From Halocynthiibacter styelae (GTDB lineage: Bacteria > Pseudomonadota > Alphaproteobacteria > Rhodobacterales > Rhodobacteraceae), in assembly GCF_016123485.1 (NCBI RefSeq), contig NZ_JADCKQ010000002.1:310001-374000 (forward strand): 64,000 nucleotides of DNA, written 5' to 3'. Shown here piece by piece: positions 1 through 64,000 of the stretch; the first letter of the stretch is position 1; the number at the start of each line of letters is the position of its first letter. A program made the translations under genes and the position numbers. Below the pieces are notes generated by a model. That model was not told the DNA's origin. It saw only the letters and a list, made by a program, of their open reading frames with translations, and did not search any database.

Positions 1-2
1 CA

Positions 3-398
3 AATATTCATGCTGTTATGGTCCGCGCGCCGGAAGAAACCCCACTGTCACATTACAAACTTTGGGACAAAGTCGAGAGCGGTATCGAATACTGGGAATT
101 CGATCCCAAAGCGCATCGTCGCTACGGCAGTTTTTCGTTCAACCCCGGATTGCGCCGAACCAGCGACTATCTGGCCTGCGCACCTTTTGCCAATATCGGC
201 CCGGAACGGGAAATCTGCCTTCAACACAAACTGTCCGGCTTTCGCCTGGCCCACCTCAAAGACGGTGATGTGCGTCACATTGGTGATGATTCCGCCACCG
301 TTAAAAAAGACGAGATTGCCAGAAAAAAATCGCGTGGCTATCTGCTGCAATCCGCATCTGCCCGCATCCGCTTTCTGCTTTTCCGCCTGTTTGGCTAA
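3..398 (+). CDS. C-terminal fragment, possible glycosyltransferase
   Basis: The frame is open from the left edge and ends at a TAA at 396-398, so this is the last 131 codons of a longer gene. A downstream ATG at 18 is not a likely start because coding signal continues to the edge. The fragment is charged and aromatic and holds the phrase GFRLAHLKDGDVRHIG, which resembles the end of family 2 glycosyltransferase domains, where a hydrophobic strand is followed by a His-Ile-Gly segment. The last 20 residues are basic and hydrophobic. The glycosyltransferase call is a resemblance only; the catalytic part lies outside the window. Confidence 0.45.
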   Translation, partial: NIHAVMVRAPEETPLSHYKLWDKVESGIEYWEFDPKAHRRYGSFSFNPGLRRTSDYLACAPFANIGPEREICLQHKLSGFRLAHLKDGDVRHIGDDSATVKKDEIARKKSRGYLLQSASARIRFLLFRLFG

Positions 399-520
399 AA
401 GTCAGTGCGCCTTTTACAGATGTTTTACTCTGTTCAAGGTCAGGAATTCCTGCCCTGGTAAAATCATGAAAACGCGCTACATCTTTATGGCGCGCTTTTA
501 CTTTATGATGAGGATGTTCC

Positions 521-1888
521 ATGCGAACCCTTCTTATGTCCGCCGCTGCCTGTTGTTTTGCAATGTCCGCACAGGCTGCACCTTCTGATCTGATCCGTGA
601 TGTCGGCCTTGCTGGCGCGATCGAAAGCCTGGAAAGCCAGCCAGAACTGACGCCCGATGATCGTCTGGCACTCAGCGGCATCACTTTCCTGCGGGCGATT
701 GAGAAAGCCTATCAGACCCGCTGGCAGGTGGGTTATGTGACGGATGACCTGCCCCTGCCGCTGTTTTCCAATGAGCTGCCCGTGAACCCGGAACCGGAAA
801 TGATCGAGGGTGACACGCTGAACGCCTTGTTCGAGGTCTTCCTTGCGGATATGGCGAAAACCGATGCGCTTTTGGCTGAAATCCCCGAAGGATCCAATGC
901 GGCGTTCGAACTCTCCCTGCCGGATATCTGGTTTGATATCAATATGAACGGCACTCGAGACGCAGAAGAAGACTTTGGCAAAACTGCCCTGCAGAACGTT
1001 CTGTCCCGCTGGCAGATCCGGGAATTTGAACGCCAGTTTGAAGACAACCCAGAGCTGCCCAATCCCCTTCAGGCCACCATTCGATTTGATGAAGCAGACG
1101 CGCACTGGCTACGCGCCTATACCAATGTGATTTCTGGCGTCAGCGAATTGATCCTGGCCTTCGACCCGCAGCCTGAAATTCAGAAGGCGCTGGATCTGCG
1201 CCGGGCAATTTACGATCAGCGCCTCGCTATGGCCGCGCAATTCCCTGGTTTGCAGAAGATTGTCGAATTTTCCTTGTCCATTGAGATCCCTACAGAAGAA
1301 GAGATCGCAGAATACCAGAAGCTCTACGAGCAACTCAGTGTTGACGATAGAAATGCCCTGGGCGAGATCCTTGTGGGCGAGCGGAACTGGATGTCAGAAA
1401 GCGCCCATTTCGTCGACATGGCAGCGGTTGTCATTGAAACCTTGCGCCACCAGCCGGATCAAGCCCGGGTTGCGAAAGCGCAGCAACACCTTCTGGATAT
1501 GGTTGACCACAACCGCAATTTCTGGCGGCTGGTAATTGCAGAAACCGACAATGATCGCGAATGGATCCCCAATGGATCGCAACAGGCCGCCCTGGGGATC
1601 GAGATGCCCCAGAATATTGATGAAGCCTGGCTGGCCGTCCTGACGGATATGGAAAAAATGCTGAAGGGCGAACTTCTGGTCCCCTTCTGGCGGTACGCCC
1701 CTGGCCACGGCATTGATATTAACGCCTGGGTTCAAAACCCCGCCCCCCTGAATGTTATCGGCTGGGCCCAGGGCACGGCCACACTGCCTTACGCCCGTCA
1801 GGGCGAAGTCATGACCGGCGACAACTGGATCCGCTTTGAACGCATGGTACAACGACAAAGCGGGCTGTTCGTCTTTATGCTGAACTGA
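521..1888 (+). CDS. secreted protein of unknown function with an EF-hand-like loop
   Basis: This 455-residue protein opens with a clear signal peptide ([19 protein letters not shown], cut probably before APS), so it should be exported to the periplasm. The mature part is acidic and mostly helical in appearance, with no membrane segment. Around residues 144-158 it has the loop [13 protein letters not shown], which has the D-x-N-x-N-G-x-x-D-x-x-E spacing of a calcium-binding EF-hand or dockerin-type loop. I do not recognise the family. It stands alone, ends just before a hairpin at 1896-1921 and lies upstream of the suc operon without an obvious link. Confidence 0.85.
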
Positions 1889-1895
1889 TAAATTA

Positions 1896-1921
1896 CGCGC
1901 GGTGGCAGAAGTCACCGCGCG
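1896..1921 (+). terminator. hairpin after the secreted protein gene
   Basis: A perfect 9-bp stem (CGCGCGGTG with CACCGCGCG, loop of 8) starts 8 bases after the stop codon at 1888. No strong T-run follows, so it may be an imperfect intrinsic terminator or an mRNA 3' end stabiliser. Confidence 0.5.
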
Positions 1922-2008
1922 GGTCTCCCGGAAAACACGAAGGGTCGCTTTCGGATCTTTCCGCCAGACGTCTGCCATACGAATCCCATCAGAGTTACGA
2001 TCCTGCAA

Positions 2009-2044
2009 TTTTGTGATCACAGCCACAAAACCTGTGATCACAAA
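2009..2044. promoter_or_regulatory. paired palindromic operators upstream of sucC
   Basis: TGTGATCACA, a perfect 10-bp palindrome, occurs at 2012-2021 and again at 2033-2042. The centres are 21 bp apart, which is two helical turns, as expected for two dimers on one DNA face. Both have flanking T or A (TTGTGATCACA and TGTGATCACAA). The pair lies about 110-140 bp in front of sucC. The same palindrome lies directly before the GntR-family gene at 47699, so that regulator is a candidate binder. The shape also resembles a CRP/FNR half-site pair, so the regulator is not certain. Confidence 0.6.
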
Positions 2045-2150
2045 TGCAACAAATATCCGCCGATCACGCATTTGTGGAATAAAAACGATTTATTTACAGG
2101 ATCAGGTCGTATTGACTGCCAGAAACCGCAGCAACAAACCGGAAGATGAC

Positions 2151-3344
2151 ATGAACATTCATGAATACCAGGCCAAGGCGCTTTTGCGTTCTTACGGCGC
2201 ACCCGTTTCTGAGGGCCGCCCGGTCACCAAAGCTGAAGACGCAAAAAACGCCGCTGGCGAACTTGATGGCCCGCTTTGGGTTGTTAAGGCGCAGATCCAC
2301 GCAGGTGGACGCGGCAAAGGCACATTCAAAGAAGCTGACGCAGGCGAAAAAGGCGGCGTACGTCTTTGCAAATCCGTCGAAGAAGCCGCTGAAGAAGCTA
2401 AGAAAATGCTGGGCCGCACTTTGGTCACGCACCAAACTGGACCTGCTGGCAAGCAAGTGAACCGCATCTATATCGAAGCAGGTTCTGGCATTGAAACCGA
2501 ACTGTACCTGGCACTTCTCGTGGACCGTCAGACATCCCGCGTGTCTTTCGTGTGTTCCACCGAAGGCGGCATGGACATCGAAGAAGTTGCAGCAGAAACA
2601 CCTGAAAAGATCCTGTCTTTCTCTGTTGATCCGGCAACCGGTTACCAGGCGTTCCACGGCCGTCGCATCGCGTTTTCCCTGGGCCTCAAGGGCGCGCAGG
2701 TCAAGCAATGCGTTAAGCTGATGGGCCAATTGTACACAGCATTTATCGAAAAAGACATGGAAATGCTGGAAATCAACCCGCTGATCGTGTCCGATTCCGG
2801 TGATCTGAAAGTGCTTGACGCGAAAGTCAGCTTCGACGGCAACGCCATCTATCGTCACCCTGACGTGGCTGAACTGCGCGACATGACCGAAGAAGACCCG
2901 AAGGAACTCGAGGCTTCTAAATACGACCTGAACTACATCACCCTTGACGGTGAAATCGGCTGCATGGTGAACGGTGCGGGTCTGGCGATGGCGACCATGG
3001 ACATCATCAAGCTGTACGGTGCTGAACCTGCGAACTTCCTTGATGTTGGCGGCGGCGCCACCAAAGAGAAAGTGACCGAAGCGTTCAAAATCATCACCTC
3101 TGATCCAAACGTCAAAGGCATCCTCGTGAACATCTTCGGTGGCATCATGCGCTGTGATGTGATCGCTGAGGGCGTTGTTGCCGCGGTGAAAGAAGTTGGT
3201 CTGCAGGTTCCGCTGGTAGTGCGCCTTGAAGGTACCAATGTGGAAGCCGGCAAAGACATCATCAACAACTCCGACGTTGATGTGATCGCAGCTGACGACC
3301 TGTCCGACGGCGCCGAGAAGATCGTGAAAGCGGTTAAGGGTTAA
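2151..3344 (+). CDS. sucC: succinyl-CoA synthetase (ADP-forming) beta subunit
   Basis: SucC with SucD makes succinate and ATP from succinyl-CoA in the TCA cycle. The product is 397 residues, the usual size, and starts with the family signature [12 protein letters not shown] followed by an ATP-grasp domain. The C-terminal CoA-ligase region has the [13 protein letters not shown] and [16 protein letters not shown] motifs of the beta subunit. The start at 2151 gives this canonical N terminus; the frame is open further upstream to 1902 but that part is not SucC-like. It is the first gene of a long suc-lpd operon, and its stop codon overlaps the start of the next gene. Confidence 0.97.
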
Positions 3345-3751
3345 TGGTATTTCTTTTGGTCATATTTATGTTGGCAACTGGGGACATCGTCGCCATGAGA
3401 GCATTCGCGAAGTATGGCCGAAAGAAACTGGGATTCATTCTGTGGTCTATATTACGACTGTGTATAGCCGCATTCATTCTGTACCTCTTGAATGAAATGC
3501 AAATATTGAACACCGAAGGCCCCGAGAATATTGGCCGTCGAGGTTTAACCGCATTCGACGCGAACATGCGGAATCTAATCTTTGCTACTGGCTTCTTCAG
3601 CCTAATCGCAATCATTGAATCCGTATCCAGCCTTATTTTCCTACTGATTTCACCAGCTCAACGAAACACTACGAAGCAGCCTGCTGCTAGCGTATTCCAG
3701 CAAACAGGAGACTCCAAATGGCAGTCCTCATCGACGAAAACACCAAAGTGA
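3344..3751 (+). CDS. small membrane protein inserted between sucC and sucD
   Basis: This 135-residue ORF starts with an ATG that shares one base with the sucC stop (TAATG) and ends 34 bases inside sucD. Three hydrophobic stretches (about residues 2-14, 29-45 and 75-103) suggest an integral inner membrane protein; the soluble tail is polar. I do not recognise the family. The tight overlaps on both sides point to translational coupling with the TCA-cycle genes, yet no known role in succinyl-CoA synthetase exists for such a protein. The codon choice looks less GC-rich than sucC and sucD, which could indicate later insertion. Confidence 0.65.
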
Positions 3752-4599
3752 TCTGTCAGGGCCTTACCGGCTCTCAGGGCACATTCCACTCTGAACAAGC
3801 CATTGCATATGGCACAAAAATGGTCGGCGGCGTAACCCCGGGCAAAGGCGGCATGTCCCACCTTGGCCTGCCGGTTTTCGACTCCGTGCACGAAGCGAAA
3901 CACGCGACCGAAGCCAATGCTTCTGTGATCTACGTGCCTCCGCCCTTCGCAGCGGATTCCATCCTGGAAGCGATTGACGCGCAAATGGAACTGATCGTTT
4001 GCATCACCGAAGGCATTCCCGTGCTTGACATGATGCGTGTTCAGCGCGCGCTGGAAGGCTCTGCCTCCCGCCTGATCGGGCCAAACTGCCCGGGCGTGAT
4101 CACCCCTGACGCCTGCAAAATCGGCATTATGCCAGGCCACATCCACAAGCGTGGTTCTGTTGGTGTTGTGTCCCGTTCCGGCACCCTGACATATGAAGCG
4201 GTTAAGCAGACATCTGACATTGGTCTTGGCCAGTCTACAGCTGTTGGCATTGGCGGCGACCCTATTAAGGGCACCGAACACATCGACGTGCTTGATATGT
4301 TCCTCGATGATGATGAAACCCAATCCATCATCATGATCGGTGAAATCGGTGGTTCCGCAGAAGAAGAAGCCGCTGAATTCCTCGCCGAGCAGAAGAAAAA
4401 AGGCCGTTGGAAACCAACCGCTGGCTTTATCGCTGGCCGCACAGCCCCTCCCGGCCGTCGCATGGGCCACGCTGGCGCGATTGTTGCTGGTGGTAAAGGT
4501 GGCGCTGAAGACAAGATCGAAGCGATGAAATCCGCTGGTATCGTTGTCGCAGACAGCCCCGCCACCCTTGGCGAAGCTGTGCTGAAAGCGATCGGTTAA
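3718..4599 (+). CDS. sucD: succinyl-CoA synthetase (ADP-forming) alpha subunit
   Basis: SucD is the CoA-binding and phosphohistidine subunit of succinyl-CoA synthetase. The 293-residue product has the N-terminal CoA-binding Rossmann fold ([17 protein letters not shown], about residues 12-28), the [10 protein letters not shown] segment, and the region GHAGAIV near residue 246-252 that carries the active-site histidine. A Shine-Dalgarno GGAG lies 8 bases before the ATG. Length and sequence are full and intact. It overlaps the small membrane gene at its 5' side. Confidence 0.97.
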
Positions 4600-4642
4600 A
4601 ACAATGACAACCTCTCTCCACATATGGTCAGGGCTGGATTGT

Positions 4643-4735
4643 TCCCAGCGCCCGGCCCAGGGTGGGTGCGTAAGCGCCCTCCCGTGGGGAGGGTCGGACG
4701 CTGCCCGGCGCCACCGCCGGGCGGAGGTTCTGCCA
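4643..4735 (+). repeat. palindromic repeat, copy A, before DUF805 gene
   Basis: A GC-rich block of about 90 bases sits between sucD and the first DUF805 gene. It shares most of its bases with a second block at 10374-10463: GGTGGGTGCG, CCCTCCCGTGGGGAGGGTC, CGCTGCCCGG and a GGAG just before an ATG. It holds an inner hairpin CCCTCCC-GTG-GGGAGGG (4678-4694) and an outer imperfect pairing between 4643-4659 and 4690-4706. The repeat carries the ribosome binding site of the gene behind it. Confidence 0.75.
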
Positions 4736-5340
4736 TGAGCATCACTGCTTCCATATCACGCTGCCTGACCAATGGCCTGTCACTCTCTTCCCGTGCCACA
4801 CGGGGGGAGTTCTGGTCTTTATGGGCTGTGCATATGGGCGCGCCTGCTTTTGGCTTAGGGATGCTGGCCCTCGCAGAAAGCCCGCTGACAGGCCTGCGGG
4901 CCTTCACCCTTGGGCTGATCATTTCCATGATCACCCTGCCTCTGACGTTCACCGCCGCAATCCGTCGTTTCCATGATGCGGGGAAATCCGCAAAATCCGG
5001 CGCGATACTGTTTCTGCTCTGCTTCCTGTGCCTGGGTCTTGCCGCCTGGCTGTCCCTGCCTTCTCTGCGTGTTGATGTCCACTTGGCCGCTGTCCACGCT
5101 GATATGGCTATGGATGGGGCTGGCCCCCGCGAAAACGCGCTTTACGCCTATCTCAGCCCAGGTGTCGCCCTGGGCACTGCCGCCCACAACATCCTGGGCG
5201 CGCTGATTTTCTATGTGGCGATCCTGCCGCTCGTTATGATCGCGGGCTTGTCATTTGCCCTGATCACCCCCACCCTGCTACGCAGATCTGAACCCGGTGA
5301 AAACCAATGGGGCGCGCATCCACGGGGAGAAACCCTATGA
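4735..5340 (+). CDS. DUF805 family membrane protein 1
   Basis: A 201-residue protein of the DUF805 family (YhaH-like), recognised from the N-terminal signature in which an amphipathic helix is followed by SSRATRGEFWSLW and later by RRFHDAGKS. Four hydrophobic segments are visible. The function of DUF805 proteins is not established. The ATG at 4735 is chosen because the family signature begins right there and a GGAG lies 10 bases upstream in the palindromic repeat. The stop overlaps the next start as ATGA, so the two DUF805 genes are coupled. Confidence 0.85.
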   Translation: MSITASISRCLTNGLSLSSRATRGEFWSLWAVHMGAPAFGLGMLALAESPLTGLRAFTLGLIISMITLPLTFTAAIRRFHDAGKSAKSGAILFLLCFLCLGLAAWLSLPSLRVDVHLAAVHADMAMDGAGPRENALYAYLSPGVALGTAAHNILGALIFYVAILPLVMIAGLSFALITPTLLRRSEPGENQWGAHPRGETL

Positions 5341-5912
5341 CTATGCTTGAGGCTGCAAAAATCTGTTTCCGCAAAGGATTCACGTTTTCGGGTCGCGCTA
5401 CCCGCAGTGAATTCTGGAAGTTCATTCTGTTCATTCTGCTCGGAAGCATTGCGCTGATCATCCTGAACTCGGCCATTTTCGGTCCGACGATCACTGTCTC
5501 CTACAATGTCGACAGCCTTGGTAATCCAATTGGCGACCCTATCGCCATCAGAAAGCAATACTCTGGCGGCATCTTTGGCACTATCTTCCTTTTAATCTGT
5601 GCCCTGCCCTGGATCACCGCCGGCTGGCGCAGAATGCACGATATGGGCAAACCCGGGTATCTGCCTTATCTGCCGCTTCTTGGCTGGTGGCTCATCATGT
5701 TTCTGATCCTGCTCGCCCATACCGGCGTATCAGGTTTCTTCTCTGAGTATGCCCAACAGGGTCACGTCCAGGTACCGGTTTCCGGTTATCTTGCCGGGGC
5801 AATGATCGTGGCTTTCATCATCGTGCTCATTTTGAACATCCATTGGCTTGCAACGCCATCCGAACCCACAACAAATAAATACGGTCCCAACCCCAGTGAG
5901 GTCATCCAATGA
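5337..5912 (+). CDS. DUF805 family membrane protein 2
   Basis: A second DUF805 protein of 191 residues. It has the signature GRATRSEFWKF near residue 23 and WRRMHDMGKPGYL near residue 100, with about four membrane helices. It begins in an ATGA overlap with DUF805 gene 1 and ends in an ATGA overlap with sucA (ATG at 5909). This chain of overlaps makes the membrane pair a fixed part of the 2-oxoglutarate dehydrogenase transcript. The two copies are diverged from each other and look like an old tandem duplication. Confidence 0.88.
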   Translation: MTMLEAAKICFRKGFTFSGRATRSEFWKFILFILLGSIALIILNSAIFGPTITVSYNVDSLGNPIGDPIAIRKQYSGGIFGTIFLLICALPWITAGWRRMHDMGKPGYLPYLPLLGWWLIMFLILLAHTGVSGFFSEYAQQGHVQVPVSGYLAGAMIVAFIIVLILNIHWLATPSEPTTNKYGPNPSEVIQ

Positions 5913-8869
5913 ACGACCAGTCCCCCAATGACCAGTTTCATGCCACCAGCTTTATGCAGGGGCATAATGCCGAGTATCTGGAGCAAATGTATGCCCGCTA
6001 CGCCAACGACCCATCGGCCGTTGATGCATCATGGGCTGAATTTTTCCAGTCGCTTGGTGATGGTGCACATGAAGTCACACAAGAGGCAGCAGGCCCGTCC
6101 TGGGGCCGTATGGACTGGCCGCCTGTGCCAGCGGATGATGTCACCGCCGCCCTGACGGGTGAATGGCCCGCGGAACCCGAAGCCAAAGGCGCGGGTGACA
6201 AGATCAAAGCCAAGGCGCAGGAAAAAGGCGTTGAGGTGTCTGATGAGGCCATCAAACGCGCGGTGCTGGATTCAATCCGCGCCCTGATGCTGATCCGCGC
6301 TTACCGGATCCGTGGCCATCTGGCCGCGAACCTTGACCCCCTGAAAATGCGCGACGAAACCATCCGCCCGGAACTTGATCCGGCGACTTATGGTTTCACC
6401 GCCCAGGATATGGATCGCCCGATTTTCCTTGATAACGTGCTGGGCCTGCAAATCGCATCCATGCGTCAGATCGTGGACATCGTGAAACGCACCTATTGCG
6501 GGACGTTCGCCCTGCAATACATGCACATTTCCAACCCGGAAGAGGCGTCCTGGCTGAAAGAACGTATCGAAGGCTATGGCAAAGAGATCCAGTTCACCAA
6601 GGAAGGCCGCAAGGCGATCCTGAACAAAATGGTTGAGGCCGAAGGTTTTGAAAAATTCCTGCATGTGAAATACATGGGCACCAAACGTTTTGGCCTTGAT
6701 GGCGGCGAAAGCCTGATCCCGGCGATGGAACAAATCATCAAACGCGGTGGTGCTTTGGGTGTTCAGGATATCATCATCGGTATGCCGCACCGCGGGCGTC
6801 TGTCTGTTCTCGCGAACGTGATGCAAAAGCCGTACAAAGCGATCTTTAACGAATTCCAGGGCGGCAGCTTTAAGCCCGAGGATGTGGATGGTTCTGGCGA
6901 TGTGAAATATCACCTTGGCGCGTCATCTGACCGTGATTTCAATGGCAATTCCGTGCACCTGTCCCTGACAGCGAACCCGTCCCACCTCGAAGCCGTAAAC
7001 CCCGTTGTCATCGGCAAAGTTCGCGCAAAGCAGGACCAACTGAACGACACCGATCGCACCAAAGTCATGCCAATCCTGCTGCATGGCGATGCGGCCTTTG
7101 CGGGCCAGGGCGTGATCGCTGAATGTTTCGGCCTGTCCGGTCTTGTGGGTCATAAAACCGGCGGCACCATGCATATCGTTGTGAACAACCAAATCGGGTT
7201 CACCACAGCGCCGCATTTCAGCCGGTCCAGCCCCTACCCAACCGACATCGCGATGATGGTCGAAGCACCGATCTTCCACGTCAACGGCGATGATCCTGAG
7301 GCAGTGGTGCATGCCGCCCGCGTCGCAACTGAATTCCGTCAGAAATTCCACAAAGACGTTGTGCTGGATATCTTCTGCTACCGTCGTTTTGGCCACAACG
7401 AGGGGGATGAACCGATGTTCACCAACCCTCTGATGTATAAGAACATCAAAGGCCATAAGACCACGCTTCAGCTGTACACAGAACGTCTGGTCAAAGACGG
7501 CCTGATCCCAGAGGGTGAGATCGAGGATATGAAAGCCTCTTTCCAGGCACACCTGAATGAGGAATTCGAAGCCGGTAAAGTTTATAAGCCAAACAAAGCC
7601 GACTGGCTGGATGGCCGCTGGTCCCATCTTGATACCAAAGATGACAACTACCAGCGTGGCACAACAGCGATTAAGGACGACACCTTTAAGGAAGTCGGCG
7701 GCGCATTGTCCACCGTGCCTGAAGGCTACCCAACCCATAAAACCGTCACGCGGATGCTGGAAACCAAAGGCAAAGCGCTTGAGGCTGGCAAAGGCATTGA
7801 CTGGGCCACCGGCGAAGCCCTGGCGTTTGGGTCTCTTCTCACCGAAGGTTACCCTGTGCGTCTGGCCGGTCAGGATGCGACACGCGGGACATTCTCGCAC
7901 CGTCATTCCGGCATCGTGAACCAGGACACGGAAGAACGTTACTATCCGCTGAACAACATCCGCGAAGGCCAAGCACAGTATGAAGTCATCGACTCTATGC
8001 TGTCTGAATATGCGGTCTTGGGCTTTGAATATGGCTATTCCCTTGCCGAACCAAATGCCCTGGTGATGTGGGAAGCCCAGTTCGGCGATTTCGCCAACGG
8101 CGCGCAGATCATGTTCGACCAGTTCATCAGTTCCGGTGAAAGCAAATGGCTGCGCATGTCTGGTCTGGTTGTTCTTCTGCCGCATGGCTTTGAAGGCCAG
8201 GGCCCGGAACATTCCTCTGCCCGCCTGGAACGTTTCTTGCAAATGTGTGGCGGTGACAACTGGATCGTTGCCAACTGTACGACGCCTGCAAACTACTTCC
8301 ACATTCTGCGTCGTCAGATGCACCGCGATTACCGCAAGCCGCTGATCCTGATGACACCAAAATCCCTGCTGCGCCACAAGCTGGCCGTGTCTGGGATTGA
8401 GGATTTCACAGGCGACAGTTCCTTCCACCGGGTGCTGTGGGATGACGCGCAAAAAGGCAATTCCGACACAAACCTGAAAGCCGATGACAAAATCAAACGC
8501 GTGGTGATGTGTTCAGGTAAGGTCTACTTTGACCTGCTGGAAGAACGCGACGCCCGTGGCCTTGATGACGTTTACCTGATGCGTGTGGAACAGTTCTACC
8601 CGTTCCCGGCGCAATCCATGGTCCAGGAACTGTCCCGCTTTAAAAACGCGGAAATGGTCTGGTGTCAGGAAGAACCGAAAAACCAGGGTGGCTGGTCCTT
8701 TATGGAACCAAACATCGAATGGGTGCTGTCCCGCATCAAAGATCACACATCCGCCCGCGCCACATACGCTGGCCGCGCGGCCTCTGCCTCTCCGGCAACA
8801 GGCCTCGCTTCAAAACATAAAGCAGAACAAGCCGCACTCGTTGATGATGCGCTGACGATCAAAGGATAA
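5909..8869 (+). CDS. sucA: 2-oxoglutarate dehydrogenase E1 component
   Basis: SucA is the thiamine-diphosphate-dependent decarboxylase of the 2-oxoglutarate dehydrogenase complex; it transfers a succinyl group to the lipoyl arm of SucB. The 986-residue product has the E1 N-terminal segment ([13 protein letters not shown]), the [14 protein letters not shown] motif, the ThDP/Mg motif from GDAAFAGQG to NNQIGFTT, and the C-terminal transketolase-type region with [11 protein letters not shown]. Length is normal and no defect is seen. Its start codon overlaps the stop of the second DUF805 gene. Confidence 0.97.
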
Positions 8870-8874
8870 TCATT

Positions 8875-10365
8875 ATGACAACCGAAGTACGTGTCCCAAC
8901 CCTGGGCGAAAGTGTATCCGAAGCCACCATCGCAACCTGGTTCAAAAAGCCAGGCGACGCGGTGGCACAGGATGAAATGCTGTGTGAACTGGAAACAGAC
9001 AAAGTCACGGTTGAGGTCCCCGCCCCCGCCGCTGGCGTAATGGGTGAAATCATCGCGCAAGAAGGCGACACCGTTGGCGTAGACGCCCTTCTGGCCACCA
9101 TCGCCGCTGGCGAAGGCGCAGCCCCTGCCCCGGCAGCCGCACCCGCTGCGGCCCCGGCTGCAACTGGTGGGTCCGTTGACGTGATGGTCCCAACCCTGGG
9201 CGAAAGCGTGTCTGAGGCAACCGTTGCCAGCTGGTTCAAAGCTGTGGGCGACACCGTTGCACAGGACGAAATGCTGTGTGAGCTGGAAACAGACAAAGTG
9301 TCCGTCGAAGTGCCCGCACCCGCCGCTGGCGTGATCACCGAAATCCTGGCCGCTGAAGGCGCAACCGTGGAAGCAGGCGGCAAGCTTGCGGTCATGACCT
9401 CCGGCGCAGGCGCTTCTGCTCCGACGGCAGCACCTGCGGCTGCGGCCCCGGTTGCATCCACAGGCAAAGACGTTGAAAACGCCCCTTCCGCCAACAAAGC
9501 CATGGCAGAAGCAGGTCTTGCACCGGGTTCCGTTGCAGGCACCGGCAAAGATGGCCGCGTGATGAAATCCGACGTGCAAAACGCGATCTCCGCAGGCGCA
9601 ACTGCCCCGGCAGCCGCCCCCGCCCCAGTCGCCACCGCCCGCCCGGCATCCGCCGCCGATGACGCCCCACGCGAAGAACGCGTAAAAATGACCCGTCTGC
9701 GCCAGACCATCGCGCGCCGCCTGAAGGACAGCCAGAACACCGCTGCTATGCTCACCACCTATAATGAGGTCGACATGACCGAGGTGATGGCCCTGCGCAA
9801 TGAATACAAAGACCTGTTCCTGAAGAAACACGGCGTGAAGCTGGGCTTTATGTCCTTCTTCACCAAAGCCTGTGTGCACGCGCTGAAAGAAGTGCCCGAA
9901 GTGAACGCCGAAATCGACGGCACCGATGTGGTTTACAAAAACTACGTCCACATGGGCATCGCGGCGGGCACGCCAACCGGCCTTGTTGTGCCAGTGATCC
10001 GGGACGCCGACACCATGTCTTTCGCGGGCATTGAAAAAGCGATCGCTGAAAAAGGCGCGCGCGCACGTGACGGCAAATTGTCCATGGACGAAATGCAGGG
10101 CGGCAGCTTCACCATCTCAAACGGCGGTGTGTATGGTTCCCTGATGTCCTCCCCGATCCTGAACCCACCACAATCCGGCATCCTGGGCATGCATAAAATC
10201 CAGGACCGTCCAATGGCCATCAACGGCCAAGTGGTGATCCGCCCGATGATGTATCTGGCCCTGTCATATGACCACCGTATCGTTGACGGCAAAGGCGCTG
10301 TGACCTTCCTCGTGCGCGTGAAAGAAGCGCTCGAAGACCCACGTCGCCTGCTGATGGATCTGTAA
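8875..10365 (+). CDS. sucB: dihydrolipoyllysine succinyltransferase, E2 component
   Basis: SucB is the core of the 2-oxoglutarate dehydrogenase complex and moves the succinyl group to CoA. The 496-residue protein has two lipoyl domains, each with the ETDKV lipoylation site (Lys43 and Lys141), separated by an Ala/Pro linker (about 80-98). An E3-binding domain follows near residues 200-240, then a second Ala/Pro linker and the catalytic domain with DHRIVDG (His467, Asp471). Many SucB proteins have one lipoyl domain and about 400 residues, so the duplicated domain is notable. It starts 5 bases after sucA. Confidence 0.97.
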
Positions 10366-10373
10366 ACAACATA

Positions 10374-10463
10374 GGGCAGCGCCTGACCCTGGGTGGGTGC
10401 GAAAGCTCCCTCCCGTGGGGAGGGTCAGGCGCTGCCCGGTGTACCACCAGGCTGGAGATCACT
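10374..10463 (+). repeat. palindromic repeat, copy B, between sucB and a membrane gene
   Basis: A perfect 17-bp inverted repeat, GGGCAGCGCCTGACCCT at 10374-10390 and its complement at 10421-10437, encloses an inner hairpin CCCTCCC-GTG-GGGAGGG. The block matches copy A at 4643-4735 over its inner and 3' parts, and again ends with a GGAG just before an ATG (10464). Two similar blocks in one operon, both in front of small membrane genes, suggest a dispersed palindromic element that has captured the role of leader or RNA processing site. Confidence 0.8.
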
Positions 10464-10859
10464 ATGAGTACCAACTCAATTGCGCCAATGACCGCCGTTT
10501 GGATCGCGCTTTTTTGCAGTGTTGTCGCGGTTTGTTCAGCCTGGTTTTTAACCGGATTTCCCGCAGTCTTCTTTTACATCACTCCACTGATTGTCGGGGC
10601 GGTACTTCTGAAGGAATTTGCATCATCTGCGAAAAACTCCAAAACCTCCTGGCTGCAATGGATTTTCAGATGTGCAATGGCTCTGTATCTTGCCGATTTA
10701 GCTCTCTCACTCCTCACAGCAAAAGAACGCCTGTTCAAAGGTTTTATCGAGTTTGCAGTCTCGCATTTGTCATATCTTAGTCCCCTGCTGTCAGTTTTGT
10801 TTCCATCGTTACTGGCCATCGCCGCAATCAGAGCATTTCGAAAAGCGCAACCCAAATGA
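10464..10859 (+). CDS. small membrane protein of unknown function
   Basis: A 131-residue hydrophobic protein with about four membrane-spanning stretches (roughly residues 8-30, 32-48, 64-84 and 98-122). I do not recognise a family. The start is supported by GGAG eight bases upstream, within the palindromic repeat. It lies between sucB and lpd in the same direction as both, so it is probably part of the operon. Confidence 0.65.
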   Translation: MSTNSIAPMTAVWIALFCSVVAVCSAWFLTGFPAVFFYITPLIVGAVLLKEFASSAKNSKTSWLQWIFRCAMALYLADLALSLLTAKERLFKGFIEFAVSHLSYLSPLLSVLFPSLLAIAAIRAFRKAQPK

Positions 10860-10878
10860 CAACTGAACGTATCGCCTG

Positions 10879-11331
10879 ATGAGAACTAAACTCCAGAACC
10901 CACCTGTCATAAGCCGTTTGAGAATAGATATTTCTCTGACGCCATTCTCAAAGGTCGCAAATTTGCGCTGCCCTGAATGCGACGCGCAACAACCCATGGG
11001 CCGTATGTCAAAAACGAACCCTCACAGGGGCTGGAACAAATATGACGCGCATCAGTGCAATGGCTGTGGCGGCTTACTCTATCTGACTGGGAAAGGCCGA
11101 AATCGACGCTTTTTCACACAACACGTCCCCGTATTTTTCGGAGGAGCTTTTTTGGGCTCTGCCCTCCTGTCAAATGTAAACGGGCTTAGCCATACAATTG
11201 CCGGGCGGGCAAACAGTGAACCCAACTTCGCAGGTTTCCTGATCATCTGCTTCTTCTTTATCCTTCTCCCAATATTGGCCCTGGCCCGTTTCGAAGAAAT
11301 CAAAGTTCTGGATACATCCAATGACCACTGA
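10879..11331 (+). CDS. zinc-ribbon membrane protein of unknown function
   Basis: A 150-residue protein with two CxxC pairs (LRCPECDAQQ and HQCNGCGGLL, about residues 31-62) that form a probable zinc ribbon. Two hydrophobic helices follow (about residues 85-107 and 118-138), so the ribbon is tethered to the membrane. No specific family is recognised. Its end overlaps the start of the MAPEG gene by 11 bases, so the two are probably co-translated. Confidence 0.65.
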   Translation: MRTKLQNPPVISRLRIDISLTPFSKVANLRCPECDAQQPMGRMSKTNPHRGWNKYDAHQCNGCGGLLYLTGKGRNRRFFTQHVPVFFGGAFLGSALLSNVNGLSHTIAGRANSEPNFAGFLIICFFFILLPILALARFEEIKVLDTSNDH

Positions 11332-11710
11332 ACTCACCGCCCTTACCCTCGCCGCCATCTTGCAGATGTGCCAGTTCGGCGCTTACGCATGGACTGCCAA
11401 CAAAGAGCTTGGCAAATCCTACACCATGGGCAACCGCGACGAGGAAGCCAGACCAAGCCAACTTCTGGGCCGCCACAAACGCGCGCTCAACAACCACTTC
11501 GAAGGGCTGATCTTCTTCACCATCGCCGCCCTGGTCGTACATCTTAGCTTCGCCTCAAACCCGGTCACCCAGGCCTGCGCTGGCCTGTACCTCGGCGCGC
11601 GCATCCTCTATGTGCCCGCTTATGTCCTGGGCCTGACACCCGCCCGCTCTATCATCTGGGGTGTCGGATTCCTGGCAACCCTCATCATGCTGATCGCAGC
11701 TCTCTTATGA
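11321..11710 (+). CDS. MAPEG family membrane protein
   Basis: A 129-residue integral membrane protein of the MAPEG family (eicosanoid and glutathione metabolism superfamily). The evidence is four hydrophobic helices with the conserved N-R-x-x-A-x-x-N-x-x-E pattern, seen here as GRHKRALNNHFEGLIFF, and the RILYVPAY segment. The bacterial role of this subgroup is not defined. It is a common neighbour of lpd in this group of bacteria as far as I recall, but that link is not proven by this sequence. Confidence 0.85.
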   Translation: MTTELTALTLAAILQMCQFGAYAWTANKELGKSYTMGNRDEEARPSQLLGRHKRALNNHFEGLIFFTIAALVVHLSFASNPVTQACAGLYLGARILYVPAYVLGLTPARSIIWGVGFLATLIMLIAALL

Positions 11711-11726
11711 TTTCTTTTCAGCATAA

Positions 11727-11776
11727 ATATCCCGGGGGAGTCGCCGCAGGCGACGGGGGCAGCGCCCCCTTCCCCC
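11727..11776. repeat. GC-rich palindromic intergenic element
   Basis: After the MAPEG gene lies ATCCCGGGGGAGTCGCC-GCA-GGCGACGGGGGCAGCGCCCCC in pieces: a hairpin GTCGCC/GGCGAC (11741-11755) and a second hairpin GGGGGC-AGC-GCCCCC-like (11755-11771). Elements beginning AAATATCCCGGGGG are, from memory, frequent at gene ends in Rhodobacterales. It could act as a terminator or processing site before lpd. Confidence 0.5.
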
Positions 11777-11789
11777 AATACACCCACCA

Positions 11790-11833
11790 TATGCATAGTA
11801 TATGCATAACTTGTGCATACTATGTGCATCCCC
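11790..11833 (+). promoter_or_regulatory. array of four 11-bp-phased TGCA boxes before lpd
   Basis: Four boxes begin at 11790, 11801, 11812 and 11823, exactly 11 bases apart: TATGCATAGTA, TATGCATAACT, TGTGCATACTA, TGTGCATCCCC. All sit on one face of the helix. The array ends about 25 bases before the lpd ATG. Related arrays occur at 48890-48933, 54650-54688 and 55086-55124. This suggests a cooperative DNA-binding regulator; which one is unknown. Confidence 0.7.
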
Positions 11834-11857
11834 ATTTCCGCCCTCAGGAGAGTACCA

Positions 11858-13246
11858 ATGGCATCATATGACGTAATCATTATCGGCGGCGGCCCTGGCG
11901 GCTATGTTTCCGCAATCCGCTGCGCACAGCTTGGTCTGAAGACCGCTTGTGTTGAAGGCCGCGAAACCCTTGGCGGCACCTGCCTGAACGTGGGCTGCAT
12001 CCCGTCCAAGGCGCTGCTGCATGCCTCCCATTCCTACCACGAAGCCACCCATAACTTCACCAAGATGGGCCTGATGGGCAAATCCCCGTCCATCGACTGG
12101 AAACAGATGCTGTCCTATAAGGATGACGTCATCGGTCAGAACACCAAAGGCATCGAATTTCTGTTCAAAAAGAACAAGGTAGACTGGTTGAAAGGCTGGG
12201 GTTCTATCCCTGAAGCCGGCAAAGTCAAAGTCGGCGATGAAGTCCATGACGCAAAGAATATCGTCATTGCGACGGGCTCTGAAGCCGCATCCCTGCCGGG
12301 GATTGAGATTGACGAAAAGATCGTCGTGACCTCTACCGGTGCGCTGGAGCTTGGCAAGATCCCGAAGAAAATGGTTGTCATCGGCGCAGGCGTTATCGGC
12401 CTGGAAATGGGTTCCGTTTACGCCCGCCTGGGCGCTGAGGTGACCGTAGTTGAATTCATGGACAACGTCTGCCCCGGCATGGATCTGGACGTCTCCAAGA
12501 CCTTCGCACGCACCCTGAAAAAACAAGGGCTTAAGTTTGTAATGGGCGCTGCGGTTCAATCCGTTGAGACCAACAAAACCAAAGCAAAAGTGCACTACAA
12601 GCTGAAGAAAAACGACAAGGAAGACATGCTGGAAGCCGACGTCGTTCTGGTCGCCACCGGCCGTAAACCTTTCACTGATGGTCTGGGTCTGGATGCGCTT
12701 GGTGTTGCTCTGACCCCACGCGGTCAGGTCGCAACAAATGATCACTGGGCGACCAATGTGCCGGGCATCTACGCCATTGGTGACGCGATTGAGGGTCCGA
12801 TGCTGGCCCACAAAGCAGAAGACGAAGGCATGGCAGTCGCCGAAGTCATCGCAGGCAAAAAAGGCCACGTAAATTACGGGGTTATCCCCGGTGTGGTTTA
12901 CACCGCACCTGAGGTTGCAACCGTTGGTAAGACCGAAGAACAGCTGAAAGAAGAAGGCCGCGCCTATAAAATTGGCAAGTTTTCCTTCATGGGCAATGGT
13001 CGTGCCAAAGCCATGTTCGCGGGCGACGGTTTCGTGAAACTGCTGGTGGATGCGGAAACAGACCGCATCCTTGGCGGTCATATCCTTGGTCCACAAGCTG
13101 GCGAGATGATCCACGAGATCTGCGTTGCGATGGAATTCGGTGCATCTGCCGAAGACATCGCCCTGACCTGCCACGCGCATCCAACTTGTTCAGAAGCCGT
13201 ACGCGAAGCGGCCCTGGCCTGTGGCGATGGTGCAATCCACGCATAA
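11858..13246 (+). CDS. lpd: dihydrolipoyl dehydrogenase, E3 component
   Basis: Lpd re-oxidises the dihydrolipoyl arm with FAD and NAD+ for the 2-oxoglutarate dehydrogenase complex. The 462-residue product has the FAD-binding GGGPGGY motif (residues 10-16), the redox disulfide [13 protein letters not shown] (Cys42 and Cys47), the NAD-binding [12 protein letters not shown], and the C-terminal HAHPTCSE with the active-site His and Glu. ATG 11858 is chosen because AGGAGA lies 10 bases upstream and the FAD motif follows at the normal distance. It may have its own promoter because of the box array just upstream. Confidence 0.97.
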
Positions 13247-13253
13247 AACACTT

Positions 13254-13282
13254 CGGGGGAAGGAATTCCTGACCTTCCCCCG
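13254..13282 (+). terminator. intrinsic terminator of lpd
   Basis: A perfect 10-bp stem (CGGGGGAAGG with CCTTCCCCCG, loop AATTCCTGA) starts 8 bases after the lpd stop and is followed by ATTTCATTT. This closes the suc-lpd operon. Confidence 0.8.
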
Positions 13283-13354
13283 ATTTCATTTCTACGCCAA
13301 CGAAGACCTGTCCGGGGCACACCCGGTTTTGTTACACAGTTACAGGTGATCGAT

Positions 13355-13647
13355 ATGCGTCTTATTCTCGCAATTTCCCTTACTGCAGTGCTGCAGCTCT
13401 TCTCCACAACCAACGCAGAGGCCCGTGGTCTGATCCTTTAAGGAAGTCAGGATAAGCTTCACTTTGTTGAGCAAACCCGCATCTGAAAGCGATTTATCTC
13501 GTCGCAATGTCTGATGGCAAATTCGGCGCGGATGAACAGAAATTCATCGGGCTTCTGATGATCGATCTGGGCCTGAGCCCGGAGATGCTGGATGATATCA
13601 TTTCAGAAGTGAATGGCGGCACGCCAGACACAAAAGAAACTGCATAA
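13355..13647 (+). pseudogene. decayed gene: signal peptide piece plus TerB-like piece
   Basis: A 28-codon ORF (13355-13441) encodes a signal peptide, MRLILAISLTAVLQLF and the cleavage region NAEARG, then stops at TAA. A second open stretch in another frame (about 13471-13647, ATG at 13507) encodes a segment YLVAMSDGKFGADEQKFIG that looks like the helical core of TerB-like proteins (A-x-S-D-G-x-F-x-x-x-E). Neither piece is a full protein. The likely history is a deletion or frameshift that joined or broke two small genes. The short 46-residue downstream ORF could still be expressed; this cannot be told from sequence. Confidence 0.5.
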
Positions 13648-13650
13648 AGC

Positions 13651-13678
13651 AAAGGGCCGGGAAATTCTCCGGCCCTTT
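13651..13678. terminator. bidirectional terminator between the remnant and yaaA
   Basis: The stem AAAGGGCCGG / CCGGCCCTTT (10 bp, 8-base loop) lies four bases after the yaaA stop on the minus strand and just after the TerB-like remnant on the plus strand. A and T at the stem ends serve both directions. Confidence 0.75.
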
Positions 13679-13682
13679 CCGT

Positions 13683-14450
13683 TCAGGCCGCCTGCACGCG
13701 GGAAAAGACCCATTTGTCATCTGAAGACAGGTCCGCACGGAAGCCATAGCCGTCGGTGTTGAAATCCTTCAGACCTTCGACATGATCCACCCGGTTTTCG
13801 ACCATATAACGTGCCATCGCCCCGCGGGCACGTTTGGCATAGAAGCCGACCATCTTCAGTTCATTGCCTTTTTCTTCCTTGAATTCCGGCGTGATGACAC
13901 GGGACTTCATGGTTTTGGCACTGGCTGCTTTGAAATATTCATTGGACGCCAGGTTGATCACCGCATCCCCACCAGACGCCTGATCCAGAGCTTTGCCAAG
14001 GCGGGTGCCCCAGTAGGCGTACAGGTTCTTGCCTTCCTTATTCTCAAGCCGGCTGCCCATTTCCAGGCGGTAAGGCTGCATCAGATCAAGCGGGCGCAGC
14101 ACACCATACAGGCCAGACATAATGCGCACGTGATCCTGGGCGTAAGCCAGCTGATCCGCATCCAGATCCCAGGCCTGAAAGCCCTGATAGGTATCCCCTG
14201 TAAAGGCCAGAGCTGCCTGTTTGGCATTCTCTGCTGTTGAAGCTTTCGCGAAGGTTTTGAAACGGTTCACATTCAGCTGTGCCAGATCTTCGCTGATCTT
14301 CATCAGCTTACGCAGATCTTCTACTGTCAGCCTTTTTGCGATCTGCACAAGGCGGTTTGCGTCGGTCTGAAAGTCCGGCATGCTGTATGCCGTGCCCTCA
14401 GGTGCGGGATTGAAATCGAGGCTTTTGGCGGGGGAAAGAACGGCGAGCAT
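13683..14450 (-). CDS. yaaA: peroxide stress protein YaaA
   Basis: YaaA (DUF328) limits free iron and oxidative DNA damage during peroxide stress in E. coli, where it was also shown to bind DNA. The 255-residue product begins with MLAVLSPAKSLDF, the family signature, and has QLNVNRFKTF and the central FTGDTYQGF and SGLYGVLRPLDLMQPYRLEMG motifs. Length matches the family. It is a single-gene unit with its own terminator and is oriented away from the cobalamin genes' start, so it is not part of that operon. Confidence 0.95.
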   Translation of the reverse strand: MLAVLSPAKSLDFNPAPEGTAYSMPDFQTDANRLVQIAKRLTVEDLRKLMKISEDLAQLNVNRFKTFAKASTAENAKQAALAFTGDTYQGFQAWDLDADQLAYAQDHVRIMSGLYGVLRPLDLMQPYRLEMGSRLENKEGKNLYAYWGTRLGKALDQASGGDAVINLASNEYFKAASAKTMKSRVITPEFKEEKGNELKMVGFYAKRARGAMARYMVENRVDHVEGLKDFNTDGYGFRADLSSDDKWVFSRVQAA

Positions 14451-14530
14451 GGCAGGTCCCTGAATAATGTCTGGATCTTAGTTCTAAGCCCTGCCCCACG
14501 CATTGCAAGACCTCTGCGCTGACAGATGCG

Positions 14531-15289
14531 TTACAAGGACAGTGTCAGGATCACAATCAGACAGGTCAGTTGCTGCACCGCGCCCAGAACGTCGCCGGTG
14601 TAACCGCCGATTTTACGTTCCGAGAATTTCAGAAAGGCAAGGCTGATCACCACGGCAAGGGTCATCGACAGGGCCGTCAGCAAAAGACCAAAACACATAA
14701 GCGCAGCGATCAGGCCTGGAACAAGCGTGCAGGCGATCACCAGCCAACCTTCGCCGCCCGGGCCTTTCTGCACGTCCTGCCCTGCCCCTGTACGGCGCAC
14801 ATAGGTGCCGCGATCCATCACAACAACAACGCCCAGTCGCGACAACATATGCGCTGTCAGCAGGGCCACAGCGGCCTGCCCGGATGTGAAAGACATCAGC
14901 GCAGCTATGTTCAGCACCACAAGCAGGATCAATCCCAGCGCCCCGTAGCTGCCAAGCCGGCTGTCGCGCATGATCTCAAGGCGGCGTTCCACCGTGTGGC
15001 CGCCCCAGAATCCATCAACCATATCGGCGAAACCATCTTCATGCAGCGCGCCGGTCATCAGGGTCGCGGTAAGCATCCCAAGCACAATAGCAACTGGCAT
15101 GGCCCACAGACAAGAAGCGATCAGAAGAACCAGCGCTGCCATCCCGCCCACCAGCAGGCCGGTCAACGGGTAGTAGCGAATGGAACCGGCCATGCGGGAG
15201 GGATCATAGGGCGCACCTGCGGGCACAGGCAGGCGCGTCATAAACTGCACCGCAAGGCGCAGGGTTTCGATCTCGTCCCGCGGGGTCAT
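14531..15289 (-). CDS. cobS: adenosylcobinamide-GDP ribazoletransferase (cobalamin synthase)
   Basis: This membrane enzyme (CobS of Salmonella, CobV of Pseudomonas denitrificans) joins adenosylcobinamide-GDP and alpha-ribazole to give adenosylcobalamin. The 252-residue product has the FMTRLPVP N-terminal motif, the HEDGFADMVDGFWGG acidic motif and several membrane helices. The ATG at 15289 is chosen over an upstream in-frame start because it follows the stop of the DMB phosphoribosyltransferase gene by one base. It is the last gene of the long minus-strand cob run. Confidence 0.93.
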   Translation of the reverse strand: MTPRDEIETLRLAVQFMTRLPVPAGAPYDPSRMAGSIRYYPLTGLLVGGMAALVLLIASCLWAMPVAIVLGMLTATLMTGALHEDGFADMVDGFWGGHTVERRLEIMRDSRLGSYGALGLILLVVLNIAALMSFTSGQAAVALLTAHMLSRLGVVVVMDRGTYVRRTGAGQDVQKGPGGEGWLVIACTLVPGLIAALMCFGLLLTALSMTLAVVISLAFLKFSERKIGGYTGDVLGAVQQLTCLIVILTLSL

Positions 15290-15290
15290 A

Positions 15291-16304
15291 TCAGTCGTCT
15301 TTTCCGCTGATACCCGCATCTGCGAAGGTCGCCATATTGTTCAGCATATCCGCAGCCGCGCGCACCAGAGGCCAGACAAGAAGCGCCCCAGTGCCTTCCC
15401 CCAGGCGCAGGCCAAGGTTTAATACGGGTTTTGCATCCAGATGGTTCAGAGTCGCGATATGGCCAGCTTCTTCAGAAAGATGCGCAAAGATCATCGCCGG
15501 GCGGATATGTGGCGCTTTGGTCAGGGCAACCAGTGCGGCAGAGGTTGCAATGAACCCATCCACCAGAACCACCTTGCGCATTTCGGCGGCTTTGATCATC
15601 GCGCCCGCCATCATCAGAATTTCGAACCCACCGTATTCGGCAAGGATTTCATCCACAGACAGGTCAGATGTGCGCGCAGCGGCCTTTTCAAGGATCGCCA
15701 GTTTACGCGCAACGCCTTCATCATCAAGCCCGGTCCCACGCCCCGTCAGGGTCGCCAGATCAACGCCAGTCAGCTTGTGGATCAGCATGGTGGCGGTGGC
15801 GGTATTGCCGATGCCCATTTCACCAAAGCTCATGGCGTCAGCATCAGAAGCAGCCGCGATCTCTGCCCCGGCTGCAAGCGTCGCTGCAAGCGTTTCAGCA
15901 GACATGGCCGGACCTGACAGATAACTGTCGGTGCCTGCGCCCATACGTTTTGAAACAAGGCCTGGTGCTACAATCGGATCACCGGCAACGCCCGCATCCA
16001 CCACAGTCACCGGCACATCCAGACGGTTGGCAAAGACATTTGCAGCCGCGCCATTGTTCAGGAAGTTCAGGACCATCTGTTGTGTCACGGCCTGCGGGAA
16101 GGCAGACACACCTTCACTCGCGATGCCGTGGTCGGCTGCGAAAATCACGTGATGGCATGTCTCAAGCTGCGGTTTTACGCTGCCTTTCAGGCCCGCGATC
16201 TGTGCCGCCAGTTCTTCGATCCGGCCAAGTGAGCCGGGCGGTTTGGTTTTCATATCAATTGCAGTCTGAATTTCAGCCGCGAATTCTGCAGATACTTCCA
16301 GCAT
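15291..16304 (-). CDS. cobT: nicotinate-nucleotide--dimethylbenzimidazole phosphoribosyltransferase
   Basis: This enzyme (CobT of Salmonella, CobU of P. denitrificans) activates the lower ligand DMB to alpha-ribazole phosphate. The product has KPPGSLGRIEELA, the MSFGEMGIGNTATATML segment, and the C-terminal GEGTGALLVWPL with the catalytic glutamate. The ATG at 16304 is preferred: GGGAGAG lies 5-6 bases before it. An alternative ATG at 16319 would overlap the cobF stop as ATGA. The product is 337 residues, the usual size. Confidence 0.94.
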   Translation of the reverse strand: MLEVSAEFAAEIQTAIDMKTKPPGSLGRIEELAAQIAGLKGSVKPQLETCHHVIFAADHGIASEGVSAFPQAVTQQMVLNFLNNGAAANVFANRLDVPVTVVDAGVAGDPIVAPGLVSKRMGAGTDSYLSGPAMSAETLAATLAAGAEIAAASDADAMSFGEMGIGNTATATMLIHKLTGVDLATLTGRGTGLDDEGVARKLAILEKAAARTSDLSVDEILAEYGGFEILMMAGAMIKAAEMRKVVLVDGFIATSAALVALTKAPHIRPAMIFAHLSEEAGHIATLNHLDAKPVLNLGLRLGEGTGALLVWPLVRAAADMLNNMATFADAGISGKDD

Positions 16305-16315
16305 GTTTCTCTCCC

Positions 16316-17062
16316 TCATCCACGCTCAAGGATATAAATATCCATGATCCAGCCGTGGTCGTCTTTGGCGCGTTGCCGTGTTTCGGTGATCTTCTGTGCA
16401 ACTTCGGTCAGTGGACCGGAAATCGTGATTTCATTGGGCATGCCAACAAAGCCGCCCCACCAGATGTGAATGCCTTCAGGTTCCAGCGTCTGAAAGGCGC
16501 AATGCCCGTCCAGCATGATCACCAGGCGGTCCGCATCCGCAGGCCAGCCGTGATCGCGCAGTTGCCGTCCGGTTGTCACCTGAAACGCCCCGCCCAGCGC
16601 GTTCAGCGGGATCTGATGCGCGGCTGTCAGCCCCTGCATCGAGGTGATCCCCGGCACGACGTTCAGTTGCAGATCGACCCGTTTTGACACACGTTCTGCA
16701 ATGCGCAGGGTGCTGTCATAAAGCGACGGATCCCCCCAGACCAAAAGCGCCACATTCTGCACCCCGGGGCGGGCATTGATTTCAGTCATCCAGCAATCCG
16801 CGATCGCATCATGCCAGTGGTTCACGCGGTCAATGTAGTCAGTGATCACTGGGTCACGGACAGGCAGGGTAAATTCGGCGATTTCAACATCACGGGTCAG
16901 GACATCGGCACAGATATCCTGACGCAGTTGCGCCAGATCGGCCTTTTCGTCGCCCTTATGTGGGATCAGGATCAGATCAGCTGCATTCAGTGCTTTAACA
17001 GCCTGCAGCGTCAGGTGATCCGGGTTGCCCGTGCCTATGCCGATCAGTTGCAGCGTAATCAC
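16316..17062 (-). CDS. cobF: precorrin-6A synthase (deacetylating)
   Basis: CobF methylates C-1 of precorrin-5 with loss of acetate, using SAM, and marks the aerobic cobalamin route. The 248-residue protein begins with ITLQLIGIGTGNPDHLTLQA, the SAM-dependent tetrapyrrole methylase signature, and contains LLVWGDPSLYDST and VVPGITSMQGL. Its start overlaps the cobA stop by four bases. Intact and of normal length. Confidence 0.94.
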   Translation of the reverse strand: MITLQLIGIGTGNPDHLTLQAVKALNAADLILIPHKGDEKADLAQLRQDICADVLTRDVEIAEFTLPVRDPVITDYIDRVNHWHDAIADCWMTEINARPGVQNVALLVWGDPSLYDSTLRIAERVSKRVDLQLNVVPGITSMQGLTAAHQIPLNALGGAFQVTTGRQLRDHGWPADADRLVIMLDGHCAFQTLEPEGIHIWWGGFVGMPNEITISGPLTEVAQKITETRQRAKDDHGWIMDIYILERG

Positions 17063-17781
17063 AGATCTGCTCCGTAAAGCGGACCAACAAGGATCATCGC
17101 AGGGCCGTCGACCTTTGCCTCGGCCAGGCTTTTGGCGAGTTCTGCAACGGTGGAGCGAATAATGTTCTGGTTCGGATGCGATACATTTTCCGCCAGCATC
17201 GCTGGTGTATCACCCGGCATTCCTGCCGTCATCAACTTGGCTGCAAGGCCCGGGAAGGTGCGTTTGCCCATGAAGATCGCCGTGGTCGCATCCGGATCCG
17301 CAAGCGCTGGCAGGTTGATGTCTTCCGGCAACTCACCCGTCAGGGCATGCCCCGTCACGAATTGAACGCGACGGGATTTCTCACGCCGGGTCATCGGGAT
17401 TTTCGCTGCTGCCGCAGCGGCCATGGCAGACGTCACACCCGGCACAACTTCATAATCAAACCCTTCGGCAGTCAGGGCGACGATCTCTTCTTCCAGACGA
17501 CCAAACATGCCGCTGTCACCTGATTTCAGGCGTACAACTTTCTGGCCGGATTTTACGTAATCCACCAGAAGGCGGCTGATATGATCCTGACGCGGCGAGG
17601 CCCGGCCCGCACGTTTCCCGACCGAAATCAGGTCTGCATCCGGGTTCACATGTTCAAGGATCGGGCCGGAAGACAGATCATCATACAGAACAACATCCGC
17701 ATCCTGAAGACGCTTCACCGCTTTCAGTGTCAGCAGCTCAGGGTCACCGGGACCAGAGGACACAAAACTTACAAATCCCAT
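17059..17781 (-). CDS. cobA: uroporphyrinogen-III C-methyltransferase
   Basis: CobA (SUMT) adds two SAM-derived methyl groups to uroporphyrinogen III to give precorrin-2, the entry to the corrin route. The 240-residue product has the GPGDPELLTLKA N-terminal motif, VVRLKSGDSGMFGR and VVPGVTSAMAAAA. It is a stand-alone SUMT without the CysG siroheme domains. It overlaps the cobB stop/start by one base at its 5' end and cobF by four at its 3' end. Confidence 0.93.
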   Translation of the reverse strand: MGFVSFVSSGPGDPELLTLKAVKRLQDADVVLYDDLSSGPILEHVNPDADLISVGKRAGRASPRQDHISRLLVDYVKSGQKVVRLKSGDSGMFGRLEEEIVALTAEGFDYEVVPGVTSAMAAAAAAKIPMTRREKSRRVQFVTGHALTGELPEDINLPALADPDATTAIFMGKRTFPGLAAKLMTAGMPGDTPAMLAENVSHPNQNIIRSTVAELAKSLAEAKVDGPAMILVGPLYGADL

Positions 17782-19091
17782 TACATAGCCTCCGAAATCA
17801 GGTGGAAGAATGTGCCGGTGGCCAGCCCACGTTTTGATCCGGTTTCCGGCACCTCAGCCCCCGTGGCGTCCACAACCCGCGCCAGTGGTGCATCAGGCTG
17901 ATCCAGAATGGTGGAATAGTGGAATTCATGCCCAGCCAGTTCACGTCCGGCATCAAACGCACCGGTTGGCAGATTAAGCGTCGCGCGGCGATAGCCGAGG
18001 TGCATCTTACGTTTCTCGTAAGAGGTCACAAGGCCAAGCAGCCCCAGCATTTCATGGGCTGTACCTTCTTTATCCACAAGCTGCGCACCCATCGCCATAT
18101 AGCCCCCACATTCGCCGTGTACGGGTTTCTTCTCTGCAAAGGTCCGCATCTGCGCTTTGAAATTCGAAGCCGCCGCCAGTTTTCCGGCGTGTAATTCAGG
18201 ATACCCGCCAGGCAGCCAGGCAATATCAGCATCCATCGCAGGGCCTTCGTCTTTCAGGGGTGAGAACAGAGAAACCTGCGCGCCCTGCTGACGCCAGCCA
18301 TCCAGAAGGTGGGGGTAGACGAAGGAAAACGCCTCATCCCGAGCAAGCGCGATGTGTTGCGCCGGGGGCTTAATCACATGGGTACCACCTGCAGGCAGGG
18401 TTGTTTCCCCGGCAGCGGCCTGCAGGGCCTCAAGATCAATATGTTCACGGATAAAGACAGCCAGGTCTTCAAGTATCTTATGCAGTGTTTCCTGCTCTTC
18501 CGCCTGGACAAGACCAAGGTGGCGTTCGGGCAGCTCCACAGCGCCTTTGCGCGGCAGCGCGCCGAACACTTTGATGCCAACAGCATCCATACCAACCCGG
18601 ATCAGGCGTTCATGGCGCGGGCTTGCAACCTGGTTCAGGATCACTCCGGCAAAGGGCATATCCGGACGCATGGCGCGGAAGCCCATCGCCGTAGCTGCCG
18701 CAGATTGCGCCTGGCCGGAAACATTGATCACCAGCACAACAGGCCAGCCATTGCGTGCAGCAATATCTGCGCTGGCCCCGTTGCCTGCGGCCCCATCCGT
18801 GGCCACACCATCGTAAAGCCCCATAGACCCCTCGGCGATCATCAGATCGGCACCTTCACCACGCGTCACATGATGATTCAGCATCGCATCCGGCATCGAC
18901 CAGCTGTCAAGGTTGAAGCTGGGCAGGCCGGTTGCGGCGGTATGAAACGCCGGGTCGATATAATCAGGGCCGCATTTATAGGGTTGCACTTTCACACCCT
19001 GCTGGCGCAACGCATAAAGCAGACCCAAGGTCAGAGTGGTTTTACCAGTGCCCGACGCAGGGGCAGAGATCAGAAGGCCTTTAGGCAGCAT
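17781..19091 (-). CDS. cobB: hydrogenobyrinic acid a,c-diamide synthase
   Basis: CobB amidates the a and c side chains of hydrogenobyrinate with glutamine and ATP before cobalt insertion. The 436-residue protein has an N-terminal P-loop (APASGTGKTT, residues 10-19) and a C-terminal class I glutamine amidotransferase domain with the nucleophile motif HGECGGYMAMG. Family length is normal. It lies three bases after cobM and is co-directional with the rest of the cluster. Confidence 0.94.
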   Translation of the reverse strand: MLPKGLLISAPASGTGKTTLTLGLLYALRQQGVKVQPYKCGPDYIDPAFHTAATGLPSFNLDSWSMPDAMLNHHVTRGEGADLMIAEGSMGLYDGVATDGAAGNGASADIAARNGWPVVLVINVSGQAQSAAATAMGFRAMRPDMPFAGVILNQVASPRHERLIRVGMDAVGIKVFGALPRKGAVELPERHLGLVQAEEQETLHKILEDLAVFIREHIDLEALQAAAGETTLPAGGTHVIKPPAQHIALARDEAFSFVYPHLLDGWRQQGAQVSLFSPLKDEGPAMDADIAWLPGGYPELHAGKLAAASNFKAQMRTFAEKKPVHGECGGYMAMGAQLVDKEGTAHEMLGLLGLVTSYEKRKMHLGYRRATLNLPTGAFDAGRELAGHEFHYSTILDQPDAPLARVVDATGAEVPETGSKRGLATGTFFHLISEAM

Positions 19092-19094
19092 GGT

Positions 19095-19880
19095 TCAGTC
19101 CTTTGTCTCAGGGAAACGCGGCTCCGCCCCACGGGGACGGAAGCGACGATCATAGTCATCAGCATAAAGCCGGCTTTCAGTGAAGTCATCTGCGCCAAGA
19201 GAACGCCCGACCATAATCAGGGCGGTGCGCGTGATTTCTTCAGGCATCATGGCTTCAATCGTGCCCAGGGTGCCCTGAATGATCTTCTGATCCGGCCAGC
19301 TTGCACGCCAGACCACTGCGACCGGACAATCTGCGCCGTAATGCGGTGTCAGTTCACGCACGACCTGATCCAGCACATGGATCGACAGGTGGATACAAAG
19401 CGTGGCCCCCGTGCGACCGAAGTTTTCAAGTGTTTCTGTTTCCGGCATGGATGTTGCGCGGCCTGATGTGCGCGTCAGAACCACGGATTGCACCAGCTCC
19501 GGCAAAGTCAACTCAGCCCCCAGCGCGGCGGCGGCGGCGGTGAAAGACGGCACGCCTGGCGTCACAGAAAACGGGATGCCTTCGGCTTTCAGACGACGCA
19601 GCTGTTCGCCCATCGCGGACCAGACAGACAGATCACCAGAATGCAGGCGGGCAATATCATGGCCTTTGGCATGGGCTTCTTTGATGTGATCCATGATCTT
19701 ATCCAGATCAATCGGTGCCGTGTTGATCAGCTCCACACCTTCCGGACAATGGCTGAGGATTTCTTCCGGGATCAGGGAACCCGCATAAAGGCAGGTCTGG
19801 CAGGACGCCAGGAGATCACGCCCCCTCAGAGTCAGAAGGTCAGCGGCACCGGGGCCTGCGCCAATAAAGTGAACGGTCAT
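19095..19880 (-). CDS. cobM: precorrin-4 C(11)-methyltransferase
   Basis: CobM methylates C-11 of precorrin-4. The 261-residue product starts with [18 protein letters not shown], typical of this methylase, and has [15 protein letters not shown] and [15 protein letters not shown]. The start overlaps the cobE stop as ATGA. No defect is seen. Confidence 0.94.
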
Positions 19881-20281
19881 TTGTCTGTCTTTCGTGGGGC
19901 CAGGGCCAGGGCAGCGGTTGCTGTGGCCGTCGTGGTGTTATCGGTTGAAACCTTGCGGCTTTCCTGAAGAGTTGCGCCGGGAATTGCAGCAATTGCGACA
20001 GCTTCCGCAACAGATCCCGTGCCAAACAGCGCCTGGATGCGCTGTGACGCCGTTGGCGTTGGAACACCCCGGATGTCATCGGGGGCAAGGGCAATGATCC
20101 GGGCGTTCAGCTTTTCCGCCAGCGCAATGAACGGCGGATGCCCGACCTTTGAAGTTAATGTCGCGATCACATCCGGCACCAGCCCCGTCGTGTCACACGC
20201 GGCCCGTGCGGCATTTTCAAGCGCGAACAAAGGGGCATCGGACTTAAACCCCATGCCAAGGATCACGGTCTGATCGCTCAT
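19877..20281 (-). CDS. cobE: cobalamin biosynthesis protein CobE
   Basis: CobE corresponds to the C-terminal domain of CbiG; in P. denitrificans it is needed for cobalamin synthesis but its exact step is unsettled. The 134-residue product has [11 protein letters not shown] near the start, [18 protein letters not shown] and the [10 protein letters not shown] motif. The C terminus is a Thr/Ala-rich tail. The start at 20281 is chosen because its ATG overlaps the cobL stop as ATGA; the frame runs a few codons further upstream. Confidence 0.88.
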
Positions 20282-21471
20282 TTCACGACCCTCCACTGCA
20301 CAACAGGGCGCGCAGCCTGCCAGCCCCGCATCCGGCCCAGAGGCGCCGCCTGTGCGAAATCAAAGCGCATCAAATCACCCCCCAGTTTGCCAGCAAGCTG
20401 CGTGATCAGCGCTTCGCTTTCCAGCGTCACCGTATTTGCCACCAGACGCCCCCCTTCGGGCAGTTTCGCCCAAAGCGCATCAAACAGATCCGCATTCAGC
20501 CCACCACCGATGAATATCACATCCGGTGTGGGCAGGCCATCCAGCCCTTCCGGCGCATGAGCGTTCACAACCTCAATCCGGTGACCGATGCCAAAATGAT
20601 CCGCGTTCTTGCGAATATTGGCGATCCGGTCGGCTCGGGTTTCAAGCGAATATGCCCGGCTGCCAGGGGCGGCCAGCAGCATTTCAACGGAAATGGATCC
20701 AGACCCGGCACCAATATCCCAGAACACTTCATTCGGACATGGGGCCAGGGCAGAAAGCGTCAGCGCGCGCACAGGGCGTTTGGTGATCTGACCGTCCGTT
20801 GCAAACAACTCATCCGCAAGGCCTGAAGCCCGGCTGATCCCGCGCCCTTTACAGGCAATAGCAACAGCGACCGGATGGGTCATATCAACCGTGTCCAGGT
20901 CGCGGGCCAGGGCGTCTTCGCGACGTTCTACTTCACCACCCAGCGCCTGAAAACAGGTGACATGGCTGTCAGCAAATCCATTCACTGTCAGATATTCCCC
21001 AAGCGCCGGGATCGCAGCACCATCGCGCAAAGTCACAATGATCTGTACACCATCGGAAGACACCGGCAGCAGGCGTGACAGTGAACGCGCATGCAGCCCC
21101 ATGCACAGAGTTTCCTCAAGCCGCCAGCCCATGCGTGCTGCAATCATGGAAAAGACCGAAGGGGCGGAATGACATGTATATTCCTCAGGCGACAATTGCG
21201 CTGCGATAGAGCCACCTGCACCAAACCAGAAAGGATCACCAGAGGTCAGCATGACCGTCGCCTCGCCGCGTTTTTCCAGCACAGGCATCAGTGAAAACGG
21301 CACGGGGAAGGTTTCACCCGTCAGGCCAAGAACCTCCAGGTGCCGGGGGGCACCGACAATATGTTTTGCCTCAGCAATCGCTTTTCGGCTTGCATCTGTC
21401 AGCCCGGCGGGGCCATCTTCGCCGCAACCGATAATCGTCAGCCAGGGAGTGGTTTTTCCAGTGTCAGACAT
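20278..21471 (-). CDS. cobL: precorrin-6Y C5,15-methyltransferase (decarboxylating)
   Basis: CobL methylates C-5 and C-15 and decarboxylates the C-12 acetate of precorrin-6B. It is a fusion: a CbiE-like methylase domain (about residues 7-200, with IIGCGEDGPAGL) and a CbiT-like domain (about 215-397, with FWDIGAGSGSISVEML). The start at 21471 has AAGGA eight bases upstream. This ATG and the cobK ATG on the other strand share the four bases CATG at 21469-21472. Transcription of cobL must therefore read through antisense to cobK or start within it. Confidence 0.93.
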   Translation of the reverse strand: MSDTGKTTPWLTIIGCGEDGPAGLTDASRKAIAEAKHIVGAPRHLEVLGLTGETFPVPFSLMPVLEKRGEATVMLTSGDPFWFGAGGSIAAQLSPEEYTCHSAPSVFSMIAARMGWRLEETLCMGLHARSLSRLLPVSSDGVQIIVTLRDGAAIPALGEYLTVNGFADSHVTCFQALGGEVERREDALARDLDTVDMTHPVAVAIACKGRGISRASGLADELFATDGQITKRPVRALTLSALAPCPNEVFWDIGAGSGSISVEMLLAAPGSRAYSLETRADRIANIRKNADHFGIGHRIEVVNAHAPEGLDGLPTPDVIFIGGGLNADLFDALWAKLPEGGRLVANTVTLESEALITQLAGKLGGDLMRFDFAQAAPLGRMRGWQAARPVVQWRVVK

Positions 21472-22219
21472 GCAGAAAATCCTTCTTCTGGGCGGCACAA
21501 CCGAGGCCTCGCACCTTGCGCGTCATCTGGCCGATTGCGGCGCAAATGCCATATTTTCCTATGCCGGGCGCACCAATAGCCCGCGCCGCCAACCCCTGCC
21601 AACCCGTGTTGGCGGCTTTGGCGGTGTTGATGGTCTGGTCGATTACATTCGCGCGGAAAACATCACACATATCATTGATACCACCCACCCATTCGCCGCG
21701 CAGATGTCGCGCAATGCTCTGGCAGCTGCCGCGCGAACCAGCACGCCGCTGGTCAGTTTTGAACGCGCGCCCTGGCAGGCGGACACGGGCGATACATGGC
21801 AACATGTCGTGGATTATTCCGGTGTTCTGGGTGCGCTTGGCGATGCGCCCCGCCGCGTCTTTCTGGCGATTGGCAAACAGAATATTGACCTCTTTGCCAG
21901 CGCGTCCCAGCATCACTATCTGCTGCGCCTTGTGGATCAACCCGAAGCCGCCATTCCCCTGCCCGACCACGCGCTTGAAATCGCTGCCGGTCCCTTTGAC
22001 CTGGCCAGGGATCGCGCACTTTTGCAACACCACGCCATCGACGTGATCGTCACCAAAAATGCCGGTGGCATTGGCGCGCGTGCAAAACTGGACGCGGCAC
22101 GGGAACTGGGCGTGCCGGTCATCATTATGGACCGTCCCGCCCTGCCCGGACGTCGCATTCTGCAATCGCAGCAAGAGGTTATGGATTGGCTGCATCAGGA
22201 CGGCACCCAATCCATCTGA
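21470..22219 (+). CDS. cobK: precorrin-6A reductase
   Basis: CobK reduces precorrin-6A to precorrin-6B with NADPH. The 249-residue product begins MQKILLLGGTTEASHLARHL, the family signature, and contains IIDTTHPFAAQMSRNA and VTKNAGGIGARAKLDAA. It is the only plus-strand gene inside the minus-strand cob run: its start codon is shared base-for-base with that of cobL, and its end overlaps the end of cobJ by 25 bases. There is no good Shine-Dalgarno within 15 bases. Similar opposed placement of cobK between cobJ and cobL is, from memory, seen in other alphaproteobacteria and pseudomonads. Confidence 0.93.
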   Translation: MQKILLLGGTTEASHLARHLADCGANAIFSYAGRTNSPRRQPLPTRVGGFGGVDGLVDYIRAENITHIIDTTHPFAAQMSRNALAAAARTSTPLVSFERAPWQADTGDTWQHVVDYSGVLGALGDAPRRVFLAIGKQNIDLFASASQHHYLLRLVDQPEAAIPLPDHALEIAAGPFDLARDRALLQHHAIDVIVTKNAGGIGARAKLDAARELGVPVIIMDRPALPGRRILQSQQEVMDWLHQDGTQSI

Positions 22220-22962
22220 GACCGCGGAGTATTCACAATAACCGTGCCTTCAATCACATGCGTGCCTGAGTTTCCAACCAGAACCACCGTACGCATATCC
22301 GCCATGTCCGGCGTCGCATCCCCCAGTCGCTGGATGTTGATCGCCTGTTCATCCGTGGACACCGCACGGGCAAAGATAATCATGTGATCCGGTGTCAGTT
22401 CTTCGCGCAGAATATCCAACACCTGCCCAAATTGTGTCGGGCGGGATTTTGAACGGGGGTTATAGAACCCCATGGCAAAATCGCCCCGCGCTGCATGACG
22501 CAGGCGGTGTTCTACAAGGGCAAACGGTTTCAGATTGTCAGAGAGGTTGATCGCGCAAAAATCATGACCAAGCGGTGCACCGCAAGCCGCAGAAGCTGCC
22601 AGCATAGCCGTAATCCCAGGCACCACCTGAATATCCAGCGCGGCCCATTCCGGGTGATCCCGAATGCCGTCTTCCAGCGCTTCAAATACGGCTGATGCCA
22701 TGGCAAAGACACCCGGATCGCCGGAAGACACCACGACCACCTGCTTGCCTTCCGTCGCCATTTCAAGCGCATGAATGGAACGATCAATTTCCACCCGGTT
22801 GTCTGAGGCATGCAGGGTCAGCCCATCACGCGGAGCGATGCGTTTCACATAGGGGATGTAGCCGACGATATCCGTGGCCCGGTCAATTGCACCCTGGGCT
22901 TCGGGGGTGATGAAAGCCTCATTCCCCGGACCAAGCCCGACGATGGTCAATGTGCCAGTCAT
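22195..22962 (-). CDS. cobJ: precorrin-3B C(17)-methyltransferase
   Basis: CobJ methylates C-17 and drives ring contraction of precorrin-3B to precorrin-4. The 255-residue protein has the opening TIVGLGPGNEAFITPEA, the GYIPYVKRI segment typical for CobJ/CbiH, VVVVSSGDPGVFAMA and the MGFYNPRSKSRP motif. It overlaps cobI by four bases at its start. Confidence 0.95.
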   Translation of the reverse strand: MTGTLTIVGLGPGNEAFITPEAQGAIDRATDIVGYIPYVKRIAPRDGLTLHASDNRVEIDRSIHALEMATEGKQVVVVSSGDPGVFAMASAVFEALEDGIRDHPEWAALDIQVVPGITAMLAASAACGAPLGHDFCAINLSDNLKPFALVEHRLRHAARGDFAMGFYNPRSKSRPTQFGQVLDILREELTPDHMIIFARAVSTDEQAINIQRLGDATPDMADMRTVVLVGNSGTHVIEGTVIVNTPRSQMDWVPS

Positions 22963-23687
22963 GGTCTGCGCCCCTGCCCGTGTACGAGGATGATTGCGAA
23001 ATATGGGTTTTCGTCACAATCCAATTCGCTGAGTTTCGACATTTCCTGATCCGGCATGGTGCCGCGTTTCACAATCCAGGCGTCTTCATATTTACCCGCA
23101 CGTTGCAGGGCCTTGCGGATTTTCGGAATGTTCTGACCGGTCTTCATCACGACGATCGCATCAGAATCTGAGATACGCTGAGCAAGATCATCTTCTGACA
23201 GCGTCCCCATCAGAACCGTCATCACATCATCGCCCCAGGTGATCGGCTCACCCGTCTGGGTCCAGCAGCCGGACATGCCGGTGATGGCCGGAATCACATC
23301 AATTTCCATCTTATCCCGCAAGCGCGTGTAGAGGTGCATGAAGGACCCATAGAAGAACGGATCGCCCTCGCAGAGAACGACAATATCCTCACCCGGTTCA
23401 TCCTGAGACAGCTTCAGAAGACGCGCGGCCCAGTCATCATAAAACGGGGCAAGGCTGGCGTTGTAACCAGGATCAGACAAGGGGATTTCCGTCGTCACAG
23501 GATATTCCATCGCATATTCCACCGCGTCTTCACGCAGCAGCCCGTCGACAATCCGGCGCGCCATACCGTGACGGTTTTTCTTGCGGAAGAAAGCGATGTG
23601 CTTTGACGAGGTGACAGCACGATGGGCTTTCACACTCATCAGGTCGGGATCACCTGGGCCAAGGCCCGCACAAATCAGTTTACCCAT
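22959..23687 (-). CDS. cobI: precorrin-2 C(20)-methyltransferase
   Basis: CobI methylates C-20 of precorrin-2. From the ATG at 23687 the product has 242 residues and starts MGKLICAGLGPGDPDLMSVKA, the exact family pattern; the frame is open for another 59 codons upstream, but that part lies inside cobH and is not methylase-like. It contains VVLCEGDPFFYGSFMHL and IPAITGMSGCW. It follows cobH with a two-base gap. Confidence 0.94.
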   Translation of the reverse strand: MGKLICAGLGPGDPDLMSVKAHRAVTSSKHIAFFRKKNRHGMARRIVDGLLREDAVEYAMEYPVTTEIPLSDPGYNASLAPFYDDWAARLLKLSQDEPGEDIVVLCEGDPFFYGSFMHLYTRLRDKMEIDVIPAITGMSGCWTQTGEPITWGDDVMTVLMGTLSEDDLAQRISDSDAIVVMKTGQNIPKIRKALQRAGKYEDAWIVKRGTMPDQEMSKLSELDCDENPYFAIILVHGQGRRP

Positions 23688-23689
23688 GA

Positions 23690-24325
23690 TTATTCTTTCC
23701 AGCTTGCAAGCGCATTCACAGCAGCAACCGTGATAGCAGAGCCACCCAGGCGGCCCTTCACGATCATGGATGGCACCGGCAGATCTTCCATCAACGCGTC
23801 TTTGCTTTCCATCGCCCCGACAAAGCCAACCGGGCAGCCAATGATCGCCGCGGGGCGTGGGCAAGATGGGTCTTTCAGCATGTTCAGCAGGTGAAACAAC
23901 GCTGTCGGCGCATTGCCGATCGCCACCACGGAACCTTCCAGCTTATCACGCCATAGTTCCAGCGCGGCAGCCGAACGGGTATTCCCCATCTCTTTCGCCA
24001 TGCCTGGCACACGTTCATCACGCAGGGTGCAGATCACTTCATTATTCGCGGCCAGACGCGGGCGGGTGATGCCCTCTGACACCATATATGCGTCACAAAG
24101 GATCGGCGCGCCAGCCGCAAGTGCCGCACGGGCAGCTTTCGCCATCCCGTCTGAGAAAACAACATGTTCCTCAAGACCAACCATGCCAGCGGCGTGGATC
24201 ATGCGGACCGCGACCACTTCTTCATCTTTGGTAAAACGGCCAAGATTGGCTTCTCGGCGGATGGTGGCAAAGCTTTCGTCATAGATTGCCTGGCCATTGG
24301 TTTCATATGTATGGAACTCGGTCAT
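23690..24325 (-). CDS. cobH: precorrin-8X methylmutase
   Basis: CobH moves the methyl group from C-11 to C-12 to give hydrogenobyrinic acid. The 211-residue protein has the catalytic histidine in RMIHAAGMVG (His44 region), the CDAYMVSEGI segment and the IGCPVGFVGAMESK motif. Length is normal. Start overlaps the cobG stop by four bases. Confidence 0.95.
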   Translation of the reverse strand: MTEFHTYETNGQAIYDESFATIRREANLGRFTKDEEVVAVRMIHAAGMVGLEEHVVFSDGMAKAARAALAAGAPILCDAYMVSEGITRPRLAANNEVICTLRDERVPGMAKEMGNTRSAAALELWRDKLEGSVVAIGNAPTALFHLLNMLKDPSCPRPAAIIGCPVGFVGAMESKDALMEDLPVPSMIVKGRLGGSAITVAAVNALASWKE

Positions 24326-25485
24326 TTTGAGGGTCCTTGAAAGATAAACTTCGGGTCAGCCGCAATCTGTGCAGATGTCAGCTGCGCAAGCGGGCTGGTG
24401 TTGATGTCATGGTGCAGATCAAAACCTGCAGTGGTGGCTGTCAGTGTAACGTCATAACGCCCCGAAGCCGCGCACCCTTTGGCACAACCCGTGATATGCA
24501 GGGATTTATTCCCCGGCAATGCAGGCGCAATCTGATCCGCCAGCAGACGGGTTTTACCCAGCGCCTGCGGACATTTCGGAGCACCCGGACAGGCCGCAAT
24601 GCGCAGACGGGCATCATTCGGGTCGGTAATCAGCCCGTCACTTGCGGCTGGCAATGTCACCGCTTGGCCGGGCGCAAAGAAAGCACGCCAGGGCGTCATA
24701 ATCACACCAGGTACCAGCGCGGATAGCACACGCAGATCACCGGATGTAATCTGACCGTAAGCACAAGCGATCAAAGTGCCGCCCTCAATTGTGCCAGCAG
24801 CGGGTATCACCTGCTGTGGGCGCGGCATTTCATTGCCTCTGAATGGCTTCGGTAAAATGTCCGGCTGACGCGCCAGCAGCTTATGCATCCGGCCCCGGCC
24901 ATTTTCCACGCCATGCGCTGCAAACCATTCCGCGAGCACGATCATATCTTTGATCACTGTTTCACAGGAGGTAATAGCTCCTGTGAAACAGTGATCCGCC
25001 CGCAGGATCATCTGGCCAGCTTCGTTCAGTTCAACACGAATATCGGCTGACACATCGCCTAGAACCGCCTCCGGACCGGTATCAATCGCAAAGCCAAACT
25101 TGCCGGGCAGATCCGGAAAATCCGACAGCGCCGCAGTCAGATCACGCGCCAGATCACGGGGAGCATCGCCGCCAAAAGGTGTGATCGCGATGTTGCGTTT
25201 GGTTTCAACCGATACATCCGCGTCAATCACGCCAAGGCCGCGCAGCCCATCAATCAGGGCGGGGTGATCTTCTGCGGTCACTCCCCGGATCTGCAGGTTC
25301 GCGCGTTGTGTCACATCCAGAATACCATTGCCAAAGCGATCCGACAGATCGGCAATCGCGGCCATCTGCGCGTCATCAAGCTGCCCGCAGACCGCCCGCA
25401 CACGCACCACCAGCCCGTCACCGGACATCATCGGGCGCAAAGCCCCGGGGCACCAGCCCTGAATGATGGGATCAGGGGCACTCAT
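24322..25485 (-). CDS. cobG: precorrin-3B synthase
   Basis: CobG is the oxygen-dependent monooxygenase that makes precorrin-3B and so defines the aerobic route. It belongs to the sulfite/nitrite reductase family: the 387-residue product has two ferredoxin-like repeats, QRANLQIRGV near residue 61, and the Fe-S cysteines in ACPGAPKCPQA and ITGCAKGCAASG. The ATG at 25485 overlaps the cobN stop as ATGA. Its coding sequence carries a perfect 19-bp inverted repeat (24952-24996) encoding a stretch around DHCFTGAITSCETVIKD. Confidence 0.92.
   Translation of the reverse strand: MSAPDPIIQGWCPGALRPMMSGDGLVVRVRAVCGQLDDAQMAAIADLSDRFGNGILDVTQRANLQIRGVTAEDHPALIDGLRGLGVIDADVSVETKRNIAITPFGGDAPRDLARDLTAALSDFPDLPGKFGFAIDTGPEAVLGDVSADIRVELNEAGQMILRADHCFTGAITSCETVIKDMIVLAEWFAAHGVENGRGRMHKLLARQPDILPKPFRGNEMPRPQQVIPAAGTIEGGTLIACAYGQITSGDLRVLSALVPGVIMTPWRAFFAPGQAVTLPAASDGLITDPNDARLRIAACPGAPKCPQALGKTRLLADQIAPALPGNKSLHITGCAKGCAASGRYDVTLTATTAGFDLHHDINTSPLAQLTSAQIAADPKFIFQGPSK
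24952..24996. repeat. perfect 19-bp inverted repeat inside cobG
   Basis: GATCACTGTTTCACAGGAG at 24952-24970 is followed after seven bases (GTAATAG) by its exact reverse complement at 24978-24996. It lies in the middle of the cobG reading frame, which stays open. A 19-bp perfect match with a 7-base loop is far beyond chance and would form a very stable hairpin in the mRNA or a cruciform in DNA. Confidence 0.9.
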
Positions 25486-28400
25486 GACAGGGCCTCCAGA
25501 TCTGCATAAATGGAATTGCGGCGCGATTTCCACAGGCCCACCTCAAGCAGCGCATTGAAACGGTCCTTCATCGCCTGCAGGGCTTCGGGATTTTCTGCCT
25601 CAAGGAAGTTCAGAACCTCTTCCCGACCCAGAGTCGCCTCAAAATACTGGTCAAACAGATGGCCCGGCACCGTGTCTGACAAATGCTGAAACGCCGCCAT
25701 CTGATCCAGTGTTGCGGCAATTTCCGCCCCGCCCCGGAAACCATGCCGCATCATGCCATCCGCCCAGGCGGGATTGGCAGCGCGGGCACGGACAACGCGG
25801 GCGATTTCTTCGGTGAGGGTGCGGGCGCGTGGATCGTCCACCCGCGTGCTGTCCAGATGATAAAGCGCCGGGGCGTCTTTTCCCAAGGATTTCAGCGCTG
25901 CATAAACACCGGCTTCATGGCCGACGTAATCAGGGGCCAGAAGAACATCGGTTTCCGCCAGATCCTGCACATGCACGAAAGCATCCACATTGTTCAGCTG
26001 CGCTTCAAGCGCAGCGCGGTTCTGGGTCACCGATCCATCCTGACCGATCGCCCATTCCGACGCTTTCAGCCAGGCCTCACCCGCCATCTGACGCGCTTCA
26101 TCCGTGTAATCATCCAGATACTGCTCCAACTCCAGGCCATAGGATCCGGGCTTCGGACCAAAAACCCGGGGCGCAGTTTCCCCCTCAAGCGCCAGGTAGG
26201 GGTTGAAATCTGCTGCTTCATCACGCGCAGCAAGGGCTTTCACCGCTTGTTCGAACATTCCGGCAAGCCCCGGGAAAATATCGCGAAACAGGCCAGAAAC
26301 CCGCAGTGTCACATCAATGCGCGGACGGCCCAGCATGGCAAGTGGTTCAACGACGAAACCCGATACACGTTCAGATCCGTCATCCCATTCCGGCGAGATC
26401 CCGGCAAGATGCAGCGCCATGGCAAACTCTTCCCCGGCGGTACGCATGGTAGCGGACCCCCAGAGATCCACGACCAGTCCACGGGGATAATCGCCCTCTT
26501 CCTGCAAGTGACGACGTACCAACTCTTCCGCCATTTTCACGCCCTGCGCATGGCCCGCACGGGTGGGCACAGAACGCGGATCAGTGGTAAACAGGTTACG
26601 CCCGGTCGGACGAATGTCCTGGCGGCCACGATAAGGCGAACCAGAGGGGCCCGCATCAATACGCTGGCCAGCAAGCCCTTTGATCAGGCCGGCTATTTCA
26701 TCAGCGCCATGATCCCCGGCCCCGTAAATATGCAGCCCATCGCCATATTGGCTTTCTTTGATATCACAGACAAAACGGTCAATCCGTGTCATTGCCTCGG
26801 CGGCAGAAGCATCGGCAGCAAGGCCAAGATCAGACGCCACGCCAGAGGTATGCGCTTCATCCACGATGGTACCAATCAGACGAGTCCGCCGGGCGGGGTC
26901 CAGCCCTTCGGCGGTGGAATATTCATCCAGAAGCTGTTCCAGGCGGATCAGGCTTTGCGGCGTTTCCGATTGCGCCATGGGCGGGGGCATATGGCCAAGA
27001 GTCACGCCGCCAATACGGCGTTTGGCCTGGGCAGCTTCGCCGGGGTCATTGACGATGAAGGGATAGAAAACCGGGGTATTCCCGGCCAGTGCATCCGGCC
27101 AGCATTCGCCAGACAGGGCCACGGATTTTCCAGGCAGCCATTCCAGTGTGCCGTGGGCGCCCATATGCACGATTGCATCGGTCTGACGGGTCTGAAGCCA
27201 AAGGTAAAACGCCACATAGCCATGGCGCGGCACACGGGACAAATCGTGGTAATCATCTTCCCGCGCCGCGCGTTCACCCCGTTCTGGTTGCAGGGCTACG
27301 GTTGCCTGGCCAAGCTGCAACGCCTGGAAATGGAATGCGCCCTCACGCACAGCAGGATCATCTGCGGGATCCCCCCAGGCTTCCTGCAGTTTCTCCTGAA
27401 GGATCAGGGGCAGCGATTGCAAGGCGGTCTGATAATCGCTGAGCGTGAAAGACAAAGCGCCTTCCAGCAGATCATCAGACGCGAAATCGGTCTCAACACC
27501 GTATCCTTCATCCGCTAAGGCCTGCAAAATGCCCTTTGTCGAGGCCAGCGCATCCAGCCCAACCGCATGGGCCATCTGCCAGGACTTTCCTGGATAAGTC
27601 GACAGGATAATCGCCAGGTTCTTATCCGTATTCGCAGCGGTTTTCAGACGATAATGCCCGAGGATTTTTGCAACGGCTGCTTCTAGCAGATCGGCATCCG
27701 TCGTATGTACAAAGCGACTGTATTGCAAATCGGGATCACGCCCTTCAGGTGCTTTAAAGCTGATCACGCCCGCAAGCAGCCGCCCATCCACTTCGGGCAG
27801 AACCACATGCATGGCAAGGTCAGCCGGGGACAACCCGCGTTCGGCCTCAAGCCAGTCGCGACGGCGGGCCGTAGAAAGAGACACCTGGAACACAGGCACG
27901 CCTGGTGCATCCAGAACCGAGGCACTGCCATCCTGTTGACGGGCCGAGAAGGCCGTTGCATTGACGATCAGCGCAGGCGGGTGACTTTGCAGGAGTGTAG
28001 GCAGGTTTTCAGTCGCTGCCGGATGTTTCAGAGATGGTGCGAACACCCCGTAAGCCGCAAAGCCTTTATCCTGGAAGAATCGGATCAGATCATCCACGGG
28101 GGCCGTGTCTGCTGAGGTCAGGTAGCTGCGATAAAAGCTGACCCAGACCAGTGGTTTTTCAGACGCTTCAGGGGCCTCTATCACACCCTGATCAGGATCA
28201 TAGACCCCGAAACGCGGCATGGTTTTACGTCCCGGAACCGGAGCGGCATACAACCCCGCAGAAAGGGCCAGTTGTGCAAGTGCTGCGCGTGCGGCAACTG
28301 CACCACCTTCATCGCAAAGACGCCCAAGCCGGCGCAGGGTTGCGACAGGCAGGGTGGACAGCGCATCAAGCTGTGTATCTTCACGCCCATCCGCGGGAAG

Positions 28401-28745
28401 CACGGCCAGGGCAATCCCCTGACGGCGCGCCAGATCCTGCAGCTGCGCCATGCCGTAAGCCCAGTATTGCTGCCCGCCGATCAGACGCACGAGCACCGCT
28501 TTTGCACCGCTCAGGGTCTGTTCCACATAGGTATCAACCGACAGCGGATGCTTCAGCGCAACAAGGTTGGCAAGTCGCAGCGAAGGCAGTTCCGCGCCCT
28601 GTGCTTTTGCCTGCTGCCAGCCCGCTTTGAATGCACCAAGGTCACTGTCAGAAAAAGACAGCACAACAAGTTCCGCAGGATCCTGTTTCAGATCCTGCGG
28701 TGTGTCATCTTCTAAACCCTGGCTGTCGCGAAATACGACGTGCAT
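25482..28745 (-). CDS. cobN: cobaltochelatase subunit CobN
   Basis: CobN is the large corrin-binding subunit that, with the AAA+ partner CobS-CobT, inserts cobalt into hydrogenobyrinic acid a,c-diamide. The 1087-residue product has CobN/BchH family features: HMGAHGTLEWLPGKSVALS, HIYGAGDHGADEIAGL, and ATMRTAGEEFAMALHLAG. It is shorter than the roughly 1270-residue P. denitrificans CobN, but no break is visible, so a compact version is likely. The chelatase CobS and CobT subunits are not in this window. It lies 21 bases after cobW. Confidence 0.95.
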   Translation of the reverse strand: MHVVFRDSQGLEDDTPQDLKQDPAELVVLSFSDSDLGAFKAGWQQAKAQGAELPSLRLANLVALKHPLSVDTYVEQTLSGAKAVLVRLIGGQQYWAYGMAQLQDLARRQGIALAVLPADGREDTQLDALSTLPVATLRRLGRLCDEGGAVAARAALAQLALSAGLYAAPVPGRKTMPRFGVYDPDQGVIEAPEASEKPLVWVSFYRSYLTSADTAPVDDLIRFFQDKGFAAYGVFAPSLKHPAATENLPTLLQSHPPALIVNATAFSARQQDGSASVLDAPGVPVFQVSLSTARRRDWLEAERGLSPADLAMHVVLPEVDGRLLAGVISFKAPEGRDPDLQYSRFVHTTDADLLEAAVAKILGHYRLKTAANTDKNLAIILSTYPGKSWQMAHAVGLDALASTKGILQALADEGYGVETDFASDDLLEGALSFTLSDYQTALQSLPLILQEKLQEAWGDPADDPAVREGAFHFQALQLGQATVALQPERGERAAREDDYHDLSRVPRHGYVAFYLWLQTRQTDAIVHMGAHGTLEWLPGKSVALSGECWPDALAGNTPVFYPFIVNDPGEAAQAKRRIGGVTLGHMPPPMAQSETPQSLIRLEQLLDEYSTAEGLDPARRTRLIGTIVDEAHTSGVASDLGLAADASAAEAMTRIDRFVCDIKESQYGDGLHIYGAGDHGADEIAGLIKGLAGQRIDAGPSGSPYRGRQDIRPTGRNLFTTDPRSVPTRAGHAQGVKMAEELVRRHLQEEGDYPRGLVVDLWGSATMRTAGEEFAMALHLAGISPEWDDGSERVSGFVVEPLAMLGRPRIDVTLRVSGLFRDIFPGLAGMFEQAVKALAARDEAADFNPYLALEGETAPRVFGPKPGSYGLELEQYLDDYTDEARQMAGEAWLKASEWAIGQDGSVTQNRAALEAQLNNVDAFVHVQDLAETDVLLAPDYVGHEAGVYAALKSLGKDAPALYHLDSTRVDDPRARTLTEEIARVVRARAANPAWADGMMRHGFRGGAEIAATLDQMAAFQHLSDTVPGHLFDQYFEATLGREEVLNFLEAENPEALQAMKDRFNALLEVGLWKSRRNSIYADLEALS

Positions 28746-28766
28746 ATGCAGACCCTCCGGCGGGTT

Positions 28767-29801
28767 TTACGCGCCAAATACCGCGCGGATCGCGGCCTCA
28801 TTGATGTCATCATGCTCAGCAATCACAACCATCTGCCCTTCGCGTGGATTCACACCCCAGGGCTGGTCAAATTGCGTGCGAACACGGGCGGATACGGCCT
28901 GCACCAGCAGACGCATTGGCTTGCCTTTGACTGCAGCATAGCCTTTGACCCGCAGGATATTCTGTTCACGTGCCAGGGTTTCGATCTGGGCTGTGATGGC
29001 TTCCGGGGATTCAATTTCCGGGATATCGATGATGATAGATTCAAAATCATCATGTTCGTGATCATGGTGACCATCGTGATGGGACGGACGTGCTTCCAGA
29101 TCATCTTCGGCACCGGCTTCAAGACCCAGGATCACTTTCGGATCGATCTTTCCATCTGTCACAGGCAGCATCGGGATCTTGCGCGGGGTTTCTGCCGCAA
29201 TGATCTCTTTCGCTTTTTCCATCTGCTCGGCTGTGGCCAGATCGGCCTTTGACAGCAGAACCAGGTCAGCACAGGCGATCTGATCTTCAAAGACTTCAGA
29301 CAGTGGCGTTTCGTGATCGAGGCCCTCATCAGCTTCACGCTGTGCATCGACGGCTGCCACATCCGGGGCAAAGCGGCCGTCGGCAACAGCTTCGGCATCT
29401 GCCACGGCAATCACACCATCCACGGTGATTTTGGATTTGATTGCAGGCCAGTTGAACGCCAGCAAAAGTGGCTTTGGCAGGGCCAGACCAGAGGTTTCGA
29501 TCAGAATGTGATCCGGGGGTGTTTCCAGCGCCATCAGACCTTCGATGGTTGGAATGAAGTCATCCGCAACGGTGCAGCAGATACAGCCATTGGCCAGTTC
29601 AACAATATTTTCCGCCGGACAGTTATCATCGGCGCAGCCTTTGAGGATTTCACCATCAATGCCAAGCGTGCCAAATTCATTCACCACCACTGCCAGGCGT
29701 GTGTTGCCAGCATTGCGGATCAGGTGATGGACCAGTGTGGTTTTGCCGGAACCAAGAAAGCCGGTGATTACGGTGACGGGGATTTTCTTCAGATCATTCA
29801 T
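28767..29801 (-). CDS. cobW: CobW-family GTPase, metal chaperone
   Basis: CobW proteins are G3E GTPases proposed to deliver metal (cobalt in this context) to the chelatase. The 344-residue protein has the P-loop GFLGSGKTT near residue 15, the metal site CICC, a His/Asp-rich loop HHDGHHDHEHDD around residue 234-245, and the CobW C-terminal domain. The ATG at 29801 is the one directly before the canonical N terminus; it lies within the end of the DUF1636 gene (8-base overlap). It is the second gene behind the cobalamin riboswitch. Confidence 0.95.
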   Translation of the reverse strand: MNDLKKIPVTVITGFLGSGKTTLVHHLIRNAGNTRLAVVVNEFGTLGIDGEILKGCADDNCPAENIVELANGCICCTVADDFIPTIEGLMALETPPDHILIETSGLALPKPLLLAFNWPAIKSKITVDGVIAVADAEAVADGRFAPDVAAVDAQREADEGLDHETPLSEVFEDQIACADLVLLSKADLATAEQMEKAKEIIAAETPRKIPMLPVTDGKIDPKVILGLEAGAEDDLEARPSHHDGHHDHEHDDFESIIIDIPEIESPEAITAQIETLAREQNILRVKGYAAVKGKPMRLLVQAVSARVRTQFDQPWGVNPREGQMVVIAEHDDINEAAIRAVFGA

Positions 29802-30168
29802 CGTCTGCTCCAAAAGCGGGAATACGGGAAAGCGTGTGTTTCTTGAAGGTCGTGGATCGTTCACGCCAGGGGATGATGCCATCTTCTGTGGCGGCATAAG
29901 CAGCGGCACCTTCAAGGATGTCTGCGGCATGTTCATCGGCATTCAGACGGCCATAAACATAAGTCCATTTTCCGGGCTGGGCGAGCGCAACGGCTGAACC
30001 GCTGGAACAGGCGGAAAGGCATTTCACGCCTTTAATCTCGACTCCTTCAGGTGCCTCAGCAGCCGTCAGGCGTTCATACAGGATTTCGCCCGGACGTTTT
30101 TCGTCTTCAAGTGCTTCCTGCCCGGCACGGCAGGTTGTGCACACGTAAAGTGTTGCCTTCGTCGTCAT
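29794..30168 (-). CDS. DUF1636 family protein, predicted Fe-S or metal binding
   Basis: A 124-residue thioredoxin-like ferredoxin-type protein of the DUF1636 family. It has YVCTTCRAG near residue 8-16 and GVKCLSACSSGSAVAL near residue 47-62, four cysteines in the arrangement expected for a [2Fe-2S] or metal site. The function is not known. It is the first gene behind the cobalamin riboswitch and overlaps cobW, so a role in metal supply or in the chelatase step is likely by context. Confidence 0.88.
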   Translation of the reverse strand: MTTKATLYVCTTCRAGQEALEDEKRPGEILYERLTAAEAPEGVEIKGVKCLSACSSGSAVALAQPGKWTYVYGRLNADEHAADILEGAAAYAATEDGIIPWRERSTTFKKHTLSRIPAFGADDE

Positions 30169-30264
30169 TCGTCAGACCCCTCCCGGCTCTGGTTTTGCTA
30201 AGGGGGGAACGCTGAAAGGATATCCATCCTTGCAGACAGCGACACTCCCCGTTCGCTTTGCATA

Positions 30265-30447
30265 TCATGTCTGGCAGGTCTCCCGGCTTACGGCTTCGGG
30301 CCAGGCCCGGCGGGTAAGATCCTTCCCGGCAATTGCCAGTGGAGATTACCCTGATCCGATCACGGTCGCGGGGGCGGCTTCGCTTGGGCACAATCAAATG
30401 TCGCTTGCGCCTGTCGTATTCCCTCTTCGTCTGTATTACTACAGACA
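30265..30447 (-). ncRNA. cobalamin riboswitch
   Basis: On the minus strand, read toward the DUF1636 gene, the segment has the B12 box AGCCGGGAGACCTGCC (about 30290-30275), the CCACTGGC element (about 30345), CGGGAAGG, and upstream AGGGAAT and GCCGCCCCCGCGACCGTGATCGG. These are the conserved core pieces of the adenosylcobalamin riboswitch in the right order. A hairpin GTCTGTAGTAATACAGAC (30429-30446) starts it. It should shut down the whole minus-strand cob operon when cobalamin is high. About 97 bases lie between the B12 box end and the first ATG. Confidence 0.93.
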
Positions 30448-30521
30448 CCAGAATCCCCGTTTACGGGAAAAAAACCAGTGCAGCAAGCTGCGAAACCGAC
30501 ACCCGGGAGGCATATCCGACC

Positions 30522-31142
30522 ATGACAGACGTAACTCCGGAAGAAGCTGAACGCCATGCAAAGAAGATGGCAAAGAAGAAAGCTGCACGTGACAAGATCA
30601 TGGCAACGAAAGACGGCGAAAAAGGCCTGATTATCGTCAACACGGGGCCGGGCAAGGGCAAATCCTCTGCTGGTTTTGGGATGATCTTCCGCCATATCGC
30701 CCACGGCATGCCCTGTGCGGTTGTGCAATTCATCAAAGGCAACACCCAGACCGGTGAACGCATGCTGATTGAGGAAAATTTCTCAAAGCTGTGCCAGTTT
30801 CACACCATGGGCGAAGGCTTCACCTGGGAAACCCAGGACAAAGAACGCGATATCGCGGCCGCAAAACGCGCCTGGGAAAAAGCGAAAGAGCTGATCCTGG
30901 ACCCTGAAATTTCCATGGTTCTGCTGGATGAGATCAACATCGCCATGCGCTATGATTATATCGATGTGGAAGACGTCGTAGCCTTCCTGCGCGATCACAA
31001 ACCGGAAATGACCCATGTCGTTCTGACCGGGCGCAATGCGAAGGAACCTCTGCTGGAAATCTCTGATCTGGCAACAGAAATGGGACAGATCAAACACCCG
31101 TTCCGCGCCGGTATCAAGGCCCAGAAGGGCGTTGAATTCTAA
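30522..31142 (+). CDS. cobO: cob(I)yrinic acid a,c-diamide adenosyltransferase
   Basis: CobO (CobA of Salmonella) adenosylates the cobalt of the corrin with ATP. The 206-residue product has a lysine-rich N terminus, the P-loop NTGPGKGKSSAGFG near residue 40 and the VVQFIKGNTQTGER and LLDEINIAMRYDYI motifs. The ATG at 30522 gives the standard N terminus. The gene is divergent from the riboswitch-led operon; only about 75 bases separate it from the riboswitch start, so both promoters lie close together. No riboswitch is seen on its own strand. Confidence 0.94.
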   Translation: MTDVTPEEAERHAKKMAKKKAARDKIMATKDGEKGLIIVNTGPGKGKSSAGFGMIFRHIAHGMPCAVVQFIKGNTQTGERMLIEENFSKLCQFHTMGEGFTWETQDKERDIAAAKRAWEKAKELILDPEISMVLLDEINIAMRYDYIDVEDVVAFLRDHKPEMTHVVLTGRNAKEPLLEISDLATEMGQIKHPFRAGIKAQKGVEF

Positions 31143-31163
31143 GATCTCACAGGCGGGCAGGAT

Positions 31164-32612
31164 ATGACAAAGGCACTGATGATCCAGGGCACCGGTTCCA
31201 ACGTGGGGAAATCCATGCTGGTGGCCGGGCTGTGCCGGGCTGCCGTAAGGCGCGGGCTGAATGTCCGCCCGTTTAAGCCACAGAATATGTCAAATAACGC
31301 TGCTGTGGTGGCTGGTGGCAATGGTGAAATCGGCCGCGCTCAAGCCTTGCAAGCTCTGGCTTGTGGCGTGCCGGCGCATGTGGATATGAACCCGATCCTG
31401 CTGAAACCAGAAAGCGATCAGGGCGCTGCGGTCATTGTGAATGGCCAACATCTGACCACCTGTCGTGCCCGCGATTACGCCCGGTTAAAGCCGGATCTGA
31501 TGCAGGCGGTTCTGAACAGTTTTGACCGCCTGAAATCAGAATGCGACCTTGTGATCATTGAAGGTGCAGGTTCCCCGGCTGAGGTCAATCTGCGTGCCAA
31601 TGACATCGCGAATATGGGCTTTGCCTGTGCCGCAGATGTCCCCGTGATCCTGGCTGGCGACATCGACCGTGGTGGCGTCATTGCCCAGATGGTCGGCACT
31701 CAGGCTGTGTTGGATGCAGGAGACGAAGCCCAGGTTGCCGGCTTCATGATCAATAAATTCCGCGGCGATCCCCGGCTGTTTGACGATGGCTATCAGATGA
31801 TCTGCGACAAAACCGGCTGGGCTGGTTTCGGGGTTCTGCCCTGGTTTGACAAAGCTGGCTTTCTGCCTGCTGAGGATGCGCTTGATCTGCGGGGCAATGG
31901 TGATACTGACGGCTTTCATGTTGTCTGCCTGGGACTGTCCCGTATTGCGAATTTCGACGACCTTGATCCGATTGGCATGGAAGACGGCGTACGCCTGACC
32001 ATCCTGAAGGCGGGCACGGCCCTGCCTGTGGATACAGATCTTGTGATCATCCCCGGCACAAAATCCACCCGCCAGGATCTGACCTTTCTGCGCGCGCAGG
32101 GTTGGGATGTTGATATTCAGGCCCATGTGCGCCGGGGTGGTCATGTGCTGGGCATTTGTGGCGGCTATCAGATGTTGGGCACTGAAATTGACGATCCTCA
32201 CGGCATCGAAGGCCCGGCAGGCAGCAGCCCCGGACTTGGGCTTCTGAATGTAAAAACCGTGATGTCACCTGAGAAAACCCTGACACAGGTTACCGCCCGA
32301 CACCAGGCATCAGGCAGTGAAATGACCGGGTATGAAATTCATATCGGGGAAACCGATGGCCCCGACCGTGACCGTGCCTTTGCAAATATCGGCAATACGT
32401 CTGAAGGCGCGGCCTCAGAAAACGGGCGTATCTGCGGCACCTATCTGCACGGGTTGTTCGCAGCGGACGAATTCCGCAAGACCTGGTTATCTGGCTTTGG
32501 TGTGGCCTCGGAAATGAACTATGGCACAAGGGTTGAGGAAACGCTCGATGCGCTTGCTGCACATATGGAAGAACACCTGGATCTGGACGGGTTATTCGCC
32601 TGTGCGCGGTGA
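31164..32612 (+). CDS. cobQ: cobyric acid synthase
   Basis: CobQ amidates the b, d, e and g side chains of adenosylcobyrinic acid a,c-diamide. The 482-residue protein has the N-terminal motif [19 protein letters not shown], the [13 protein letters not shown] segment, and a C-terminal amidotransferase domain with [11 protein letters not shown] and a late histidine in TYLHGLF. It follows cobO by 21 bases and overlaps the end of the convergent kinase gene by 21 bases. Confidence 0.95.
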
Positions 32613-33413
32613 CCCGCCAAAACGGAAATCCACAAGGCGCTGGAAACCCTGCGCGCTGAGATGATCCCTAAGCGCCTCCGCATCCACCTCTGCCGCAGGG
32701 TCAAAGATCAGCCCCCGTGCAGATCCCGTATGTGCAATAATCGCCCCCATCGCGCCATGCGTCTGAGCAAGGTCAAAGATCGGATCTTCTCCTGTGCCAC
32801 GCAGTGCAAAATTGCGCTGCGCTGACTCTGTGCTGATATGCGCGATGTCCTGCAATGTGTCGGCCGTCCGCCACAAAGGCAGCAAATCCGATATATCTGC
32901 AAATTCCGCATCCTGTGCGTCGGTCCGTATCGGAGCCCCGTAAAATCCACCGATCACACGGCCTTCCGGCAAAGACGCGCGTGCCTCAACGATCTCTGCG
33001 TCCCGGGATGCCCAGAGCATCTTCTCCGCCCCGTCAAACATCAGAGGATCAACAGCACCTTCGCAATCCAGGCAAATCCTGGCGACCTCGCCGGCTGACA
33101 GATCTGGGCAATGTTGCTTCAACACAGCAACCCGCGTCGCCGTAGATGCCCCTGCCCCGCCACCTGCAGGCATATCAAGACGGAACGCATGCCGCCCCAC
33201 CGGATCAAAATCCGAACGATCGGCCAACTCTGTAAAATCAGCTTCTGACAGGACAGGCTCAGCAACAAATGACAGGCTCAGTGCAGCTGCGCGCTTATAT
33301 TCCAGCGCTACCTTCAGGGCGGGACAAGGCAGAGAAGTCAGCACAACGCGGCCATCCACCACCCCCTGCAGCAGCTCTCCGAAATGACCATCAACTGTGA
33401 TTATGCCCGCCAT
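32592..33413 (-). CDS. GHMP-type kinase, probable L-threonine kinase for cobalamin side arm
   Basis: A 273-residue GHMP-superfamily protein related to PduX and BluE, which phosphorylate L-threonine for the aminopropanol linker of cobalamin. The ATP-binding glycine-rich motif is seen as [15 protein letters not shown], and the N terminus GHFGELLQG matches the family. ATG 33413 is chosen because GAGGG lies 6 bases upstream; an open frame continues to 33554. It ends in a tail-to-tail overlap with cobQ. The substrate is assigned from family and context, not proven. Confidence 0.8.
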
Positions 33414-33788
33414 GCATGCCCTCGCGACTGTCACGCAAGCAGGCCTCATTGCCAGTCTTTTCCAGGTCTGTTTGCCTGGAGAAATTTGCGCTGACTCGCG
33501 ATACCCTGCCTGAAAAGGCAAATTCAACAAAAATTTCACACACAGATCAACCACCTCCCACTGATCTGCCTTTCCTCACCCGCAGACCAGCGGTGATGAA
33601 ACCGCCACCACTCCTGGTATTCCTGTGGTTCGCTTCCGCCTGATGATCTTTGTCACCGGGCCGGTTAATTCCGGAAACCCACCTTTCCTGGTTGCTGACC
33701 CCAGGAAAGGCCGGGGTTTGGTCACAAGACTGCATCAGATGCAAACACGTTTGCTAAAACCGGGGGCCATTTCCCCCGGAAGCTGTCA
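33414..33788. other. 375-base gap with several hairpins, no gene recognised
   Basis: No convincing gene is present; a 75-codon plus-strand ORF here has no family look. Hairpins: CAGATCA/TGATCTG (33546-33571), GCGGT/ACCGC (33590-33605), ACCAC/GTGGT (33605-33627), a long imperfect stem AAACCCACCTTTCCTGG / CCAGGAAAGGCCGGGGTTT (33677-33718), and GCATC-A-GATGC (33731-33741). The density of stems suggests a structured RNA or regulatory leader. No cobalamin B12 box was found on either strand. Confidence 0.4.
33760..33779 (-). terminator. terminator hairpin after the minus-strand decarboxylase-like gene
   Basis: The stem CCGGGGG/CCCCCGG with loop CCATTT lies ten bases beyond the stop codon of the gene at 33789-34175. 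On the minus strand it is followed by TTTTAGC, a weak T-run. Confidence 0.65.
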
Positions 33789-34175
33789 TTAACTCGGTGC
33801 AAGCAGATCCCGTTCTTCCAGAACTTTGCGGGCGATGCGGAAACATTCGACGCCCTGGGGCACGCCGCAGTAAATCGCGATCACGTGGATGGCCGCGCGG
33901 ATTTCTTCCATGGTGCAGCCATTGGTGATCGCGCCGTTCAGGTGCAATTCCCATTCGTGCATTTTGCCCAACGCGCCGATCATCGACAGGTTCATGAGCG
34001 ACCGTGTTTTGACGTCAATTGCTTCGTCACCCCAGCCAAAGCCCCAGCACCATTCTGTCATGGCTTCCTGAAAAGGGCGGTTGAATTCATCTGCGGCGGC
34101 GAGGTTCTTTTCCACGTATTCTGCGCCCAGTGTTGCTTTGCGTTTGGCGAGGCCTTTTTCGAATGTGTCGGTCAT
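33789..34175 (-). CDS. carboxymuconolactone decarboxylase family protein
   Basis: A 128-residue protein of the CMD family (AhpD-like fold). It resembles 4-carboxymuconolactone decarboxylase: the segments MTEWCWGFGWGDEAID, TRSLMNLSMIGALGKMHEWELH and GCTMEEIRAAIHV are in the family order. Many CMD-family members have other or unknown functions. It is the last gene of the short minus-strand unit GntR - DUF1330 - CMD that faces away from the catabolic genes, so it probably helps in the same pathway. Confidence 0.85.
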   Translation of the reverse strand: MTDTFEKGLAKRKATLGAEYVEKNLAAADEFNRPFQEAMTEWCWGFGWGDEAIDVKTRSLMNLSMIGALGKMHEWELHLNGAITNGCTMEEIRAAIHVIAIYCGVPQGVECFRIARKVLEERDLLAPS

Positions 34176-34186
34176 GGGATGTCCTT

Positions 34187-34474
34187 TCAGTCCAGCGCTT
34201 CGATCAGCGCGATATCTGCTGTGCAGGCCTTTGCGCGTTCCGCGCGGGCTTTGCGATATGTTTCAGAGGCGTAGCAGGCGCGGGCGGCGTCCATATCGGG
34301 GAATTCAATGATCACGCGGCGTTCCCACGCATTCCCTTCCAGAGTTTCCGCATCACCACGAGCCAGAAAGCGCGCGCCGAATTGTTCGAAGGCTGCGGGC
34401 GCAATCGCCTGATAGCCTTTATAGGCGTCCGGGTCGGTGACGGTGACATTGGCGATCCAATAGGCTTTGGGCAT
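34187..34474 (-). CDS. DUF1330 family protein
   Basis: A 95-residue dimeric alpha/beta-barrel type protein (DUF1330), seen from AYWIANVTVTDPDAYKGY, FGARFLARGD and the ERRVIIEFPDMDAARACY motif. The function of this family is unknown; members often accompany catabolic oxygenases. The ATG at 34474 is taken as the start because the family begins with MPKAYW; it lies one base after the GntR stop. Together with the CMD-family gene it forms the minus arm of the locus. Confidence 0.87.
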   Translation of the reverse strand: MPKAYWIANVTVTDPDAYKGYQAIAPAAFEQFGARFLARGDAETLEGNAWERRVIIEFPDMDAARACYASETYRKARAERAKACTADIALIEALD

Positions 34475-34475
34475 C

Positions 34476-35159
34476 TCAGCTGCTTTCTTCTTCGGCCAGC
34501 ACACGTTCAGCGATGGTGGCGGTGTCTTTCAGGTGGGCGTGTACGGCGGCCTGGGCGGCGTCGGCATCGCCAGAGGTAATGGCATCACAGATCGCCTGCA
34601 TATGCGAAGGGCCAGGTTTCGCGCGATCAGATGTGGCAAGGGTCAGCATGCGAAGGCGGCTGATGCGGCCATTCAGACGTTGCACGATATCCCATGCCAC
34701 GTGATGACCGGCGCCTTCAAAGATCTCGGAGTAGAAATCAGCGGTGGCGCGGAACAAAGCACCCGGGGTTTTATCGGAAAACCCTTGTTTCAGGTGGGTC
34801 AGAGCGGCCTGCAGGGATTGTGCGCGTTCTGGCGTGATTTGGGCCGCACAGGTGCGGGCGGCAGCGGTTTCCAGCATACGGCGGATCTCGTAAATCTGGC
34901 GCGCGTCTTCCCAATTCATCAATGCAACAATCGGGCCGCGGCCAGGCAGGATTTCCACCAGACCTTCGGCCTCAAGGTAACGGATGGTTTCGCGAATGAC
35001 CGTGCGGCTGACGCCCAGCTGTTCGCATAAGGGACGTTCCACCAGACGGTCTCCGGGCTTGAAATGCCCTTCTATTATGGCTTCGCGCATACGTTCCTGA
35101 ACCATGTCACGCAGGGTCGCAGGCGGGTGTTTGATCTTTGAAAGTACTGTTTTGTCCAT
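34476..35159 (-). CDS. GntR-family transcriptional regulator, FCD subfamily
   Basis: A 227-residue regulator with an N-terminal winged helix (residues about 14-80; GDRLVERPLCEQLGVSRTVIRETIRYLE) and a C-terminal all-helical FCD ligand domain (about 95-215). FCD domains bind small carboxylates with a metal. It is divergent from the DUF1185-led operon and a 14-bp palindrome lies between the two (35216-35229). It is the natural controller of this catabolic locus, responding to a pathway acid or the substrate. Confidence 0.92.
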   Translation of the reverse strand: MDKTVLSKIKHPPATLRDMVQERMREAIIEGHFKPGDRLVERPLCEQLGVSRTVIRETIRYLEAEGLVEILPGRGPIVALMNWEDARQIYEIRRMLETAAARTCAAQITPERAQSLQAALTHLKQGFSDKTPGALFRATADFYSEIFEGAGHHVAWDIVQRLNGRISRLRMLTLATSDRAKPGPSHMQAICDAITSGDADAAQAAVHAHLKDTATIAERVLAEEESS

Positions 35160-35201
35160 GCTGCGGGAATAGCAGTGCTATGCGCCAGGAGCAAGGCGGG
35201 A

Positions 35202-35231
35202 TTGACATATGGTCATATGGTATACCATAAG
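35202..35231. promoter_or_regulatory. promoter and GntR operator of the catabolic locus
   Basis: TTGACA at 35202-35207 is a consensus -35 box for the plus-strand operon. TATGGTATACCATA at 35216-35229 is a perfect 14-bp palindrome of the GntR/FadR type (TGGTATACCA core), and it covers the place of the -10 box. A regulator bound there would block transcription. The ATG of the first gene is at 35265 with AAGGTG upstream. Confidence 0.75.
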
Positions 35232-35264
35232 ACACTCAACGAATCGAAACTGTAAGGTGCCGCT

Positions 35265-35867
35265 ATGCCCGCTGAAATCCGCAAAACCCTGCTCCATGTT
35301 GAAAACACCCTGATTGAAGGTGGTAAGGTTGCTGAAACCCCTTTGAAGATGATTGCTGCGATTGCTGTGATCACGAACCCATGGGCGGGGAAGGGCTTTG
35401 TCGAAGACCTGAAACCGGGCATTCTGGATTGCGCACCGGGCCTTGGATCGCTGCTGACGGATATGATCCTGGACGTGACCGGTGGCGGTGACAAAGTTGA
35501 AGGTTACGGCAAATCCGCGATTGTCGGTGTGAATGGCGAGGTTGAGCACGGCTCTGCCCTGATCCACACGCTGCAGTTCGGGAATTTCTATCGCAATGCC
35601 GTTGGCGCGAAATCTTACCTGTCATTCACCAACACCCGTGGTCCTGCGAATGCATCCCTCCAAATCCCGCTGATGGATAAGAACGATGGCGGCAAACGCA
35701 GCCACTACCTGACCATCCAGACACAGATCGCGGATGCCCCTGCACCGGATGAGATCGTGATCGCCCTCGGCGCATCTATCGGTGGCCGTCCGCATCACCG
35801 TATTGGTGACCGTTATCAGGATCTGAAGGAACTGGGTCATGACGTTGACAACCCTGCAGCTGTCTGA
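35265..35867 (+). CDS. DUF1185 'amino acid synthesis' family protein
   Basis: A 200-residue protein of DUF1185, annotated in databases as amino acid synthesis family protein without a proven reaction. The recognisable parts are PWAGKGFVEDLKPGILDCAP, GYGKSAIVGVNGEVEHGSALIH and GGRPHHRIGDRYQDL. It is the first gene of the catabolic operon and overlaps the hydrolase gene by 29 bases. Its role in ring breakdown is unknown; it may handle an amide or amine intermediate. Confidence 0.88.
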   Translation: MPAEIRKTLLHVENTLIEGGKVAETPLKMIAAIAVITNPWAGKGFVEDLKPGILDCAPGLGSLLTDMILDVTGGGDKVEGYGKSAIVGVNGEVEHGSALIHTLQFGNFYRNAVGAKSYLSFTNTRGPANASLQIPLMDKNDGGKRSHYLTIQTQIADAPAPDEIVIALGASIGGRPHHRIGDRYQDLKELGHDVDNPAAV

Positions 35868-36651
35868 GCCATACGGCAAAGCCGCTGTCCACACGTCGGG
35901 CGAAGGCGACCCTGTGGTCTTAATCCACGGGGTCGGCATGCAATCCGCGGCCTGGGCGCCGCAGGTGGAATTCCTGTCGAAAACCCACCGCGTGTTTGCA
36001 ATTGATATGCCCGGCCATGGCGGCAGTGATGCCCTGCCAACCGGTGCGCAATTGCCTGAATTTGTCGCCTGGCTGCATGCGGTTCTGACAGCGCTGAACG
36101 TCGGGCCCGTGAACCTTGCAGGGCATTCCATGGGCGCACTTGTGTCGGGTGGTTACGCGATTTCGCACCCGGATATGGTGGCACGTGTCGCGCTTTTGAA
36201 CGGTGTGTATCGCCGTTCTGATGCCGCCCGTGCAGCTGTTGTGGCCCGTGCGGATGAAATCAGCCAGGGCAGTTTTGATCTCGAAACACCGCTGACCCGC
36301 TGGTTTGGTGACAGTGATACGGACAAAGCCGCCTGTGCGCTGGTGTCTGGCTGGCTGTCCGGCGTGAACCCGGATGGGTATGCCACGGCATACGGCGCAT
36401 TTGCACGCGGCGATGCGACTTATGCGGATCGTTTTGAGGACATCACATGTCCGCTTTTGGCGATGACCGGGGATGGGGATCTGAATTCCAGCCCTGAGAT
36501 GTCCGACGCCATGGCGAAAGTTGCCCCAAAGGGGCGCGCGGTCATCATCAAAGATCACCGCCATATGGTCAACCTGACCGCCCCGGATCAGGTGAACGAC
36601 ATATTGAAAGACTGGCTGAACACCCCTGTAAGCGGAGGACAAAATGACTGA
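35839..36651 (+). CDS. alpha/beta hydrolase, candidate enamide (formamide) hydrolase
   Basis: A 270-residue alpha/beta-hydrolase. It has the oxyanion motif LIHGVG (residues 28-33), the nucleophile elbow GHSMGA (Ser98 region) and a late catalytic His in DHRHMVN. In trigonelline and pyridoxine catabolism, a hydrolase of this fold cleaves an N-acyl-aminomethylene succinate to release succinate semialdehyde, amine and acid; the position of this gene beside the monooxygenase fits that role. An AAGGA lies nine bases before the ATG. Function is inferred by context. Confidence 0.85.
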   Translation: MTLTTLQLSEPYGKAAVHTSGEGDPVVLIHGVGMQSAAWAPQVEFLSKTHRVFAIDMPGHGGSDALPTGAQLPEFVAWLHAVLTALNVGPVNLAGHSMGALVSGGYAISHPDMVARVALLNGVYRRSDAARAAVVARADEISQGSFDLETPLTRWFGDSDTDKAACALVSGWLSGVNPDGYATAYGAFARGDATYADRFEDITCPLLAMTGDGDLNSSPEMSDAMAKVAPKGRAVIIKDHRHMVNLTAPDQVNDILKDWLNTPVSGGQND

Positions 36652-37561
36652 TATCGATCCACGCGCCCTGCGCAATGCCTTTGGTGCCTTCATGACAGGT
36701 GTGACTGTTGTGACCACCCACGACAAAGACGGCAACCCTTTGGGATTTACGGCAAATTCCTTCACCTCTGTGTCGCTTGAGCCGCCTCTGGTGTTGGTTT
36801 GTCTTGCCAATTCGTCCCGCAATTACGACGCGTTTAACGATGCGGATGGTTTTGCAGTGAACATTCTGGCGGAAGACCAGAAAGAAGTGTCCAACACATT
36901 TGCGCGTCCCGTGGATGATCGCTTTGCCGCCGTTGAGTGGAAAAACGGCCCACAGGGATCGCCAGTGTTTGAAGGTGTATCCGCCTGGTTTGACTGTTCC
37001 ATGTTCAACCGCGTGGAAGCCGGGGATCACCTGATCCTGATCGGCGAAGTCAAAGCGTTTGAGAACAACACACATCCCGGCCTTGGCTATGCGCGAGGTG
37101 CATATGTCACCCCTGCGGCAGAGGTCGAAGCCCTCAGCAACAGTGCAAACCTGATGGTTTCCGCGCTGATCGAATATGAAGGTAAGATTTTGCTGGCGGG
37201 CAATGACGCTGGCAAGCTGGCCCTGCCTGAGATGAAAGTCGGGAAAGAAGGGGCGACCGAGACCCTGAAACGTCTGATCGCCGCCTCCGGCGTCACGGCG
37301 GAGCCCGGATTTATCTATTCCGTTTACGAAGATGAAGCGCGCGAAACGCAACATATCTCATTTCTGTGTCAGGCCAGCGGTGATGCCGCCAGCCAGGGCA
37401 TGTTCACTGAGCTGACTGAGACAACCCTGATGGATATCGCAGACCCCGTAGTGTGCACGATGCTGGAACGGTTCGCACAGGAAAGCCAGATGGGCAATTT
37501 TGGGGTATACTATGGAAACCAGGTCAGTGGCGAAGTGCGCCCGCTGACATCAGGGAGCTAA
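36644..37561 (+). CDS. flavin reductase with an extra C-terminal domain
   Basis: A 305-residue protein. Residues about 8-160 are a flavin reductase-like FMN-binding domain (MTGVTVVTTHDKDGNPLGFTANSFTSVSLEPP split by standard motifs), which supplies reduced flavin to a two-component monooxygenase. Residues about 170-285 form a second domain that looks like a degenerate Nudix fold (LMVSALIEYEGKILLAG then GKEGATETLKRLI), without the full Nudix box. A GGAGG lies before the ATG and the gene overlaps the hydrolase by eight bases. Trigonelline reductases of the TgnA type are similarly longer than simple flavin reductases, as I recall. Confidence 0.88.
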   Translation: MTDIDPRALRNAFGAFMTGVTVVTTHDKDGNPLGFTANSFTSVSLEPPLVLVCLANSSRNYDAFNDADGFAVNILAEDQKEVSNTFARPVDDRFAAVEWKNGPQGSPVFEGVSAWFDCSMFNRVEAGDHLILIGEVKAFENNTHPGLGYARGAYVTPAAEVEALSNSANLMVSALIEYEGKILLAGNDAGKLALPEMKVGKEGATETLKRLIAASGVTAEPGFIYSVYEDEARETQHISFLCQASGDAASQGMFTELTETTLMDIADPVVCTMLERFAQESQMGNFGVYYGNQVSGEVRPLTSGS

Positions 37562-37565
37562 AGAC

Positions 37566-38603
37566 ATGAAATTCTCGCTTTTCGCACATATGGAGCGTAT
37601 TTCGCCCGATCAGGATCAGAAACAGCTGTATGATGAATTCATCGAGCTGTGCAAAATCGCCGATGAAGGCGGGATGCATGCGGTCTGGACCGGTGAACAC
37701 CACGGTATGAACTTTACCATCGCGCCCAACCCGATGCTGAACCTGATCGACATTGCGCGTCACACGAAAAATGTGCGTCTTGGCACCGGCACTGTGATCG
37801 CGCCGTTCTGGCATCCGATCCGTCTGGCGGGCGAAGCCGCGATGACCGATATCATCACCGAAGGTCGCCTGGAGCTGGGCATTGCGCGCGGGGCTTATTC
37901 TTTTGAATATGAACGCCTTATGCCGGGTATGGACGCCTGGGAAGCGGGTCAGCGTATGCGTGAATTGGTGCCTGTTGTGCAGGGGCTTTGGAAGGGTGAC
38001 TATGAACATGATGGCGAATTCCATCAGTTCCCGAAAACCACCTCTGCACCGCAGCCGGTACAGAAAGATGGCCCGCCGATCTGGATCGCCGCGCGTGATC
38101 CGAACAGCCATGAGTTCGCGGTTTCAAACGGCTGCAACGTCCAGGTGACGCCGCTGTGGAATGGCGATGGCGAGATCGAAAGCCTGATGAGCAAGTTCAA
38201 CGACGCTTGTGAAAAGTTTTCAGATCAGCCGCGTCCGAAAATCATGCTGCTGCAACACACTTATGTGGCCGACAGCGATGACGATGCCAAGGTTGGCGCA
38301 GTGGAACTGAACCGTTTCTATTGTTATTTCGGTGCGTGGTTCATGAACAAACGTGAGATCTCACAGGGCCTGATTGATCCGCTGTCTGATGAAGAAATCG
38401 CAGCGCATCCGTTCTATACGCCCGAGGCGATGGAACGGGATCTGGTGATTGGAACGCCTGAAACGGTGATTGATCGCCTGAAAAAATACGAATCTTTGGG
38501 CTATGATGAATATGCCTTCTGGATCGACAGTTCCATGAGCTTTGAGCGCAAGAAAGCGTCCTTGGAACGCTTTATCAACGACGTAATGCCAGCCTTTCAA
38601 TAA
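37566..38603 (+). CDS. luciferase-like flavin-dependent monooxygenase, candidate ring-cleaving enzyme
   Basis: A 345-residue bacterial-luciferase-family (LLM) oxygenase. It shows the TIM-barrel pattern of the family: KFSLFAHMERI, AVWTGEHHG, RLGTGTVIAPFWHP, RLELGIARGAYSFEYERL and the late LVIGTPETVIDRL. Such enzymes use reduced FMN from a partner reductase, which is the gene immediately upstream (4-base gap). In trigonelline catabolism an LLM enzyme (TgnB) opens the N-methylpyridinium ring. The same role is proposed here on gene order; the substrate is not proven. Confidence 0.92.
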   Translation: MKFSLFAHMERISPDQDQKQLYDEFIELCKIADEGGMHAVWTGEHHGMNFTIAPNPMLNLIDIARHTKNVRLGTGTVIAPFWHPIRLAGEAAMTDIITEGRLELGIARGAYSFEYERLMPGMDAWEAGQRMRELVPVVQGLWKGDYEHDGEFHQFPKTTSAPQPVQKDGPPIWIAARDPNSHEFAVSNGCNVQVTPLWNGDGEIESLMSKFNDACEKFSDQPRPKIMLLQHTYVADSDDDAKVGAVELNRFYCYFGAWFMNKREISQGLIDPLSDEEIAAHPFYTPEAMERDLVIGTPETVIDRLKKYESLGYDEYAFWIDSSMSFERKKASLERFINDVMPAFQ

Positions 38604-38623
38604 GGCAGATGAGGGAGCGGAAA

Positions 38624-40087
38624 ATGCAGATTTTTCAGCAATATATCGGCGGTGAATTTTCAGACGGCAGCACGCAGTTTGAAAGCCTTGATCCGGCCAC
38701 GGGCCAGCCCTGGGCAAAAATGGCAGAAGCCGGTGTTGCCGATGTGAACGCCGCCGTCGATGCTGCGGAAGACGCGTTTTTCGCACCTGACTGGGCAGAT
38801 ATGACAGCAACGGCGCGGGGGAAACTTTTGTCACGCCTTGCGGATCTGGTGGCTGAAAACGCCCCACGCCTGGCGGAAATCGAAACCCGTGATACGGGCA
38901 AGATCATCCGCGAAACCAGTGCACAGATTGCCTATGTGGCGGAATATTTCCGTTACTTCGCCGGGCTTGCAGATAAGATCGAAGGGGCACATCTGCCAAT
39001 TGACAAACCCGATATGGAAGTCTGGCTGCGCCGTGAACCCGTTGGCGTGATCGCAGCGATTGTACCCTGGAATTCGCAACTGTTCCTCTCTGCCGTTAAA
39101 ATCGGTCCAGCCCTGGCTGCGGGCTGTACTGTGGTTCTGAAAGCCTCGGAAGAAGCGCCTGCACCGATGCTGGAATTCGCAAAGATCTTTGATCAGGCGG
39201 GTTTCCCGAAAGGTGTTCTGAACGTGATTACCGGCGGGCCAGAAGCAGGTGCCGCCCTGACCAGCCACGCAAGCGTCGACCATGTCGCATTCACCGGCGG
39301 GCCGGAAACTGCGCGCCATATTGTGCGGAATTCTGCGGAAAACCTGGCATCTACTTCACTGGAACTGGGCGGGAAGTCCCCCTTCATTGTCTTTGACGAT
39401 GCTGACATCGAAAGCGCCGTAAACGCCCAGGTGTCTGGTATTTTCGCCGCCACTGGCCAAAGCTGTGTTGCTGGTTCCCGTCTGCTGGTTCAGGCCTCGA
39501 TCAAGGATAAGTTCCTCGCGCGTCTTAAGGAAAAAGCCGAAGCAGTGGTGATTGGCGCGCCGGATGACATGGCGACCGAGGTTGGCCCGCTTTGCACGTT
39601 GCGTCAGCGTGAAAATGCACAAGATCTGATTGCGCGTTCGGTTGAAACGGGCGCAACACTGGTCACCGGGGGCGCAGCGATCGACCGTGATGGTTTCTTT
39701 TTCCCTCCGACCATTCTGGATTGCTCCGACGCCCCTGACGCCCCAAGTCTGAGCAACGAATTCTTTGGCCCGGTCTTGTCTGTTGTCACCTTTGAAGACG
39801 AAGCGGAAGCTGTGCGTCTGGCCAATGATACGGAATTTGGGCTGGCGTCCGGTGTGTTCACCCAAAGCCTGACCCGCGCCCATCGCATGATCCGCCGCAT
39901 TCGGTCCGGCATTGTCTGGGTCAACACGTATCGCGCCGTCAGTCCAATCGCACCTTTTGGCGGGCACGGTCTGTCGGGGCATGGGCGTGAAGGCGGTCTG
40001 CAAGCGGTGCTGGACTACACCAAAATCAAAACCGTCTGGCTGCGCACCAGCGATGATCCGATCCCGGATCCATTCGTTATGCGCTGA
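38624..40087 (+). CDS. aldehyde dehydrogenase, candidate ring-cleavage aldehyde oxidiser
   Basis: A 487-residue NAD(P)+-dependent aldehyde dehydrogenase. Motifs: IVPWNSQLF near residue 145, the glutamate motif LELGGKSPF, the catalytic cysteine in FAATGQSCVAGSR, and the EEFFGPVL-like NEFFGPVLSVV. ATG 38624 with GGGAGCGG upstream is chosen over an in-frame start 15 bases earlier. It follows the monooxygenase by 20 bases and should oxidise the semialdehyde formed on ring opening (TgnC-like step). Confidence 0.93.
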   Translation: MQIFQQYIGGEFSDGSTQFESLDPATGQPWAKMAEAGVADVNAAVDAAEDAFFAPDWADMTATARGKLLSRLADLVAENAPRLAEIETRDTGKIIRETSAQIAYVAEYFRYFAGLADKIEGAHLPIDKPDMEVWLRREPVGVIAAIVPWNSQLFLSAVKIGPALAAGCTVVLKASEEAPAPMLEFAKIFDQAGFPKGVLNVITGGPEAGAALTSHASVDHVAFTGGPETARHIVRNSAENLASTSLELGGKSPFIVFDDADIESAVNAQVSGIFAATGQSCVAGSRLLVQASIKDKFLARLKEKAEAVVIGAPDDMATEVGPLCTLRQRENAQDLIARSVETGATLVTGGAAIDRDGFFFPPTILDCSDAPDAPSLSNEFFGPVLSVVTFEDEAEAVRLANDTEFGLASGVFTQSLTRAHRMIRRIRSGIVWVNTYRAVSPIAPFGGHGLSGHGREGGLQAVLDYTKIKTVWLRTSDDPIPDPFVMR

Positions 40088-40117
40088 GTAAATTCACCAG
40101 TTTCAAAGTAATTCACC

Positions 40118-40138
40118 GGGTGTCGTTTCGCGACACCC
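40118..40138 (+). other. intercistronic hairpin before the BCCT gene
   Basis: GGGTGTCG-TTTCG-CGACACCC is a perfect 8-bp stem between the aldehyde dehydrogenase and transporter genes. There is no T-run, so it is more likely a processing or stabilising element than a terminator. Confidence 0.55.
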
Positions 40139-40177
40139 TACGGAAGTCCTGAACTTAATGATGGGAGGAAACGCGTC

Positions 40178-41860
40178 ATGACACAGGAAAATAAACCCTC
40201 AGGAGGGGATCATCTGGTCTCTGATACAGGGTTGTTCAAGGGGCTGCACAACGGGATGAGCATTGCATCAAAAGCAATGATCGCCGTCTTTGTGCTGTTC
40301 ACAATTCTGAACGTAGAATATGCGGGCAAACTTTATGGCGGGATCCGGTCCGGGGTAGAGGGCGCGCTGAGCTGGTATTATATCAGTTCCGTCGTAATCC
40401 TGTTCTTCGTCTGCCTGTTTTTGATGTTCAGCCGCTTTGGATCGATCCGCCTGGGCGACGATGATTCACGGCCTGAGTTTTCAAACTTCTCATGGTTTGC
40501 GATGCTGTTCTCTGCTGGTGTGTCCATCGGCATTCTGTTCTTTGGCATTGCGGAGCCGCTGTTTTATTTCGATAATTCAGCTGCCTGGGGCTATCCGAAC
40601 AACCCGTTTGCAGATGCAGCCGGTCACACGGAAATGAACATGGAACGTGCGGTGGATGCGGTGCGCACCACGAACTTCCACTGGGGTTTGCATGGCTGGG
40701 CGATCTACACGATGACCGGTCTGGCACTGGGTTATTTTGCCTTCCGCAAGAAACTACCCCTGACATTCCGTTCTGCGCTTTACCCGATCCTGGGTGACAA
40801 GATCTATGGTCCGGCTGGTCACGCGGTTGATCTGCTGGCGGTCTTTGGCACCGTGTTTGGTATCGCGACATCGCTTGGTCTGGGTGTGACCCAGATGGCT
40901 GAGGGTCTGAACGTGCTGTTCGGCACCGGCACAAGCACCACGCTGAAGGTTGGCCTGGTGATCGTGATCTCAATCGTTGCGACCATGTCTGCGGTATCCG
41001 GCATCGGCAAAGGCATTCGGATCTTGTCTGAATGGAACATCATTCTGTCCATCTTGCTGGTTCTGTTCTTCCTGTTTGCGGGTCCGACACAATGGCTGAT
41101 CGGGTTCTTCCTGAACGCGATGGGTGACTATGCGACCACGCTTTGGTCCATGGGTTTCTGGACGGCATCTGAAGCAGGTGACGTGAAATGGCAGGGCGGC
41201 TGGACGCTGTTCTATTGGGGTTGGTGGCTGTCTTGGGCACCGTTCGTGGGCATGTTCGTTGCGCGCATCTCAAAAGGCCGTACCATCCGTGAATTCATGC
41301 TGGGCGCGATGTTTGTTCCAACCACCATGGCTTTCATCTGGATTTCGATTTTCAGTGGCAACGCGCTGTATCTTGAGATGAACGCGGTTGATGGTGTTGG
41401 CACGGCAGGTCTGATTGACCAGGTGAACAACTGGAACCTTGGCGGCACGCTGTATGGCACGATTGATCGTTTGACCGAAAGCGGTGTTCTGTCTTGGATC
41501 GTATCCGCGCTTGCGACCTTCCTGCTGGCGACCTGGTTCATCACCAGTTCCGATTCAGGCACATTGGTTGTGACCACGATCCTGTCTATGGGCAACGCGA
41601 ACCCTCCCAAAATCCACCGGATTATCTGGGGTGGCGCACAAGGTTTGGTCGCGGCAGTTCTGCTGATGGCCGGTGGCCTGTCCGCACTGCAAACCGCCGC
41701 TATCGCAGCCGCTTTGCCGATCTCGGTGTTGGTGGTTCTGATGGCCTGGGGCGTGATCAAATCCCTGATGGAGGATTCATCTGCGGTCCACATTGAGGAC
41801 AGCGCCAAAGGCGGCACCGCCCCCGATGGCACGGCCTACAGTCGTGACCTGCACGGCTAA
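40178..41860 (+). CDS. BCCT-family betaine transporter
   Basis: A 560-residue secondary transporter of the betaine/carnitine/choline (BCCT) family with about 12 membrane helices. The diagnostic tryptophan-rich segment is FYWGWWLSWAPFVGMFVARISKGRTIREF (spanning about residues 346-374), and GVSIGILFFGIAEP and FITSSDSGTLVV are also present. BCCT carriers take quaternary ammonium betaines, often with Na+. Its place among ring-cleavage genes suggests import of a pyridinium betaine such as trigonelline or homarine. GGGAGG lies before the ATG, and a strong terminator follows. Confidence 0.95.
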   Translation: MTQENKPSGGDHLVSDTGLFKGLHNGMSIASKAMIAVFVLFTILNVEYAGKLYGGIRSGVEGALSWYYISSVVILFFVCLFLMFSRFGSIRLGDDDSRPEFSNFSWFAMLFSAGVSIGILFFGIAEPLFYFDNSAAWGYPNNPFADAAGHTEMNMERAVDAVRTTNFHWGLHGWAIYTMTGLALGYFAFRKKLPLTFRSALYPILGDKIYGPAGHAVDLLAVFGTVFGIATSLGLGVTQMAEGLNVLFGTGTSTTLKVGLVIVISIVATMSAVSGIGKGIRILSEWNIILSILLVLFFLFAGPTQWLIGFFLNAMGDYATTLWSMGFWTASEAGDVKWQGGWTLFYWGWWLSWAPFVGMFVARISKGRTIREFMLGAMFVPTTMAFIWISIFSGNALYLEMNAVDGVGTAGLIDQVNNWNLGGTLYGTIDRLTESGVLSWIVSALATFLLATWFITSSDSGTLVVTTILSMGNANPPKIHRIIWGGAQGLVAAVLLMAGGLSALQTAAIAAALPISVLVVLMAWGVIKSLMEDSSAVHIEDSAKGGTAPDGTAYSRDLHG

Positions 41861-41876
41861 CCTGTTGAAATAAAAC

Positions 41877-41908
41877 AAAACGGGCGGGGTACTTCCCGCC
41901 CGTTTTTT
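41877..41908 (+). terminator. intrinsic terminator after the transporter gene
   Basis: CGGGCGGG/CCCGCCCG with a 6-base loop, preceded by AAAA and followed by TTTTTT. This is a strong Rho-independent terminator placed inside the catabolic operon, so the last gene may be expressed at a lower level or from its own promoter. Confidence 0.9.
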
Positions 41909-41926
41909 AATGACCGGAGACACCTC

Positions 41927-43375
41927 ATGTTAAACCTGACCCGCAAAGACCTGCTGACTGAAAGCGCCTATATTAATGGCGCCTGGATTTCATCCGACAC
42001 CCGTTTTGACGTGCAGAACCCCGCCACAGGTGCCGTTCTGGCCCAGATCACGGATTGCACGATTGCTGATGTGAATGGCGCGATTGATGCAGCCGAAGTT
42101 GCGCAAAAGGAATGGGCCGCGCGCACTGGCAAAGAACGCGCTGGCATCCTGCACCGCTGGTTTGAACTGATGGTGGAACACGCCAATGATCTGGCGGCGA
42201 TCCTGACGGCTGAGATGGGCAAACCTCTGGCGGAAGCCAAGGGCGAGATCATGTATGGTGCCAGCTTTATTGAGTGGTTCGCAGAAGAAGCGAAACGCGT
42301 TTACGGCGACACGATCCCCGGCCATCAGCGCGACAAACGTATTCTGGTGCTGAAACAACCCATTGGTGTTGTCGGCGCGATTACCCCCTGGAATTTCCCC
42401 AACGCCATGATCACCCGCAAGGCCGCACCAGCGCTGGCTGCTGGCTGTGCCATGGTCGTGCGTCCCGCCAGTGAAACGCCGCTGTCCGCCCTTGCGATGG
42501 CCGTTCTGGCGCACGAGGCCGGCGTGCCTGCCGGTGTGTTTTCGGTACTGCCGTCGACCGACAGTGTTGGCGTCGGCAAAGCGTTCTGTGAAAGCCCTGT
42601 GATGCGCAAGATCAGCTTCACCGGTTCAACGCGTGTGGGCAAGATCCTGATGCAGCAAGGGGCTGCGCAGGTGAAGAAACTGTCGCTGGAACTGGGCGGG
42701 AATGCACCATTTATCGTCTTTGATGATGCGGATCTCGATGCCGCCGTGGAAGGCGCGATGATTTCCAAGTTCCGCAATGCGGGCCAGACCTGTGTGTGTT
42801 CCAACCGCATTTACGTGCAGGACGGGGTTTATGACGCCTTTGTTGAAAAGCTTTCTGTTGCCGTATCCGCCTTGCAGGTTGGAAATGGGTCGGATGATGG
42901 CGTGGCGATCGGTCCGCTGATCACGCCCTCTGCCGTGGCGAAAGTGCGGGAACATATCGAAGATGCGACCTCGAAAGGTGCAACCATCGCAACCGGGGGC
43001 AACGCCCACGATCTTGGCGGCACGTTCTTCCAGCCAACCCTGATCTCAGGCGTGACCTCTGACATGGCTGTCGCGAAAGAAGAAACCTTCGGCCCGCTTG
43101 CCCCTGTCTTCCGATTTTCCACCACGCAAGAGGCTCTGGCGGCAGCCAATGACACCGAATTCGGCCTTGCATCCTATTTCTACAGCAACGACCTGAAACG
43201 CACATGGCAGGTGATGGAAGGCCTGGAATACGGCATGGTGGGTGTAAACACCGGCCTGATCTCAACCGAGGTCGCCCCTTTTGGTGGCGTCAAAGAAAGC
43301 GGTCAGGGGCGTGAAGGGTCTAAATACGGGATCGAAGACTACCTCGAAATCAAATACTGCTGTCTGAGCGTCTGA
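41927..43375 (+). CDS. gabD: succinate-semialdehyde dehydrogenase
   Basis: A 482-residue aldehyde dehydrogenase close to GabD, which oxidises succinate semialdehyde to succinate. It has ITPWNFPNAMITRKAAPALA, the glutamate motif LELGGNAPF and the catalytic cysteine in NAGQTCVCSNR. In trigonelline breakdown the last step (TgnE) is exactly this reaction, and it feeds the TCA cycle. The gene lies after a terminator but in line with the operon. The stop codon sits in a small triple repeat of GCGTCTGA. Confidence 0.93.
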   Translation: MLNLTRKDLLTESAYINGAWISSDTRFDVQNPATGAVLAQITDCTIADVNGAIDAAEVAQKEWAARTGKERAGILHRWFELMVEHANDLAAILTAEMGKPLAEAKGEIMYGASFIEWFAEEAKRVYGDTIPGHQRDKRILVLKQPIGVVGAITPWNFPNAMITRKAAPALAAGCAMVVRPASETPLSALAMAVLAHEAGVPAGVFSVLPSTDSVGVGKAFCESPVMRKISFTGSTRVGKILMQQGAAQVKKLSLELGGNAPFIVFDDADLDAAVEGAMISKFRNAGQTCVCSNRIYVQDGVYDAFVEKLSVAVSALQVGNGSDDGVAIGPLITPSAVAKVREHIEDATSKGATIATGGNAHDLGGTFFQPTLISGVTSDMAVAKEETFGPLAPVFRFSTTQEALAAANDTEFGLASYFYSNDLKRTWQVMEGLEYGMVGVNTGLISTEVAPFGGVKESGQGREGSKYGIEDYLEIKYCCLSV

Positions 43376-43391
43376 GCGTCTGAAAAGCGCA

Positions 43392-43417
43392 GCCCGTAGC
43401 GCAAAAGCGCTGCGGGC
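43392..43417 (+). terminator. hairpin after gabD
   Basis: GCCCGTAGCGC/GCGCTGCGGGC forms an 11-bp stem with one mismatch and an AAAA loop, 16 bases after the gabD stop. It lacks a T-run. Confidence 0.6.
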
Positions 43418-43453
43418 AATCTCACATGTATTACACATTGTGCCTGATCAAAT

Positions 43454-43963
43454 GTGACCACACGTGACCTGTCGGGTGTTCCTCATAACATTCTTGCCCG
43501 TGCCAATGCCACCGGCCACTTGTACTGATACGTCTCGCCCCCACACAAGCCTCGCTGGCCAGAGGCACCAAACAAAGCACCTCGTCTTGAGATCGCGAAG
43601 CAGATCGCAAGTGAAGCTCCTGTTTACGAAGCGAGATTTCAGTCTCAGGCACTACAAAATGCACTCAAACGTGCGGATCAGGTTCGCGCTGGTATCGCAT
43701 CAGATTGGTCAAGACGATCTACCAAGCCAGACAAGGACGGTCTTGTTCGCCATCCGATAAGCGGTGTTGACGCGGATAAATGGTACTGCCTGCACTGCGA
43801 GATATCGATGACGGGCAAACAGGTTGCGAAGAGCCTTTGGCATTGTCCGAATTGTGACGCCTCCCCCCTCGATATCCATGAAAGTTCTTGGTCGCTTAAA
43901 AATGGGGACGCTAGTTTCAAAACACTTGCGGATAAAGACATTCAAGGGAGACTGACCTGGTGA
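43454..43963 (+). pseudogene. decayed gene with internal stop, zinc-ribbon-like part
   Basis: A reading frame that starts at a GTG (43454) is broken by TGA at 43526-43528 and then stays open to TGA at 43961-43963. The second part is protein-like: it has WYCLHCEIS and LWHCPNCDAS, two CxxC pairs that suggest a zinc ribbon near the C terminus. No ATG lies early in the open part. I do not recognise the protein. Its last codons overlap the next reading frame as GTGA, so the two were an operon. It belongs to a decayed island beside tRNA-Ala. Confidence 0.5.
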
Positions 43964-44413
43964 TTGACTTTGCAGACACGCGGCTGAAGTTCGCGATCGA
44001 TGCCGAAAAAATAACGCTCCTAATAAGAAGCGCGCTTGGGTGCCCTATTTGCAGATATCAATGTTCATGAGGGCAGTGAAGTCCGGATCACCTTTGATGA
44101 AGACCTCTGGCCAGAGCGTAAAGAACCAGTGTCCGCACTGGCAGTGGCTACCCTTCTCGGTATCAGAGTTGAGCAGGAAATGTATTTTCGGGAATTGCCT
44201 TTCGCTTGGCCAGGATTGGGCGAGCATACTTTCAGCACTGTTGAGTACACGGAAATGATGCTCAAAGCTTATGCTAGCCAGCGCGCTGACAACTCCGTCG
44301 AATTACCAACGACAAGAAAACTGAAGGCTGTGGGGAATGCCTCCGCAGCCTTTGTCTTGAAGCAACAGTTCTTTGATCAATCCGACGAATTCTCATCACG
44401 GGTCGGCCTGTGA
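43960..44413 (+). pseudogene. frameshifted gene of unknown function
   Basis: The frame from GTG 43960 encodes IDFADTRLKFAIDAEKITLL and fails after about 27 codons. The same protein seems to continue in the +1 frame from about 44036 to 44413 (ALFADINVHEGSEVRITF to the C terminus SSRVGL). A single base change near 44030-44045 would rejoin the two. The product would be about 150 residues with no recognised domain. GTGA overlap with the gene before it shows past translational coupling. Confidence 0.5.
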
Positions 44414-44580
44414 ACGACGAATGTCTGCAAAGCGGACTGCAACTGCGGCATTGGGCTTCACAGCTGGACGGCAGGTTTGGGCCGAGAACAACGTCGCCTA
44501 TTGGCAAGCTCCTCGTAGGCATGAACTTTCCTAAGCACCTGATGTGATAGTGAATTTTCGTCAAATTTTGCTCGCACGAC

Positions 44581-45192
44581 TTATTCAGTTAGTATGCGCC
44601 GACCATATTCGCGTAAATTGCCATATGGGTCGACGTATCTATACAGCGTTACAGTTCCAATTCCAAGTTCTAGGCAAAGCTGTTTGATCGTAATTTCTCC
44701 ACTGGCCACAACCTTTTGGGTCCGTATGACCTGTTTCTTAGACAGCTTGAAACGTGGACCGCCAGTGATCCCGCGCGCACGCGTTGCAGCAAGTCCTCTT
44801 AATATCTTATCGCTATGACATCTCTTTTGAAAATCGGACAGAAGCGCCCAAATCTCAAGTGCTTTACGACCAGAGTCCGACGTGCGATCAAGGTCGGATC
44901 CAATGCCAGATAGAACGTTCAGACCGGCCTAGCGACGCGGGAAGAAATCACCGAGTTGGATAACATCAAGTGGGCGATCTCCTAAGCGATCCAGCGTCAA
45001 AATGATCAATGTACTCTGAGGACGCATGACCTTGAGACAATTACGCAAACTGCTTCGGGTATCGGTTTTCTTTCGAAGGGAGGCTGAAAATATCAAATCA
45101 GGAGGCACGCCAGCGGCCAGCAGCTGTTTGTGCTGTAGCTCAAGGCAGGAAATTTCTTCAAACGGAGACTTAGATATAGATCCGAATAACAT
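44581..45192 (-). pseudogene. serine recombinase (resolvase type) with internal amber codon
   Basis: Read on the minus strand from ATG 45192, the frame encodes the resolvase N-terminal domain (SCLELQHKQLLAAGV, then LIILTLDRLGDRPLDVIQL) and is stopped by TAG at 44931-44929. The same frame then continues through GLAATRARGITGGPRFKL and a C-terminal helix-turn-helix (LCLELGIGTVTLYRYV) to TAA at 44583-44581. The full length of 203 codons fits a Tn3-type resolvase. The first residues, where the catalytic serine and YxRVS motif should be, are also eroded. This is a dead recombinase of an old mobile element. Confidence 0.8.
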
Positions 45193-45311
45193 GGATCAAA
45201 CCTCACAGCCAAATGAACATCTAACACGTCAAACGTGTCTGGCTTAAAGGCTATGTGCGTTTTCACTATTTAAAAAGAGGGGCGTTGTGGCAGATTTACA
45301 GAATTGACACG

Positions 45312-45352
45312 TAACTTGCAAAGTTATGCTCAAAATTGCACTCTTATGCTCC
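45312..45352. repeat. tandem 20-bp imperfect direct repeat near tRNA-Ala
   Basis: TTGCAAAGTTATGCTCAAAA and TTGCACTCTTATGCTCCAAT stand head to tail (45316-45355). TGC recurs every 10 bases four times. Such phased repeats occur at insertion sequence ends and recombinase sites; it lies between the dead recombinase and the tRNA gene, so it may be an old element end. No function is proven. Confidence 0.45.
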
Positions 45353-45372
45353 AATGACACATATGTGATGTT

Positions 45373-45448
45373 TGGTGGAGCCTAGCGGGATCGAACCGCT
45401 GACCTCCTGCATGCCATGCAGGCGCTCTCCCAGCTGAGCTAAGGCCCC
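45373..45448 (-). tRNA. tRNA-Ala (anticodon GGC)
   Basis: The minus strand gives a full cloverleaf of 76 bases: acceptor GGGGCCT with AGGCTCC, D arm GCTCAGCTGGGAGAGC, anticodon stem-loop CCTGC-ATGGCAT-GCAGG with anticodon GGC, T arm AGCGG-TTCGATC-CCGCT, and encoded CCA at the 3' end (45375-45373). The decayed island with recombinase remnants lies immediately on its 3' side, as is usual for tRNA-targeted insertions. Confidence 0.97.
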
Positions 45449-45587
45449 ATCTTCAGATACTGGAAATCAGATCTGAATCTGTGTGCCGGTATCTAGAAGG
45501 TTCGTCCGGGCAGTTCAAGCGGATTTCGCTGCCCCGACGCATTTTTTTCAGATTTTTTTCTACCGGCCACAAGGACCGGTATTATAA

Positions 45588-45911
45588 TCAGTTTTCTTCG
45601 TCGTCAGATGGAACGTCAGCAATCTCATCCAGGGAAACATTGCTGTCATCTTCATCGTCCAGCACGTCATCACCCAGATCTACATCGGTGCTTACGTCTT
45701 CATCATCTTCAAGAACAACATCTGCGTCATCGACCAGATCTTCTTCTTTTGTCTCTGCTTTATCCGCAGACAGGCTGCGGGTTTTACCAGAGGTATCGAT
45801 ATTAACGGCTTCGCCAGTATAAGGACTGACGGGCGGATTTTTGTTCAGATCGTAAAAACGCTTCCCGGTGGTCGGACAAAGACGTTTTACACCCCATTCT
45901 TCTTTGGGCAT
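45588..45911 (-). CDS. FYDLN (TIGR02300) family acidic protein
   Basis: A 107-residue protein of the TIGR02300/FYDLN family, common in alphaproteobacteria, function unknown. The N-terminal 45 residues hold WGVKRLCPTTGKRFYDLNKNP, which looks like a small knuckle, and PVSPYTGE. The rest is an Asp/Glu-rich low-complexity tail (runs such as DDVLDDEDD). The ATG at 45911 has GAAGGGAAAA upstream and gives the family start MPKEEWG. Confidence 0.9.
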   Translation of the reverse strand: MPKEEWGVKRLCPTTGKRFYDLNKNPPVSPYTGEAVNIDTSGKTRSLSADKAETKEEDLVDDADVVLEDDEDVSTDVDLGDDVLDDEDDSNVSLDEIADVPSDDEEN

Positions 45912-46093
45912 CAATTTTCCCTTCGCTCTGCGAGTCTGCTTAAGAGAGTCGCGATGAACTGCCACAAGCGAGGATAAAGGTCAAAGGCTTTTACGTAAAG
46001 CTTGCAAATTTGCAGCGGTTTGGCGCGTTGTCCAGGTTGTAGGCTATCCGTCGACCCTGTAAACTGGCAGAAATCAACAAAAAGACGAATGTA

Positions 46094-46981
46094 ATGTTTG
46101 CAGGCTTCACCGATCAGGCCATCGAAGTTTCCACAGGTGTCAGCCTGCGTGTACGAACAGCCGGTGAAGGTCCGGCGGTGTTGCTTTTGCACGGCTATCC
46201 GCAGACCCATACTTGCTGGCACAAAGTCGCACCGCAACTGGTGGCTGCCGGGTTTCATGTGGTTCTGGCAGATCTGCGTGGCTATGGCGATTCTGACAAA
46301 CCTGACAGTGATTCAAATCACAGCCCCTATTCCAAACGTACCATGGGCGAAGATCAGATCGCCCTGATGCGTCAGCTGGGTCATGAAAGCTTCTTTCTCG
46401 CAGGTCACGATCGCGGTGCACGTGTGGCCCATCGCATGGCGCGGGATTATCCGGATGCTGTGCGCGCACTGGCGGTTCTGGATATCGCCCCAACCGCACA
46501 TATGTACAACAACACCAATATGGAATTTGCCAGCGGCTATTATCACTGGTTCTTCCTGATCCAGCCCGTGCCCCTGCCCGAAAAACTGATCGGCGCAGAT
46601 CCTGCCTTTTATCTGAAAAGCAAACTGCACGCCTGGAGCAAGGGCAATGATGCGGCTTTCACCCCGGAAGCCCTGGCAGAGTATGAACGCTGCTTTACCC
46701 CTGAAATGATTGCCGCCAGCTGCGAAGATTACCGCGCATCCGCTACAATTGATCTGCAACATGATGGCCGCGCAGTCGGCGGCAAGCTACAACAGCCTTT
46801 GCTGGCGCTCTGGGGGGCAAAAGGATTGGTCGCAAAGTTATATGACGTGATCAACGCCTGGGAAGACGTGGCACAAAATGTGCGCGGCGCGCCCCTGCCC
46901 TGCGGTCACTTCCTGCCGGAAGAAGAACCAGAAGAAACCGCACGCCTGCTGGCCGAATTCTTCCGGAGCATGGGCACATGA
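46094..46981 (+). CDS. alpha/beta hydrolase, haloacetate dehalogenase-like
   Basis: A 295-residue alpha/beta hydrolase close to fluoroacetate/haloacetate dehalogenases. The nucleophile is Asp in the elbow GHDRGARVAHRM (with the Arg pair that binds the carboxylate), followed by LDIAPT, the halide-site region YYHWFFLIQPVPLPEKLIG, and the catalytic His in CGHFLPEE. These positions match the dehalogenase subfamily rather than esterases, which use Ser. Substrate may still differ. Its stop overlaps the next gene as ATGA. Confidence 0.85.
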   Translation: MFAGFTDQAIEVSTGVSLRVRTAGEGPAVLLLHGYPQTHTCWHKVAPQLVAAGFHVVLADLRGYGDSDKPDSDSNHSPYSKRTMGEDQIALMRQLGHESFFLAGHDRGARVAHRMARDYPDAVRALAVLDIAPTAHMYNNTNMEFASGYYHWFFLIQPVPLPEKLIGADPAFYLKSKLHAWSKGNDAAFTPEALAEYERCFTPEMIAASCEDYRASATIDLQHDGRAVGGKLQQPLLALWGAKGLVAKLYDVINAWEDVAQNVRGAPLPCGHFLPEEEPEETARLLAEFFRSMGT

Positions 46982-47655
46982 TCCTGCCCGGTGATCCCCC
47001 TGTTACGATTGACCTGAAACGCAATGCCCGCGCCCGGCGGATGACTCTGCGTGTGTCGCGCCTCGATGGGCGGGTGACCCTGTCTGTCCCCAAACGTCTG
47101 AAGGAAGCTGAGGCCCGTGCCTTTGCCGAAGAAAAGGCCCCCTGGATCCGAAAGCAGCTGGCGACGCAACCTGACCTGCAGACACCGGTTATCGGGGGGC
47201 ATCTGCTGTATCAGGGGGAACTGTATCCGGTCGTGGCTGGCAAAGGGCGGGTTGCGAAACTGACGGACGGCCAATTTGTGACGCCTGGCGCGGCAGAGAC
47301 CGCAGCAAAGAAGCTTGCCGCACTCCTGAAACTTCTGGCCCGCGACCGCCTTATTGCGGCCTCTGATCATTATGCCGCAGCTCTTGGCACCGATTACAGC
47401 GCCATTCAGCTGCGTGACACACGGTCTCGCTGGGGGTCCTGTTCATCCCAGGGGAAGCTCATGTATTCATGGCGTCTGATCATGGCCCCACCCGAAGTGC
47501 TGGATTACGTTGCTGCCCATGAAGTTGCCCATCTGCGTGAAATGAACCACTCCGCTGCCTTCTGGAAACTGGTTGATCAGATTTGCCCAGGTTATGAAGC
47601 CCCCCGTGCCTGGCTGCGTGAAAGTGGCAATCAACTGCACGCCTGGCAATTCTGA
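46978..47655 (+). CDS. YgjP-like zinc metallopeptidase (DUF45)
   Basis: A 225-residue protein of the YgjP/DUF45 family (SprT-like, gluzincin type). The zinc motif HEVAHLREMNHSAAFW (HExxH about residues 181-185 and third His downstream) is intact, and the RDTRSRWGSCSSQGKLMYSWRL family segment precedes it. N-terminal region is a beta-rich domain with RMTLRVSRLDGRVTLSVPKR. The physiological substrate is unknown. It is coupled to the hydrolase gene by an ATGA overlap. Confidence 0.9.
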   Translation: MILPGDPPVTIDLKRNARARRMTLRVSRLDGRVTLSVPKRLKEAEARAFAEEKAPWIRKQLATQPDLQTPVIGGHLLYQGELYPVVAGKGRVAKLTDGQFVTPGAAETAAKKLAALLKLLARDRLIAASDHYAAALGTDYSAIQLRDTRSRWGSCSSQGKLMYSWRLIMAPPEVLDYVAAHEVAHLREMNHSAAFWKLVDQICPGYEAPRAWLRESGNQLHAWQF

Positions 47656-47681
47656 ACATCCCTTGACCCGGACACATCTTT

Positions 47682-47691
47682 TGTGATCACA
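47682..47691. promoter_or_regulatory. palindromic operator before the GntR gene
   Basis: TGTGATCACA (in TTTTGTGATCACAG) ends eight bases before the gntR start at 47699. The same 10-bp palindrome occurs twice in front of sucC (2012-2021 and 2033-2042). A TTGACC at 47663-47668 may be the -35 box, so binding here would occlude the promoter or ribosome site: probable autoregulation. Confidence 0.65.
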
Positions 47692-47698
47692 GTCTGAT

Positions 47699-48349
47699 AT
47701 GCAAAGCACCGTCAAAACCTCTGACACACATTCCGCGACCCATGATCTGCTGTATCGCAACCTGCGTACACAAATCATGCATGGTGAACTTGGTCCGGGC
47801 GAAGCATTGACCGTGCGCGGTCTTGCGGCAAAGTGGAATGTATCCATGACACCCGCCCGGGAAGCTTTGCGCAGGCTGTCTGCGGAAGGGGCGTTAACTG
47901 TTTCGGCGTCCGGGCGCTTTTCCACACCCACGCTGTCCAATGACAGGATCGAAGAACTGGCGGCTTTGCGGGCATTGCTGGAACCTGAACTGGCATCACG
48001 CGCCCTGCCCCGGGCGCATATGGCATTGATTGACCGGCTGCAGATGATCAATTCTTCCGTCGCAGAAGCCGTCGTAAAACAGGATGCCGTGGCCTATATC
48101 CGCACCAACCTTGAATTCCACAGAACCCTTTATTTACGGGCACATGCGCCTGCAATGCTGGCCATGACAGAAACTGTCTGGCTGCAGATGGGGCCGACGA
48201 TGCGGGCGCTTTATGGGCGGTTGAGACGGGCGGAGCCGCCGGCAAATCACCGGTTGATTATTGCGGCGCTGCGGGCGGGGGATGAGCCTGGCCTGCGTTT
48301 GGCCGTACGGGCAGATGCAACCCAGGGCTTGCGGATGTTGGCAAGCTAA
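47699..48349 (+). CDS. GntR-family transcriptional regulator, FCD subfamily
   Basis: A 216-residue regulator with an N-terminal winged helix (GEALTVRGLAAKWNVSMTPAREALRRLSAEG, within residues 38-70) and a C-terminal FCD helical domain (about residues 85-210, with histidines NLEFHRTLY). The operator-like palindrome in front of it is shared with the sucC upstream region, so it may control the suc operon in response to a small carboxylate. A hairpin terminator follows. Confidence 0.92.
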   Translation: MQSTVKTSDTHSATHDLLYRNLRTQIMHGELGPGEALTVRGLAAKWNVSMTPAREALRRLSAEGALTVSASGRFSTPTLSNDRIEELAALRALLEPELASRALPRAHMALIDRLQMINSSVAEAVVKQDAVAYIRTNLEFHRTLYLRAHAPAMLAMTETVWLQMGPTMRALYGRLRRAEPPANHRLIIAALRAGDEPGLRLAVRADATQGLRMLAS

Positions 48350-48375
48350 AACCCCGAAGCATGGCCCCGGGGTTT
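48349..48375 (+). terminator. terminator of the second GntR gene
   Basis: AAACCCCG/CGGGGTTT, an 8-bp stem with an 11-base loop, starts at the stop codon and is followed by CATTT. Confidence 0.7.
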
Positions 48376-48404
48376 CATTTGCAGCGTGTTATTAACTTTT
48401 AACC

Positions 48405-48716
48405 TTACCGGTCAGATGCATTCTCGGATGCCAGCTGGCCTGCGAACCATGCGGCTGCTACCGGGTTCACACCACCTTTGGAGGACAGGGTAGCGCCGAC
48501 AGATGGGTTGGCTTGTGTCTCGATGCCAGTGCCGGCTTCAGCCGCCAGGTCTGCAAAGATTTCAACAGCTTCTGCAGTGACGGGGCTTGAGCGTTCAACA
48601 ACAACACTTTCAATACCGGTGTTGTCCTGGGCGAAGTGAGCTTCAACATCTTTGGCACCAGCAAAAGCAGGAGCAGCAACAGTCAGGGCGAGGATGGATG
48701 CGATTACAGTTTTCAT
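48405..48716 (-). CDS. small secreted protein of unknown function
   Basis: A 103-residue protein with a signal peptide (MKTVIASILALTVAAPAFA, cut before GAK). The mature part is acidic, Ala/Glu-rich, without cysteines. Two short repeats of hydrophobic and acidic character are visible, but no family is recognised. It has a long 5' region of about 170 bases on the minus strand with a phased TGCA box array upstream (48890-48933), which resembles the array before lpd. Confidence 0.75.
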   Translation of the reverse strand: MKTVIASILALTVAAPAFAGAKDVEAHFAQDNTGIESVVVERSSPVTAEAVEIFADLAAEAGTGIETQANPSVGATLSSKGGVNPVAAAWFAGQLASENASDR

Positions 48717-48889
48717 AGCGTTAACCTTTCAAGGGTCTGGGTGTTTCGAATTTTGGAGGAAGTCTTTGTGCTTCCGATGTGATTGATTTGGGGGTGCTTC
48801 AGATCACCTTCAAGACACAGAACCGTGAGGTCTGTTCACGCATGCACACAGGGCTGTGAGCGTTTGAAACAAGGGAATTCGAGTGAATA

Positions 48890-48933
48890 TGGCATGCACA
48901 ACATATGCATTTTCTATGCACATCTTATGCATA
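48890..48933 (-). promoter_or_regulatory. array of four 11-bp-phased TGCA boxes
   Basis: Read on the minus strand: TATGCATAAGA, TGTGCATAGAA, AATGCATATGT, TGTGCATGCCA, each 11 bases after the last. This is the same design and nearly the same sequence as the array before lpd (11790-11833). It lies about 175 bases upstream of the secreted protein gene at 48716 and faces it. The match in phase, number and core makes a shared regulator likely. Confidence 0.7.
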
Positions 48934-49008
48934 CGCGAGGAACGGGGGAGTAAAAATCCGTTAACTTTCCGGGCGCGATATCCAGCGGCCCGTACCTGAT
49001 CCTCAAAA

Positions 49009-49569
49009 TTAAATTTTACCGATATACCAACGCTCGTCGAATATCTCATCACGGAACCACATCGGCGGGTCACATTCATCAAAAACCGAAAGCGGAAGTT
49101 GGTTAAACATCCCCTCAATGACCAGTGGTTCTGCGGGGCAGATCAGGACAGATTGTGTGTTCAGAATATCCGAACCAAATTCTTCGATATCCAGCCTGGC
49201 CATCTCGGGTGCATTTTCTGTCAAAATACGAAGGATTTTTTCGAATGCCTGGGCTAAATGCACAGATTTTATATTCAGCCCAGTATGTGACAGATCCACC
49301 CCTATTTTCTGCAGGATCTCTGCATTTGCTTTTATGTCGCCCAGACATTGTTTCAGCAGCTTTACTTCCTGGAACAATTCGAGAATTTCAGCGCCAACAG
49401 TAGGGTAACGGTAAAATTTTGAAATAATGGGAAATTCCGTCTTTGCATCTTCCGAACACAGTTCAATCGCAGAGAAGAACGCAAGAACGTCCTGAGAGGT
49501 ACCTACCGCACGATTATTTAAAGGATAGCAGATCGCATAAGGGTATTTTTGATGAAGATTTTGCATCAC
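49009..49569 (-). CDS. hypothetical protein
   Basis: A 186-residue soluble protein with no signal peptide or membrane helix. It is leucine- and isoleucine-rich with helical middle parts (VGAEILELFQEVKLLKQCLG) and an aromatic, acidic C terminus (PPMWFRDEIFDERWYIGKI). I do not recognise a family. Base composition is more AT-rich than its neighbours, which may indicate transfer. It stands alone on the minus strand. Confidence 0.6.
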   Translation of the reverse strand: MMQNLHQKYPYAICYPLNNRAVGTSQDVLAFFSAIELCSEDAKTEFPIISKFYRYPTVGAEILELFQEVKLLKQCLGDIKANAEILQKIGVDLSHTGLNIKSVHLAQAFEKILRILTENAPEMARLDIEEFGSDILNTQSVLICPAEPLVIEGMFNQLPLSVFDECDPPMWFRDEIFDERWYIGKI

Positions 49570-49762
49570 GCGTGCTTTCTAAATTTGCGTCCGGTTAACG
49601 AGCACGATGTCAGACAACCGTAAGGAGCCACCCTGAGTATGGTTGATCATTATCATCACTCAGACTCGCCGGCTATGAAAATATTCTCAACTGAAAGATA
49701 AACGTCTCCAGACAAAGGGTAGTGCATAGCGACGCAATCATCACAGGACCGTCGCCTTGTTG

Positions 49763-49809
49763 CTTTCGCGGCCCGCCTGTTTCAGGCTAAAGCAGCCTGA
49801 GTGCGAAAG
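49763..49809 (+). promoter_or_regulatory. possible switching leader of tupBCA
   Basis: Just upstream of tupB, CAGGC at 49783-49787 can pair with GCCTG at 49775-49779 or, as CAGGCT, with AGCCTG at 49794-49799. These hairpins exclude each other. An outer stem CTTTCGC (49763-49769) / GCGAAAG (49803-49809) would cover the GAAAGG that lies 12 bases before the tupB ATG (49823). The layout is that of a regulatory leader. The known Moco/tungsten cofactor motif was not recognised. Confidence 0.4.
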
Positions 49810-49822
49810 GGCGCGATGATTC

Positions 49823-50527
49823 ATGAGTGACATCTGGGAAGGATTGCGGGCGGCGGCCTGGCTGTTGATCAGCTTTGATGCGGATCTCTGGGAGATCACG
49901 CTGCGGTCTTTGCGTGTCACGCTGACGGCCCTGCTGATTGCCTGTGTGATTGCCATGCCTCTGGGCGCGCTTCTGGTGCTGCGGCGTTTTTGGGCCCGAC
50001 GCTTTGTGATTGCCCTGCTCAATTCCCTGATGGGTCTGCCGCCGGTGGTGGTGGGGCTGATCGTTTATCTGATGCTGTCGCGCAGTGGCCCGTTTGGGGT
50101 GCTGAACCTTCTGTTCACGCCCACGGCGATGGTGATCGCCCAGGTGATCATCATCACGCCGCTGATTGCGTCGATCACCCATCAGGCGCTGCGGGAATTG
50201 TGGAGCGAATATCACGATCTGTTGATTTCCTTGAACACCAGCATTTTTCAGCGCGTCCGGACGCTGCTGTGGGACGGACGACGCACGCTGTTGACCGCCG
50301 CGCTTGCGGGCTTTGGTCGCGCGATTGGCGAGGTCGGCGCGATCATGGTGGTGGGCGGCAATATTGACAATGCGACCCGCGTTCTGACGACCGCGATTGC
50401 GCTGGAAACCGGGAAGGGTGATTTTGCCATGGCGCTTGGTCTTGGCATGGTTCTGATCGGGCTGGCGGTGACGGTGAACCTGGCGATCCACTGGCTGACG
50501 GGCACAGAAAGGGCGGGACGATGGTGA
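49823..50527 (+). CDS. tupB: tungstate ABC transporter permease
   Basis: TupB forms the membrane channel of the TupABC tungstate importer. The 234-residue protein has about five helices and the permease EAA-type loop (ALAGFGRAIGEVGAIMVVGGNI), plus GLPPVVVGLIVYLMLSRSGPFG, typical for this family as opposed to ModB. The stop overlaps the tupC start. A structured leader lies upstream. Confidence 0.92.
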   Translation: MSDIWEGLRAAAWLLISFDADLWEITLRSLRVTLTALLIACVIAMPLGALLVLRRFWARRFVIALLNSLMGLPPVVVGLIVYLMLSRSGPFGVLNLLFTPTAMVIAQVIIITPLIASITHQALRELWSEYHDLLISLNTSIFQRVRTLLWDGRRTLLTAALAGFGRAIGEVGAIMVVGGNIDNATRVLTTAIALETGKGDFAMALGLGMVLIGLAVTVNLAIHWLTGTERAGRW

Positions 50528-51237
50528 CATCTATTCTGCCTCTGCGCCTGGATAGGGCCTTTGTGAAACGGCGCGGCAAGATGCTGGCCGGGCCGGTTGA
50601 TCTGGACCTGACGGGCGACGGCGTGACCATTCTGATGGGACCAAATGGGGCGGGTAAGACCACGCTGTTGCGCATGATGCACGGGATTGAACGGCTGTCC
50701 GGCGGCACCGTGACCTGGGCTGCGGATGAAGAAACGGCGCGGGCTGCACAAAGTTTTGTGTTTCAGACCCCGGTGATCATGCGGCGGTCTGTGTTGGAGA
50801 ACCTGATGTATCCCCTGCGTCTGACGGGTGTTGCGAAGGCTGCGGCCCGGAAACGTGCGGAAGACGCCTGTGCGATGATTGGGCTGGCGGGCCAGGAAGG
50901 ACAGCGGGCGACGCGGCTGTCTGGTGGTGAAAAGCAGAAACTAGCGCTTGCGCGCGCCCTGATCCGCGACCCGCAGGTGCTGTTTCTGGATGAACCCTGC
51001 GCCAATCTGGATGGGGCATCAACACGCGAAATCGAAACCCTGTTGCAGGCGGCTGCGGGGCGTGGCACAGGCATCATTATGAGCACGCATAGCATTGGTC
51101 AGGCAAAACGCCTGGCGCGGGATATGTTGTTCATGAATCGCGGCCGGCTTATTGAACACAGCCCGGCCGATGTGTTTTTTACCAGTGCGACAACGCCCGA
51201 AGCACGGGCCTTCCTTAACGGAGACATTCTGGAATGA
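50521..51237 (+). CDS. tupC: tungstate ABC transporter ATP-binding protein
   Basis: A 238-residue ABC ATPase. Walker A is GPNGAGKTT (about residues 39-47), the signature is RLSGGEKQK, Walker B is VLFLDEPCANLD and the switch histidine is in MSTHSIGQA. It is in the usual order TupB-TupC-TupA and overlaps both neighbours, so the three are one translational unit. It energises tungstate uptake for molybdopterin/tungstopterin enzymes. Confidence 0.92.
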   Translation: MVTSILPLRLDRAFVKRRGKMLAGPVDLDLTGDGVTILMGPNGAGKTTLLRMMHGIERLSGGTVTWAADEETARAAQSFVFQTPVIMRRSVLENLMYPLRLTGVAKAAARKRAEDACAMIGLAGQEGQRATRLSGGEKQKLALARALIRDPQVLFLDEPCANLDGASTREIETLLQAAAGRGTGIIMSTHSIGQAKRLARDMLFMNRGRLIEHSPADVFFTSATTPEARAFLNGDILE

Positions 51238-52034
51238 AGCGTAGCATTTTTGCTTCTCTCGCCGCCGTTTTTCTGGCGGCACCTGCATTTGCGGATGACA
51301 TGAAACTGGCGGTCACGACGTCTTTTCACAACTCGGGCCTGTCGGATATTCTTTTGCCCGCTTTGACGGAAGATACTGGCATTGAAGTGCAGCTGCTGGT
51401 GGTTGGCACCGGTCAGGCCCTGCGCCTGGGCGAAGCCGGAGATGTCGATGCAATCCTTGTGCATTCGCGTGCCGCGGAAGAAGCCTTTGTTGAGGCCGGA
51501 TACAGCACCGCCCGACGCGAAATCATGTATAATGATTTCATTCTGGTGGGGCCGCTGGCCGATCCGGCACAGGCTGGTCAGGCGACGAGCATTCGGGACG
51601 CGCTCTGGGCTATATCTGGTGGCACTGCGCCTTTTGTGTCGCGCGGGGATGACAGCGGAACGCATAAACGCGAGCTGAACCTCTGGGACACGGCGGGCAT
51701 GAACCCGGTGAATGCAGACTGGTATCGTGCGACCGGTTCCGGCATGGGCGCGGCCCTGAACACGGCGGCAGGCATGGGTGCGTATATTCTGACGGATCGC
51801 GCGAGCTGGCTGAATTTTGGCAATAAAGACGGGCTGATGGTGATTTTTGAGGGCGATGAAGCGCTGTTCAATCAATACGCCTATCTGAAGGTCAGCCCCG
51901 AACTGCATGACCATGTGCAGGCGATGACAGCGGCGCGGCTTGAAGCCTGGCTGGTGTCAGATCGCGCGGCGGAACTGATTGATGGCTATGAAATCGACGG
52001 GCAGAAACTGTTTACTTTCAACGCGGTCAGATAA
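51234..52034 (+). CDS. tupA: tungstate-binding periplasmic protein
   Basis: TupA is the substrate-binding protein of the importer. The 266-residue product has a signal peptide (MKRSIFASLAAVFLAAPAFA) and the TupA motifs AVTTSFHNSGLSDILLP, VGTGQALRLGEAGDVDAIL and FVSRGDDSGTHKREL; the early TTS segment differs from ModA. It overlaps tupC as ATGA and is followed by a GC-rich hairpin (52046-52072). Confidence 0.93.
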   Translation: MKRSIFASLAAVFLAAPAFADDMKLAVTTSFHNSGLSDILLPALTEDTGIEVQLLVVGTGQALRLGEAGDVDAILVHSRAAEEAFVEAGYSTARREIMYNDFILVGPLADPAQAGQATSIRDALWAISGGTAPFVSRGDDSGTHKRELNLWDTAGMNPVNADWYRATGSGMGAALNTAAGMGAYILTDRASWLNFGNKDGLMVIFEGDEALFNQYAYLKVSPELHDHVQAMTAARLEAWLVSDRAAELIDGYEIDGQKLFTFNAVR

Positions 52035-52045
52035 CCCCCAAATAA

Positions 52046-52072
52046 AACCCCGGCCCGCTGATGCGAACCGGG
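52046..52072 (+). terminator. hairpin after tupA
   Basis: CCCCGG and CCGGGG flank a loop of 15 bases (imperfect inner pairing), 12 bases after the tupA stop; a second palindrome GCCGTCGCGACGGC follows. No T-run. Confidence 0.55.
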
Positions 52073-52132
52073 GCGCCGTCGCGACGGCATTTCTGTGCCC
52101 GCCAGCCAGTTGGGACACAGAAATCTCGGGGT

Positions 52133-53353
52133 TTATTCGGCGGGCATTGCCGCGCCTGTCATGGATCCTTTGGCGAAATGCAGGCGATGCAATTTCACAA
52201 CCAGCGCAATCATCGCGAATTGTGCGATCAGGGCCGGTGTGTTGGCGATCCAGTAAGCGGTTGAGAATTTCTCGATCAAACCGTTAGCAACCAGCCCTTT
52301 GTTCACCCAGAAATGCAGCATCACAGACAGCGCAACACCGGGGCAGACCAGGGCGTAGGAAGCGGCGGAGCGTTTGCCTTCGGATGTCATGAATTTTGCG
52401 CTGTAGCTGATGCGTTTCAGCACCGCCATGCCCAGCATCAGAAAGAGGATCTGCACCGCGAGGATGCGGGTCAGCATCAGGAAGGTCGCGCCTTTGGCCG
52501 CATGCACGTCAAAGGTGGTATGCAACCCGTGATCAATGCGCAGCAGGGCAATCCCGATGACGGTCAGCAGGGGCACGATGACCATCAGGGTCGGTGCGGC
52601 CTCCTCCGCGATGCCATGTTCCAGGATCGAACGCACGGCCAGAACCAGGGCGACAGCGGCGACGATCACTGTGGTCATCATCATGAAGCTGGACAGGGTC
52701 AGGGATGTGGCCACGATCCATGGGGTTTCAGACATTGCGGCAGGTGCGGCCATGCCGACGGCCACCATGGACAGGGTGAAAGAAGCGAGGATCTGCGCGA
52801 AGGAATTGTTGGCTTTGTGGTTGAAGCCGCCCTCAGAGAAGACGCGGGCCAGAAATGCGCCCAGCAGTCTGAAAGACCAGATCCCGACCAGGACAAAGGC
52901 GATCAGCGCCAGCGGGAAAAGATATTCCACGATGCCCCACAATCCCGGCACAAAGACCAGACCGGCGATGAAGCCTGCGTTGATCGTCATGGCCGCAGCC
53001 AGGGGGGCGGCCAGCAGCTGTGTTTCGGCATTGGTGCCCATCAGTGCGGTGTAAGCGGTGGATTTCTTAAAGGCTGCCAGCTGACGCAGGTTAAACACCA
53101 TCAGCGAGATATGCAGCGCAGTCATCGCCGCGATTCCGGCCATAGCAAAGACAACGGTAAACTTGCCCGCCGCGCCGGATGTGGCGAAGAAAGACATCAG
53201 ATCCTCAAACACCGGCACCGGCTGGCCGGGATGGGGCACCCAGAACATGAGATACATGAAGAACGTCACAGACAACCCGCCCGCGCCCAGCGCAGCGAGG
53301 AAATAAGGCGGCGACCAGTTCCGGGCCGCGGCGGTTTGCGTATGTGCAGACAT
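52133..53353 (-). CDS. polytopic membrane protein, possible TDT/TsoY-like
   Basis: A 406-residue protein with about ten hydrophobic helices and short loops. It has the phrases APAAMSETPWIVATSLTLSS and a His-rich middle (LRIDHGLHTTFDVHAAKG). The overall pattern resembles the tellurite/dicarboxylate transporter fold and related membrane proteins seen beside sulfur oxidation genes in roseobacters, but the family is not firmly recognised. GAGGAG lies before the ATG at 53353. It is a single gene on the minus strand. Confidence 0.7.
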   Translation of the reverse strand: MSAHTQTAAARNWSPPYFLAALGAGGLSVTFFMYLMFWVPHPGQPVPVFEDLMSFFATSGAAGKFTVVFAMAGIAAMTALHISLMVFNLRQLAAFKKSTAYTALMGTNAETQLLAAPLAAAMTINAGFIAGLVFVPGLWGIVEYLFPLALIAFVLVGIWSFRLLGAFLARVFSEGGFNHKANNSFAQILASFTLSMVAVGMAAPAAMSETPWIVATSLTLSSFMMMTTVIVAAVALVLAVRSILEHGIAEEAAPTLMVIVPLLTVIGIALLRIDHGLHTTFDVHAAKGATFLMLTRILAVQILFLMLGMAVLKRISYSAKFMTSEGKRSAASYALVCPGVALSVMLHFWVNKGLVANGLIEKFSTAYWIANTPALIAQFAMIALVVKLHRLHFAKGSMTGAAMPAE

Positions 53354-53543
53354 GATCAGTCTCCTCATTTGATTCGACGGAAAACCCGTCTTTGAGAGGA
53401 ACTTGCCGGGAACAGTCGGCGCTGTCGGTGATATTGTTACAAAGAACCCCGCTGCGGAAAACCTGAAGGCTGCGAAGCGCCTCCTGTCGGCATCACATGC
53501 GCAGTCACAAATTGGCCGCATTCGCTGGGTACCCACACACCCT

Positions 53544-54197
53544 ATGAAGAAATTTCTATTATTCCTGATTGTTGCCTCAGTCACATCAGGCGCCTGGCAG
53601 TACAAACTTCTGAGAACCGCGAACCAGCAACTTGTGGTCGCAGAACAGCGGGTTGCAGATGTCATTTCTGCCCAAGCCAACAGCGTTACCCTGGACGGTC
53701 TGACTGAACTGCGCAAACTGCCTCCGAATATCGGTGACGTTCCCAACCTCAGATATCTGAGTGCGCGCGACACCAATCTGAGCGATCTGTCCGGGTTGGA
53801 AGGAAACACAACGCTTGAACAGCTTGATGTGAATATGACGCGGGTTTCTGACCTCAGCCCCCTGGAGGGATTGCCCAATCTGAAACTGATTTATCTTCAT
53901 GACACCTGGGTTTCTGACATTTCGCCGCTTACAACGCTTCCTTCGCTGGAACGCCTTGATATTGGTAAGACACAGATCGAAACCCTTCTTCCAGTGACAG
54001 AGATCGAAAACCTGACCTGGCTGAACCTTTACAAAAGCCATGCCCTGGATGGGTCCGGGGACCATTTTGCGGCTTTGCAGGAACGCCCGTTTCTGGAACT
54101 GACAGGCGGGAGTACTTTTCGCCAGAATTATCAGCCGGGCTGGCAGTATAACGCCATGCAACGCCTGTCCCGCCTGAGAGAACTATTCGAAATCTGA
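53544..54197 (+). CDS. leucine-rich-repeat protein, membrane-anchored or secreted
   Basis: A 217-residue protein with an N-terminal hydrophobic signal or anchor (MKKFLLFLIVASVTSGAW), a short coiled stretch, then about five leucine-rich repeats of 22-23 residues (residues about 45-180) of the type LxxLxxLxxxxNLxxLxLxxTxVSDxSPL, as in bacterial internalin-like proteins. It probably forms a solenoid for protein binding. The start at 53544 is the ATG before the signal. An IS3 remnant lies just after it. Confidence 0.85.
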   Translation: MKKFLLFLIVASVTSGAWQYKLLRTANQQLVVAEQRVADVISAQANSVTLDGLTELRKLPPNIGDVPNLRYLSARDTNLSDLSGLEGNTTLEQLDVNMTRVSDLSPLEGLPNLKLIYLHDTWVSDISPLTTLPSLERLDIGKTQIETLLPVTEIENLTWLNLYKSHALDGSGDHFAALQERPFLELTGGSTFRQNYQPGWQYNAMQRLSRLRELFEI

Positions 54198-54231
54198 CGG
54201 CAGCCCAGAATTTTTGCAAAATTCGCCCCCA

Positions 54232-54390
54232 CGACTGTGGCGCAGGGGCAAGCTACAGCAGAACGTCTTTATCGAAAGCTTTAACGGCAAGCTGCGGGAA
54301 CCGTGCCGCTTGTTGTATTTGCATTTCACGTTGGAACAGACAGAGTTCAATAGATATCGCAACGGCTTAAAAGCCGTGGCCCCGGCCTGA
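54232..54390 (+). pseudogene. IS3-family transposase remnant
   Basis: The frame ending at 54388-54390 encodes GKLQQNVFIESFNGKLRE (residues from about 54247 to 54300), the conserved block of the IS3 OrfB rve domain that carries the last catalytic Glu. Sequence before and after does not continue the transposase, and no inverted repeats or target duplication were identified, so only a fragment remains. Confidence 0.7.
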
Positions 54391-54831
54391 TCGAAACATG
54401 GAACTATACTTTTTCTCAGGAAACTCTGAATGTGAAACTGATAGAACCCTCTGGGCACGACGGAAGACAGTTGTATGAGGGGCAAACTCTGTGGACCTCA
54501 AACGGGCAGTTCTGGCCTGATCCTGCCGCAGAGAAACGAGCTTCTTTTGTTGATTATTTTGGCCGTGATTAAAGCGTATTTCTCGCCGGGCGCCATAGTG
54601 CTGTTCACCGCCTTGCAGTGCATTCAACCAGGCCGGGCTAAGTAAGATTTGCACAAAATCTGCACATCTTACTCAGGTCGTCTGCACATCTTCATGGGAA
54701 AACGCCGTAGGGAACGCGCCATACAACCCCGCCTGGATGAAACCAAACAGGTCAACCAGGCATCGGATCGTTCCCGAAATCGGTAACCCTGCGGCATATT
54801 ACGCCGCATGATAATTCAGAGAAGGTATAAA
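54391..54831. other. 441-base gap, phased TGCA boxes inside, no gene recognised
   Basis: ORFs on both strands here look like by-products: none has a family match, a good ribosome site or coding character I can support. A short plus-strand frame (54400-54573) lacks a start codon. The gap includes the TGCA box array at 54650-54688 and a hairpin TGCGGC/GCCGCA (54790-54808). Confidence 0.5.
54650..54688 (+). promoter_or_regulatory. phased TGCACA boxes before the SMP-like gene
   Basis: TGCACA begins at 54650, 54661 and 54683, which are 11 and 22 bases apart, so all three lie on one helix face (one phase position, 54672, is empty). The boxes lie about 145 bases before the ATG at 54832. The core and spacing resemble the arrays at 11790, 48890 and 55086. 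Confidence 0.5.
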
Positions 54832-54975
54832 ATGACCAAAAGAACCAGCCCAATGACCAAATCCGCAGCTGCTCGTATTCAAGCTGCCAGCGCGAAACAA
54901 ATTGAGGGAAAAGTGGAAAAAGACAGCCATGCAGCACGTGCCCAGCGCGCTGCCGCAAACCCAGCAAAGAAGTAA
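54832..54975 (+). CDS. small SMP-like alanine-rich protein
   Basis: A 47-residue hydrophilic protein rich in Ala, Lys and Arg with the segments KSAAARIQAASAKQ and HAARAQRAAANPAKK, which resemble the seed-maturation-protein (SMP) type repeats found in small bacterial proteins. GAAGG lies 9 bases before the ATG. A strong terminator follows. Function unknown; SMP-like proteins are linked to dormancy or stress in plants only. Confidence 0.65.
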   Translation: MTKRTSPMTKSAAARIQAASAKQIEGKVEKDSHAARAQRAAANPAKK

Positions 54976-55031
54976 AACACAATATCAAAAGTTAATTTAA
55001 CCATTTTTCTGTTATTCTGCTGAAACTAAGT

Positions 55032-55067
55032 CCGCCAAAACACTGATTTGTTTTGGCGGGCTTTTTT
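55032..55067 (+). terminator. strong intrinsic terminator after the SMP-like gene
   Basis: CCGCCAAAAC/GTTTTGGCGG, a perfect 10-bp stem with an 8-base loop, followed by GGCTTTTTT. It separates the small gene from the exosortase operon. Confidence 0.9.
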
Positions 55068-55085
55068 ATTCAATATCGGCTGCTC

Positions 55086-55124
55086 TGCACAAATTCTGCA
55101 CAACCTGCACTGATCCTCTGCACT
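55086..55124 (+). promoter_or_regulatory. phased TGCAC boxes before the exosortase gene
   Basis: TGCACA at 55086 and 55097, TGCACT at 55106 and TGCACT at 55119. The first, second and fourth keep the 11-base phase (0, 11, 33); the third is two bases early. The array ends 21 bases before the exosortase ATG, as the lpd array ends about 25 bases before its ATG. It is the likely control site of the exosortase operon. Confidence 0.55.
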
Positions 55125-55144
55125 TTGTTTTGCGATCAGGTGAT

Positions 55145-56566
55145 ATGGAACAGACACATGATAAATTTCTCTGGATTGGCCTGACCACTGCATCAGTGAT
55201 GTTGGCCTTTGAGCCCCTGCGTTGGCTTGTCACAAGCTGGCGTGATCCGTCTTATCAATCTTACGGTGCAGTGTATTGTATCGTGCTTTTGGGACTGATT
55301 GGACTGTCGGTAAAAAGCGGCCCTGCCAGAGGCACATCTGTTGCCGGGCGCGTGTTCATGCTGTTTCTGGTCGCTGCGGTCATTCGGCTGGCGGGTCAAT
55401 TCCTGGCCATCAACATACTAAGCGCACTTGCCTTGTCTCTGGATGTCTTCGCGATTGCTGCGGTATTGCGGCTCGAAAGTCGCAAGATTGCGCTTTCGCC
55501 GGAATGGATGGCGATTTTCTTTCTGTTTGCTCTGCCTCTGGCACCGATTTTGCAGCGGGTTGCGGGGTTTCCCCTACAGATGATCTCAGCAGAGATTGCC
55601 TGCCAGATGATGTCTCCGGTGTTTGCAGATCTGATCTGTGAAGGTGTCCGGCTGCAATTGAACGGTGTTGATGTGATGGTGGACCTGCCCTGTTCAGGCG
55701 CCACGGGACTGTTGTTGCTGGTCAGCCTCTGGACGTTTCTGAACATCATTTACCGTCCATATTTCATGCGGGCGATATTGGGGGGTGTGATCATTGTCGG
55801 GCTGAGCATCATTGGGAATGCCTTGCGGATCAGCCTGTTGGCGGGGGGGCTTGGGCTTGGTGTCGACACGATGGAACCCATGCTTCACAGTGCAATCGGA
55901 TTGTTCACGCTGGTGTTCACGGCTGCGCCTGTTCTGATGTTCTATCGTCCGCAAACAAAACCCCTGCCCCAGATCAGAAAACCGGTCACAAACCTTCCAA
56001 AAGCACTGCGGGTACCGGTAACTGTGATGGCATTGCTGGCCGCCCTTGCAATTGTAAACGCCCCCAAGCGCCCCATGGATTTGTCTGCGCCTGTATCCCC
56101 CGCGCGCCTGCCGATGCAATTGCTTGGTGCACGGGCTAACCCCATTGCCCTGAGCCCTACAGAACAGCAGTATTTCACGGCTTACGGCGGGCACGCCCAG
56201 AAGGTGCAATACGGCCCGATGGGGATAAATGTTGTGCGCACAACTTCGCCTTTACGCCACCTTCACTCACCCGAGGCCTGTCTGTTGGGCATGGGATTTA
56301 GTGTGAAATTTCAGGGCACCACATATGACCCGCTTCCAACCTCTGTGTATGAGGCAACGAGCCCGGACGGGCAGATCTGGACTGTCGCTGTCAGCTTTGT
56401 TTCCGCTGACGGTCAGCAGACGGCCAGCGTTGGTGAAGCCGTCTGGAGCTGGCTCAATGGATCTTCCCGAAGCTGGCAGTCGATCCAGCGCGTCACCCTG
56501 AAATCCCTTCCGGAACAAGACCGGATTTCCTTTGAAAACGCTGCTTTGGCAGCCCTTGACCTGTAA
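55145..56566 (+). CDS. exosortase (XrtT-like) with C-terminal EpsI-type extension
   Basis: A 473-residue integral membrane cysteine transpeptidase of the exosortase family. About eight membrane helices fill residues 10-275. The catalytic triad is visible: Cys183 in DLPCSGATG, Arg228 in GNALRISLLAG and His248 in MLHSAIG. After about residue 300 a soluble domain follows with LRHLHSPEACLLGMGF, typical of EpsI/exosortase-linked regions. The ATG at 55145 (AGG seven bases before) is preferred to a TTG at 55130. The next gene is its single obvious substrate. The XrtT subtype is suggested from genome context, not certain. Confidence 0.9.
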   Translation: MEQTHDKFLWIGLTTASVMLAFEPLRWLVTSWRDPSYQSYGAVYCIVLLGLIGLSVKSGPARGTSVAGRVFMLFLVAAVIRLAGQFLAINILSALALSLDVFAIAAVLRLESRKIALSPEWMAIFFLFALPLAPILQRVAGFPLQMISAEIACQMMSPVFADLICEGVRLQLNGVDVMVDLPCSGATGLLLLVSLWTFLNIIYRPYFMRAILGGVIIVGLSIIGNALRISLLAGGLGLGVDTMEPMLHSAIGLFTLVFTAAPVLMFYRPQTKPLPQIRKPVTNLPKALRVPVTVMALLAALAIVNAPKRPMDLSAPVSPARLPMQLLGARANPIALSPTEQQYFTAYGGHAQKVQYGPMGINVVRTTSPLRHLHSPEACLLGMGFSVKFQGTTYDPLPTSVYEATSPDGQIWTVAVSFVSADGQQTASVGEAVWSWLNGSSRSWQSIQRVTLKSLPEQDRISFENAALAALDL

Positions 56567-56584
56567 CCAAACACGAGGACCATC

Positions 56585-58624
56585 ATGCGACTTTCTTTCC
56601 TTTTAATCCCCCTGTTTTCAATCAGCACTGTGACTGCGGCCTGGGCCACAGAAACCGAAGATATCGCCGGACGCGTCGTCGCGCAGGCGAACGGTGTATC
56701 TTACGATCTGCCCATGCTTGACAGCCAGATCAGCGTAAACATCGGAGGTGATATGGCCATCGTTGAGATCACCCAAAGCTTTCTCAACGATGGACAAATG
56801 CCACTGGAAGCAGAATATCTGTTTCCGCTGAACCAACATGCTGCAATTTACGGAATGGAAATGCGTGTCGGGGATGAGATCATTCAGGCTGTGATACGTG
56901 AAAAAGAGGTTGCGGTGGCCGAATTTGAACAGGCCGCGCAAGAGGGTAAAGCCGCAGCTTTGCTGACGCAACATCGCCCGAATATGTTCACGCAACGCAT
57001 CGCAAACCTCATGCCCGGGCAGCCGATAGATGTGACCCTTCGCTATGTGCAGATGGTCCCGAAAATTGATGCGCAATATGAATTGGTCATCCCCATGATC
57101 GTTGGGCCGCGTTATGAAGGCTATGACGTACAACTGGCAGATATCGCGCCTGACGACTTGCCGGATGACGCGCCAAAGCCTGCGAACAGCTGGACGATCA
57201 GTGATGTGCCCGCTTATCCTGCAGTGGCGGGTATTAACCTGCCTGACAGCTTTTCCCCCGAGCGTGTCTCGCTTGATCTGAACCTGATCAGCGGCCTGTC
57301 CATCGCAGGATTTGGCAGTGATACACATCCGCTGGCGATCCGGGAACATGACACAGGTTTAAACGCCCGGTTTGCCGGAGGTAAAGTTCTGGACAATCGC
57401 GATCTGGTGATCCGGTTCACACTTGGGGGGGAGACGCTTGAGGCTGCAAGCCTGTCACATCAGGATGACCGTGGTGGTTTTGTGTCGCTGATGATTGAAC
57501 CACCGGCTGCTCCGGACGATGCCATGATCACACCGCGTGAACTGGTGTTTGTGCTGGATACATCCGGGTCGATGGGCGGGGATCCCATGAACGCAAGCAA
57601 AGTGTTCATGGATGCGGCCCTTAAGAACCTGCGCCCTGATGACTATTTTCGCATCATTCCTTTTGCCAATACCGCGCAAAGGTTCTCCAACGGTTCAACA
57701 CAGGCAACGCGCCGTAACATTCGCCGGGCACGCAACTATGTTGATGGTCTGCTCACAGGTGGCGGCACCGAAATTGACAACGCTATTCGCACAGCTTTCA
57801 GCACCGAACAGCCTGCGGGCACCATGCGCATTGTTGTGTTTTTAAGCGATGGGTATATCGGGGACGAAGCCAGTGTTCTGCGCACCATTAACCAACAAAT
57901 TGGTGCAGCACGCATTTACGCCTTTGGTGTAGGCAACTCTGTGAACCGCTATTTGCTGGACGCCATGGCGGATGAAGGGCGTGGATATGCGCGTTATGTC
58001 AGCGTTGATGAAGATGCCACTGAGGTTGCAGAGGCTTTAGCCGATGATCTGAAATCGCCCCTGCTGACAGATATCACAATTGATTGGGGTGATCTTGAGG
58101 TTCACGGTGTCACGCCTGCACGCATTCCTGATCTGTTCGCAGGCAACAATCTGCGTATCTATGCCCGTCACAACGGGGCATCCGATGTGCGGGTCACGCT
58201 GAAAGGTCTGGTCAACGGTCATATGGCAGAAATGCCTGTTGATCTGACACTGACAGATACCGCAGATGAAGCGGCCTTGCCTTTGATCTGGGCGCGCAAC
58301 CGGATTTCAGATCTGACCCGCATGGTGGCGGTGGGATCAAATCCTGATGCGGCCGACAGGGAAATAACCGAATTGGGTCTGGAATTCTCGTTGCAAACGA
58401 AAAACACATCCTTCGTTGCTGTCTCTGAAACTGTTATGAACACCACAGATCAGACTGCAACCCCGGCAAGCGTTCCCCTGCCGCAGGTGTCAGGCATGTC
58501 AAATCAGGCCCAGGCCACATCGCAGGCTTTTGCAGGGTCTTCTTCGCCGGAGCCTGAAGCAATTCTGGGTTTTCTGATGCTGGCAGCAATGACCTTGTTA
58601 GGTTTCCGCCGGAGGATCGTATAA
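56585..58624 (+). CDS. VIT and VWA domain protein with PEP-CTERM-like sorting tail
   Basis: A 679-residue exported protein: signal peptide (residues 1-21, ending AWA), VIT domain (about 30-165, with EAEYLFPLNQHAAIYGMEM), then a von Willebrand A domain (about 317-480) with an intact MIDAS motif LDTSGSMGGD (Asp325). The C terminus has the three-part sorting signal: Ser/Pro-Glu-Pro (SSSPEPEA, PEP at 655-657), a hydrophobic helix (about 659-674) and RRR. This is the substrate pattern of an exosortase, encoded 18 bases upstream. It is likely anchored or released at the cell surface after cleavage and may bind partners through VWA. Confidence 0.93.
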   Translation: MRLSFLLIPLFSISTVTAAWATETEDIAGRVVAQANGVSYDLPMLDSQISVNIGGDMAIVEITQSFLNDGQMPLEAEYLFPLNQHAAIYGMEMRVGDEIIQAVIREKEVAVAEFEQAAQEGKAAALLTQHRPNMFTQRIANLMPGQPIDVTLRYVQMVPKIDAQYELVIPMIVGPRYEGYDVQLADIAPDDLPDDAPKPANSWTISDVPAYPAVAGINLPDSFSPERVSLDLNLISGLSIAGFGSDTHPLAIREHDTGLNARFAGGKVLDNRDLVIRFTLGGETLEAASLSHQDDRGGFVSLMIEPPAAPDDAMITPRELVFVLDTSGSMGGDPMNASKVFMDAALKNLRPDDYFRIIPFANTAQRFSNGSTQATRRNIRRARNYVDGLLTGGGTEIDNAIRTAFSTEQPAGTMRIVVFLSDGYIGDEASVLRTINQQIGAARIYAFGVGNSVNRYLLDAMADEGRGYARYVSVDEDATEVAEALADDLKSPLLTDITIDWGDLEVHGVTPARIPDLFAGNNLRIYARHNGASDVRVTLKGLVNGHMAEMPVDLTLTDTADEAALPLIWARNRISDLTRMVAVGSNPDAADREITELGLEFSLQTKNTSFVAVSETVMNTTDQTATPASVPLPQVSGMSNQAQATSQAFAGSSSPEPEAILGFLMLAAMTLLGFRRRIV

Positions 58625-59341
58625 ATGTTTAGCGCGCTGGACAAATCTGGCCTGTATTGCCAAACAGAAAGTATGAAAACACGTATCCTTATTGTCGATG
58701 ATGAACCCAAAATCCGCGTCAATGTGCGCATCGCTGCAGAGGCAGCTGGTTTTGAAACGATCGAAGCAGCAAATGGTCAGATTGCGTTGACCCATATCGG
58801 GCGCGAAAACATTGACCTTGTCGTGTTGGATATTGGTATGCCACAGATGGATGGGTTTGAATGTTGCCGACAGATCAGGGCAAAATCAAATGTGCCTATC
58901 CTGTTTCTGACCGCCCAGAATGATGAGATTGATCGTGTCTCAGGGTTTCAGCTGGGGGCGGATGATTTCGTCTCCAAACCTTTCAGCCCCCGCGAACTTG
59001 TTTTGCGCATCAAAGCCATTCTGGCACGGGGCAAACCACAGCAGACCCCATCATTGCAGCATGGCGTTCTCAGCATAGACAGCACGCGGCACAGTTGCCG
59101 TATCCTGGACCAGGAGTTAAATCTGACGGCAACTGAATTTTCATTACTGAAGATCCTGTTGTCGCGCCCGGAACATGTCCTGGATCGCAATCAACTGGCC
59201 GGAAATAACGCGCTTTCCGGCCGTACGATTGACAGTCATTTACGCAATATCCGCCACAAGGCTGCGGATCTGGGCTGCCACGATATTGTCGTGACAGTGC
59301 ATGGGGTCGGGGTGAAACTTGGGGCATGCAGTTGTGAATAA
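58625..59341 (+). CDS. OmpR-type response regulator of the exosortase locus
   Basis: A response regulator with a receiver domain (ILIVDDEPKIR, phospho-acceptor Asp in LVVLDIGMP, Lys in VSKPFSP) and a C-terminal winged helix (LTATEFSLLKILLSRPEHVLDRNQL, read in parts). ATG 58625 follows the stop of the VIT gene directly and has GGAGGA nine bases before; a second ATG at 58673 would give the usual short N terminus MKTRIL, with a weaker ribosome site. Product 238 or 222 residues. It is coupled to the kinase gene behind it. Confidence 0.92.
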   Translation: MFSALDKSGLYCQTESMKTRILIVDDEPKIRVNVRIAAEAAGFETIEAANGQIALTHIGRENIDLVVLDIGMPQMDGFECCRQIRAKSNVPILFLTAQNDEIDRVSGFQLGADDFVSKPFSPRELVLRIKAILARGKPQQTPSLQHGVLSIDSTRHSCRILDQELNLTATEFSLLKILLSRPEHVLDRNQLAGNNALSGRTIDSHLRNIRHKAADLGCHDIVVTVHGVGVKLGACSCE

Positions 59342-60869
59342 CATTCGCAAAAAATGGCGCCCGTCTATCGCGATGGTTATCGCCGCAGTCTGCGTGATTT
59401 TGATCTCAATTCCTCTGCTGGCAATGTTGTCAGTGCGTTTGACATCAAACCAGTTTGTCCGTGAAACAGAACAGTCCCTGATCCAGCAGGGGGCAATTTA
59501 TGCGCAGATTTATGCCCGGGAATTCAAACGGGAAGATGGCCCTCTGGTAGGCGTCGAGCTGACTGAAGATCAGAAGGAACATTGGAACGCCAACCTGCAT
59601 CCGGCCCGATCCCAACTGAATGTGCGCCAGGATGATATTGCCCCACCGCGCCCGGACGGCGATGTCATTGCGACGCCACCCGATCCGCGTCACCTGGCTG
59701 TAGCAGAGAACCTTATCAGCATTGCCCAGGGGGCCCGGAAGACCACCCTCGCAGGCATCGTTCTTCTTGATCATCATGGGCGAAATCTGAACACGGAAAC
59801 AGCCAGGTCGTTAGCGGCACTTCCCGAAGTTCAGACTGCATTGAACGGTGAGGTCGGTGCAATCCTGCGCGCGCGGACACAGGATTACGAACGACATGCA
59901 TTTTCTTCTTTAAGCCGCGACACAGGGTTTCGTGTGTTTGTGACCTATCCGGTTATTGTAAATGATCGTGTCATAGGCGCGATATACCTTTCGCGCACGC
60001 CCCTGAACCTTGGTAAGTTCCTGTTTGGCGAAAGATATGCGCTTTTGACGATGCTGATCGCGACTGTTTTATCGGCCACTTTTGTCGGGCTATTGCTGTT
60101 GCGGCTGATTTCACGGCCTGTTTATGCATTGCGTGACAGATCCCGTGCAATTGCTGCAGGAAAAAATCCAAATGCCGATCCTCTGCAACATTACGGCCTG
60201 CGGGAATTGGCGGATTTGGGGGACAGTGTGTCGACGATGGCAATGACCTTAATGCGGCGATCAAAAGAGATTGCCACCTATACGGATCACGTAACCCATG
60301 AACTGAAGTCGCCTGTCACCTCTGTGATTGGCGCGGCTGAACTTTTGCAGACGGACGGATTAAAATCGCAGGATCGCGATACGCTTTTGCAAAATATCGA
60401 AACCGAAAGCCAACGCATGAACCATCTTCTTGGACGTCTGCGCGAGATGACACGACTGCGGGGCAGCCTGGAAGGGGATCCCGGGAAGCTGGCACGGATG
60501 CTTCCTAACATCGATGGTTTGAAAGTGGTCACGCGGGCCGACCCTGAGGTTATCCTACCAATATCAGAAGAACACGGTGCAATGATTTTGCTTCATATGG
60601 GACAGAATGCATTGTCGCACGGTGCATCGGAATTAGAGCTGTCTTATGCGGATCGCATTCTGCATGTGTCTGACAATGGTGATGGCATCGCAGAAGGTGA
60701 CATCCCACGCGTCACAAATCCGTTTTTCACCACCCGGCGTGAACAAGGCGGGACTGGTATGGGCCTTGCTATTGTTTCCGCCATTCTTGAAAATTATGGT
60801 GCGACGATCACATGCCTTCCATGTAATACCGGCGCGTCGTTTGCGATCCACTTCTCAAATCAGAGTTAG
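59334..60869 (+). CDS. sensor histidine kinase of the exosortase locus
   Basis: A 511-residue membrane kinase: TM helix (about 10-34), a periplasmic sensor of about 190 residues, second TM (about 235-257), HAMP, HisKA with the phospho-acceptor in VTHELKSPVTS (His322), and HATPase with N box (MGQNALSHGA), DNGDGI and GGTGMGLAI. The start is GTG 59334, overlapping the response regulator stop; a TTG at 59319 is also possible. The layout matches 'proteobacterial dedicated sortase system' kinases, which accompany a sortase and a VIT/VWA target elsewhere. Confidence 0.92.
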   Translation: MNNIRKKWRPSIAMVIAAVCVILISIPLLAMLSVRLTSNQFVRETEQSLIQQGAIYAQIYAREFKREDGPLVGVELTEDQKEHWNANLHPARSQLNVRQDDIAPPRPDGDVIATPPDPRHLAVAENLISIAQGARKTTLAGIVLLDHHGRNLNTETARSLAALPEVQTALNGEVGAILRARTQDYERHAFSSLSRDTGFRVFVTYPVIVNDRVIGAIYLSRTPLNLGKFLFGERYALLTMLIATVLSATFVGLLLLRLISRPVYALRDRSRAIAAGKNPNADPLQHYGLRELADLGDSVSTMAMTLMRRSKEIATYTDHVTHELKSPVTSVIGAAELLQTDGLKSQDRDTLLQNIETESQRMNHLLGRLREMTRLRGSLEGDPGKLARMLPNIDGLKVVTRADPEVILPISEEHGAMILLHMGQNALSHGASELELSYADRILHVSDNGDGIAEGDIPRVTNPFFTTRREQGGTGMGLAIVSAILENYGATITCLPCNTGASFAIHFSNQS

Positions 60870-61201
60870 ATGACCCTGCCAGATTGATTTTTGCGCCCCA
60901 TGGTCAATCCTCAAAGTGTATCGAACTACTAATGCAATCGCTTTGCATCATTTCTCAGGTTCAGAGCGATTGCATAAGTAGTTTTACGTAAACCTCATTG
61001 GTCGACGTTCATTCTTCGGAATGGATAAGAATTTCATCCAACGGCTGTCTGCGCCGGACATTTGGTCCGGCATGATGGGCCCAACGGGATCGCCCTTATT
61101 CCCATCACCACGTTGGACCCGCCCTACAATGCGGCGTCTCCTGTGGTCCCCGCACTTAATTGGGCCGGGTCCCCAATGCTCATGTCTTCAGTCAGGCAAA
61201 G
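60870..61201. other. 332-base gap with a long inverted repeat, no gene recognised
   Basis: AACTACTAATGCAATCGCT at 60924-60942 and its complement (one mismatch in 19) at 60965-60983 enclose 22 bases. Another hairpin GCCGGAC-ATTTG-GTCCGGC lies at 61052-61070, a possible terminator for the minus-strand genes to the right. A short ORF at 61021 has no coding character. The long repeat may be a mobile element boundary or attenuator. Confidence 0.5.
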
Positions 61202-62092
61202 TTAAGGCGCAAACACCTCTCGCTCAGTGATCTTCTCAAATTCGGGCAGAAACTCTTCGTGGTGCAGACCAAGATATTTCACGATCCGTTCGTTGTTTAA
61301 CAATTTCGCGACGTAGCCACGTGCCAAAACAAGATCGAGATGATCGATCCCGTAGCTGTCCTCGACCAAACGAACTTCGCGCTCCAGATTTGAAGACTCG
61401 CGCTCCATCAGATCAAGTTGTTCCCGGGAAATACCTTTGAATTTTTTAGGCGTTGCCCCTGTGACCAGCTGACTATCGGGGGTCGCCGCCAGCAGCGATC
61501 GGGCATAATTTATGGTATATTTGTTCATAGTCATCATCAGTTGCGCGGCTTCAATCTGACGCATGGGTTTCATTTTCCTGAGGATCTGAAACCCCGTCAC
61601 AGCAATCTGCTTGTCCTTCAGCATTTCGGCAGCTTCACCGCAAATGCCATCTAGCAAACGCCTTTTCTGTTGAAGCGTTCTTATGTTCACATCCAACGCT
61701 TTTGCCAGGCGTTCTTCCGGCACACCAAGGGTCAGGGCGCGCAGGATCATTTTATGTTCCTGGATGGTCGCAAGTCGACTTATGCGCTTGTTATAAGTGA
61801 ACGCTTCATCATCGGTGGAAATGATACATTGTGTTTCAGTCGCCCCCTGGTTCTGCAACACGTCCAGCCGCAGATGCCCGTCAAGCAGTGTGTATTGGTC
61901 TGCGTTATTTGGATCACGCGTGACAACAAGAGGTTCGACCAACCCGATTTCCGCGACAGAGGCGGCGATACGTTTGTATTTGATTGTCGATTTTATCTGT
62001 GCGGACACAACATACAAGGGCGCGATCTGGTCAAATGGAATGCGTAGCAACTCACGTTCAAATGCAGCTGTAACAACCTGGTCATCATTCAT
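61202..62092 (-). CDS. RepB-type ParB-like partition protein
   Basis: A 296-residue protein of the ParB/RepB superfamily. The N-terminal ParB-like nuclease fold has IGLVEPLVVTRDPNNADQY and LLDGHLRLDVL (the GHxR motif of ParB CTP/DNA-binding cores). A plasmid partition RepB C-terminal domain follows, with helix-turn-helix VPEERLAKALDVNIRTLQQKR. It overlaps the next ParB-like gene by four bases. On plasmids such proteins aid segregation; here it lies beside a recombinase in a mobile module. Confidence 0.85.
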   Translation of the reverse strand: MNDDQVVTAAFERELLRIPFDQIAPLYVVSAQIKSTIKYKRIAASVAEIGLVEPLVVTRDPNNADQYTLLDGHLRLDVLQNQGATETQCIISTDDEAFTYNKRISRLATIQEHKMILRALTLGVPEERLAKALDVNIRTLQQKRRLLDGICGEAAEMLKDKQIAVTGFQILRKMKPMRQIEAAQLMMTMNKYTINYARSLLAATPDSQLVTGATPKKFKGISREQLDLMERESSNLEREVRLVEDSYGIDHLDLVLARGYVAKLLNNERIVKYLGLHHEEFLPEFEKITEREVFAP

Positions 62093-62991
62093 GCCTTCGC
62101 CTCTTCAATATGGGTTAATCGATCCGCAATCGTCCTGGGAATATTGGCCAGCCCTTCTGCGCGCAGGAGCGTGACAAAGTTCTCGTCCGACAGGAGCGTT
62201 TTCAGCGATTGTGTGAGAAAGAGCATTTCGCTGCGCGTCGCCCCAGCTTTACGCAACAGGATTTTCTTCTTATCAACATCATTTTGATACGTCCGCAAAA
62301 GGGTTTCAACAGAGAGGTTTTTACGAACCCCTGGTTCAGAATTGCCGCGCCCTTTGCCATATTGCGCACGCGCCTCAACCAAACGCTTTGCGGCCATAAG
62401 GCGGCCTCCGCGCAAAACCTTGCTTTCATAGGCCTTACGCAACACGGTTTGCACGCCGATATCATCCGCTTCGGCAATATCAACGGCGACGCTTACGGGG
62501 ATTTTTCCACTTTCAACGGCACGCAACAGCCGATGTTCATGACTTTCCAAAAGGCGAATGACACCATGCACATATTTGACCGAAAGATGGGTTTTCGTCG
62601 CAATCTCACGTGTGGAATATCCACTGTCTTTGAGACGCTTGATATCCCGCAGTAAATCGAGCGAGCGATGCTGCCTGCGTGCCAGGTTTTCGACGAGGCT
62701 CATGACAAGACAGTCCTCAGAGCTTGCCGTGATCACAACAGCAGGGATCTTATCTTGTTTCAGAGCCTTGAAGGCTTCCAAACGCCCCTGGCCACAGACC
62801 AGTTCATATGCCAGCTCGCCGCTTGTTTCATTATTGCGCACTGCAACGGTGATAGGACGTTTAAGGCCAAGCTCAGCGATGTTTGCAACGATCTCTTCAA
62901 AGACCTTTTGATTGCGGATACGAGGATTGATCACCGTGATCGTATCCACTGCAATGAGTTCGGTGTGTTCTTTGGGCGTATCAGACATCAC
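62089..62991 (-). CDS. ParB N-terminal domain protein
   Basis: A 300-residue ParB-family protein. It has the core motifs LGLKRPITVAVRNN, LVCGQGRLEAFKAL and SLVENLARRQHRSLDLLRDI, then a helix-turn-helix (YSTREIATKTHLSVKYVHGVIRL). C-terminal part is helical. It overlaps the recombinase gene and the RepB-like gene by four bases each, so three proteins come from one transcript. The motif GxxR of the CTP-binding box is present. Confidence 0.87.
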   Translation of the reverse strand: MMSDTPKEHTELIAVDTITVINPRIRNQKVFEEIVANIAELGLKRPITVAVRNNETSGELAYELVCGQGRLEAFKALKQDKIPAVVITASSEDCLVMSLVENLARRQHRSLDLLRDIKRLKDSGYSTREIATKTHLSVKYVHGVIRLLESHEHRLLRAVESGKIPVSVAVDIAEADDIGVQTVLRKAYESKVLRGGRLMAAKRLVEARAQYGKGRGNSEPGVRKNLSVETLLRTYQNDVDKKKILLRKAGATRSEMLFLTQSLKTLLSDENFVTLLRAEGLANIPRTIADRLTHIEEAKA

Positions 62992-63998
62992 GCGACCTCC
63001 AGAATTGAAATACGCCTGGATAGGGCGAAGAAATGTTTGAGGCTATCAAGCCGAAAAGCGTCCAGCGACAGGCCGTTGCTTTCCGAAAGACGTATTTTCG
63101 GACGTGTCATATCGGCTGTCGGCAACAGATAATAATCCAGTGGTGTTTCGTTTGTCTGATCCATGCGCACAACGACAGTGATGTCAGGTAAAAGGCCTGT
63201 ATCCAGCCGAATGTTCCACCTATACGCACCAGCACGGGTTTGCGTACATCTGGCAATGACGACAGATGCGGAAAATTCATGATTGATGGTCAGAAGGTTT
63301 GTTTTTGTATCGAGTTCGACTTGCCCGCCAATCTGTTCGATCCCGCCAATGGTGCTCTCGACGATTTCCGCATGTATTCTTCGCAGCCGCTTGTTGATTT
63401 CAATGTATCGATAGTCCCGGTCTGGGGTGAAACCGACCAATTTATAAGCCCTCAGCAAGCTGCCGAACCTGCTTTGATACGCACCACTGGAGGGCAAGGC
63501 ACTGGCTTCATCGATAACAATGCCAGATAGAAAGCCATGCGCTTTGAGCGTACCCCGTAATCCATCCAGCATTTCTTCGTCAGAATAGCGCAGTGCTTTT
63601 GCAGCAAAAATAGCTTTGGCGGCGGCAAATAAACCTGTATCTACGATCGCTGCAAACGCGCCTTCGGACCGGACCCAATTGTCCGGATTGTTACGCACGT
63701 GATGCTTCTTCAGCTTGAAGGAACGGCGGTTCCAGATGTTGTTACCAATGTATTTCTCATTTGAGAGAATCTGACGCACCACTGACGGCGTCCAGTTGCG
63801 GCCCAGATCAGTCTTGATACCCTTTGCGTTCAATTCAGCGGCGATCATTGCCTCGGATTGACTGTCCTCTACAAAGCTGCGGAAAATCTTGTTAACCAGA
63901 GCGATTTCATCCACAGGCCCCGGTACGAGCACCACGCGATCCGTCTGAATGCTTTTATGTTCGCCTCTGGCTAATACACCTTTTTGGTTACCCGCCTC
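62988..63998 (-). CDS. large serine recombinase, C-terminal part, runs off the window
   Basis: The frame is open to the right edge; the visible 336 codons are the C-terminal half of a large serine recombinase. Visible pieces: VLARGEHKSIQTDRVVLVPGP, the recombinase domain with RNWTPSVVRQILSNEKYIGNNIWNR, and a C-terminal region of about 180 residues with no cysteine zinc ribbon evident. The catalytic serine domain lies outside. Such enzymes integrate or excise mobile elements; the two ParB-like proteins in its operon are its accessory partners. Confidence 0.87.
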   Translation of the reverse strand, partial: EAGNQKGVLARGEHKSIQTDRVVLVPGPVDEIALVNKIFRSFVEDSQSEAMIAAELNAKGIKTDLGRNWTPSVVRQILSNEKYIGNNIWNRRSFKLKKHHVRNNPDNWVRSEGAFAAIVDTGLFAAAKAIFAAKALRYSDEEMLDGLRGTLKAHGFLSGIVIDEASALPSSGAYQSRFGSLLRAYKLVGFTPDRDYRYIEINKRLRRIHAEIVESTIGGIEQIGGQVELDTKTNLLTINHEFSASVVIARCTQTRAGAYRWNIRLDTGLLPDITVVVRMDQTNETPLDYYLLPTADMTRPKIRLSESNGLSLDAFRLDSLKHFFALSRRISILEVA

Positions 63999-64000
63999 AT

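Follow-up and report, generated by a model that had tools for sequence, protein, structure and literature searches.

Gene content of the xrtT locus

The DNA analysed here, hereafter the window, is a stretch of 64,000 nucleotides from Halocynthiibacter styelae. Four co-directional genes lie on its forward strand, encoding an exosortase (xrtT, 55145..56566, 473 aa), a VIT/VWA protein (56585..58624, 679 aa), a CreB-like OmpR-type response regulator (58673..59341, with an alternative start at 58625) and a CreC-like sensor histidine kinase with a GTG start (59334..60869). An earlier note on this DNA had described these four genes, and their presence is confirmed here; the position that it gave as the start of the module, 55086, opens a set of repeats and is not the start of a gene. 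Of the spacings that it listed (18, 0 and -8 bases), the first and last stand, but the one between the VIT/VWA gene and the regulator is probably 48 bases, because the conserved regulator start probably lies at 58673 (MKTRILIVDDEP); a spacing of 0 holds only if the ATG at 58625 serves as start. The four-gene layout is seen again in relatives (19 XrtT loci compared) and is thus more than chance. Operator-like TGCAC repeats (55086..55123) precede xrtT, and a terminator-like hairpin of 15 pairs with a T tail (55028..55063) lies 5' of the operon, both on the forward strand. The hairpin scan was not enriched overall (8 found, 6.7 expected), and no sigma-70-like site was found near xrtT on the forward strand.

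XrtT is a full-length member of the curated exosortase T family (NCBIfam NF033770), with 673.1 bits against a cut-off of 250, and gives the only exosortase match of the whole genome in a family search. Cys183, Arg228 and His248 are found where they had been reported and are invariant in all 19 aligned XrtT proteins. A simple hydropathy scan detected eight hydrophobic segments. By motif the C-terminal domain looks EpsI-like, but this name is not adopted here, since XrtT and XrtO were the only families that an NCBIfam scan at E 0.01 brought up. A sequence search for relatives of solved structure returned none at E 1, a fold search returned nothing at E 0.001 (best 0.12), and a search of plasmids gave no match at E 1e-20. 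A weak PsbP row appeared in the structure-related search.

The VIT/VWA protein contains a VIT domain at about residues 47-154 and a VWA domain at about residues 320-481 (Pfam PF08487 and PF00092), and among solved structures it is matched by PARP4 (E 8.7e-29). In a simple hydropathy scan only its N-terminal segment passes the threshold, the short stretch in the tail failing it. The PEP-CTERM-like tail that had been proposed is present, with PEP and a final FRRRIV; as PEP begins at residue 655 of 679, it measures 25 residues (58547..58621, forward strand) and not 26.

One exosortase and its VIT/VWA target

The VIT/VWA tail scores 18 bits with the PEP-CTERM model TIGR02595 (cut-off 16) and is the only match above the cut-off in the genome, TIGR02595 being a weak model whose cut-off was also passed in two of 14 control genomes. 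Three matches below the cut-off were seen in the same genome, at 14.5, 12.1 and 11.4 bits. We also used a model of the XrtT-associated tails (A1, 18 rows), which was built before locus L135 was known and leaves it out. It gives the tail 75 bits, and each of the 18 XrtT genomes searched yields a single strong match, the next best match reaching 16.6 bits; the VIT/VWA tail leads the next best by more than 40 bits in every one of them. The claim of a one-target system therefore holds. Neither of the outcomes named beforehand as refuting it, many PEP-CTERM proteins in the genome or an exosortase conserved apart from the VIT/VWA gene, was observed.

Gene order leads to the same pairing. A VIT/VWA gene whose product has a PEP-type tail adjoins xrtT in 19 of 19 distinct loci, after exclusion of four duplicates (L079, L080, L081 and L084, identical to L043, L038, L041 and L040). 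The regulator and kinase accompany XrtT in 18 of these loci, the exception being L078, where neither occurs within 4.2 kb downstream. Among 394 genomes of the family, 16 carry the VIT/VWA gene, 10 of them with XrtT and six with a dedicated sortase. In the phylum 43 genomes carry it, of which 20 were examined and one (G986) was added later. The sortase model, run on 31 genomes, matched none of the six XrtT genomes among them. One genome (G576) was considered as having an XrtT-type target without XrtT and was rejected, as a sortase adjoins one half of its contig-split target; in another (G784, locus L138) the VIT/VWA match was weak, and neither a sortase nor XrtT or XrtQ was found. At the level of sequence, the pairing of XrtT with the VIT/VWA protein is shown by comparative genomics. 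XrtT might also process other proteins, with tails that differ too much from that of the VIT/VWA protein for detection, since short tails are detected with difficulty and the 11-15 bit matches of the genome could be of this kind; the 40-bit gap in 18 of 18 genomes and the constant adjacency of the two genes make this very unlikely.

Regulator, kinase and promoter repeats

The regulator combines receiver and winged-helix domains, and the kinase HisKA and HATPase_c domains (Pfam). Their best NCBIfam matches are CreB (194.8 bits, below the cut-off of 273) and CreC (131.9 bits, below the cut-off of 356), respectively. The kinase has two hydrophobic segments in a simple hydropathy scan, and its structure model (pLDDT 77.3, pTM 0.46) matches common kinase cores, with the sensor part barely covered. 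In phylogenetic trees, all 18 XrtT regulators form a clade of their own, as do the XrtT kinases (12 of 18 included). The latter fall with CreC at a support of 85/77, with alternative placements not rejected.

The layout had been described as a copy of the dedicated sortase system (TIGR03784, TIGR03785, TIGR03787, TIGR03788), in which a single VIT/VWA target likewise adjoins the enzyme that sorts it and a two-component pair is sometimes present. The part of this comparison that concerns the target stands, as it is homologous to the sortase-system targets (443.5 bits with TIGR03788, below the cut-off of 551.65); the tree of targets, a quick search, covers 14 of 19 XrtT and 18 of 21 sortase targets and has composition warnings for nine rows. 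The XrtT module differs in having an exosortase in place of a sortase, a PEP tail in place of LPXTG, and a two-component pair that fits the CreBC models better; the TIGR03784 sortase gave no match in the genome at E 0.001. One could nevertheless regard the pair as a diverged dedicated-sortase regulator and kinase, and the module as a sortase cassette in which only the enzyme was exchanged. The homologous targets agree with such an origin, XrtT, CreC and sortase-system kinases group together at 92/90 (12 of 18 XrtT kinases), and the AU test leaves a grouping of XrtT with sortase-system kinases standing (p 0.312). We consider it unlikely, as the regulator scores 131.1 bits with the sortase-system model TIGR03787, far below the cut-off of 335.7, and higher with CreB, only four of the 21 sortase loci examined showed an OmpR-type regulator near the target, and neither a TGCAC nor a TTCAC tag was found at the 19 sortase targets (of 21 loci) tested. 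The sortase-system kinase model TIGR03785 (cut-off 612.2) was absent from the best 25 of 75 families matched by the kinase, the lowest of which scored about 39 bits.

The TGCAC half-sites 5' of xrtT start at 55086, 55097 and 55119 (offsets 0, 11 and 33), with an additional one at 55106. Thirteen of the 19 loci have the direct repeat TGCAC-N6-TGCAC 5' of xrtT, and 11 have a triple repeat there; among 17 held-out loci the direct repeat is found in 11 (0.028 in shuffles), and the signal is confined to a spacer of 6. In a stricter form the repeat is found 28 times across 19 genomes, compared with eight for the control, and 13 of these occurrences are at xrtT. In the window, the pattern with one mismatch was not enriched (9 found, 8.4 expected). 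The published CreB tag, TTCACN6TTCAC, has the same 5-6-5 geometry and was found in none of 17 XrtT promoters tested, the pattern seen there at that spacing being TGCACN6TGCAC. The repeat thus suggests a link between the module and CreBC signalling. A second triple repeat (54650..54687, forward strand) lies 5' of a small ORF, is also present in L038, a close relative, and is possibly another site of the regulator.

The pair could also act as a general regulator of the envelope, located in this operon but controlling many other genes, XrtT and its target still being dedicated to each other and the repeats belonging partly to it or to another OmpR-type regulator. Consistent with this, 15 of the 28 strict matches lie elsewhere than at xrtT, two of them in the genome studied here, where the translated ORFs next to two distant repeat sites show no pattern; similar half-site arrays with a different linker occur at 11802-11828 and 48895-48932; and six of 19 xrtT promoters lack the exact repeat, two of which (L085, L086) show nothing convincing that resembles it. 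Also at odds with control of the operon through these repeats, the sole strict match of two genomes (G446, G237) sits away from xrtT, and in L077 and L087, where the regulator gene stands apart, no repeat was found upstream of it. We nonetheless judge a general role rather unlikely, because in seven genomes the xrtT site is the sole strict match and because both genes, each with its own clade, stay with xrtT in all loci but one.

Proposed mechanism and related systems

We consider it fairly probable that these genes form a putative self-contained and self-regulated module for surface display, with one enzyme and one substrate. The VIT/VWA protein would be exported, and its C-terminal PEP tail would keep it at the inner membrane. 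XrtT, of which it would be the only substrate, would process it, probably by cutting near PEP and passing the protein to an anchor, as the exosortase family would suggest. The CreBC-like kinase and regulator may control the operon by binding the TGCAC-N6-TGCAC repeats of its own promoter. The weakest step concerns the signal: the kinase probably reads the state of the envelope or surface, to which the displayed protein may contribute. Exosortases usually serve many substrates, so that their chemistry and purpose are hard to isolate; in a module that has a single enzyme, substrate and switch and occurs in cultured marine bacteria, among them the non-pathogenic relatives Litoreibacter roseus K6 (L040) and Actibacterium lipolyticum CECT 8621 (L043), single-gene deletions could test cleavage, anchoring and regulation, and the promoter repeat predicts a regulon.

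The enzyme family and dedicated sorting are already known. The NF033770 model names the enzyme only, and in the open-licence literature we found no paper on the target, regulator pair or promoter of exosortase T, nor one treating CreBC and an exosortase together. No paper searched there describes the regulatory link. Dedicated systems were defined in 2011, in a paper of which the part considered here reports a VIT/VWA family with GlyGly-CTERM, LPXTG or PEP-CTERM tails and different enzymes, including a Verrucomicrobium spinosum VIT/VWA protein with PEP-CTERM and an exosortase, and gives no account of a regulator pair or of a promoter tag (PMC3237569). The classical PEP-CTERM/EpsH system with PrsK/PrsR also unites an exosortase, PEP-CTERM and a two-component pair; according to the part of its description considered here, it serves many targets, includes exopolysaccharide genes and has a regulator that interacts with sigma-54, whereas the XrtT module has one target and an OmpR-type regulator (PMC1569441).

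Exosortase Q loci (L136, L139 with L164, L137, L162 and L163) likewise have an exosortase beside a PEP-tailed VIT/VWA gene. They differ from the XrtT loci in exosortase family and in their tag, TTCAC and not TGCAC. This CreB-type tag lies 5' of the VIT/VWA genes in four of five exosortase Q loci, and genuine Cre genes are nearby in two of five. Together with the likeness of the TGCAC repeat to the CreB tag, it offers a lead on CreBC control outside the studied species. More speculatively, and we hold this to be somewhat improbable, exosortase display of a VIT/VWA protein might be an original business of CreBC-type systems. The XrtT modules (TGCAC, with a CreBC-like pair of their own) and the XrtQ modules (TTCAC, with genuine CreBC or CreD adjoining in some genomes) would both descend from a single regulon for surface display, as its two branches, and CreBC would take the condition of a displayed protein, or of its sorting, as its envelope signal. 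For exosortase N, NCBIfam has a sorted_by_XrtN model (TIGR04477), which gave no match in the genome studied here at E 10; the protein sorted by XrtN presumably has a VIT domain as well.

An exosortase T operon with a single detected target

The four genes proposed in the earlier note as a one-target exosortase system are confirmed, and all lie on the plus strand. xrtT (55145-56566) is followed by a VIT/VWA gene at 56585-58624, the gene for an OmpR-type response regulator at 58673-59341 and that for a histidine kinase at 59334-60869. No gene begins at 55086, the start proposed for the group; a set of TGCAC repeats opens at that base. The hairpin scan detected a terminator-like hairpin at 55028-55063. 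A leucine-rich-repeat protein with internalin-like LRR matches is encoded 5' of the operon (53403-54197, plus strand), and just 3' of it (61202-63935, minus strand) are what we take, from their translations, to be two ParB-like genes and a serine-recombinase-like gene.

XrtT matches the exosortase T model (NF033770) over almost its full length, with 673.1 bits against a cut-off of 250; the enzyme family name and dedicated sorting are already known. Cys183, Arg228 and His248 were found where they had been placed before and are invariant across 19 aligned XrtT proteins; the C-terminal motif PLRHLHxPxxCLxGxG is likewise invariant at most of its positions. The predicted structure (pLDDT 83.8, pTM 0.80) has no PDB fold match at E 0.001, and a sequence search of the PDB gave no relatives at E 1. 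A separate gene beside exosortase Q in locus L162 (10985-11512, plus strand) encodes a relative of the XrtT C-terminal domain (47.4 bits to the XrtT profile).

Of 394 family genomes, 10 have XrtT above cut-off, as do 4 of 385 genomes from the class; both counts include the genome under study. Together with nine loci from named genomes and one from a phylum search (L135), these gave 19 distinct XrtT loci once duplicates were dropped. The VIT/VWA gene adjoins xrtT in all 19, and the regulator and kinase are nearby in 18; in L078 the pair was not found within 4.2 kb downstream or 1.7 kb upstream. The arrangement varies: L077 has the order regulator-kinase-xrtT-target, the target-regulator gap in L087 is at least 1.2 kb, and the kinase gene of L082 is cut by the contig end. 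In L039, from a metagenome-assembled genome, the kinase gene lies in two ORFs (12175-13713, plus strand), either a real split or an assembly fault. An all-against-all comparison of 18 loci (the near-copy L038 omitted, clusters judged from one example each) detected, beyond the four module genes, only frames overlapping them or flanking genes common to at most four loci.

Searches for further targets support the one-target reading. A general exosortase model matches once in the genome (3.72 Mb, listed with 100% completeness), with 31.8 bits, below its cut-off. For PEP-CTERM, the VIT/VWA protein alone passes the cut-off of 16, with 18 bits, on a short, weak model whose cut-off was also passed in 2 of 14 control genomes. 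We then used a model of 18 XrtT-target tails (alignment A1; consensus AYPxGFxGSSSPEP, then a run of hydrophobic residues and arginines) against their own 18 genomes. In each genome a single match is strong (59.6 to 84.7 bits); because these are the model's training rows, the informative result is that no second strong match was found in the 18 genomes, everything else scoring 16.6 bits or less. We saw neither of the two outcomes named beforehand as contrary to this reading, many other PEP-CTERM proteins or, in relatives, an exosortase without the VIT/VWA gene. By analogy with the exosortase family, XrtT would cut off the target tail, and the target would then be transferred to an anchor. Near the XrtT locus L084, a second VWA protein (16561-17937, minus strand; 137.8 bits to TIGR03788, the sortase-system target model) combines Gly-rich and hydrophobic stretches with a basic end, possibly another sorting tail.

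A CreBC-like two-component pair

The top NCBIfam family of the regulator is CreB (194.8 bits, below the cut-off of 273), and that of the kinase is CreC (131.9 bits, below the cut-off of 356); against the sortase-system regulator model (cut-off 335.7) the regulator reaches 131.1 bits. The XrtT regulators are united in one clade (support 98/95) and the 12 XrtT kinases used in another (100/99), and the pair therefore belongs to the module. The backbone of the regulator tree is not resolved. The kinase tree joins the XrtT rows to those of CreC and the sortase system at 92/90, and unites XrtT and CreC at 85/77; neither value is starred. The AU test did not reject a grouping of XrtT with sortase-system kinases (p 0.312), nor with PhoR (0.086) or BaeS (0.063). 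The proposed copying of the dedicated sortase layout holds for the target and is unproven for the two-component pair. In alignment A5, about five residues of the DNA-binding domain are missing from the regulator of the window (58673-59341, plus strand); the remaining five XrtT regulators have them, apart from a single residue in L077.

TGCAC repeats upstream of xrtT

Upstream of xrtT, TGCAC half-sites occur at 55086, 55097 and 55119; a further one is at 55106. Thirteen of the 19 loci have the pair TGCAC-N6-TGCAC upstream of xrtT, and 11 have the exact triple at offsets 0, 11 and 33. With the window and its near-copy L038 left out, 11 of 17 promoters have the pair, against a mean of 0.028 and a largest value of 2 in 500 dinucleotide shuffles; relatedness inflates this count, yet identity to the XrtT of the window is only 39% in L077 and 43% in L087. 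Other spacers (3-5, 7-11) were found in none of the 17. Six loci lack the exact pair. One-mismatch forms occur in L076 and L078, where 0 and 1 of 200 shuffles do as well; L083 and L135 are doubtful cases, with 6 of 200 in each, and nothing convincing was found upstream of xrtT in L085 and L086 (46 and 136 of 200).

A stricter pattern derived from the xrtT sites themselves, TGCACN4YCTGCAC, has 28 matches in the 19 XrtT genomes, against 8 for the reversed pattern; 13 are at xrtT, and in seven genomes the xrtT site is the sole match. Counting against this association, the sole match lies elsewhere in two genomes (G446, G237), and the genome under study contains two distant matches. The regulator genes of L077 and L087 have no repeat detected upstream, and with one mismatch allowed the window shows no enrichment of the pattern, with 9 matches against 8.4 expected. 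A search near xrtT on the plus strand gave no sigma-70-like site. From the repeat geometry, the regulator would bind the repeats and control the operon; more speculatively, the kinase might sense the displayed protein or its failed sorting.

A Lys/Ala-rich 47-codon ORF (54832-54975, plus strand) has its own triple TGCAC copy about 145 bases upstream (54650-54687), and may belong to the same regulon as a second gene. At 11802-11828 (minus strand) and 48895-48932 (plus strand), TGCAC/TGCAT half-sites repeat in tandem every 11 bases; their linker is unlike that of the xrtT sites, and they are perhaps sites of another regulator.

Other enzymes of the VIT/VWA family and the CreB tag

A TIGR03788-type VIT/VWA gene is present in 16 of 394 family genomes (E 1e-30). 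Ten are those with XrtT above cut-off; the remaining six all have a TIGR03784-type sortase at E 1e-39 or better, and in two of them it passes the curated cut-off. In a phylum sample the gene was detected in 43 of 398 genomes (E 1e-60), and 20 of these genomes were examined: 15 have a sortase, one XrtT, three an adjoining exosortase Q, and in one no enzyme was found. A distant VIT/VWA relative in L138 (6465-8636, minus strand; 215 bits) has no sortase, XrtT or XrtQ detected nearby. In a quick tree of 38 targets, those of each enzyme form one clade, and the two exosortase clades group together (SH-aLRT 98). That the sorting enzyme can be exchanged is known in principle, since a 2011 paper reports GlyGly-CTERM, LPXTG or PEP-CTERM tails in this protein family (PMC3237569).

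The CreB tag, given as TTCACN6TTCAC in PMC4689548, shares the 5-6-5 geometry of the xrtT repeat TGCAC-N6-TGCAC. In E. coli, our scan detected it just upstream of creD. None of 19 sortase targets tested has a TGCAC or TTCAC tag, and we found no literature treating both CreBC and exosortase. The new and testable findings are the CreBC-like pair together with its tag and the occurrence of the CreB tag at exosortase-Q modules. Four of five exosortase-Q loci (L136, its VIT/VWA start placed by homology, L139, L162 and L163) have the tag 111-169 bases before the VIT/VWA start (0.008 expected from shuffles); it was not found upstream of the VIT/VWA gene in L137. The exosortase of L163 is below the XrtQ cut-off (208 bits, cut-off 270). 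No Cre genes were found near XrtQ in L137, L162 and L163. L136 has the order CreB (304 bits), CreC (544 bits), VIT/VWA, XrtQ, with CreB and CreC above cut-off. In genome G1100, the CreB tag lies between the VIT/VWA gene and a divergently oriented CreD gene (457 bits, above cut-off), and CreB and CreC, both above cut-off, lie about 6 kb away.
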